Shown in pieces: positions 1-34,302 of a stretch of DNA of 34,302 nucleotides. The stretch is from Actinotalea ferrariae (GTDB taxonomy: Bacteria; Actinomycetota; Actinomycetes; Actinomycetales; Cellulomonadaceae), in the NCBI RefSeq assembly GCF_019733465.1, contig NZ_JACVQL010000022.1:1-34302 (forward strand), in the 5' to 3' direction. The notes beneath the pieces were generated by a model. That model saw nothing but the letters and a program-made list of their open reading frames with translations, made no database searches and was not told the DNA's origin. The first letter of the stretch is position 1. Each line of letters starts with the position of its first letter. Made by a program: the position numbers and the translations under genes.

Positions 1-802
1 GGTCCGCGCGCAGCACGCCCACCACCTCGCGCAGCTCGTCGAGCGCCTGGCGCACGCCCGCGCGCACGACGCCGGCGGCCGTCGCGCGCTCCTGGGGCGT
101 GGCGTCAGGCCGCTGCTCGAGGGCCCCGGCGTACGTCGCGACGAGCGACAGGCGGTGCGCGAGCGAGTCGTGCATCTCCCGCGCGATCCGCGCCCGCTCC
201 TCGGCGCGTGCGTCGCGGACCACCCGGTCCCTGTCCGCCTCTGCCCGGCGTGCGCGGTCGGCCAGCTGGCGCAGCACCTCCTCGCGCGCCTGCGCGAGGG
301 CACCCCAGCCGAGCAGCGCGGCGTGGGTCAGGACGACGAGCACAACCCACCACCCGAGCGGCAGACCCGGCATCGGACGCCAGAGCCCGCGCACGACGTG
401 CGCGGCGGCGCCGAGGGCGGCGAGGGCGGCCGCGCGGCCGAACGGCCCTGTCCGCGCGGCGTGGAGCACGGCGAACGTGGCGGCAGGCGTGGCGAGCGGC
501 GACGCGGCCGCCGCGAGGGTCAGGGCGACGGTCACGGCCGTGGGGCGTCGGCGGAGCAGCGGGACGACGACGAGGCAGGCGAGGGCGACGACGACGTCGG
601 CCGCGACCGTGCGGCCGGGCGGCCCCGCCGCGAGCTCGCCGAGGAGCGCGAGCGCGCTGAGCACCGCGAGCCCCGCCACCGTGATCGCGGTCCCGGCCGC
701 CGTGGCGAGACCCCAGCGTCCTCCCGGCGCAGCCGGCGACCACGTGCGTCGGCGGGGCGTCGTCGGGCGTGGCGCGTGCGCCGTCCGCCTCGGCTCTGTC
801 AC
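1..802 (-). CDS. Sensor histidine kinase, N-terminal part (cut by window start)
   Basis: Two-component sensor kinase of the HisKA_3/NarL-partner class. My reading of the minus strand from a GTG at 802-800 gives 267 codons with no stop before the window edge. After a basic N-terminus there are four or five hydrophobic segments (roughly residues 30-170), then a coiled-coil-like stretch, then the dimerisation and phosphoacceptor motif EERARIAREMHDSLAHRLS, with the phosphorylated His at about residue 211. The C-terminal ATPase domain lies outside the window. Such kinases normally sit beside a LuxR/NarL-type response regulator, which would be expected beyond position 1. The start is the first in-frame GTG before the membrane region; I see no strong ribosome site. 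The gene faces a repeat-rich intergenic region that may be its control region. The kinase call is firm; its signal is unknown. Confidence 0.9.
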   Translation of the reverse strand, partial: MTEPRRTAHAPRPTTPRRRTWSPAAPGGRWGLATAAGTAITVAGLAVLSALALLGELAAGPPGRTVAADVVVALACLVVVPLLRRRPTAVTVALTLAAAASPLATPAATFAVLHAARTGPFGRAAALAALGAAAHVVRGLWRPMPGLPLGWWVVLVVLTHAALLGWGALAQAREEVLRQLADRARRAEADRDRVVRDARAEERARIAREMHDSLAHRLSLVATYAGALEQRPDATPQERATAAGVVRAGVRQALDELREVVGVLRAD

Positions 803-834
803 CCGGCCCAGCGTAGGCAGAGCCCGTCCGCGCT

Positions 835-922
835 CGTACCGACGAAGGTCGGGCCCGACCGCGACGAAGGTCGGAGGTGACCGCGACGGAGGTCGCGCGC
901 GACCGCGACGGAGGTCGCAGGG
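835..922. repeat. 22-bp tandem repeat, four copies
   Basis: Four units at 835-856, 857-878, 879-900 and 901-922. The shared core is CGACGAAGGTCGG or CGACGGAGGTCGC; the last three units begin GACCGCGACG. Each of these carries GACC and GGTC half-sites facing each other. The array lies 33 bp upstream of the histidine kinase start. Two helical turns per unit would place all half-sites on one DNA face, which suits a response regulator, but this is inference. Confidence 0.85.
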
Positions 923-1012
923 CGCTCGTCGTCCGGCCGATGCCCGACGCGTCGCGCCGAGGGGACCGTGGGGATCGACCGGCGGGCGCCCATCGCAGCC
1001 GCGGCGCGCTGC

Positions 1013-1074
1013 GGGACCGACCCGGGGTCCGACCGACCCCACATCCGACCGACCCCGCTTCCGACCGACCCTTT
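1013..1074. repeat. 16-bp tandem repeat, about four copies
   Basis: Units at 1013-1028, 1029-1044, 1045-1060 and a shorter one at 1061-1074. The conserved part is CCGACCGACCC followed by a variable 4-5 nt tail. The array ends just before the AGGAGG ribosome site (about 1076-1081) of the hydrolase at 1088, so it occupies that gene's leader or promoter. It is unrelated in period to the 22-bp array upstream. Confidence 0.85.
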
Positions 1075-1087
1075 CGAGGAGGACCCC

Positions 1088-2293
1088 ATGGACGACCCGT
1101 TCGGCTACCTGCTCACCGTCGCCGCCGTCGCCGTGGCGACCGGCGCCGCGGTGGCGCTCCCGCTCCCGTCGCGCTCGTCACCGGTGCGGCTCAGCTACCT
1201 GCTCTCCGTCGTCGTGGCCGAGGTCCCCGTGCTCGCAGCCCTGTGGCTCGCCGCGGCGACGGCGCTCGCGGCGACCGAGGGCGGGCTGACCACCCCGGTC
1301 GGCGGGCTCGGCGTCGGGCTCGCCGCTCTGACGTGCGTCGGACTGGGAGTCCTGACCGTCGGCGCGAGCCGAGCACCCGACGTCGTCGCGCGCGCCCTCG
1401 AGGAGGGCCTCGGGGCCGGAGGCCGGACGCCGTCGCGGCCGTCGTGGCTGCGCTGGGTCGCACCGCTGCCCGTGCGGCCGTGGAGCGTGCGGCGCATCCG
1501 TGGGGTCGCCTACGGGGACGGCGGCCGCCGCAACCGGATGGACCTCTACCGGCTGCGCGCGGGTGCGTCGGGCCCCGTGCTGGTCCACCTGCACGGCGGG
1601 GGCTTCTTCAGCGGCGGTCGCAGCCGCGAGGCCCGCGCGCTCCTGCACCGCATGGCCGCGCGCGGCTGGCTCTGCATCAGCGCGAGCTACCGGCTCGCGC
1701 CCGGTGCGGCGTTCCCGGACCCGCTGGTCGACACCAAGCGCGTCGTCGCGTGGGCACGCGAGCACGCGGACGAGCACGGTGCCGACGGGGCGCGCGTCGT
1801 GCTCGCGGGCAGCTCCGCGGGCGGGCACCTCGCGGCGCTCGCGGCGCTCACGGCGGGCGACGCCGCGCTCCAGCCGGGCTTCGAGCACGCGGACACGTCC
1901 GTGGCGGCCGTCGTCTCCCTGTACGGCTACCCGGGCCCCGTGTCGGGGGGCGGGCGCACCTGGTCGCCCACGGACGCCGTCGCGCCCGGCGCGCCGCCGT
2001 TCTTCGTCGCGCACGGCGCGCGCGACACGCTCGTGGTGGCGGCCGACCAGCGACGGTTCGTCGAGCGCCTGCGTGCCGTGTCCCGCGCACCCGTCGTGCT
2101 GGCGGAGCTCCCCGGCGCCCAGCACGGGTTCGACCTGCTGCGCTCGTTCCGGTTCGAGGCGGTGGTCGACGGCGTCGAGGTGTTCCTCGAGCAGGTGGTC
2201 GGTGCCGGTCGGGGAGCGGGTCGGGGGGCCGGCGTCGGCGCCGTCGTCACGCCTGCGGCGAACACGGGAGCCGGGCGGGAGGCGCGCGGTTAG
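1088..2293 (+). CDS. Alpha/beta hydrolase (GDXG/HSL esterase family) with N-terminal membrane module
   Basis: Probable carboxylesterase of the hormone-sensitive-lipase type, 401 aa. About the first 120 residues hold three hydrophobic segments, so the hydrolase domain is probably membrane-anchored. The domain shows the oxyanion motif HGGG at 169-172, nucleophile elbow GSSAG at 241-245 with Ser243, catalytic Asp313 (in HGARD) and His346 (in AQHGF). The elbow reads GSSAG rather than the usual GDSAG. The ATG at 1088 was chosen because an excellent AGGAGG lies 7 nt upstream; an in-frame GTG at 968 would run through the 16-bp tandem repeats and is unlikely. The natural substrate cannot be told. It is divergent from the histidine kinase and only 31 bp from clpC. 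Confidence 0.88.
2246..2263 (+). promoter_or_regulatory. Candidate ClgR operator upstream of clpC
   Basis: The core CGCCTGCGGCG at 2250-2260, followed by AAC, has the CGC-N5-GCG layout of the ClgR box that activates clp genes in actinobacteria, with the usual central A replaced by G. It lies inside the 3' end of the preceding hydrolase. A -10-like TAGCCT (2291-2296) follows with no good -35, as expected of an activated promoter. A motif match by eye only. Confidence 0.45.
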
Positions 2294-2296
2294 CCT
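2291..2296 (+). promoter_or_regulatory. Putative -10 element of clpC (TAGCCT)
   Basis: TAGCCT overlaps the TAG stop codon of the upstream hydrolase and lies 28 bp before the clpC ATG. No convincing -35 is present at the right distance. The start of transcription would be near 2303. Confidence 0.4.
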
Positions 2297-2324
2297 TGCA
2301 GGACGCCGTCGCAAGGAGTGCCAG

Positions 2325-4868
2325 ATGTTCGAGAGATTCACGGACCGAGCCCGCCGTGTTGTCGTCCTCGCCCAGGAAGAGGCGCGGATGCTCAACCACA
2401 ACTACATCGGGACCGAGCACATCCTGCTCGGCCTCATCCACGAGGGTGAGGGCGTCGCCGCCAAGGCGCTCGAGTCGCTCGGCATCTCGCTCGACGCGGT
2501 GCGTCAGCAGGTGCAGGAGATCATCGGCGAGGGTCAGCAGGCGCCGTCGGGCCACATCCCCTTCACGCCGCGTGCCAAGAAGGTGCTCGAGCTGTCGCTG
2601 CGCGAGGCGCTCCAGCTCGGCCACAACTACATCGGCACCGAGCACATCCTCCTCGGCCTCATCCGCGAGGGCGAGGGCGTCGCCGCCCAGGTGCTGAACA
2701 AGCTCGGCGCCGACCTCAACCGCGTGCGCCAGCAGGTCATCCAGCTGCTCTCGGGCTACCAGGGCAAGGAGCCGGTCTCGGCCGGCGGTCCCCAGGAGGG
2801 GCAGCCCTCGGGCTCCGCGGTGCTGGACCAGTTCGGCCGCAACCTCACGCAGGCGGCGCGCGAGGGCAAGCTCGACCCGGTCATCGGTCGCGACAAGGAG
2901 ATCGAGCGGGTCATGCAGGTGCTGTCCCGCCGCACCAAGAACAACCCGGTGCTCATCGGCGAGCCGGGCGTCGGCAAGACGGCCGTCGTCGAGGGCCTCG
3001 CCCAGGACATCGTGCGCGGCGACGTCCCCGAGACGCTCAAGGACAAGCAGCTCTACACGCTCGACCTCGGCGCGCTCGTGGCCGGCTCGCGCTACCGCGG
3101 TGACTTCGAGGAGCGCCTGAAGAAGGTCCTCAAGGAGATCCGCACGCGCGGCGACATCATCCTGTTCATCGACGAGATCCACACGCTCGTCGGCGCGGGT
3201 GCCGCCGAGGGTGCGATCGACGCGGCGAGCATCCTCAAGCCGATGCTCGCTCGCGGCGAGCTCCAGACGATCGGCGCGACGACGCTCGAGGAGTACCGCA
3301 AGCACGTCGAGAAGGACGCCGCGCTCGAGCGCCGGTTCCAGCCGATCCAGGTCGCGGAGCCGAACCTCCAGCACGCGATCGAGATCCTCAAGGGTCTGCG
3401 CGACCGGTACGAGGCGCACCACCGCGTGTCGATCACCGACAGCGCGCTCGTGGCTGCGGCGACGCTCGCCGACCGCTACGTCAACGACCGCTTCCTGCCG
3501 GACAAGGCGATCGACCTGATCGACGAGGCCGGCGCGCGCCTGCGGATCCGTCGCATGACGGCCCCGCCGGAGCTGCGTGACCTCGACGAGAAGATCGCCG
3601 AGGCGCGTCGCGACAAGGAGTCGGCGATCGACGAGCAGGACTTCGAGAAGGCCGCGCGCCTGCGCGACGTCGAGAAGCAGCTCGGGCTCCAGCGGGCCGA
3701 GAAGGAGAAGGCCTGGAAGTCGGGCGACCTCGACACGGTCGCCGAGGTCGACGAGGAGCTCATCGCCGAGGTGCTGGCGCTCGCGACCGGCATCCCCGTC
3801 TTCAAGCTCACCGAGGAGGAGTCGAGCCGGCTGCTCCACATGGAGGAGGAGCTCGGCAAGCGGGTCATCGGCCAGGAGGAGGCCGTCAAGGCGCTCGCCC
3901 AGGCGATCCGTCGTACGCGTGCGGGCCTCAAGGACCCGAAGCGCCCGGGTGGGTCGTTCATCTTCGCGGGGCCCACGGGCGTCGGGAAGACGGAGCTCGC
4001 CAAGACGCTCGCCGAGTTCCTGTTCGGCGACGAGGACGCGCTCATCCAGCTCGACATGAGCGAGTTCTCCGAGAAGCACACGGTCTCGCGGCTGTTCGGC
4101 TCGCCCCCCGGCTACGTCGGGTACGACGAGGGCGGCCAGCTCACCGAGAAGGTGCGTCGTCGGCCGTTCTCCGTGGTCCTCTTCGACGAGGTCGAGAAGG
4201 CGCACGCGGACATCTTCAACTCGCTGCTGCAGATCCTCGAGGACGGTCGCCTGACCGACTCGCAGGGCCGGGTGGTCGACTTCAAGAACACCGTGATCAT
4301 CATGACCACGAACCTCGGCACGCGGGACATCGCCAAGGGTCTGCAGACCGGCTTCCAGGCCGGCGGCGACCTGTCGACGTCCTACGAGCGGATGAAGGCG
4401 AAGGTCGGGGACGAGCTCAAGCAGCACTTCCGGCCCGAGTTCCTCAACCGCGTCGACGACGTGGTCGTCTTCCCGCAGCTGTCGCAGGAGGAGATCATCC
4501 AGATCGTCGACCTGATGATCGCCAAGCTCGCGCAGCGGCTGCGCGACAAGGACATGGGTCTCGAGCTCACGCCCGCGGCCAAGCAGCTGCTCGCCGAGAA
4601 GGGCTACGACCCGGTGCTCGGTGCCCGGCCGCTGCGCCGTGCGATCCAGCGCGAGATCGAGGACGTCCTGTCCGAGAAGATCCTGTTCGGGGAGCTGCGC
4701 GCCGGTCAGACGGTCGTCGTGGACGCCCACGGCGAGGGCCTGCTCGGGGAGTTCGAGTTCCGCGGGATCGGCAAGAAGGGCGCGATCCAGGACGACGTCG
4801 AGCCCGTGGGCGTCGCCGTCTCCTCGATGCCGCCGCTCACGACGACGGACGAGGGCCAGGCCTCCTGA
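2325..4868 (+). CDS. clpC: ATP-dependent Clp protease ATP-binding subunit ClpC
   Basis: Hsp100/Clp AAA+ unfoldase, 847 aa, that feeds substrates to the ClpP1P2 peptidase in the cytoplasm. The sequence shows two N-terminal Clp_N repeats (both contain [14 protein letters not shown]), first Walker A GEPGVGKT at 212-219 with Walker B FIDEIH around 281-286, a UVR motif in the middle domain (about 422-457, including [15 protein letters not shown]), and second Walker A GPTGVGKT at 549-556. The UVR motif and size separate it from ClpA and ClpB. The ATG at 2325 follows an AAGGAG ribosome site and begins [13 protein letters not shown], the canonical ClpC start. A strong hairpin follows the gene, so it is probably monocistronic. 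ClgR control is likely in this group. Identity is nearly certain. Confidence 0.98.
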
Positions 4869-4890
4869 CCTCGGCTGCAGCCTGAACGCG

Positions 4891-4920
4891 ACGCCCCGCC
4901 CGGTGAACCGGGCGGGGCGT
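4891..4920 (+). terminator. Rho-independent-like terminator of clpC
   Basis: Perfect 13-bp stem (ACGCCCCGCCCGG pairing with CCGGGCGGGGCGT) around a TGAA tetraloop, 22 bp after the clpC stop. No T-run follows, which is usual for high-GC actinobacteria. Confidence 0.85.
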
Positions 4921-5093
4921 CGTCGTGCGTGGGGGCGGTCGCGTCGCGTGGGGGCATTGCGGTGACTGCCGTGCATCGCGGTGCCTGCGATGCAAGGCGG
5001 GTCGGCCAGTCCCGGTGGCCTTGTGGACGCCCGTGCGGCGTGGGCGGGGACCGCTACGGTGCCGCGAGCGGCGACGACGTCCAGGAGGCAGGG

Positions 5094-5486
5094 ATGAGGA
5101 GCGTGTTCGCGTTCCCGAGCGGGCGGCGGGCTGACGCCGAAGCGGCCCTCGACGCCATCGGCGCGCGGGCGGCCGACGGTGCATGGCACGTCGAGGACGT
5201 CCTCTGGGCGCGCATCGAGACCCAGGCCGAGGGTCTCTACGCGGACTGGCTGTACGACGACGTCATGGCGCTGGCCGCCGCGACCGGTGCGGTGCCGACG
5301 TGGGCCGTGATCGCGGACGCGTCCGGCCGTGTTCCTGGTCACGCCGAAGTCCTCATGCTGCTGCGGGCGGTCCTCGCCGGGGGAGGCGTGGCCCTCGACG
5401 ACTACTCCGGGCGACCATGGACCCTCGGGGAGGTCGAAGCCGGCCGCTCCGTGGAGAGGGGTCGTAGGTTCTTCGAGCCCGCCTGA
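5094..5486 (+). CDS. Hypothetical protein, 130 aa
   Basis: Small acidic soluble protein that I do not recognise. It starts MRSVFAFPSGRRADAEAALD at an ATG preceded by AGGAGG (about 5083-5088), and a -10-like TACGGT lies at 5055-5060. Third-position GC and residue composition look genuinely coding. There is no signal peptide, membrane segment or obvious motif; tryptophan and acidic residues are frequent in the middle. It stands alone between the clpC terminator and a 380-bp non-coding stretch, so the context gives no function. An upstream in-frame start at 4929 exists but would have to read through the promoter-like sequence. Confidence 0.7.
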   Translation: MRSVFAFPSGRRADAEAALDAIGARAADGAWHVEDVLWARIETQAEGLYADWLYDDVMALAAATGAVPTWAVIADASGRVPGHAEVLMLLRAVLAGGGVALDDYSGRPWTLGEVEAGRSVERGRRFFEPA

Positions 5487-5866
5487 TCGCGGCGAGGAGC
5501 GGTAGCGGTGCATGAGTGATCGAAGCTCTCGCCGTCGCGCGCGGTCAGCCGTGGCGCTCCTCGCGGCGCTCGTCGCGAGGCGGCGGCCGGCTCGGCCGTG
5601 TGCGTGGGTCGTCGAGGCGGTCGCGGGGTCGGATGCGTGGTCACCCGTGGACTCCCGTGGTGTGGAGCAGCGTGGTCGGCCCCATGCGTGGGTCGTCGTG
5701 GCATGCGCCCCCGTCCAGCGCGCGCTCGCACGTCGAGCCCCCTGTGGCGGCGGTCGTGGTCGCCCGGTGCGCAATGCCCGGTGCGTCGACGCAGTCGGGC
5801 CACGCCGTCCGGTAGCGCTCCGCCCTCGCCGCAAGTCGTGTCAGTGGTCGCCCGTAGTGTGCCGAT
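5487..5866. other. 380-bp intergenic region without a convincing gene
   Basis: Open frames on both strands here give Arg/Ala-rich or low-complexity proteins with no family resemblance. The only structure I found is a 14-bp direct repeat, TGCGTGGGTCGTCG, at 5601-5614 and 5685-5698, with further GTGG-rich fragments between. A TAGTGT hexamer at 5854-5859 lies 7 nt before the ATG of the next gene and could be a leaderless -10. Confidence 0.6.
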
Positions 5867-7366
5867 ATGTCCACCACCGCGTACGACGTCGGCCCCGGCA
5901 CCGGGTCCGACGACGCCGTGCGCGAGGACGCGGCGCTGGAGGGCGCGGCGGTGGCGGACTTCTGGGATCAGTGGTTGTGGTCGGTGCGTCACCGTGTGGC
6001 GGCCGAGCTGGAGGACGCGCGTCCCGGGCCTGAGCTGGCGGCGCGGCTGGCTTCGTTGGAGCCGGCGGACCTGGATGAGGCCGCGTTGGTGGAGGCGGCG
6101 GGTGCGTGGGAGCGGCTGGCGTCGTGGGTCGCCGCTGGTCAGGCGCGGGCGGTTGCAGAGCTGGCCGGTCGGCGTCGGGCGCCGGGGTCCTCGGCCGCGG
6201 ATGAGATCGCGGTGCGCCTGGGCACGACGCGGGCGGTGGCTGAGGGCAAGGTCGGCCTGGCGATCAGCTTGGACCGGGTGCCGGCGGCGGCGGACGCGTT
6301 GGCCCGTGGTGAGCTTGATGTGCGTAAGGCGATGGTGCTGGCCGATGAGCTGATCCGGTTGGACGACGACGTCGCCGAGCGGGTGGTCGAGGCGGTGCTG
6401 CCCGTCGCGGCGACCTGCACGGCGCCGCAGCTGCGCGCGCGGTTGCGGCGGATGGAGCTGCTGCGTGACCCGGACGGTGCCCGGGTGCGTCATGAGCGGG
6501 CGTGCACCGAGCGGCACGTGGAGCTGACGCCGGCACCCGATGCGATGGCCTGGCTCAGTGCCTACCTGCCGGCCGATGACGCGGTCGCGATCCACACCAG
6601 CCTGACCGCCCTGGCCGGTGACGCCGCCCCCGGCGACGAACGGACGCTGGATCAGCGTCGCGCCGACGCCCTGGTGGACGTGACGACCCGCTGGTTGGAC
6701 GCCGGCACCCACCCTGACGGGACCCCGCTGACCCTGCGCCAATGGCGCCGCCCACACCTGGCGGTGACGGCGTCTGCGGCGACCCTGCTGGGACTCAGCG
6801 ACGAGCCGGGTGACCTGGCGGGGTACGGGCCGATCCCGCCGGGCATGGTGCGGCGGATCGCGGCCCGCTCGACCTGGGAACCCCTGCTCACCGACGCCTG
6901 GACCGGCGAGCCGATCGCGCGCTCGACCCGCCGCTACGCCCCCACCCAGGGGCTGCGCGACGCGGTCGTCGCACGCGACCGCACCTGCACCTTCCCCGGC
7001 TGCCGCGTCCCCGCGGCCCGTTGCGATATCGACCACATCAACCCCTACGTCGAGGCCCGCCGCCCGGGCGCCGAGGCGGCTGAGGAAGGCGATGGCCCCG
7101 GAGGGCACGGAAGCGGCGGCGGCGAAGCACGCGGCCCGCACCAGACGCGGATCGACAACCTCCACGCGCTGTGCCGCCACCACCACCGCGCCAAGACCCA
7201 CGCCGGATGGACGCCCGAGCGCCGCGAGGACGGCACGACCCGCTGGACCTCACCCACCGGCCAGCGCCACGACCGACCACCCGCCCACGACCCACCGATC
7301 CCGCCCCCGGCACCACCACCACCCGAGGGCATCAGCATCGACCTCTACCCACCACCACCCTTCTGA
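5867..7366 (+). CDS. DUF222 / 13E12-type HNH endonuclease domain protein
   Basis: Member of the multicopy actinobacterial DUF222-HNH family, 499 aa. Residues about 40-330 form the alpha-helical DUF222 region. The C-terminal third has a zinc-supported HNH fold: Cys374 and Cys379 (CTFPGC), His390 in DIDHINPY, and NLHALCRHHH with Cys436 and His438-440. The family is widely thought to be nuclease-like, but its biological role is not established. A Gly/Glu-rich insert of roughly 30 residues (about 400-428) separates the two halves of the HNH motif, and the tail is Pro-rich. Codon bias changes along the gene: G-ending codons dominate the first half, C-ending codons the second. No Shine-Dalgarno is seen before the ATG; the gene may be leaderless. 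It may be mobile or recently duplicated, but I see no ends. Confidence 0.88.
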   Translation: MSTTAYDVGPGTGSDDAVREDAALEGAAVADFWDQWLWSVRHRVAAELEDARPGPELAARLASLEPADLDEAALVEAAGAWERLASWVAAGQARAVAELAGRRRAPGSSAADEIAVRLGTTRAVAEGKVGLAISLDRVPAAADALARGELDVRKAMVLADELIRLDDDVAERVVEAVLPVAATCTAPQLRARLRRMELLRDPDGARVRHERACTERHVELTPAPDAMAWLSAYLPADDAVAIHTSLTALAGDAAPGDERTLDQRRADALVDVTTRWLDAGTHPDGTPLTLRQWRRPHLAVTASAATLLGLSDEPGDLAGYGPIPPGMVRRIAARSTWEPLLTDAWTGEPIARSTRRYAPTQGLRDAVVARDRTCTFPGCRVPAARCDIDHINPYVEARRPGAEAAEEGDGPGGHGSGGGEARGPHQTRIDNLHALCRHHHRAKTHAGWTPERREDGTTRWTSPTGQRHDRPPAHDPPIPPPAPPPPEGISIDLYPPPPF

Positions 7367-7407
7367 CGGAGCGGGCCAGCACCGGTCGGCGGTGCGCTGA
7401 TCGGCGC

Positions 7408-7442
7408 CTCCGGTACAGCAGGTTCGCTCCGGTACAGCAGGT
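7408..7442. repeat. 16-bp direct repeat, two copies
   Basis: CTCCGGTACAGCAGGT occurs exactly at 7408-7423 and 7427-7442, a 19-bp period. It lies between the converging ends of the DUF222 gene and the CE7 esterase gene. No dyad symmetry within the unit, and no clear role. Confidence 0.75.
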
Positions 7443-7528
7443 CCAGTGGCGACCGCGCCCAGTGGGACGACCTCGTACCGTCCCGTGGACGACTCATCGA
7501 CGCTCGCGGGGTCCGCCGCGTCAGCTCG

Positions 7529-8524
7529 TCACGTCGTCGCGGGCATGCGAGGGCGGAGCCAGCGGAGCTGGCGGTCGACGTGCGCGGCCTCGCCGCCCTC
7601 GTGGTGGTTGAAGGGGTACACGGCGATCTCGCGCTCGGGCGCGCCGTCGGACAGGTCGCCGTAGTGGTTGTAGGCCGCGAAGACGGTCGACGGCGGGCAG
7701 ATGGTGTCGCGCAGACCCACGGAGAACAGGGTCGCCGCACGCGCGCGTCGCCCGAGGTGCATGCCGTCGACGTGGTCGAGCGTCCGCAGCACCCGCTCCT
7801 CGGCGCCGCGGTGGACGGCGAGGTAGCGCACCACCTCGGCGTACGGATCGGCGTCCGTCAGGCCGACGGCGCGGCGGACGTGGCACAGGAACGGCTGGCT
7901 GACGAGCGCCGCCGTCAGGTCCGGCACCAGTCCTGCGGCTCCGAGCGCCAGGCCGCCGCCCTGGCTGTTGCCCACGACGGCGACGCGGTCGCTGTCGACT
8001 CCCTCGAGCGCCCTGACGGCATCGACGGCACGGACCGCGTCCGTGAGGAGCCGCACGTAGTAGTAGCCCGCGGGGTCGTCGATGCCGCGCGTCACGACGC
8101 CGGGGACGGCCGGGCCGGAGCCGACGGGGTCGGCCGTGTCGCCGCCGGACCCGTACTGGCTCCCCTGGCCGCGCGAGTCCATGAGCAGGTGCGCGTAGCC
8201 CGCGGAAGCCCAGGTCAGGCGTTCCTGGGGGAGGCCGCGCCCGCGGCCGTAGCCGAGGTACTCCACGACGGCCGGTAGCGCGACGTCGGCGGCGGCCGGG
8301 CGGGAGTACCAGGCGCGGATCGGATGCCCGTGCGCCCCGGCGAAGGTGAGGTCCCACGTGCGCACCGTCGCGAGGCCGGTGTCGACCGGCCGGCAGTCGA
8401 CCAGCACGTCCGTGCGCCGGGCCTCGGTGAGGCGGTCGGCCCAGAAGGCGTCGAGCCCCTCGGGCTCCTCGATCGGCGGTCGGTACGTCTCGAGCTGGGG
8501 GAGAGGAAGGTCGAACAAGGCCAT
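7529..8524 (-). CDS. CE7 acetyl xylan esterase / cephalosporin-C deacetylase family
   Basis: Alpha/beta hydrolase that removes acetyl groups from xylo-oligosaccharides and similar substrates, 331 aa. The N-terminus MALFDLPLPQLETYRPP is typical of carbohydrate esterase family 7. The catalytic triad is visible: Ser187 in GNSQGG, Asp273 in GLRDTICPP, and His308 in NHHEGG. Spacing matches the Thermotoga enzyme (Ser188/Asp274/His303). There is no signal peptide, so it should act inside the cell on imported acetylated oligosaccharides. The ATG at 8524 was chosen for this conserved start; an in-frame extension to 8614 encodes a His/Asp/Arg-rich leader unlike the family. It lies downstream of the LacI gene on the same strand, separated by a heptanucleotide array that could affect its expression. 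Ribosome site is weak. Confidence 0.93.
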   Translation of the reverse strand: MALFDLPLPQLETYRPPIEEPEGLDAFWADRLTEARRTDVLVDCRPVDTGLATVRTWDLTFAGAHGHPIRAWYSRPAAADVALPAVVEYLGYGRGRGLPQERLTWASAGYAHLLMDSRGQGSQYGSGGDTADPVGSGPAVPGVVTRGIDDPAGYYYVRLLTDAVRAVDAVRALEGVDSDRVAVVGNSQGGGLALGAAGLVPDLTAALVSQPFLCHVRRAVGLTDADPYAEVVRYLAVHRGAEERVLRTLDHVDGMHLGRRARAATLFSVGLRDTICPPSTVFAAYNHYGDLSDGAPEREIAVYPFNHHEGGEAAHVDRQLRWLRPRMPATT

Positions 8525-8677
8525 GGCTGTGCGGCTCCGGTCGTCGGGTGGGTCGTGGTCGTGGTCGCGGTCTCGGCACCGTGCATCAGCTGCGGGATCG
8601 GGCTGCGGGATCACGGCGAGTGGGTGGGCGGCGGGACGTCCTCGGTGTGCGGGTTCGACGGGCGGCGGTGGGGTCCG

Positions 8678-8830
8678 CGGCGTGCGGCGTGCGGCTTGCG
8701 GCTTGCGGCTTGGGGCTTGCGGCTTGGGGCTTGCGGCGTGCGGCGCGCGGCGTGCTGCGTGCGGCGTGCTGCGTGCGGAGTGCGGCGTGCGGCGTGCTGC
8801 GTGCTGGTGCGGCGTGCGGTGTGCGGCGTG
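8678..8830. repeat. Heptanucleotide tandem array, about 22 units
   Basis: Uninterrupted run of 7-bp units, mostly CGGCGTG, with variants CGGCTTG, GGGCTTG, CTGCGTG and one 6-bp unit (CTGGTG). It fills half of the 310 bp between the stop of the LacI gene and the start of the CE7 gene, both on the minus strand, and so lies in the upstream region of CE7. Variants are clustered: the CTT type occupies units 3-8 and the CGT type the rest, which suggests local unit duplication. Confidence 0.9.
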
Positions 8831-8834
8831 CGGA

Positions 8835-9902
8835 TCAGCGGGGCGGTGGTGCGGTGCTCTCGCGGACGACGAGCTCGGTCGCGAGGTCGATCTGCAGGTT
8901 CGTCGGCGGGCGGCCCTCGGCGAGGTCGAGCACCATGCGGGTCGCGGTGCTCGCCATCTCGCGCAACGGCTGACGCACGGTCGTCAGGGCGGGGCCGATC
9001 CACTGCGTGACGGGCAGGTCGTCGTAGCCGACGACCGACAGGTCCTCGGGCACCCGCAGCCCGAGCTCGCGCGCGGCTCGCAGCACCCCGAGCGCCTGGT
9101 AGTCGCTCCCGGCGAAGACGGCGGTGGGTCGGTCCGGCCCGCGCAGCAGGTCGAGGCCGTGCTCGTAGCCGCCGTCGACGAAGAAGTTGCCGTACCGCAC
9201 GAGCGCACGGTCGACGGCGAGGCCGGCCTCGTCGTGCGCGCTGCGGTACCCGTCGATGCGCGCGCGGCTGCACAGGACGTCCGCCGGCCCCGAGATCACG
9301 GCGATGCGCCGGTGGCCGAGCTCGACGAGGTGCCGCGTCGCCGCCAGCCCGCCGTTCCAGTTCGCGGAGCCCACGGTCGGGACGCCGGCGGGCGGCTCGC
9401 CGGCCGTGTCGACGACGGCGAACGGGATCGACCGCGTCTCGAGCTGCTGCCGCTGCGCGGGGTCCAGGTCGGACAGGACGAAGATCATGCCGATCGGCCG
9501 GCGGGCGAGGACGTCGTCGAGCCACTCCTGCCGGGGCCGGTGCGCGCCGCCGAGCTCGGACAGCACGACGCCCACGCGCGCCGGGCCCGCCACCTCCTCG
9601 ACACCCTTGATGATCTCGACCGCCCACGGGGCGCCGTGCTCGTGGAACACGAGGTCGAGCAGGCGCGGCCGTGACGTGGTGCCGGTCGCGCTGCGTCGGC
9701 GCTGGTAGCCGTGCCGCGCGATGCTCTCCTCGACCCGCGCGCGGGTCGCGGGGGAGACGTCGGGGCGCCCGTTGAGCACCTTCGAGACCGTGGGCACCGA
9801 GACGCCGAGCTCGGCCGCGATCGCGGCGATCGTCGCGCGCGAGGTGCTGGGAGTGCTCGGGGCGCTCGTGGTGCCCGTCCCGGTCGTGCCCGTGCCGGTC
9901 AT
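8835..9902 (-). CDS. LacI-family transcriptional regulator
   Basis: Sugar-responsive repressor, 355 aa. After a low-complexity start (MTGTGTTGTGTTSAPSTPSTS) comes the LacI helix-turn-helix at about 22-75 (ATIAAIAAELGVSVPTVSKVLNG), then the periplasmic-binding-protein-like effector domain ending in VGYDDLPVTQWIGPALTTV and LVVRES. It is transcribed away from the GH3-transporter operon and is the natural candidate to control it and the CE7 gene. The ATG at 9902 is preceded by GAGGGCGGGG; an in-frame start at 9983 would add 27 Arg/Ser-rich residues and is less likely. An AACGTT-centred palindrome in its own promoter suggests autoregulation. The inducer is not readable from sequence; a xylo- or aldouronate oligosaccharide would fit the neighbours. 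Confidence 0.95.
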   Translation of the reverse strand: MTGTGTTGTGTTSAPSTPSTSRATIAAIAAELGVSVPTVSKVLNGRPDVSPATRARVEESIARHGYQRRRSATGTTSRPRLLDLVFHEHGAPWAVEIIKGVEEVAGPARVGVVLSELGGAHRPRQEWLDDVLARRPIGMIFVLSDLDPAQRQQLETRSIPFAVVDTAGEPPAGVPTVGSANWNGGLAATRHLVELGHRRIAVISGPADVLCSRARIDGYRSAHDEAGLAVDRALVRYGNFFVDGGYEHGLDLLRGPDRPTAVFAGSDYQALGVLRAARELGLRVPEDLSVVGYDDLPVTQWIGPALTTVRQPLREMASTATRMVLDLAEGRPPTNLQIDLATELVVRESTAPPPR

Positions 9903-9995
9903 CGCCCCGCCCTCGGTGGTCGAGCGGCTCGACCCGCGGAGGACGCGGGGAGAGCCGGCGCGGGACGACGTCGTCCGGCGCAAGTTTCTGCTCGG

Positions 9996-10013
9996 AAAGT
10001 AGCAACGTTTCGA
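9996..10013 (-). promoter_or_regulatory. Possible promoter and operator of the first LacI gene
   Basis: On the minus strand a TACTTT hexamer (10001-9996) could be a -10, with a weak TTTCGC 18 bp upstream as -35. Between them lies the LacI-like core GCAACGTTTCG (10002-10012, AACGTT centre at 10004-10009). The position would allow autorepression. Confidence 0.35.
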
Positions 10014-10114
10014 CGGGCCGCGAAAGGGGTCGACCGGTTGCCATGAGTTGTCGCGGCCGCCCGCACGAACGGGCCGTGCGGGGGAAAGCGCATCCCTCGA
10101 TGTGCGGGAACTCC

Positions 10115-10144
10115 TTGACGCTCGTCACACCCACTGCTTACGGT
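10115..10144 (+). promoter_or_regulatory. Vegetative promoter of the GH3-ABC-GH39-GH42 operon
   Basis: TTGACG (10115-10120) and TACGGT (10139-10144) with an 18-bp spacer form a good actinobacterial housekeeping promoter. Transcription would start near 10151, giving a leader of about 70 nt before the GH3 gene. Confidence 0.65.
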
Positions 10145-10164
10145 CTCGCTCATATCGACGCCGA

Positions 10165-10182
10165 GGTCGAAAATTTCGGACC
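10165..10182. promoter_or_regulatory. Candidate LacI operator downstream of the GH3 promoter
   Basis: GGTCGAAAATTTCGGACC is a near-perfect dyad with inner arms CGAAA/TTTCG around one central base. It begins about 14 nt after the predicted transcription start, a classic position for a repressor roadblock. It is the strongest AT-containing dyad in this intergenic region. Confidence 0.55.
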
Positions 10183-10222
10183 ACGAGGTCGTGGCCGGAA
10201 GACGTGAGTGGGGGATTGCTCG

Positions 10223-12625
10223 ATGGAGAGATCAGCACGCGGGGCGGGTCCGCTGCTCGACGGCGGCCCGGAGCCCGTGGAGCCGTCGGGCGCAGCTCCG
10301 GTCGCCTCGGACGCCCGCCCGTGGCAGGACGCGTCGCTCCCCGTGGCCGACCGGGTCGAGCACCTCGTCCGCGCCATGACCCTCGAGGAGAAGCTCTCGC
10401 AGCTCGTCGGCCTCTGGGTCGGCGCGGACGCGTCGGGCGGCGACGTGGCGCCCCACCAGTCCGACATGACGGCGGACGTCCCGGCCTGGGACGACATCAT
10501 CCGCGACGGCCTCGGCCAGCTGACCCGCCCGTTCGGCACCGCGCCGGTGGACCCGGCACTCGGCGCCCGGTCCCTCGCGCGGTCGCAGGCTCAGGTCGCG
10601 GCCGCCAACCGCTTCGGGATCCCGGCGCAGGTCCACGAGGAGTGCCTCGCCGGCTTCGCCGCCTGGCAGGCGACGGCGTACCCCGTGCCGCTCTCGTGGG
10701 GCGCCGCGTTCTCCCCCGACCTGGTCGAGGAGATGGCCGAGCAGATCGGCCGCTCGATGCGCGCCGTGGGCGTCCACCAGGGGCTCGCGCCCGTCCTCGA
10801 CGTCGCACGCGACTACCGCTGGGGCCGCACCGAGGAGACGATCGGCGAGGACCCGTACCTCGTCGGCACCGTCGGTGCCGCGTACGTGCGCGGGCTCGAG
10901 CGCTCGGGGGTCGTCGCGACCCTCAAGCACTTCGCCGGCTACTCGGCGTCGCGCGCCGGCCGCAACCTCGCCCCGGTCCCGATGGGACCGCGCGAGCTCG
11001 CCGACGTCGTGCTCCCGCCGTTCGAGGCGGCGCTGCGCGAGGGCGGCGCGCGGTCCGTCATGCACTCCTACGCCGACGTCGACGGCGTGCCCTCGGCGGC
11101 CGACGTCCGCCTCCTCACGGACGTGCTCCGCGACGCGTGGGGCTTCGACGGCACGGTCGTCGCGGACTACTTCGGCATCGCCTTCCTCCACACGCTGCAC
11201 GCGGTCGCGCCGGACCTCGGCGCCGCGGCCCGGCTCGCCCTGACGGCGGGCGTCGACGTCGAGCTCCCGAGCATCCACGCCTACGGCGCCCCGCTGGTCG
11301 CCGCGATCCGCTCGGGTGACGTGCCCGAGGCGCTCGTGGACCGGGCGCTGCGCCGCGTGCTCACGCAGAAGTGCGAGCTCGGCCTGCTCGACGCCGACTG
11401 GCAGCCGCTGCCCGAGGGCCTCGAGGACGTGCGCCTCGACGACGACGAGCGCCGGGCGACCGCGCTCGAGCTGGCGCGTCGGTCGGTCGTCCTGCTCACG
11501 AACGACGGCACGCTCCCGCTGCGGCCGGACGCACGCGTCGCCGTCGTCGGCCCGCTCGCGGACGACCCGATGGGCATGCTCGGCTGCTACTCGTTCCCGG
11601 CCCACGTCGGCGTGCGCCACCCCGACCACGCGATGGGCATCGACATCCCGTCGGTCCTCACCGCCCTCACGGAGCGCCGGCAGCGCACCGGGCGCGACGG
11701 CGACGTCGCGCACGTGCGCGGCGCCGACATCACGGGCGACGACCGCTCGGGCTTCGCGGCGGCGGTCGAGGCGGCCCGCGCGGCCGACGTGTGCGTCGTC
11801 GCCGTCGGCGACCGCGCCGGCCTCTTCGGCCGCGGGACCTCCGGCGAGGGCTGCGACGCCACCGACCTCAGGCTCCCGGGCGTCCAGGCGGACCTCGTGC
11901 GCGCGGTGCTCGACACCGGCACGCCGGTCGTGCTCGTGCTGCTCACGGGCCGGCCGTACGCGCTCGGCGACCTGGCCGACGACGCCGCGGCCGTGGTGCA
12001 GGCCTTCTTCCCCGGCCAGCGCGGCGGCCAGGCCGTCGCCGAGGTCCTCACCGGCGCCACGAACCCGTCGGGCCGGCTGCCCGTGAGCATGCCGCGCGAC
12101 GCCGGCGGTCAGCCGGGCACCTACCTCGCGGCACCGCTCGCGCGTCGGAGCGGCGTCTCGAACGTCGACCCGACGCCGCTCTTCGGCTTCGGCCACGGGC
12201 TCGGCTACACGACCTTCGAGTGGACGGACGTGACGGGCTCGGGCCCGCGCTGGGACGTCGACGGTGACGCCGTCGTCGAGCTCACCGTGACGAACACGGG
12301 GGACCGGGCGGGGGCCGACGTCGTCCAGGTGTACCTGCACGACGTCGCCGCGCAGGTGGTCCAGCCCGTGCAGCGGCTCGTCGGCTACGCGCGGGTCGAG
12401 CTCGAGCCGGGCGCCTCGGCGCGGCTGCGCCTCACCGTGCCCGCCGACCTCGCGTCGTTCACGGGTCTCGCGGGCGTGCGCGTCGTCGAGCCCGGCGCGG
12501 TCACGCTGCGCGTCGCCCGGTCGAGCGCCGACGTCCACACCGAGCTGCCGTTCGAGCTCGTCGGCGGCGAGCGGCAGGTCGGCCACGACCGCCGGTTCCG
12601 GACCGAGCTGGAGGTGCTCCCGTGA
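10223..12625 (+). CDS. GH3 glycoside hydrolase, probable beta-xylosidase
   Basis: Cytoplasmic exo-beta-glycosidase, 800 aa from this ATG. The N-terminal (beta/alpha)8 domain contains the GH3 motif KHFAGYSASRAGRNLAPVP, and the nucleophile Asp315 in VVADYFGI; the (alpha/beta)6-sandwich domain (about 410-640, VVLLTNDGTLPL onward) and a C-terminal fibronectin-III-like domain (from about 690) follow. The KHFAGY-AS-GRN-AP pattern resembles bacterial GH3 beta-xylosidases more than typical beta-glucosidases; that substrate call is inference. No signal peptide. The ATG at 10223 has GGGGGA upstream; a GTG at 10208 would add five residues. It is the first gene of the operon, and its stop overlaps the next start (GTGA). 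Confidence 0.92.
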   Translation: MERSARGAGPLLDGGPEPVEPSGAAPVASDARPWQDASLPVADRVEHLVRAMTLEEKLSQLVGLWVGADASGGDVAPHQSDMTADVPAWDDIIRDGLGQLTRPFGTAPVDPALGARSLARSQAQVAAANRFGIPAQVHEECLAGFAAWQATAYPVPLSWGAAFSPDLVEEMAEQIGRSMRAVGVHQGLAPVLDVARDYRWGRTEETIGEDPYLVGTVGAAYVRGLERSGVVATLKHFAGYSASRAGRNLAPVPMGPRELADVVLPPFEAALREGGARSVMHSYADVDGVPSAADVRLLTDVLRDAWGFDGTVVADYFGIAFLHTLHAVAPDLGAAARLALTAGVDVELPSIHAYGAPLVAAIRSGDVPEALVDRALRRVLTQKCELGLLDADWQPLPEGLEDVRLDDDERRATALELARRSVVLLTNDGTLPLRPDARVAVVGPLADDPMGMLGCYSFPAHVGVRHPDHAMGIDIPSVLTALTERRQRTGRDGDVAHVRGADITGDDRSGFAAAVEAARAADVCVVAVGDRAGLFGRGTSGEGCDATDLRLPGVQADLVRAVLDTGTPVVLVLLTGRPYALGDLADDAAAVVQAFFPGQRGGQAVAEVLTGATNPSGRLPVSMPRDAGGQPGTYLAAPLARRSGVSNVDPTPLFGFGHGLGYTTFEWTDVTGSGPRWDVDGDAVVELTVTNTGDRAGADVVQVYLHDVAAQVVQPVQRLVGYARVELEPGASARLRLTVPADLASFTGLAGVRVVEPGAVTLRVARSSADVHTELPFELVGGERQVGHDRRFRTELEVLP

Positions 12626-13617
12626 GCGCGACGACGTCGGGCCAGGCGACGGTCCCGCCCGAGGCCGCGGTCGCGGTCCGGGAGGCGCGCCGCCGCCGCA
12701 AGGGCACCGGGGGAGGCCGCAGCTGGGCGCAGGCGCTGCGGCGCGACTGGCAGCTGTACTCGTTCGTCGTCCTGCCGCTGATCTTCTTCATCATCTTCCG
12801 GTACCTGCCGATGGCCGGGAACGTCATCGCGTTCCGCCGCTTCCGGCCGGGCGGGAGCATCTTCGGCGAGGAGTGGGTGGGTCTGCACTACGTGCAGATG
12901 TTCATCAGCGACCCGACGTTCTGGAACGTCTTCCGCAACACCATCGTCCTGGGCGCGCTGACGCTGATCATCGTCTTCCCGCTGCCGATCATCCTCGCGC
13001 TCATGCTCAACGAGCTGCGGTCGCGGATGTTCAAGCGGCTGGTCCAGACCGTCTCCTACCTGCCGCACTTCATGTCCGTCGTCATCGTCGCCGGCCTCGT
13101 CTTCCAGCTCACGAGCGTCAACGGCACGATCAACCAGCTGATCGAGTCCTTCGGCGGCGACGTCGTCCCGTTCATGCAGCGGGCGGACTGGTTCCGCACG
13201 ATCTACGTGAGCTCCGAGATCTGGCAGACCGTCGGGTGGGGGACGATCCTCTACCTCGCCGCGCTCACGACGATCGACCCGCAGCTCTACGAGGCCGCGC
13301 GGATCGACGGCGCCAACCGCTGGCGGCAGACCTGGCACGTCACGCTGCCGGGCATCCGGCCGACCATGGTCGTGCTGCTCATCCTCAACATCGGCACGTT
13401 CATGGCGGTGGGCTTCGAGAAGATCCTTCTGCTCTACAACCCGATCCTCTACCCGACGGCCGACGTCGTCTCGACGTACCTGTACCGGGTCGGGATCGTC
13501 TCGAGCAACTTCTCCTACGCGACGGCCATCGGCCTGTTCGAGGCCCTCATCGGCCTCACCCTGATCCTGTCCGCCAACGCGATCTCGCGCCGACTGGTGG
13601 GGACGAGCCTGTGGTGA
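12622..13617 (+). CDS. Sugar ABC transporter permease, LplB-type
   Basis: Inner-membrane permease of the carbohydrate-uptake class 1 family, 331 aa. A basic cytoplasmic N-terminus is followed by six predicted membrane segments, the first being YSFVVLPLIFFIIF. The cytoplasmic EAA loop that contacts the ATPase is YEAARIDGANRWRQTWHVTLPG. The wording closely follows LplB/YtcP-type permeases used for aldouronates and pectic or xylan oligosaccharides. It starts at a GTG that overlaps the GH3 stop by four bases (GTGA) and itself ends in a GTGA overlap with the second permease, so the three genes are translationally coupled. No ATP-binding gene is present in the window; a shared MsiK-type ATPase elsewhere is expected. 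Confidence 0.95.
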   Translation: MSATTSGQATVPPEAAVAVREARRRRKGTGGGRSWAQALRRDWQLYSFVVLPLIFFIIFRYLPMAGNVIAFRRFRPGGSIFGEEWVGLHYVQMFISDPTFWNVFRNTIVLGALTLIIVFPLPIILALMLNELRSRMFKRLVQTVSYLPHFMSVVIVAGLVFQLTSVNGTINQLIESFGGDVVPFMQRADWFRTIYVSSEIWQTVGWGTILYLAALTTIDPQLYEAARIDGANRWRQTWHVTLPGIRPTMVVLLILNIGTFMAVGFEKILLLYNPILYPTADVVSTYLYRVGIVSSNFSYATAIGLFEALIGLTLILSANAISRRLVGTSLW

Positions 13618-14546
13618 CCACACCTGTGACCGACCTGCCCGAGCGGCTGGTCCGCCCGAACGTCCCGAGGACCGTCAAGGACTCGCGCGGCTACACCGTG
13701 TTCCGGTGGCTCAACGCCGCGGCCCTCGTGGTGATCATGTTCGTGACGCTGTACCCCTTCGTGAACCTGGTCGCCCAGGCCTTCAGCTCCGAGGCGTACA
13801 TCAACTCGGGGCAGGTCAACCTGGTCCCGCGCGGGTTCAACCTGACGACCTTCCAGGTGGTCATGGAGGACCGGCTGTTCTGGCGCAACTACCAGAACAC
13901 CGTCGTCTACACGGTCGTCGCGACCGCGATCTCCATGGTGCTCACGACGTCGTTCGCGTACGCCATCTCAAAGCGCGCGCTCAAGGGGCGCAACGTCTTC
14001 ATCGGCATCGCCGTGTTCACGATGTTCTTCAACGGCGGCCTGGTCCCGAACTACGTGCTCATCAACGGGCTCAACATGACGAACACGATCTGGGCGATCG
14101 TGCTGCCGAACGCGATCAGCGTGTTCAACCTCCTCGTCATGAAGTCGTTCTTCGAGAACTTCCCCGAGGAGCTCGAGGAGGCCGCGTCGATCGACGGGCT
14201 GAGCACGTTCGGCGTGTTCTTCAAGATCGTGCTGCCGCTGAGCAAGGCCGTCATCGCGACGATGGTCCTCTTCTACGCCGTGTCGTTCTGGAACTCCTGG
14301 TTCTCGGCGTTCCTCTACCTCGACGACCGCGACCTGTACCCCGTGACCGTCTACCTGCGGAACCTGCTCGCCGCGGCGACGTCGGCCGACTCCATCCAGG
14401 GCGGCGGCGGCGGGGACCTCACGCAGATCGCCTCGAACGTGCAGGCCGTGACCATGGTGCTCACGGTGCTGCCGATCATCGCCCTCTACCCGTTCCTGCA
14501 GAAGTACTTCGTGTCGGGCGTGATGCTCGGCTCGGTCAAGCAGTGA
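13614..14546 (+). CDS. Sugar ABC transporter permease, YtcP/LplC-type
   Basis: Second permease subunit, 310 aa, six predicted membrane segments. The EAA loop is ELEEAASIDGLSTFGVFFKI, and the C-terminus LQKYFVSGVMLGSVKQ is the hallmark of the LplC/YtcP branch (KYFV-G---GSVKG type). The GTG at 13614 overlaps the preceding stop; a second GTG at 13626 is an alternative. It pairs with the upstream permease to form the channel. The lipoprotein binding protein follows 69 bp later. Confidence 0.95.
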   Translation: MTTPVTDLPERLVRPNVPRTVKDSRGYTVFRWLNAAALVVIMFVTLYPFVNLVAQAFSSEAYINSGQVNLVPRGFNLTTFQVVMEDRLFWRNYQNTVVYTVVATAISMVLTTSFAYAISKRALKGRNVFIGIAVFTMFFNGGLVPNYVLINGLNMTNTIWAIVLPNAISVFNLLVMKSFFENFPEELEEAASIDGLSTFGVFFKIVLPLSKAVIATMVLFYAVSFWNSWFSAFLYLDDRDLYPVTVYLRNLLAAATSADSIQGGGGGDLTQIASNVQAVTMVLTVLPIIALYPFLQKYFVSGVMLGSVKQ

Positions 14547-14615
14547 CGAAGTCCTGAGAAAGCCCGCACAGACCGGCTCGGTCGGGGACGACGGAGTTCC
14601 ACCGGAAGGAGAATC

Positions 14616-16283
14616 ATGATGTCCACGAGGAGGAGGGTCACGGCGACCACGGCGTCCGCCGCGGCGCTCGCCCTGGTCCTGGCCGCCTGCGGCGGCGGGG
14701 GTGACGCCGAGGGGGGCGAGAGCGAGGCGCCCGAGGTCGGCGGGACCACCGGTGCGATGGAGGACTACGACGTCGGCACGACGTTCGTGGCGTCCGAGCC
14801 GGTCGAGTTCTCGCTGCTCTACCGCGACCACCCCAACTACCCGCTCAAGGAGGACTGGCTCCTCCTCGAGACGCTCGAGCAGGAGCACAACGTCTCCTTC
14901 GACATCGTCAGCGCGCCCCTGAGCGACTGGGACCAGCGCAAGGGCCTGCTCATCGGCGCCGGCGACGCACCCGAGATCATCTCGGTCACCTACCCGGGCC
15001 AGGAGGTCCCCTTCATCGCCGGCGGCGCGATCCTGCCGGTGAGCGACTACCTCGAGTACATGCCGAACTTCCGGCAGAAGGTCGAGGACTGGGGCCTCCA
15101 GGAGCATATCGACAACCTGCTCAAGCAGGAGGACGGGAAGTTCTACCTCCTGCCGGGCCTCCGCGAGGCGCCGCGGCCGCAGTACACCTACGCGGTCCGC
15201 ACGGACATCTGGGACGAGCTCGGCCTGAGCTACGAGCCCGAGACGTTCGACGACTTCCGCGAGGACCTCGAGAAGGTCAAGGCGGCCTACCCGGACGTGT
15301 ACCCGCTGACCGACCGGTGGTCGACCAACGGCCCGCTCGAGGCGACCCTCAACGCGGCCGCGCCCAACTTCGGCACCGCTGCGGGCTGGGGCTTCGGCGA
15401 GGGCGTCTGGTGGGACGAGGAGGCCGGTGAGTACGTCTACACCGGCGCCACCGACGGCTACCGGGACCTCATCGAGTACTACGCCGGTCTCGTCGAGGAC
15501 GGCCTCCTCGACCCCGAGTCCGTCACGCAGGACGACGACCAGGCCCAGCAGAAGCTCGGGTCCGGCCAGGCGTTCGGCATGCTCGCCAACGACCAGGAGA
15601 TCCTGCGCTACCGGACGACGTTCGAGGAGCTCGGCACGGACGCCGACGTCCGCCTCATCCGCCTCCCGGCGGGTCCGGCCGGCGACAACCTCGCGCCCGG
15701 TGGGCGCCTGGTCAACGGTCTGATGATCTCGGCGAGCGCCGCCGAGAGCGATCACTTCCAGGCGATGCTGCAGTTCATCGACTGGCTGTACTACTCGGAC
15801 GAGGGCCTCGAGTTCGCCAAGTGGGGCGTCGAGGGCGTGACGTACGAGAAGGCCGAGGACGGCACGCGCACGCTCGCGCCGGACGTCGACATCAACGGGC
15901 TCAACCCCGGCGCACCGAAGCAGCTCAACGTCGACTTCGGCTTCCACAACGGCGTCTGGATGCTCGAGCACGGCTCGACGGAGGAGCTCGACCTGTCGAT
16001 GCTCCGTCCCGAGGTCGTCGAGTGGGTCCAGTCCATGTCGGACAAGGAGCCGCTTCCGCTGCAGCCGCCCTACCCGCTCGACGAGCTGGAGCGCGAGCAG
16101 GTCTCGCTGTGGCAGACGTCGCTCCGCGACCACGTCTACCAGAACACCGCGCGCTTCATCCTCGGTCAGCGCCCGCTGAGCGAGTGGGACGCGTACGTCG
16201 CCGAGCTCGAGGGCATGGGCGCGACCCAGTACCTCGAGGTCGTGAACCAGGCGCAGCAGCGCTTCGAGGAGAACGCCGGCTGA
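14616..16283 (+). CDS. Extracellular sugar-binding lipoprotein (LplA-like)
   Basis: Substrate-binding protein for the two preceding permeases, 555 aa. A signal peptide with lipobox LVLAAC places the lipid-modified Cys at residue 25, followed by a Gly/Glu/Asp linker, so the mature protein is anchored outside the membrane. The body (family 1 solute-binding fold, LplA/YtcQ branch) is larger than maltose-binding proteins, as is usual in this branch. The ATG at 14616 follows GAAGGAGAATC; the next codon is also ATG. Relatives transport methylglucuronoxylo-oligosaccharides or pectic oligosaccharides; which applies here is open. A stable hairpin follows the gene, possibly raising its transcript level over the distal genes. 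Confidence 0.94.
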   Translation: MMSTRRRVTATTASAAALALVLAACGGGGDAEGGESEAPEVGGTTGAMEDYDVGTTFVASEPVEFSLLYRDHPNYPLKEDWLLLETLEQEHNVSFDIVSAPLSDWDQRKGLLIGAGDAPEIISVTYPGQEVPFIAGGAILPVSDYLEYMPNFRQKVEDWGLQEHIDNLLKQEDGKFYLLPGLREAPRPQYTYAVRTDIWDELGLSYEPETFDDFREDLEKVKAAYPDVYPLTDRWSTNGPLEATLNAAAPNFGTAAGWGFGEGVWWDEEAGEYVYTGATDGYRDLIEYYAGLVEDGLLDPESVTQDDDQAQQKLGSGQAFGMLANDQEILRYRTTFEELGTDADVRLIRLPAGPAGDNLAPGGRLVNGLMISASAAESDHFQAMLQFIDWLYYSDEGLEFAKWGVEGVTYEKAEDGTRTLAPDVDINGLNPGAPKQLNVDFGFHNGVWMLEHGSTEELDLSMLRPEVVEWVQSMSDKEPLPLQPPYPLDELEREQVSLWQTSLRDHVYQNTARFILGQRPLSEWDAYVAELEGMGATQYLEVVNQAQQRFEENAG

Positions 16284-16304
16284 CCGGCTGATCGCCCAGC
16301 AGCG

Positions 16305-16344
16305 CGACGGCGGCTCCGTGCCCGAGGGTGCGGAGCCGCCGTCG
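16305..16344 (+). terminator. Hairpin after the binding-protein gene (terminator or attenuating stem)
   Basis: Perfect 14-bp stem CGACGGCGGCTCCG / CGGAGCCGCCGTCG with a 12-nt loop, 21 bp after the stop. It splits the operon before GH39. It could be a partial terminator or an mRNA 3'-end stabiliser giving excess binding protein. A direct repeat CGTAGGAC follows at about 16362-16382. Confidence 0.7.
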
Positions 16345-16400
16345 TACCGGGGCGCGACCGTCGTAGGACTCCCCGTAGGACACCCCCGAGAGAGGACGGC

Positions 16401-17915
16401 ATGCACCTCGTTCCCGACGAGCCCGTCGGCACCCTGACCACCGCCTGGCGCCAGTGCGTCGGCACCGGCCGGCTCAACCTCGCGCTGCGGCACGACTACG
16501 TCGAGTCGCTCGCCCTGGCGCAGCGCGAGATCGGGTTCCGGTACGTGCGCGGTCACGGCCTGCTGAGCGACGACATGGGCATCCACCGCCCGTACACGCT
16601 CGACGGCGCCCGGCACGTGCGGCACTCGTTCGCGTACGCCGACCAGGTCGTCGACACCTACCTGCGGCACGGGATCCGGCCCTTCGTCGAGCTCGGCTTC
16701 ATGCCGGACGGCCTCGCGTCCGGGGAGCAGACCGTCTTCTGGTGGAAGGGCAACGTCACCCCGCCGACGTCGTACGACGAGTGGGCGGACCTGGTGCGCG
16801 CGACCCTGCGCCACCTGGTGGACCGGTACGGCCTCGAGGAGGTGCGGCGCTGGCCGGTCGAGGTCTGGAACGAGCCCAACCTCGACGTCTTCTGGCAGGG
16901 TGCCGACCAGGCCGAGTACCTGCGCCTCTACGAGGTCACGGCGCACGCCGTCAAGGACGTCGACGCGTCGCTCCAGGTCGGCGGCCCGGCGATCTCGCCC
17001 GGGTCCGACGAGTGGTGGGCGCCGTTCGCGGACTTCGTGACCGCGCGGGACGTGCCGTGCGACTTCGTCAGCCGCCACGCGTACACGTCGGGACCCGCGC
17101 AGCACGTGCCGTTCGGGACCTACCAGGACCTGCGCCCGCCGCAGCACCTGCTCGAGCAGTTCGCGGCGCCGCGCGAGCACCTCGCCGGCACCGCGCTCGC
17201 GGGCCTGCCGGTGCACATCACGGAGTTCAACACGTCGTACCGGCCGGACAACCCGGTGCACGACACGGCGTACAACGCCGCCTACCTGGCCCCCGTGCTC
17301 GCGGCGGGCGGCGACCTCGTCGACTCCTTCTCCTACTGGACGTTCTGCGACGTCTTCGAGGAGCAGGACGTGCCGACGTCGTTCTTCCACGGCGGCTTCG
17401 GCCTGCTGACGCACCGCGGGCTGCGCAAGCCGACCTTCCACCTCTACGCGTTCATGGCGCGCCTGGGCGACGCGGTGCTCGCGCGTGGGGAGGACCACCT
17501 CGTCACGCGGCACGACGACGGCCGGGTGCAGGTCCTCGCGTGGCAGCCGGTCGACGGCGCCGCGCCCGGTGCCCCGACGCACACGGTCGCGCTCGACGTG
17601 CCGGTCGGTGCGGGCGACGGCGACGCGTTCGTCGTGCGCCACCGCGTGCACGAGGAGGCGGGCAACGCCTGGACGGCCTGGAACCGGATGGGCCGCCCCG
17701 CGAGCCCGGGCCTGCGCCGGCTCGACCTGCTCGAGGAGGCGTCGCGACCCGCCGTCGAGCACGGCGCGGTGCCCGTGCGCGGGGGCCGCGTGCGGCTCGA
17801 CCTCACGCTCGAGCGGCACGAGGTGACGCTCGTCGAGCTCGAGGTGGTCCGCGACGAGACGCCGCCCTGGCTCGACGACGCACGCATCCCCGGCTACGGA
17901 GGCGAGGCTCGATGA
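16401..17915 (+). CDS. GH39 beta-xylosidase
   Basis: Retaining glycosidase that releases xylose from xylo-oligosaccharides, 504 aa. The acid/base Glu158 lies in EVWNEPNLDVFW and the nucleophile Glu275 in HITEFNTSY; these match the Thermoanaerobacterium XynB residues (160 and 277) almost exactly in number. A (beta/alpha)8 barrel is followed by a beta-rich accessory domain from about residue 350. No signal peptide, so it is cytoplasmic. The ATG at 16401 has AGAGAGGA upstream. The stop overlaps the GH42 start as ATGA. With GH3 it would trim xylan fragments from both linkage contexts after GH67 removes glucuronic acid. Confidence 0.95.
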   Translation: MHLVPDEPVGTLTTAWRQCVGTGRLNLALRHDYVESLALAQREIGFRYVRGHGLLSDDMGIHRPYTLDGARHVRHSFAYADQVVDTYLRHGIRPFVELGFMPDGLASGEQTVFWWKGNVTPPTSYDEWADLVRATLRHLVDRYGLEEVRRWPVEVWNEPNLDVFWQGADQAEYLRLYEVTAHAVKDVDASLQVGGPAISPGSDEWWAPFADFVTARDVPCDFVSRHAYTSGPAQHVPFGTYQDLRPPQHLLEQFAAPREHLAGTALAGLPVHITEFNTSYRPDNPVHDTAYNAAYLAPVLAAGGDLVDSFSYWTFCDVFEEQDVPTSFFHGGFGLLTHRGLRKPTFHLYAFMARLGDAVLARGEDHLVTRHDDGRVQVLAWQPVDGAAPGAPTHTVALDVPVGAGDGDAFVVRHRVHEEAGNAWTAWNRMGRPASPGLRRLDLLEEASRPAVEHGAVPVRGGRVRLDLTLERHEVTLVELEVVRDETPPWLDDARIPGYGGEAR

Positions 17916-17956
17916 CGACCGACCCGATGACGACCGACCCGATGACGACCGACCCG
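17912..17956 (+). repeat. 15-bp tandem triplication containing the GH42 start codon
   Basis: ATGACGACCGACCCG is repeated exactly three times (17912, 17927, 17942), encoding MTTDP three times. Each copy offers an in-frame ATG, and only the first overlaps the GH39 stop. Confidence 0.95.
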
Positions 17957-19981
17957 ACGACGCTGCCGACCACCGCCCGCATCCCGTACGGCGGCGACTA
18001 CAACCCCGAGCAGTGGCCCGACCCGGTGTGGGACGAGGACCACCGCGCCTTCGACCTCGCGCGCATCGACACCCTCACCGTCGGCGTCTTCGTGTGGTCG
18101 CTGACCCAGCCGGCCGAGGAGGTCTACGACCTCACCGTCCTCGAGCGCATCCTCGACCGCGCGCAGGCCGAGGGGCGCCAGGTGTGCCTCGCGACCGGCA
18201 CGGGCGCCGTTCCCCCGTGGCTGGCGCACCGCTACCCCGAGGTGTGCCGCACCGACTTCGAGGGCCGGCGCCACGTCTACGGGCAGCGTCACAACGCGTG
18301 CCCCAGCTCGCCGGCGTACCGGCGGCTCGCCGCCGCGCTCGCGGGCCGGGTCGCGGAGCGCTTCGCGGACCACCCCGCCGTCATCGCCTGGCACGTCAAC
18401 AACGAGTACGGGGGCGCGTGCTACTGCGACCTGTGCGCCGCCGAGTTCCGGATCTGGCTGCGCGAGCGGTACGGGACGCTCGACCGGCTGAACGACGCCT
18501 GGAACGCCGTCTTCTGGTCGCACCGGTTCACGGACTGGGCCGAGGTCGTGCCGCCGAACGCGCTGTCGGAGCACTGGCGCGGGCCGGACCACACGGCGTT
18601 CCAGGGCATCACGCTCGACTACCTGCGCTTCACCTCGGACAACCTGCTCCGCACCTTCCGCGAGGAGAAGGACGCGATCCGGCAGCACTCCGACCTGCCC
18701 GTGACGACGAACTTCATGGGCATGTACCGGCCGATCGACTACCACCGGTGGGCCGAGCACCTGGACCTCGCGTCCTGGGACAACTACCCGCCCGACGACC
18801 GGTCGGCGTCGCGCATGGCGCTGACCCACGACCTCATGCGCGGGCTCAAGGACGGTCAGCCGTTCTGGCTCATGGAGCAGACGCCGACCGTCACGGCGAG
18901 CCGCGACGTCAACCCGGTCAAGCGGCCGGGCGTCATGCGGCTGTGGTCCTGGCAGGCCGTCGCCCACGGCGCCGACGCCGTCCTGTTCTTCCAGATGCGC
19001 CAGTCGCGCGGTGCGTGCGAGAAGTACCACGGCGCGGTGCTGGACCACGCGGGCCGGACGGACACGCGGTCGTTCCGGGAGGTCGCGGCGCTGGGTGCGG
19101 AGCTCGAGGCGCTCGGCGACCGGACGCTCGGGGCCCGGACCCCGGCCCGCGTGGCCGTGCTCTTCGACTGGGACTCGTGGTGGGCGCTCGAGATCTCGGA
19201 CGGCCCGAACCGGAACCTCCGGTACCAGCGCACGGTGATCGACCACCACCGCGCGCTGTGGGAGGCGGGTGCGCAGGTCGACGTCGTGCCGGTGACCGCG
19301 GACCTGACGCGGTACGACGTGGTCGTCGCGCCGCTCCTGCACATGGTCAAGGGCGACCTGGCCGAGCGGCTCGAGGCGGTCGCCGAGCGGGGCGGCACGG
19401 TCGTGACCACCGTGCTGTCCGGTCGTGTGGACGAGGACGACAACGCCTTCCTGGCCGACGTGCCGGGGCCGCTCGCGCGCCTGCTCGGGATCCGGGTCGA
19501 CGAGACCGACGCGCAGGCGCCCGAGGTGCGGAACCCGGTCCGGCTCGTCGTCGGCGACGACGAGCTCGTGACCGGCTCGCACACGGTGTTCGACCTCGTG
19601 CTGCCCCAGGGCGCCGAGGTCGTCGGGACGTACGGCGCCGACTTCTACGCGGGCACGGCCGCGGTGACGCGGAACCGGTTCGGCCGAGGTGAGGCGTGGT
19701 ACCTCGGCACGTGCCTCGAGCAGGACGGGCTCGACCTGGTGCTCCGGCACGTGCTCGCGCGGCACGGGCTGGTCGGGCCGTACGCCGACGCGCCCGGCGT
19801 CGAGCACGCGGTGCGCGAGGTCGACGGCCGGCGCTACGAGTTCCTGCTGCACCACGGCGACGTGCGCGTCGAGGTAGACGCGCACGCCGACGGCACGGAC
19901 CTGCTCAGCGGTCGGCGCGTCGTGCGCGGCGAGGTGATCGCGCTCGAGCCCACGGACGTCGTCGTGCTCGAGGTGGGCTGA
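17912..19981 (+). CDS. GH42 beta-galactosidase
   Basis: Cytoplasmic glycosidase, 689 aa, acting on beta-galactosides or possibly alpha-L-arabinopyranosides. The barrel domain starts at about residue 22 (RIPYGGDYNPEQWP). The acid/base Glu165 lies in WHVNNEYGG and the nucleophile Glu322 in FWLMEQTP. The zinc-site cysteines typical of many GH42 enzymes are present (PEVC and GACYCDLC). The trimerisation domain (from about 400) and a small C-terminal beta domain follow. In Bacillus, YesZ of this family works with YesL in rhamnogalacturonan breakdown, and a YesL-like gene follows here. Translation is coupled to GH39 by ATGA overlap. The N-terminal MTTDP triplet is not part of the fold; the start could be any of three ATGs. 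Confidence 0.95.
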   Translation: MTTDPMTTDPMTTDPTTLPTTARIPYGGDYNPEQWPDPVWDEDHRAFDLARIDTLTVGVFVWSLTQPAEEVYDLTVLERILDRAQAEGRQVCLATGTGAVPPWLAHRYPEVCRTDFEGRRHVYGQRHNACPSSPAYRRLAAALAGRVAERFADHPAVIAWHVNNEYGGACYCDLCAAEFRIWLRERYGTLDRLNDAWNAVFWSHRFTDWAEVVPPNALSEHWRGPDHTAFQGITLDYLRFTSDNLLRTFREEKDAIRQHSDLPVTTNFMGMYRPIDYHRWAEHLDLASWDNYPPDDRSASRMALTHDLMRGLKDGQPFWLMEQTPTVTASRDVNPVKRPGVMRLWSWQAVAHGADAVLFFQMRQSRGACEKYHGAVLDHAGRTDTRSFREVAALGAELEALGDRTLGARTPARVAVLFDWDSWWALEISDGPNRNLRYQRTVIDHHRALWEAGAQVDVVPVTADLTRYDVVVAPLLHMVKGDLAERLEAVAERGGTVVTTVLSGRVDEDDNAFLADVPGPLARLLGIRVDETDAQAPEVRNPVRLVVGDDELVTGSHTVFDLVLPQGAEVVGTYGADFYAGTAAVTRNRFGRGEAWYLGTCLEQDGLDLVLRHVLARHGLVGPYADAPGVEHAVREVDGRRYEFLLHHGDVRVEVDAHADGTDLLSGRRVVRGEVIALEPTDVVVLEVG

Positions 19982-20019
19982 GCCGTGGCGGGGCTCGAGG
20001 TGGCTGGGGCCGACGTGGC

Positions 20020-20025
20020 TAGGGT
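20020..20025 (+). promoter_or_regulatory. Putative -10 of a leaderless DUF624 transcript
   Basis: TAGGGT ends 7 nt before the GTG at 20033, the usual layout of leaderless actinobacterial genes. It suggests the YesL-like gene has its own transcript in addition to the operon. Confidence 0.45.
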
Positions 20026-20032
20026 CGAGCGC

Positions 20033-20713
20033 GTGAGTCGCACCGCGGGGGACGTCCGGCAGGGGCCGCTCGGGCGCGCCGCGACGGTCGTGTACTGGTT
20101 CGTCGTCGTCGAGGCCCTGCTGGTGCTCACCGCAGGCCCCGGCCTCGTCGCGTCGCTCTTCCTCGAGCCCGGCCTCGGCAGCCTGCCGCTGTACGTGCTG
20201 TGCGCCGCGCCGCTCGGGCCGGCGGTCGCGGCGGCGTTCTTCGCCTGGCGCGTGTTCCTGCGGGAGCGGGACCCGTCGCCCGCGCCGCACTTCTGGCGCG
20301 GGTACCGCCTCAACGCGCTCGACGCGCTGCGGGTGTGGGTGCCCTCCGTGGTGCTGCTGGCCGTCCTCGCGACGAACGCCGTGTCCGACGTGGCCGGCGG
20401 CCTCCCGCCCACCGTCTTCCTCGGGCTCGCCGCGGTGCTGATGCTCTGGACGGTCCGGATGCTCGGGGTGACGTCGGCGTTCGCCTTCCGCTGGCGCGAC
20501 GCCGCGCGGATCTCGGCCTTCACGCTGACCGCCCGGCCGCTGCGGACGCTCGGGCTGCTGTCGCTGCTGGTCCTGACCGGGGGCGTCGTCGCCGTGGCGT
20601 CCGACGCGGTCGCCGTCCTGCTCGCGTCGGTGCTGACCTTCCTCGTCGTGCGCAACGAGGCGCCCGTGCTCGACCTCGTCCGCGAGCGCTTCGTGGAGGA
20701 CGAGGCGGGCTGA
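20033..20713 (+). CDS. DUF624 family membrane protein (YesL-like)
   Basis: Integral membrane protein, 226 aa, with about five hydrophobic segments and the conserved DUF624 features (LGRAATVVYWFVVVEAL, then APLGPAVAAAFFAWR). The family has no established biochemical role, but its genes recur in LplB/YtcP sugar-transport operons, and yesL is in the Bacillus rhamnogalacturonan cluster. It follows the GH42 stop by 51 bp from this start. The GTG at 20033 was chosen because a TAGGGT hexamer is correctly spaced for leaderless transcription; a GTG at 19985 would add 16 residues. Its stop lies 9 bp from the end of the converging WYL regulator gene. Confidence 0.85.
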   Translation: MSRTAGDVRQGPLGRAATVVYWFVVVEALLVLTAGPGLVASLFLEPGLGSLPLYVLCAAPLGPAVAAAFFAWRVFLRERDPSPAPHFWRGYRLNALDALRVWVPSVVLLAVLATNAVSDVAGGLPPTVFLGLAAVLMLWTVRMLGVTSAFAFRWRDAARISAFTLTARPLRTLGLLSLLVLTGGVVAVASDAVAVLLASVLTFLVVRNEAPVLDLVRERFVEDEAG

Positions 20714-20722
20714 GCGGACGCG

Positions 20723-21673
20723 TCAGCGCACGGCGGCGGCGTAGCGCTCGCCGAGGACGCGCAGCGCCTCGACCAGCTCGGGCGGGCCGTCGACGCGGAA
20801 CGGCAGACCGAGCATCCCGATGTAGGCAGCGATCGTCTCGACGCTGTCGGCGCCGGTCACGAGCACGCACGACGCGTCGTCGACCGGCTCGACGACGCCC
20901 ACGGCCGGGTTGATCCGCGCGAGCACCTCCGCCGCGGGAGCGGGCACCAGGATCCGCGCGTGCACCGCCCAGCCGCTCGACGCGACCTCGCGGACCACGA
21001 GGTCGGCGTACTCGGGCTCGGCCAGGGGCGTGGGCGTGAACCGGCGCCCCGTCCGCATGCGCAGCCGCATCCAGTCGACGCGCAGGGCGAGCCACCTGCC
21101 GGTCGCCGGGTCGCGGGCCACGAGGTACCAGCGGCGCTGCCACGAGACGAGCCGGTAGGGCTCGACCAGCATGGGCTCCTCCCGGTGGTCGAGGCGCAGC
21201 AGCTCGTGCCGGTGCACGGCCTCGGCGACCTCGGCGAGGAGGGCCGGTTCGACCTCCGGGTCGGGTGCGTTGGTTCCGGTGTTCTCCGGTGCGCGTCCGG
21301 TGCTCGCGGTCAGCGCCTCGACGCGGCCGCGCAGGCGGGCCGGCAGGACCTTCTGCAGCTTCGTGCTCGCGCGCTGGCTCGCGTCCTCGATGCCGGCCAC
21401 GCCGGTCGCGGCGCGCAGGCCGACGGCGACCGCGACCGCCTCGTCGTCGTCGAGCAGGAGAGGCGGCAAGCGCCCGCCGGCGCCGAGCCGGTAGGCGCCC
21501 GTCCGCCCGCGCGTCGCGTCGACGGGGTAGCCGAGCGAGCGCAGGCGGTCGATGTCGGTCCGGATCGTCCGGCCCGTGACCCCCAGCCGTTCCGCGAGCT
21601 CGGGGCCTGTCCACGTCGGTCGCGACTGCAGCAGGCCGAGCAGGGCGAGGAGGCGGGCCGAGGTCTCGAGCAT
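20723..21673 (-). CDS. WYL-domain transcriptional regulator (YafY/DeoR-type HTH)
   Basis: DNA-binding regulator, 316 aa. The N-terminal HTH_11 domain spans about 1-55 (ARLLALLGLLQ then LAERLGVTGRTIRTDIDRL). The WYL domain contains EPYRLVSWQRRWYLVARD and is followed by a WCX-type C-terminal extension. WYL domains are proposed to bind small ligands or nucleic acids. It is divergent from the epoxide hydrolase gene, and an inverted repeat between the two is a likely operator, so it probably controls that neighbour and itself. The ATG at 21673 begins MLETSARLLAL, the usual family start; an upstream ATG at 21691 would overlap the operator. No Shine-Dalgarno is evident. Confidence 0.93.
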   Translation of the reverse strand: MLETSARLLALLGLLQSRPTWTGPELAERLGVTGRTIRTDIDRLRSLGYPVDATRGRTGAYRLGAGGRLPPLLLDDDEAVAVAVGLRAATGVAGIEDASQRASTKLQKVLPARLRGRVEALTASTGRAPENTGTNAPDPEVEPALLAEVAEAVHRHELLRLDHREEPMLVEPYRLVSWQRRWYLVARDPATGRWLALRVDWMRLRMRTGRRFTPTPLAEPEYADLVVREVASSGWAVHARILVPAPAAEVLARINPAVGVVEPVDDASCVLVTGADSVETIAAYIGMLGLPFRVDGPPELVEALRVLGERYAAAVR

Positions 21674-21690
21674 GGAAAGAGCATCGCACA

Positions 21691-21711
21691 ACAGGAACCA
21701 AGTCTTCCTGT
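21691..21711. promoter_or_regulatory. Inverted repeat between WYL regulator and epoxide hydrolase
   Basis: ACAGGAA (21691-21697) and TTCCTGT (21705-21711) are perfect 7-bp arms around a 7-nt spacer. They lie immediately upstream of a TACCGT -10-like hexamer (21720-21725) for the hydrolase. The spacing and place fit the operator of the WYL regulator. Confidence 0.6.
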
Positions 21712-21732
21712 ATCGCTCCTACCGTGGTGGTC

Positions 21733-22944
21733 ATGGAGATCACCACGACCGGGAGGACGAGCACGATGGACAGCACGAGCACCAGCCGCACCGGCACCAC
21801 AGACAGCATGGGCACCACGGGCGAGGAGGTCGTCCCGTTCACGATCGCGGTCGCGCAGGCAGACCTCGACGACCTGCGCTCGCGGCTCGACCGCACGCGG
21901 CTGCCCGCGCCGGTCCCGGGCGAGGACGACTGGCTGTACGGCACGCCGAACTCGTGGCTGCGCGACGCCGTCGAGGCGTGGAAGGCCTTCGACTGGCGCG
22001 ACGTCGAACGGCGGCTCGACGCGTTCCCGAACTTCCGCACGGAGGTCGACGGGCAGCCCCTCCACCTCATCCACGTGCGCTCGCCGCACCCGCAGGCGAC
22101 GCCGCTCCTGCTGGTCCACTCGTACCCGGGGAGCGTCCTCGACGTCGTCGACATGATCGGGCCGCTCGGGGACCCGGTCGCGCACGGCGGACGCGCCGAG
22201 GACGCGTTCCACGTGGTCGTCCCGTCGGCGCCGGGCTTCGGCTGGAGCACCCCGGTGGTCGATCGCGGGTGGACGACGGAGCGCCTCGCCCGGACGTTCG
22301 ACGTGCTCATGCGCCGGCTGGGCTACGACACCTACGGGGTGCACGGCAGCGACCTCGGCGCGCTCGTCGGTCGTGAGCTCGGGCTCCTCGAGCCCGACGG
22401 GTTCCTGGGCTCGCACGTGCTCCAGGCGTTCTCGTTCCCCTCGGGTGACCCGGCCGAGCTCGCCGACCTCACGCCGGAGGAGTACGCGGGCCTCGCCCAC
22501 ATGCAGTGGTTCCAGTCCGTGGGCGGCTACAACGCGATGAACGCGTCGCGGCCGCAGACCGTCGCCGTGGGCCTCTCGGACTCGCCCGTCGGCCAGCTCG
22601 CGTGGAACGAGCTCTTCGTCAGCTTCGGCAACGGCACTAGCCTCGTCCCGCTCGAGTCGATCCTCGCCGAGGTGACGCTCGAGTGGCTCACGAACACGTC
22701 CGCGTCCGTGGGCCGGTACCACTTCGAGGACGCCCGGCTAGAGCGCGAGCCGGCGGTCAACCACGGTCGGATGGGCGTCGCGGTGTTCGCCGACGACTTC
22801 CAGACGATCCGCGCGCTCGCCGAGCGGGACAACGACCGGATCGAGCACTGGAGCCGGTTCGAGCGCGGCGGCCACTACGCGTCGCTCGAGGTGCCGGACG
22901 TCCTCGTCGACGACATCCGGGCGTTCTTCCGTCCCGTCCGCTGA
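21733..22944 (+). CDS. Epoxide hydrolase family alpha/beta hydrolase (EHN domain)
   Basis: Predicted epoxide hydrolase of the microsomal-EH-like branch, 403 aa. After a Thr/Ser/Gly-rich N-terminal tail of about 30 residues comes the EHN domain (VPFTIAVAQADLDDLRSRL). The oxyanion motif HSYPGS is at 129-134, the nucleophile Asp207 sits in HGSDLG (the family usually has GGDWG), and the base His381 is in ERGGHYASLE. It adds water to an epoxide through an ester intermediate on Asp207. TACCGT at 21720-21725 followed 7 nt later by the ATG suggests a leaderless transcript; a GTG at 21724 is the alternative start. It is divergent from the WYL regulator. Physiological substrate unknown; no obvious link to the polysaccharide genes. 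Confidence 0.9.
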   Translation: MEITTTGRTSTMDSTSTSRTGTTDSMGTTGEEVVPFTIAVAQADLDDLRSRLDRTRLPAPVPGEDDWLYGTPNSWLRDAVEAWKAFDWRDVERRLDAFPNFRTEVDGQPLHLIHVRSPHPQATPLLLVHSYPGSVLDVVDMIGPLGDPVAHGGRAEDAFHVVVPSAPGFGWSTPVVDRGWTTERLARTFDVLMRRLGYDTYGVHGSDLGALVGRELGLLEPDGFLGSHVLQAFSFPSGDPAELADLTPEEYAGLAHMQWFQSVGGYNAMNASRPQTVAVGLSDSPVGQLAWNELFVSFGNGTSLVPLESILAEVTLEWLTNTSASVGRYHFEDARLEREPAVNHGRMGVAVFADDFQTIRALAERDNDRIEHWSRFERGGHYASLEVPDVLVDDIRAFFRPVR

Positions 22945-22998
22945 CGACACCGAGGCGCGTCCGAGGGGGCGTGCGCCGAGGGGGCGTGCGTCGAGGGG

Positions 22999-23030
22999 CA
23001 GGCCGGACCCGTGCGAGCGGGTCCGGCCTG
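22999..23030 (+). terminator. Terminator after the epoxide hydrolase
   Basis: Perfect 12-bp stem CAGGCCGGACCC / GGGTCCGGCCTG with an 8-nt loop, 54 bp after the stop. Upstream of it (about 22954-22998) is a short degenerate repeat of GCGTGCGYCGAGGGG type. Confidence 0.8.
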
Positions 23031-23063
23031 TCGCGTGTCGGAGGGCGGGTCTAGCGTCGCGGC

Positions 23064-23504
23064 ATGACGACTCCTCTGAGCTTCCAGGTGACGGTGGACT
23101 GCAGCGAGCCGCACGTGCTCGCCGACTGGTGGGCCGAGACGCTCGGCTGGCAGGTCGAGCCCTCCGACCCGGACTTCATCCGGTCGATGATCAGCCAGGG
23201 CCACGCGACGGACGAGGACACGACGACGCACCGCGGCGTCCTCGTCTGGAAGGAGGGTGCGGCGATCCGCCACCCCGACCCGGACGCGGGGCCGGGCGGG
23301 CGCATCCTCTTCCAGCTCGTGCCCGAGGGGAAGACGGTCAAGAACCGCGTGCACCTCGACGTGAGGCCCGGCCGCGAGAACGCGAAGGACGTCGTCGCGC
23401 GCCTCGTGGAGCGCGGCGCGACCGTCGACCACGAGGGCAGGCAGGGGCCGTCGACGTGGACCACGCTGCTCGACCCGTGGGGGAACGAGTTCTGCGTCGG
23501 CTGA
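23064..23504 (+). CDS. VOC / glyoxalase-like domain protein
   Basis: Small soluble protein, 146 aa, with the vicinal-oxygen-chelate fold of the Glyoxalase_6 type: SFQVTVDCSEPHVLADWWAETLGW at the start (two overlapping segments of the first beta-alpha unit) and LLDPWGNEFCVG at the end, the second metal-site strand. Members include lyases, dioxygenases and resistance proteins, so the reaction cannot be assigned. A TAGCGT hexamer (23052-23057) 6 nt before the ATG indicates a leaderless transcript. It converges with the GH67 gene with only 16 bp between stops. Confidence 0.87.
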   Translation: MTTPLSFQVTVDCSEPHVLADWWAETLGWQVEPSDPDFIRSMISQGHATDEDTTTHRGVLVWKEGAAIRHPDPDAGPGGRILFQLVPEGKTVKNRVHLDVRPGRENAKDVVARLVERGATVDHEGRQGPSTWTTLLDPWGNEFCVG

Positions 23505-23520
23505 GGCGCCGCGCGGGCCG

Positions 23521-25548
23521 TCAGTGGATGCGACGGCCGTGCGCGTCCGGGACGCCGGACTTGCGCAGCACGTACGTGTTCAGCTGGTCCCGCCACTCGC
23601 GTGCGCCGCGCTGCTGCTCCGTGAGGCGCTGGGCCACGCGGTCGAAGAAAGGGTCGGGCACGCGTCCTTGCATGGTCGCCCAGCGCTCGGCCATCGCGTC
23701 GACGGCGTCGACGCCGCGGAAGTGCGTGTCGTAGACGTGCTGGGCGACGCTCACGCCGCGGTGCAGCACGTGCGTCCACGGGACGTGGTGGAAGAAGAGC
23801 AGCAGCTCGTCGGGGCACGTCTCGAGCCGCTCGTACACGTCCCGCCACGGCTCCGGGTACTGGCCGGTGTAGCCCGTCCCGGTCGCACGAGTGCGGTCGA
23901 CCCCGATGCCGTCGCGGTCCGCGAAGTGGTAGGTGCCCCAGGGCGTGTACTCGTACCCGTCGACGTCGGGACCGTAGTGGTGGCCGGGGCGCACCATGAA
24001 GCCGACGCCGAGCGGGGCGGTGTAGTCCTCGTAGGTGTGCCACGACTCGTCCATGACGTCGTGCAGCGCGTCGCGCACGTCGTCGTCGGCGCCGAACGTC
24101 AGGTCGACCCACTCGTCCAGCACGTCGGTCGCGGGCAGGGTCGGGTCCCACGCGAGCCGCCCGAACGCGTAGAGGTTCGCCTGCGCGAGCGGGTGGCCGG
24201 TCCAGAACTCGTCCGTGCCGACGTTGGACACGGCCACCAGGCCGGCGGCGCGGCCGCCCGGGCCGTGACCGCCCGCGACGTCGGCGACGGTCGTGCCCGC
24301 GCCCCACGGCCGGAAGCCCAGCAGCTCTGACCACTGCGGCCCGAGCCAGCACACGTGCTTCTGCTGGCCGGTGTACTCCTGCGTGACCTGGAGCTCGACC
24401 GCGAGCCGGGTGCGCGGCATCGCCGCGACGACCGGCGAGACGGGCTCGCGCGTCTGGAAGTCCATCGGGCCGTACTTGACCTGGAGCACGACGTTGTCGT
24501 CGAACCGTCCGTCGAGCGGCGCGAAGTGGTCGTACGCCGCGCGGGCGCGGTCCGTCGAGCGGTCGCGCCAGTCCTGCGTGTGGTTGTAGACGAACGCGCG
24601 CCAGAACACGGTCCCGCCGTGCGGTGCGACCGCCCGGGCCAGGAGGTTCGCGCCGTCGGCGTGGTCGCGGCCGTACGCGAACGGGCCGGGCTGCCCCTCG
24701 GAGTCCGCCTTGACCACGAAGCCGCCGAAGTCCGGGATGCGCGCCCACACGGCGGCGGCGGCGCGCGTCCACCAGGCGCGGACGTCGTCGTCGAGCGGGT
24801 CCGAGGTCGCGAGGCCGCCGACCGTCATGGGCGCCGCGAAGGAGACGGACAGGTGCGTGCGGATGCCGTGCCGGCGGAACGCGGCCGCGAGCGTGGCGAC
24901 GTCGTCGAGGCCGTCCGTGAGCAGGTGCGCCTCGACGGCGTGCACGTTGACGTTGTTGACCGCGACCCGGTTGATCGCCATCGAGCCGAGCAGCCGCGCG
25001 TACTCCTCGACGCGCCCGAGGTCGTCGCGCAGCCTCCCGTCGAGCCAGAAGATCGAGTCGCCCGAGTACCCGCGCTCCACCTGGCCCATGACCGGGTGGA
25101 CCGTGAGGTTGTCCCAGTGGTCGAGCATGCGGATCGGCTCGGCGGGGGCGTGCACGCCGAGGAACCCCGTGCGCCCGACGGCCGCCGCGAGGTCGCGCGC
25201 CGCGGTGTGCCGCACGACGTGGTGCAGCCCGTAGAGCAGGGCGGGGCCGTCCGCGGCGCGCACGACCACGACGTCCTCGTCCAGGGCGACGTCGAACGAC
25301 TCGGGCGCGAGCTGGCCGGGCGCCTGCGCTGCCGCGACCAGCACGAGGTCGGCTCCCTCCGCCGCGTGCAGCAGGGCACCGCCGAAGCGTGCCGTCGCGC
25401 GCTCGACCTCGTCCCGCACGGTCTGCACCACGTCGCCGTCGCCGATGACGGCGACGCGGAGGCCGCCGATCCCGGCGAAGGCGCGGTCCGGGAGCCATGC
25501 GGGGTGCACGTCGGCGACCGCTGCGCCGCTCGTCGTCGAGCCGGTCAT
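23521..25548 (-). CDS. GH67 alpha-glucuronidase
   Basis: Cytoplasmic enzyme, 675 aa, that removes (4-O-methyl)glucuronic acid from the non-reducing end of aldouronates derived from glucuronoxylan. Family residues are visible: acid Glu284 in VKADSEGQPGPFAYG, Asp363 in QVKYGPMDFQTREPVSP, and Glu391 in ELQVTQEYTGQQ; their spacing equals that of the Cellvibrio enzyme (292/365/393). A small N-terminal domain, the central barrel and an all-helical C-terminal domain fit the usual length. The ATG at 25548 has AGGAGG just upstream. A promoter (TTGCCA, 17 bp, TACGCT) precedes it, and its -35 lies inside a perfect LacI-type palindrome shared with the divergent regulator gene. It completes the GH39/GH3/CE7 set for acetylated glucuronoxylan fragments. 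Confidence 0.97.
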   Translation of the reverse strand: MTGSTTSGAAVADVHPAWLPDRAFAGIGGLRVAVIGDGDVVQTVRDEVERATARFGGALLHAAEGADLVLVAAAQAPGQLAPESFDVALDEDVVVVRAADGPALLYGLHHVVRHTAARDLAAAVGRTGFLGVHAPAEPIRMLDHWDNLTVHPVMGQVERGYSGDSIFWLDGRLRDDLGRVEEYARLLGSMAINRVAVNNVNVHAVEAHLLTDGLDDVATLAAAFRRHGIRTHLSVSFAAPMTVGGLATSDPLDDDVRAWWTRAAAAVWARIPDFGGFVVKADSEGQPGPFAYGRDHADGANLLARAVAPHGGTVFWRAFVYNHTQDWRDRSTDRARAAYDHFAPLDGRFDDNVVLQVKYGPMDFQTREPVSPVVAAMPRTRLAVELQVTQEYTGQQKHVCWLGPQWSELLGFRPWGAGTTVADVAGGHGPGGRAAGLVAVSNVGTDEFWTGHPLAQANLYAFGRLAWDPTLPATDVLDEWVDLTFGADDDVRDALHDVMDESWHTYEDYTAPLGVGFMVRPGHHYGPDVDGYEYTPWGTYHFADRDGIGVDRTRATGTGYTGQYPEPWRDVYERLETCPDELLLFFHHVPWTHVLHRGVSVAQHVYDTHFRGVDAVDAMAERWATMQGRVPDPFFDRVAQRLTEQQRGAREWRDQLNTYVLRKSGVPDAHGRRIH

Positions 25549-25581
25549 GCTGCCTCCTGGGGCGAGGGTCCGGGCTCGACG

Positions 25582-25610
25582 AGCGTAGGTCGGGCCTCGA
25601 CGTGTGGCAA
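25582..25610 (-). promoter_or_regulatory. Promoter of the GH67 gene
   Basis: On the minus strand, -35 TTGCCA (25610-25605) and -10 TACGCT (25587-25582) are 17 bp apart. The -35 lies within the palindromic operator at 25606-25619. Confidence 0.6.
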
Positions 25611-25619
25611 ACGTTTGCC
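25606..25619. promoter_or_regulatory. Perfect 14-bp LacI-type operator GGCAAACGTTTGCC
   Basis: Perfect palindrome with the central CG and AAACGTTT core typical of LacI-family operators. It lies between the divergent GH67 and LacI genes, over the -35 of GH67 and next to the possible starts of the regulator, so it would repress GH67 and probably the regulator itself. Confidence 0.8.
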
Positions 25620-25621
25620 GC

Positions 25622-26719
25622 ATGGTTGCCATCGGGTGCCGCGGGCACGAGGATGGCCGCCGACGCGTCGGACGACGTCGGCGGTCCTCGCGACCGGCCC
25701 AGGCTGGAGGAGACATCAGCGCGAGCCCTCGACCCGCGACGCTCCGTGACGTCGCGGCGCTCAGCGGCGTCGCCGTCTCGACGGCGTCGCGCGCGCTGAC
25801 GCGGCCCGGCCGGGTCAGCGGTGAGACGGAGGCCCGGGTCCGGGCGGCGGCCGAGCAGCTCGGCTACGCGCCGAGCGGGCCCGCGCGTGCCCTGCTCTCG
25901 GGGCGGACGGGCGTCGTCGCCCTCGTCGTCCCCGACGTGACCAACCCGTTCTTCTTCTCGGCGGTGCGCGGGACGCAGTCGCGGCTCCGCCAGGGCCGGT
26001 TCGCGCACCTCCTCGTCGACACCGAGGAGTCGCCCGCGGCCGAGGAGCGAGCGCTGCGCGACCTGCGCGGGACGGTCGACGGCGCCGTGCTGGCCGGCGC
26101 CCGGCTCGACGACGAGCGCCTGGCGCACTGGGCGCGCGAGCTGCCGATCGTGACGATCAACCGCTCGCAGCCGACCGACCACGTCGTCGTCGACACCCCG
26201 GGCGGCGCCGTGCAGGCGCTGCAGCACCTCGTCTCGCTCGGCCACCGCCGCATCGGCTACGCCGGAGGGCCGCCGACGTCGTGGTCGGACGGTCGCCGTC
26301 GCGCCGCGCTCGCGGAGGCCGCCGGGCGGCTCGACGTCGACCTCGTCGACCTGGGCTCGCACGTGCCGCGGCGTGAGGGCGGCGCGCTCGTGGCCGACGC
26401 CGTCGTGACCGCGGGGGTGAGCGGCGTCGTCGTCTTCAACGACCTGCTCGCGTTCGGCGTGCTGGCGCGGCTCGCCGAGCGGGGGGTCGTGGTGCCGGAC
26501 GAGGTCAGCGTCGTGGGGTGCGACGACGTCTTCGGCGCCGACCTCGTGCGGCCGGCGCTCACGACCGTCGCCGTGCCGAGCGAGCGGGCCGCGTACCTCG
26601 CGACCGACCTCCTGCTCAACCGCCTCGAGGGCACGCGCACCACCGACGCCGCCCCGCCGCCACCCCTGCCGACCCACCTCGTCGTCCGCGGCTCCACGGC
26701 CCCGGCCCCCCGCCCCTGA
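25622..26719 (+). CDS. LacI-family transcriptional regulator (second)
   Basis: Repressor of the LacI/GalR type. The helix-turn-helix is PATLRDVAALSGVAVSTASRALTRPGRVS, and the effector domain ends with VVGCDDVFGADLVRPALTTVAVPS and HLVVRGSTAP. It is divergent from GH67 across a perfect operator. The start is uncertain. In frame before the HTH only a GTG (25604) and an ATG (25622) exist; both lie at the operator, have no Shine-Dalgarno, and would add an Arg-rich leader. The natural family start would be at about 25715, where GGAGGAG (25706-25712) precedes ATC AGC GCG rather than ATG. I report the ATG and flag the ATC possibility. Protein length is 365 aa from 25622 or 334 aa from 25715. Regulator identity is firm. 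Confidence 0.92.
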   Translation: MVAIGCRGHEDGRRRVGRRRRSSRPAQAGGDISASPRPATLRDVAALSGVAVSTASRALTRPGRVSGETEARVRAAAEQLGYAPSGPARALLSGRTGVVALVVPDVTNPFFFSAVRGTQSRLRQGRFAHLLVDTEESPAAEERALRDLRGTVDGAVLAGARLDDERLAHWARELPIVTINRSQPTDHVVVDTPGGAVQALQHLVSLGHRRIGYAGGPPTSWSDGRRRAALAEAAGRLDVDLVDLGSHVPRREGGALVADAVVTAGVSGVVVFNDLLAFGVLARLAERGVVVPDEVSVVGCDDVFGADLVRPALTTVAVPSERAAYLATDLLLNRLEGTRTTDAAPPPPLPTHLVVRGSTAPAPRP

Positions 26720-26828
26720 CCCGCGCCCCTGCCCGCCGCCGCTGACACGCGACCCCGGCCCCCGCCGCTGACACACCGCCCCTGCTGCGCCGGCTCCCCC
26801 GGCTCCGCGGAGGACCGCGCAGGCTCCG

Positions 26829-26867
26829 GGGAAGGCTTGCGCACACATGGCGTGCGCAACCCTTCCC
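26829..26867. terminator. Long hairpin downstream of the second LacI gene
   Basis: Arms GGGAAGGCTTGCGCAC (26829-26844) and GTGCGCAACCCTTCCC (26852-26867) pair over 16 bp with one mismatch around a 7-nt loop, 109 bp after the lacI stop. It is probably a terminator; there is no T-run. A DNA-binding role for the TTGCGCAC/GTGCGCAA dyad is an alternative. Confidence 0.6.
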
Positions 26868-26871
26868 GTAG

Positions 26872-26934
26872 CGACCGCGGGCCCGGCCGCCGCCGGCTCG
26901 GCCCGACCGCGGGCCCGGCCGCCGGCGGCTCGGC
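26872..26934. repeat. 31-bp direct repeat, two copies
   Basis: Copies at 26872-26902 and 26904-26934 both start CGACCGCGGGCCCGGCCGCC and end GGCTCGGC, with about one difference and a 32-bp period. Non-coding as far as I can tell. Confidence 0.75.
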
Positions 26935-27234
26935 GCGCGGCGACGGCTCTCCCGGGGGTGGCCGGATGTTCGCGTTCGAGCGTGCGTGCGTCTGGAGGCG
27001 TTGGCTCCACGTCCAGGTGTGCGGTTGTTCGAACGCGGGAGCGCAGACGGGGAGCTTCGGCGTCGTGGCTGCCTGGCGTGGCTGCCTGGGCGCGCCGCGG
27101 AAGGCGCGCTTCGGTGGCGTGGCTGCCTGGGCGTGGCTGCCTGGGCGCGCCGGTCGGCGTGCGGGGTGGCGCTGAGGGGACGCCGGGCGGGCTGAGTGGG
27201 CGCGCTCCTATCGGGCGCCTGCGCGCAGCGCGCA
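26935..27234. repeat. Non-coding stretch with 13-bp repeats CGTGGCTGCCTGG
   Basis: CGTGGCTGCCTGG occurs at 27064, 27077, 27118 and 27132 as two pairs, so a pair is duplicated with a 54-bp period. The translated frames on either strand are Arg/Gly/Trp-rich and unlike any protein family. The whole interval 26720-27234 contains no gene that I can support. Confidence 0.65.
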
Positions 27235-27248
27235 GGCAAGCGCTTTCC
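27235..27248. promoter_or_regulatory. LacI-type operator upstream of the CE12-PL11 gene
   Basis: GGCAAGCGCTTTCC is a 14-bp dyad with one mismatch. It matches GGCAAACGTTTGCC of the GH67/LacI region at 11 of 14 positions. It lies about 20 bp upstream of a predicted -35. Confidence 0.55.
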
Positions 27249-27266
27249 CACAGGGCGGTCAGGGCG

Positions 27267-27296
27267 TTGACCTGGGGCGGAGGGGCGGGGTAGGAC
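27267..27296 (+). promoter_or_regulatory. Promoter of the CE12-PL11 gene
   Basis: TTGACC (27267-27272) and TAGGAC (27291-27296) with an 18-bp spacer. Transcription from about 27303 would leave a 5' leader near 140 nt. Confidence 0.55.
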
Positions 27297-27326
27297 TGGC
27301 CACCAGTCGGACCACCCTGCGTGCTT

Positions 27327-27338
27327 GAATCGATTCAT
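27327..27338. promoter_or_regulatory. Perfect palindrome TGAATCGATTCA after the CE12-PL11 promoter
   Basis: A 12-bp perfect palindrome with central CG, of the LacI-family TGAA-N4-TTCA form, about 24 nt downstream of the predicted transcription start. It is of a different sequence class from the GGCAA-type dyads, so a second repressor may act here. Confidence 0.6.
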
Positions 27339-27441
27339 ACGACGGCGGCGTCGTGCCATCGGCTCGCTCGGGTGGGACGGCGCGGGCGGTCCGTGCGTCG
27401 GGTCGGCCGGTTCTCAGCGTCGAGACAGAAGGTGTGGTGCC

Positions 27442-30400
27442 ATGACCTCCGCCCCTCCCGGTCCCATCGATCACGGAGCGCGCGTGCACCCAGGTGCCAA
27501 CAGCGCCACCGCCCGCGGGGCCACCGCTCGCTGGGGGGCCGCGCGGCGCGGTGTGGCCGTGGTGACGGCGCTCGGGCTCGCCGCTGTGGGCGTCCCCACG
27601 GGCGCAGCCACAGCCGCCGACGAGCCGCTCGTGCTCTCGTTCGACCTCGGGACGGCGACGAGCCCGGTCGCGGACGGCTGGACCGGGGTCGCGGACACCA
27701 CGCGGTACACCGCGGAGCTCGGCCACGGGATCATGCCGGCCGAGGGCGTCACCCCGATCTCGCGCCACCGGACGAGCCAGGCCGCCGACGCCGTCGCGAA
27801 CGACTTCGTGCTCGGCACCGCCTGGTCGTTCGTGGTCGACGTGCCCGACGGCGCGTACGACGTGCGCGTCCTCTCGGGGGACCAGCTCACGGGCACCAGC
27901 ACCACCCGGACGCGCATCGCCCTCGAGGGCGTCGCCGCCGGCACGCTGCAGTCGCGCCAGGCCGTCACCGAGCAGACGTGGCGCACGACCGTGAGCGACG
28001 GTCAGCTCACCGTCGACGTCACGGGAGAGGGCGCCGGTGGTTACGTCAACGGCATCGTCGTGACCTCCGCCCCGACGGACCCGACCGACCCGACCGACCC
28101 CACGGACCCGACCGACCCGACCGACCCCGGCTCCACCATCGCCGCGCCCGGCAACGTCCGGATGGCGCACGTGACCGACGGCTCCGTGACGCTGCGCTGG
28201 GACGAGGTGACGGGAGCCACCGGCTACGTCGTCTCACGCGCCGACGCGCCCGGCGGCCCGTGGACCGTCGTCGCGGAGACGCCCGAGCGTGTCGTGCACA
28301 CCACCGACGACGTCGACACGACCGCCGTCCACCACTACCGCGTCCAGGCGCGCGACGCGGCGGGCCTCTCCGTCCCGTCCGCGACGGCGGTCTCGAGCCT
28401 CACCACGCCCGCGACCCTGCCCGACGGCGGCGTCCTCACCCTCGACCTCGGCAGCGGCGAGACCGCGCCCGGCGCCGTCCGGCTCGACGCGACGAGCGCC
28501 TACACGGCCGAGAGCCGCCTGGGCTTCGTCGACGTCGCGGCCGTGACCGCCGTCGACCGCGGCACGCCCGACGCCCTGCGCTCCGACTTCGTCACGATGG
28601 GCGACACCGAGCTCGTCGTGGACCTGCCGAACGGCGACTACACCGTCGACCTCGTCGCCGGCGACCCCTCCGGCCCGACGGACCTCGCGCTCACGGCCGA
28701 GCACATGGTCAAGGTCCAGCCGACCACCCGCCCCGCCGGCGAGCACCTGGAGATGGCGTTCGGGATCGCGGTCGTCGACGGCCAGCTCAACATCGAGGTC
28801 AGCGGCAGCGCGCCGAACCTCAACGGCCTCGTGATCACCCAGCAGTCGCCGCGCGACGCGGGCGCCCTGCCCACGCTGTGGGTCACGGGCGACTCGACGG
28901 TCCAGACCTACACCGCGGACTACGCGCCGCAGGCCGGCTGGGGCCAGATGATCGACCGCTTCCTCACGGACGACGTCGTCGTCGAGAACCGGGCGATCGG
29001 TGGCCGCAGCTCGAAGAACTTCATCAGTCAGGGGCGCCTCGACGAGGTGCTGCTCGGCATCCGCCCGGGCGACTACCTCGTCGCCCAGTTCGGCCACAAC
29101 GACAACTCCTACGGCGTCGACGACCGGTGGGCCGCCCCGGCCGACTACGCGAACTACCTGCGCACCTTCATCGACGGCGCCCGCCAGCGCAGCGCGACGC
29201 CGATCGTCGTCACCCCGGTCTCGCGGCGCTCGTACGCCGCCGACGGCACGGCGAACGTCTCGTTCCCCGAGTACGTCGAGGCCGCGCGGGCGATCGCCGA
29301 GGAGACGGGCACCGCGCTCGTCGACCTCTCCGCGAGCAGCCGCGCGTACCTCACCGAGATCGGCCCCGAGGCCGCCATGTCGGTGTTCCTGCACGTGCCC
29401 GCGGGCGTCTACCCGGGCCGCCCGAACGGCACGGCGGACGACACGCACTTCCAGGAGTACGGCGCCATCCAGATGGCGCGGCTCGTGGCGGCCGACGTCG
29501 CCGCGCTCGACCTGCCGCTCGCGGACGAGGTCGTCGAGGTCGAGCCGCCGGCCGAGGTGCCGGCGCAGCCCGTCGACGTCGTCGCAGGCAACGTCTCCAA
29601 CGCGGGCGTGCAGCTCACGTGGACCGCGGTCGAGGGTGCGGACATCTACGAGGTCTTCCGCACGGCCGCCGGCGAGGACGCGTGGACGCTCGTGACGACG
29701 TCGACGGTGCCGCAGGCCACGGTGACCGGCCTGACCGAGGGCAGCTCGTACGACCTGCGCGTCGTCGCGGTCAACGGCCGCGGCGACTCCGAGCCCTCGG
29801 CGTCGGTGCGCGTCACGACCAAGGCGCCGCTGCTGCGCCTCGACCTCCAGCTCCCGGGCAACGAGGTCATGCCGGGCTACACCGCCGTCGACACCACGAC
29901 GCTCTACACCGCCGAGCGCGGCTACGGCTGGGCGTCGGTCGACGGGCTCGGCGGCCGCGACCGCGGCACGGGCTTCGACCCCGTGCCGAACGCGCTCCAG
30001 CGCGACTTCGTCCTCCCGGCGAAGCACGAGCTGCGCGTCGACGTCGCGAACGGCGCCTACGCGCTCAAGGTCTACTACGGCGACCCGCTCGGCTCCGGCC
30101 GGCTCGCGCTGCAGGCCGAGGGCAAGGACCACGGGTCCTCCAACGCGGGTCGCGGCACGATCGCCGAGAAGATGATCCAGCCGGTCCTCGTCACCGACGG
30201 CCAGCTGAACATCACGGCCGACGGCTGGTGGAACGGTCTCGAGATCACCCCGCTGCTGCTCGCGCCGAGCGCGCTGCGGCTCGACGACCTCGCCATCACC
30301 GGCGCCGACGTCGCGGTCTCGCTCGCCTGGGCGGGGTCGGAGGACGCGACGGCCTACCGGGTCTACCGGCAGGACGCGGCCGCGGCCGCGCCCGAGGCGC

Positions 30401-33258
30401 TCGGCGACGTGACCGAGCCGGCCTTCGTCGACACCACGGCCGACGTCGGCCTCGACTACACCTACACGGTCGTCGCGCTCGACCCGACCGGCACCGAGTC
30501 GGTCGCGTCGAACCCGCTCGAGGTCACGACGGTCGACCCGGACGTCGCGACGGCACCCGTGCCGACGGGTCTCGCGCTCGGGGCGGTGAACAAGAACGAC
30601 GTGACCCTCACGTGGGACGCGTCGGAGGGTGCGCTGTTCTACCAGGTGTTCCGCGCCGACCCGCAGCCCGACGGCACGCCCGGCGAGCTCGCGCTGATCG
30701 GCCGCGCCGACAGCCCGACGTACACGGACCCCACGGTGCTCACCACGGTCGAGTACGTCTACGCGGTCGCAGCCGTCAACGCGGGCGGGGCGTCGGAGGC
30801 GTCGTCGACCGTCACGTCGCCGGCCGTCACGACGCTCGTGCGCCAGGCCGAGCGCCTCGACCGGGCGCCGGTCGCCGTCGCGACGGACGACGGCGTGCAC
30901 GTCGCGTGGCGCATGCTCGGCCTCGACCCCGAGTCGATCGCCTTCCACGTGCACCGCGACGGCGAGCGGATCACCGACGCGCCGGTCACCGGCAGCACCA
31001 ACCTGCTCGACCCGGACGGCACGACGTCGTCGACGTACCGGATCAGCGCGGTGGTCGACGGCATCGAGCGCTGGGTGACCGACGACGTCGTCGTGTGGGA
31101 CTCGCAGACGCTCGACATCCCGCTCGACAAGCCGGCCGACGGCGTCACCAAGGACGGCCAGCCGTACTCCTACCGCGCCAACGACACGTCGGTCGGCGAC
31201 CTCGACGGGGACGGCCAGTACGAGGTCGTCCTCAAGTGGGACCCGACGAACTCGCAGGACAACTCGCGCGCCGGCTACACCGGGAACGTCCTGGTGGACG
31301 CCTACGAGCTGGACGGCACGCGCCTGTGGCGCATCGACCTGGGCCGCAACATCCGGGCCGGCGCCCACTACACCCAGCTCCAGGTCTTCGACCTCGACGG
31401 CGACGGCCGGGCCGAGGTGACCATGAAGACGGCCGACGGCACGACGGACGGCGTCGGTGCGGTCATCGGCGACGCGCGCGCCGACTTCCGGAACTCGAGC
31501 GGCTACGTGCTCACGGGCCCGGAGTACCTCACGGTCTTCGCCGGACCCACGGGCGCGGCGGTCGACACCGTCGAGTACCTGCCGCCGCGGGGCGACGTCG
31601 GCTCGTGGGGCGACACCTACGGCAACCGGGTGGACCGCTTCCTCGCCGGGGTCGCGTACCTCGACGGCGAGCGGCCGAGCGTCGTCTTCAGCCGCGGCTA
31701 CTACACCCGCGCAGTCATCGCGGCCTTCGACTTCGACGGCTCGCAGCTCACCGAGCGCTGGACGTTCGACTCGGACCAGGCGGGCGACCAGTACCGCGGC
31801 CAGGGGAACCACCAGTTCTCCGTCGCGGACGTCGACGGCGACCAGAAGGACGAGATCGTCTTCGGGTCGATGACGATCGACGACGACGGCACCGCGCTCC
31901 ACACGACCGGCCTCGGCCACGGTGACGCGCTGCACGTCTCCGACCTCGACCCCTCGCGGCCGGGTCTCGAGGTGTTCGCGGCGCACGAGGACATGGGCGC
32001 CTCGGGCAACCTCGGCGCGACGTTCCGCGACGCCGCGACGGGGCAGGTCCTCTGGGGCGTGCCGGCGCAGCGTGACACGGGCCGGGCCGCCGCGGCGGAC
32101 ATCGACCCGGGCTCGCCGGGCGCCGAGGGCTGGGTCATCGGCGGCGACGCCGCGTGGAACTCACGCGTCGGCGAGGTCCGGTCGGCGTCGGGCGAGGTGC
32201 TCTCCACCACCATCCCGGCGGCGAACTTCGTCACCTGGTGGGACGGCGACCTGCTCCGCGAGATCACCGACCACGACTGGACGGAGGAGACGCGCACCGG
32301 TGTCCCCACGATCTCGAAGTGGGACCCGGCGACGGGGACCGAGGTCGAGATCTACCGGGCCACGGGGACGCTCACGAGCAACGACACCAAGGGCAACCCG
32401 GCGCTGCAGGCGGACCTCGTCGGCGACTGGCGCGAGGAGCTGCTCACGCGCACCGAGGACTCGACGGCGCTGCGGCTGCACACGACCGTCGACCTGACCG
32501 ACCACCGGCTGCGCACGCTGCAGTCCGACCCGGTCTACCGCCTCGGCGTCGCGGGGCAGAACACGGCGTACAACCAGCCGCCGCACACGTCGTACTTCCT
32601 CGGCGAGGGCATGACGACGCCGCCCGCGCCGAGCATCGCCTACACGGGCGCCGACCCGGGCCCCGGCCCGCGCGTCGACGGTCCGGCGACGGCGGCGCCC
32701 GGTCGGGGCGTGCTCTCGACCGACGACTGGGACCGCGACGGCGTCTTCGTCCTCACCATGGACATGTGGTGGGGGCAGAACGCGCAGACGGTGACGTTCC
32801 TCGAGAACGGCGTCCCGATCGGGACGCAGGACCTCGTCGACCGCACGCCGGCCGCGCAGCACGCGACGCTGCGCATCCCCGGCCGCGCGAACGGCACCTA
32901 CGTCTACACGGCCGAGCTGACCAACCAGCACGGCACGACGACGACGCAGCCGCTCACGGTCCGCGTCACCAACGCGGGCCCGGGCACGCCGGTGCTGTCC
33001 CACGACAACTGGGACCGCGACGGCGACTACACGCTCACCACGAACCTGTGGTGGGGGACCAACGCGACCGAGTACCGCCTCTACGAGGACGGCGTCCTGG
33101 TCGACACCCAGAGCCTCGTCGCGGAGAGCCCGAACGCGCAGCAGGCGAGCACCACGCTCACCGACCGCGCGCGCGGCACGCACGTCTACCGCGCCGAGCT
33201 GGTCAACGCGTTCGGCACCTCGAGCAGCCGGGAGGTCACCGTGCGCGTGGACCGGTAG
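27442..33258 (+). CDS. Secreted multidomain CE12 rhamnogalacturonan acetylesterase - PL11 rhamnogalacturonan lyase
   Basis: Exported 1938-aa protein for rhamnogalacturonan-I. Order: signal peptide 1-58; beta-sandwich module A (63-208); linker of PTD repeats (209-230); Fn3 (233-328); module B (331-470); CE12 acetylesterase (478-695) with Ser485 in VTGDSTVQ, Asn553 in GHND, and Asp666/His669 in DDTHF; Fn3 (708-793); module C (797-940); two Fn3 (941-1132); PL11 lyase (about 1134-1728) with its calcium-binding DLDGDG turns (DLDGDGQYEVVLKW, DLDGDGRAEVTMKT, DVDGDQKDEIVFGS); two C-terminal modules (1751-1938) with NWDRDG--TLT-NLWWG. Modules A-C are alike. CE12 removes acetyl groups; PL11 cuts the backbone by beta-elimination. 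The ATG at 27442 has AGAAGG upstream. No anchor is seen, so it is probably released. Confidence 0.93.
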   Translation: MTSAPPGPIDHGARVHPGANSATARGATARWGAARRGVAVVTALGLAAVGVPTGAATAADEPLVLSFDLGTATSPVADGWTGVADTTRYTAELGHGIMPAEGVTPISRHRTSQAADAVANDFVLGTAWSFVVDVPDGAYDVRVLSGDQLTGTSTTRTRIALEGVAAGTLQSRQAVTEQTWRTTVSDGQLTVDVTGEGAGGYVNGIVVTSAPTDPTDPTDPTDPTDPTDPGSTIAAPGNVRMAHVTDGSVTLRWDEVTGATGYVVSRADAPGGPWTVVAETPERVVHTTDDVDTTAVHHYRVQARDAAGLSVPSATAVSSLTTPATLPDGGVLTLDLGSGETAPGAVRLDATSAYTAESRLGFVDVAAVTAVDRGTPDALRSDFVTMGDTELVVDLPNGDYTVDLVAGDPSGPTDLALTAEHMVKVQPTTRPAGEHLEMAFGIAVVDGQLNIEVSGSAPNLNGLVITQQSPRDAGALPTLWVTGDSTVQTYTADYAPQAGWGQMIDRFLTDDVVVENRAIGGRSSKNFISQGRLDEVLLGIRPGDYLVAQFGHNDNSYGVDDRWAAPADYANYLRTFIDGARQRSATPIVVTPVSRRSYAADGTANVSFPEYVEAARAIAEETGTALVDLSASSRAYLTEIGPEAAMSVFLHVPAGVYPGRPNGTADDTHFQEYGAIQMARLVAADVAALDLPLADEVVEVEPPAEVPAQPVDVVAGNVSNAGVQLTWTAVEGADIYEVFRTAAGEDAWTLVTTSTVPQATVTGLTEGSSYDLRVVAVNGRGDSEPSASVRVTTKAPLLRLDLQLPGNEVMPGYTAVDTTTLYTAERGYGWASVDGLGGRDRGTGFDPVPNALQRDFVLPAKHELRVDVANGAYALKVYYGDPLGSGRLALQAEGKDHGSSNAGRGTIAEKMIQPVLVTDGQLNITADGWWNGLEITPLLLAPSALRLDDLAITGADVAVSLAWAGSEDATAYRVYRQDAAAAAPEALGDVTEPAFVDTTADVGLDYTYTVVALDPTGTESVASNPLEVTTVDPDVATAPVPTGLALGAVNKNDVTLTWDASEGALFYQVFRADPQPDGTPGELALIGRADSPTYTDPTVLTTVEYVYAVAAVNAGGASEASSTVTSPAVTTLVRQAERLDRAPVAVATDDGVHVAWRMLGLDPESIAFHVHRDGERITDAPVTGSTNLLDPDGTTSSTYRISAVVDGIERWVTDDVVVWDSQTLDIPLDKPADGVTKDGQPYSYRANDTSVGDLDGDGQYEVVLKWDPTNSQDNSRAGYTGNVLVDAYELDGTRLWRIDLGRNIRAGAHYTQLQVFDLDGDGRAEVTMKTADGTTDGVGAVIGDARADFRNSSGYVLTGPEYLTVFAGPTGAAVDTVEYLPPRGDVGSWGDTYGNRVDRFLAGVAYLDGERPSVVFSRGYYTRAVIAAFDFDGSQLTERWTFDSDQAGDQYRGQGNHQFSVADVDGDQKDEIVFGSMTIDDDGTALHTTGLGHGDALHVSDLDPSRPGLEVFAAHEDMGASGNLGATFRDAATGQVLWGVPAQRDTGRAAAADIDPGSPGAEGWVIGGDAAWNSRVGEVRSASGEVLSTTIPAANFVTWWDGDLLREITDHDWTEETRTGVPTISKWDPATGTEVEIYRATGTLTSNDTKGNPALQADLVGDWREELLTRTEDSTALRLHTTVDLTDHRLRTLQSDPVYRLGVAGQNTAYNQPPHTSYFLGEGMTTPPAPSIAYTGADPGPGPRVDGPATAAPGRGVLSTDDWDRDGVFVLTMDMWWGQNAQTVTFLENGVPIGTQDLVDRTPAAQHATLRIPGRANGTYVYTAELTNQHGTTTTQPLTVRVTNAGPGTPVLSHDNWDRDGDYTLTTNLWWGTNATEYRLYEDGVLVDTQSLVAESPNAQQASTTLTDRARGTHVYRAELVNAFGTSSSREVTVRVDR

Positions 33259-33276
33259 CCGTGCCACGCTGCTGAG

Positions 33277-34302
33277 ATGGACGACGACGCCCTGCCCCGC
33301 CGCACCCCGGAGGAGCAGGGCGTCGCGTCGTCCGGCCTCCTCGCCCTCGTCGACGCGCTCGAGGCGGTCGACGAGGTGCACAGCCTCATGGTCGTCACGC
33401 GCGGCGCCGTCGTGGCCGAGGGGTGGTGGGACCCGTACACGCCCGATCGGCCGCACCAGCTGTTCTCGCTCACGAAGACCTTCACCGCGATCGCCGTGGG
33501 GCTCGCCGAGGCGGAGGGGCTGCTCTCGCCGGACGACCTGGTGCTCGACCACGTGAGCCTCGAGGGTGCGGCGCCGCACCCGAACCTCGAGCGGATGCGG
33601 CTCGAGCACCTGCTGACCATGACGACCGGGCACCACGAGGACACCTCGGACCGGGTGTTCGAGCAGGAGGACTGGGTCCAGGCGTTCCTGCGCCTGCCGG
33701 TCGAGCACGAGCCCGGCACGCACTTCGCGTACAACACGGCGGCGACGCACGTCCTGGCCGCCGTCGTGCAGGGGGTGACGGGCGAGCGCGTCATCGACTA
33801 CCTGGGTCCGCGCCTCCTCGAGCCCCTCGGCATCACCGGCGCGACGACGGAGCAGAGCCCGACGGGCGTGGACACCGGCGGCTTCGGCATGTCCGCCCGC
33901 ACCGAGGACGTCGCGCGCCTCGGCGTGCTCCTGCTCGACGACGGCCGGTGGCGCGGCCGGCGCATCCTGCCCGAGGGCTGGGTCGCGGCGGCGAGCCGCG
34001 CCCGCACGCCGTCGACCGGCGAGAACCCGGACTGGCAGCAGGGCTACGGCTACCAGATGTGGCGCGGGCGCCACGGCTCCTTCCGGGGCGACGGCGCGTT
34101 CGGCCAGTTCTGCGTCGTGCTGCCCGAGCAGGAGACGGTGGTCGCGATCACGGCGGGGACCCAGGACATGCAGGGTGTCCTCGACGCCTTGTGGGCCCAC
34201 CTGCTGCCCGCGGTCGCGGCCGCACCGCTCCCCGCCGACGACGACGCGCACCGCCGGCTCGCCGAGCGGCTCGCGGCGCTGCGGCACGAGCCGCCGCTCG
34301 GC
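33277..34302 (+). CDS. Serine hydrolase, beta-lactamase (class C)/esterase family, 3' end beyond window
   Basis: Penicillin-binding-protein-fold serine hydrolase (PF00144 type). The 342 codons visible contain no stop, so the gene runs past the window. The nucleophile Ser64 and Lys67 are in FSLTKTF, the YNT segment with Tyr152 follows, and GSFRGDGAFGQF near 265-276 is at the place of the third (KTG/HxG) motif. There is no signal peptide, so it is probably a cytoplasmic esterase or amidase and not a cell-wall enzyme. It begins 18 bp after the CE12-PL11 stop; CACGCT at 33265-33270 could be a leaderless -10. Genes of this family recur in polysaccharide clusters, perhaps as deacylases, but the reaction here is unknown. 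Confidence 0.88.
   Translation, partial: MDDDALPRRTPEEQGVASSGLLALVDALEAVDEVHSLMVVTRGAVVAEGWWDPYTPDRPHQLFSLTKTFTAIAVGLAEAEGLLSPDDLVLDHVSLEGAAPHPNLERMRLEHLLTMTTGHHEDTSDRVFEQEDWVQAFLRLPVEHEPGTHFAYNTAATHVLAAVVQGVTGERVIDYLGPRLLEPLGITGATTEQSPTGVDTGGFGMSARTEDVARLGVLLLDDGRWRGRRILPEGWVAAASRARTPSTGENPDWQQGYGYQMWRGRHGSFRGDGAFGQFCVVLPEQETVVAITAGTQDMQGVLDALWAHLLPAVAAAPLPADDDAHRRLAERLAALRHEPPLG

Follow-up and report, generated by a model that had tools for sequence, protein, structure and literature searches.

The window, i.e. the whole stretch of DNA that was analysed (34,302 nucleotides of Actinotalea ferrariae, taken from a draft genome of 4.26 Mb in 426 contigs), carries at positions 27442-33258 of the plus strand a single intact open reading frame, which starts with ATG, encodes 1938 amino acids and has zero internal stops. 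GC content by codon position over 27325-33258 was 0.70/0.53/0.97. Positions 7529-25716 are occupied by genes of xylan and galactoside use, namely AXE1 (-), LacI (-), GH3, ABC permease, solute-binding protein, GH39 and GH42 (+), with GH67 (-) beside a second LacI gene further on. Directly downstream of the long frame lies a gene for a PF00144 beta-lactamase-family protein (33277-34302), which is cut by the window end. Module boundaries within the long protein were placed by hand from Pfam and PDB matches and were then used for the comparison of loci. The features are as follows (residue numbers in brackets):

27236..27247, strand not assigned: GCAAGCGCTTTC, second LacI-type near-palindrome upstream (pattern scan only)
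27326..27337, strand not assigned: TGAATCGATTCA, perfect palindrome and predicted rhamnose LacI-type operator, 104 bp before the ATG (pattern scans)
27427..27432, plus strand: plausible ribosome-binding site AGAAGG (by eye)
27442..33258, plus strand: predicted CE12-PL11 bifunctional protein, 1938 aa (ORF, Pfam, PDB sequence matches)
27442..27618, plus strand: probable Sec signal peptide (1-59; by eye on the N-terminus)
27625..28041, plus strand: GBD1, AGA-YXIM galactose-binding-like domain (62-200; best PF21254 stretch 67-195; hand-set boundaries)
28123..28395, plus strand: Fn3 domain 1 (228-318; PDB sequence matches; hand-set boundaries)
28423..28866, plus strand: GBD2 (328-475), directly adjoining the esterase, an arrangement also seen in YxiM (PDB sequence matches; hand-set boundaries)
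28867..29517, plus strand: CE12 SGNH/GDSL acetylesterase domain (476-692) with S485, N553, D666 and H669 (Pfam, alignments)
29539..29826, plus strand: spacer module 1, Fn3 (700-795; Pfam fn3 709-791)
29830..30246, plus strand: spacer module 2, GBD3 (797-935; locus comparison; beta-rich in the model)
30247..30546, plus strand: spacer module 3, Fn3-like (936-1035; locus comparison; beta-rich in the model)
30547..30831, plus strand: spacer module 4, Fn3-like (1036-1130; 3mpc and 5kf4 matches; locus comparison)
30841..31101, plus strand: PL11 N-terminal beta domain PF18370 (1134-1220; Pfam)
31102..32637, plus strand: PL11 catalytic propeller PF21348 (1221-1732; Pfam, PDB matches, alignment)
32674..32976, plus strand: C-terminal beta module 1 (1745-1845; hand-set; PF08329 has two stretches in the protein)
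32977..33255, plus strand: C-terminal beta module 2, ChitinaseA_N-like (1846-1938; PF08329, best stretch 1863-1936)

The Pfam scan recognised the galactose-binding-like domain PF21254 (GBD; E 7e-30) in three stretches of the protein and fn3 likewise in three, while the NCBIfam scan of the same protein (P0001) returned one match, to pectin acetylesterase PaeY, which with 52.8 of 1000 bits was below cut-off. Judging by eye from its N-terminus, the 1938-aa protein is probably secreted. The intact frame, together with the Pfam and PDB matches, bears out what had been proposed from the sequence alone (hereafter, the sequence-only reading), namely one 1938-residue protein with both enzyme domains; with CE12 and PL11 in one polypeptide it belongs to the CE12-PL11 fusion class of PMC10483417.

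In the esterase half, PF13472 (Lipase_GDSL_2) covered residues 483-633 with E 1.2e-14. Its placement in CE12 rests on similarity to Bacillus subtilis YxiM (2o14), which we count as a CE12 member, at 122 bits (124 bits with a shorter query), and, weakly, to the Aspergillus rhamnogalacturonan acetylesterase (1deo) at 36 bits (40 with a shorter query). The match to YxiM extended over 327 residues and comprised the pair of GBD2 and esterase. The signature residues GDST, GHND and DDTHF named in the sequence-only reading are all present in the protein. Furthermore, across 91 distinct fused proteins (the set after duplicate removal, window included) GDST, [AS]IGGRS and GHND were each found in 91/91, and so was D-x-T-H-F, as DDTHF in 85 and DNTHF in 6 of them. 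We take the GDS, conserved Gly region, GxND and DxxH blocks to be the catalytic blocks of CE12/SGNH enzymes.

The lyase half passed both curated Pfam cut-offs at full length, which assigns it to PL11: PF18370 at 1134-1219 (E 1e-31, 109.5 bits against a cut-off of 27.8, profile positions 1-86 of 86) and PF21348 RGL11_C at 1224-1730 (E 3.9e-239, 794.9 bits against 27, profile positions 2-490 of 490). It matched YesX (2zuy) with 805 bits over 1134-1737 and YesW (2z8r) with 744 bits, so that the full PL11 domain claimed earlier is indeed a complete lyase, at 1134-1732. R1548 and K1650 were invariant in 10/10 aligned members and align with an Arg and a Lys of YesW, presumably Arg452 and Lys535. According to the available text of PMC8787155, the Arg/Lys pair of PL11 holds the carboxyl group of the substrate. 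It should be added that the same genome has a second PL11 on contig C87 (L205, about 12391-15027 on the minus strand; also L194), the PF21348 match of which is split in two; this two-piece form with an intervening stretch also occurs in many genomes of the order.

Every one of the 91 distinct fused proteins possesses the same succession of modules, Fn3-GBD-Fn3-Fn3, in the stretch that separates CE12 from the PL11 beta domain, and the distance from CE12 end to propeller start was 522-564 residues (median 533). At least five Fn3/beta-sandwich spacers had been announced; four were found, and five are reached only if the N-terminal beta domain of PL11 itself is counted. One of the four is the galactose-binding-like PF21254 module, of a family that is present three times in the protein and went unnamed in the earlier description. 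The protein ends, in turn, were variable, with 0-2 Fn3 and 0-1 GBD before GBD2 and 0-2 C-terminal modules. An AlphaFold2 model of 894 residues, spanning GBD2 to the PL11 beta domain and thus ending before the propeller, had a mean pLDDT of 85.9 and a pTM of 0.65, a value that leaves the orientation of domains unfixed; in this model the stretch between esterase and lyase had almost all-beta secondary structure. Foldseek searches with the model returned YxiM as the first PDB match, followed mostly by Fn3-rich chains that are not closely related. That the spacer has these four modules and a nearly equal length in 91/91 proteins suggests that spacing may matter, though shared ancestry alone could also account for it.

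The profile search revealed PF21348 in 55/297 genomes of the order. Among 58 loci, fetched around PL11 matches that are full-length and in one piece (the window not counted, two-piece matches left out), CE12 and PL11 shared one open frame in 25, from 25 genomes; the window is the 26th, and at least 26/55 PL11-positive genomes of the order, window included, therefore carry the fusion. In a second genome collection, which partly overlaps the first, 77 of the best 80 CE12 loci (of at least 567 confirmed) have both domains in one frame, and the remaining three (L111, L126 and L137) have both halves next to each other, with a frame change or a stop between them. The genera among these best 80 loci include Cellulomonas, Isoptericola, Demequina, Arthrobacter, Microbacterium, Kribbella, Streptomyces, Kineococcus, Paenibacillus and others; among the long PL11 frames of Bacillota/Paenibacillaceae, the architecture was read in L167 and L168.

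The draft state of the genome, with its 426 contigs, could raise the suspicion that the fusion arose falsely, through a frameshift or an assembly join between two genes, one of the outcomes that the sequence-only reading had named as fatal to its proposal. Against this, the identical fusion and module order recur in 25 further genomes of the order, among which are several assembled as a single contig, as well as in the 77/80 loci of the overlapping second collection; on these grounds the artefact was ruled out, its probability being practically negligible. The fusion is thus both real and common.

Its distribution is nevertheless not universal. Within the window's own genus, any PL11 match was found in 5/19 genomes, and three other species (L184, L185 and L186) show the arrangement GBD-Fn3-Fn3-PL11-Ct-Ct with no CE12 in the full-length PL11 frame, although in L184 the contig ends within the frame and a CE12 half may be lost there. 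Of 396 genomes drawn across the phylum, 12 had a PL11 match, one of them below cut-off; the seven full-length PL11 frames outside the order in this draw measure 636-944 residues and are therefore too short for this fusion, and CE12 within the PL11 frame was found in none of these 7/7 loci, two of which (L189 and L190) have separate CE12-like frames nearby. The CE12-PL11 fusion is frequent in Actinomycetota and also present in Paenibacillus. As a separate observation, a fused CE12-PL11 gene lies close to a GBD-Fn3-Fn3-PL11 gene in one genome in the cases of L059/L070 (G044) and L127 (Cellulomonas sp. Leaf395).

Pairwise distances of the CE12 and PL11 domains of the 91 fused proteins correlated with r 0.81, the maximum of 500 permutations being 0.14. 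This shows joint inheritance and no more, because the relatedness of the organisms adds to the correlation. A FastTree phylogeny of 138 PL11 domains separated 31 unfused rows from the remainder, which comprised the 91 fused rows and 16 unfused ones; its root is the midpoint, so that both gain and loss of the fusion are compatible with it. Two of these 16, L111 and L126, carry the label PL11-only although a CE12 half adjoins them beyond a frame change or a stop; L137 (Kribbella) is labelled GBD-PL11 on the same grounds, and pieces were left unjoined throughout. Records of Sporosarcina and Planococcus grouped with actinobacterial rows and may be misnamed. In genus g22 (L044 and L063), CE12 and PL11 are encoded by two neighbouring genes, and in the PL11 tree these loci fall among fused relatives; this would fit a later split of a fused gene, although with a midpoint root the opposite direction is compatible too.

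When the regions upstream of fused genes were scanned for perfect palindromes, only 10/87 had one or more. The pattern TGAAnCGnTTCA with one mismatch was adopted after a first look at the fused-gene upstream regions and scored on the same data: it occurred in 61/88 of these regions, which are not independent because many come from close relatives, and in 27/924 flank windows of the same loci, 27/88 fused genes being without it. Exact copies were found in 14/88 upstream regions against 7/924 flank windows, whereas the reversed pattern and four shuffled palindromes gave 0/88 exact and 0-3/88 within one mismatch. A different palindrome, GCAAACGTTTGC, is situated at 25607-25618, around the starts of the GH67 and LacI genes.

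Sites at rhamnose genes were found afterwards, with the TGAAnCGnTTCA pattern already fixed. The genome itself contains five exact sites (reversed control, none): one before the fused gene, two flanked by a LacI gene on one side and rhaI-rhaD-rhaB on the other, a fourth in front of an operon that encodes a solute-binding protein, a 725-aa protein and a Gfo/Idh oxidoreductase, and a fifth within an unrelated reading frame. RhaI scored 625 bits against a cut-off of 531 and RhaD 1081 against 568; RhaB, cut by the contig end, reached 357 of 528 bits. The 725-aa protein (L202:4843-7020, minus strand, contig C2) has a weak GH65-like match (PDB E 0.0019; Pfam 15.9 bits, below the cut-off of 27).

Ten relatives were searched and seven followed up, namely all but G175, G240 and G271. 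In these seven, 14 regions were fetched from among the matches listed, chosen for an A or T beside the central CG. Seven of the regions hold rhaI and one more (L229) rhaD, while none of the rhamnose enzymes searched for was found in the other 6/14. All seven relatives have a site no more than about 500 bp ahead of rhaI, and in 5/7 the same fetched stretch holds a LacI gene 48-69% identical to the rhaI-adjacent LacI of the window's genome. Among the matches listed, G175 had 44 exact sites against 3 in the reversed control, which is more than a small regulon would account for; G271 had 5 against 4.

As described in the available text of PMC3870299, LacI-type RhaR in Actinomycetales controls genes for uptake and catabolism of rhamnose and rhamnose oligosaccharides, and its regulon includes alpha-rhamnosidases in several genomes; a PL11 or CE12 gene is not named for the regulon in that text. 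Since a regulator-like site is common to the fused gene and the rha genes of its own genome, we assign the former to the rhamnose regulon as a candidate member, probably repressed by a LacI-type rhamnose regulator at the predicted operator 27326-27337.

The gene neighbourhood would point elsewhere. With AXE1 (7529-8614), GH39, GH3, GH42 and the GH67 alpha-glucuronidase as neighbours, the CE12 half might mainly be an acetyl-xylan esterase and the protein a part of the adjoining xylan genes, its lyase acting on pectin that shields xylan; moreover, the available text of PMC10483417 lists CE12 for pectin, rhamnogalacturonan (RG) and xylan, along with other acetylated glycans. Yet the palindrome of the fused gene is common to rhamnose genes, whereas the GH67/LacI start region has its own, different one, and each of the 91 distinct fused proteins gathered pairs CE12 with PL11 (CE12-xylanase joins were outside the search). 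The xylan assignment was ranked low because the upstream palindromes differ, and we regard it as improbable; the palindrome shared with L-rhamnose catabolic genes points to rhamnogalacturonan I (RG-I) rather than to the nearby xylan genes.

Proteins with both enzymes in one chain have been reported before, and the following comparisons were made by description, from the available text of the sources. CAZy contained 50 CE12:PL11_1 proteins, none characterised to the knowledge of the authors of PMC10483417 (2023). Among them HUW50_16055 of Metabacillus sp. KUDC1714 (PMC10483417) likewise has CE12 at the N-terminus, PL11 at the C-terminus and a non-catalytic module between, but this is annotated as CBM35, in contrast to the Fn3-GBD(PF21254)-Fn3-Fn3 found here. 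Pamy_4308 of Paenibacillus amylolyticus 27C64 (PMC6339884, 2018), a PL11|CE12|CBM37 lyase/acetylesterase of 188.2 kDa with a signal peptide, also unites both enzymes and differs in its CBM37 call. The Ruminococcus proteins PL11-Doc-CBM35-CE12 and PL11-CE12-CBM13-CBM13-CBM37 (PMC4081043, 2014) have the two enzymes in reverse order, and in one case a dockerin; they probably represent a separate fusion. The B. subtilis proteins YxiM, which resembles the GBD-esterase pair, and YesW/YesX, which resemble the lyase half, are separate proteins, unlike the fused chain here, and PMC4711584, PMC12844168 and PMC12037645 list CE12 and PL11 as separate proteins in their available parts.

The impression of rarity voiced in the sequence-only reading did not hold, in view of the counts from both collections and three papers. 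The alternative it had allowed for, a fusion common and well described, comes close to what was found: common it is, while the description extends to sequence architecture only. The literature searched, which covered few subscription papers, yielded no biochemical study of a CE12-PL11 fusion; neither the constant spacer, which was outside the aim of that search, nor the link to a rhamnose operator was met there. The CE12-PL11 fusion is already in print and the gene is one of many of a known architecture; it is no discovery, because the fusion is common in related bacteria and was reported before.

Taken together, we consider it very likely that the gene encodes a secreted multimodular bifunctional RG-I pectinase, with a LacI-type rhamnose regulator as its probable control. 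What we infer in this reading is secretion, the two activities with their substrate and synergy, the attachment of the GBDs to carbohydrate and that of the regulator to its site. Within pectin, RG-I is the acetylated portion that is hard to use, and the CE12 family is known for removal of acetyl groups from it. After secretion, the three GBDs and the Fn3 modules would keep the enzyme attached or close to its substrate and determine how far apart the active sites lie; the CE12 domain, together with the YxiM-like GBD2 that adjoins it, would then take acetyl groups off RG-I, and the PL11 propeller would cut the exposed Rha-GalA backbone by beta-elimination. The products would be imported and, as the shared sites suggest, rhamnose catabolised under the same regulator, the gene being presumably induced when rhamnose or its oligomers are used. 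Deacetylation and cutting of RG-I, which had been put forward as the purpose of the protein, is thus a likely one from the domain content and the signature residues.

Whether tethering as such contributes to catalysis is a different matter. The two enzymes may share a chain only so as to be secreted and dosed together, the linkage bringing no kinetic gain. The g22 loci with separate adjacent CE12 and PL11 genes and the three congeners with a PL11 frame lacking the CE12 half (one frame reaching a contig end) speak for it and indicate that linkage is not indispensable; the four modules and nearly the same length kept by the spacer in 91/91 proteins speak against it, suggestively, as ancestry could explain this too. 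We see this explanation as a serious contender, with chances somewhat short of even. Returning to the bifunctional RG-I pectinase, a further and distinctly speculative step would be that the spacer fixes a working distance and couples both reactions on one RG-I chain, the whole being an old, vertically kept, rhamnose-controlled unit that spread through Actinomycetota and reached Paenibacillus; we put this forward tentatively, as rather unlikely in its entirety.

The palindrome shared with the rhamnose genes offers a cheap, testable link of the fused genes to rhamnose catabolism, and a one-chain esterase-lyase with a nearly constant spacer provides a ready test of enzyme tethering on RG-I.
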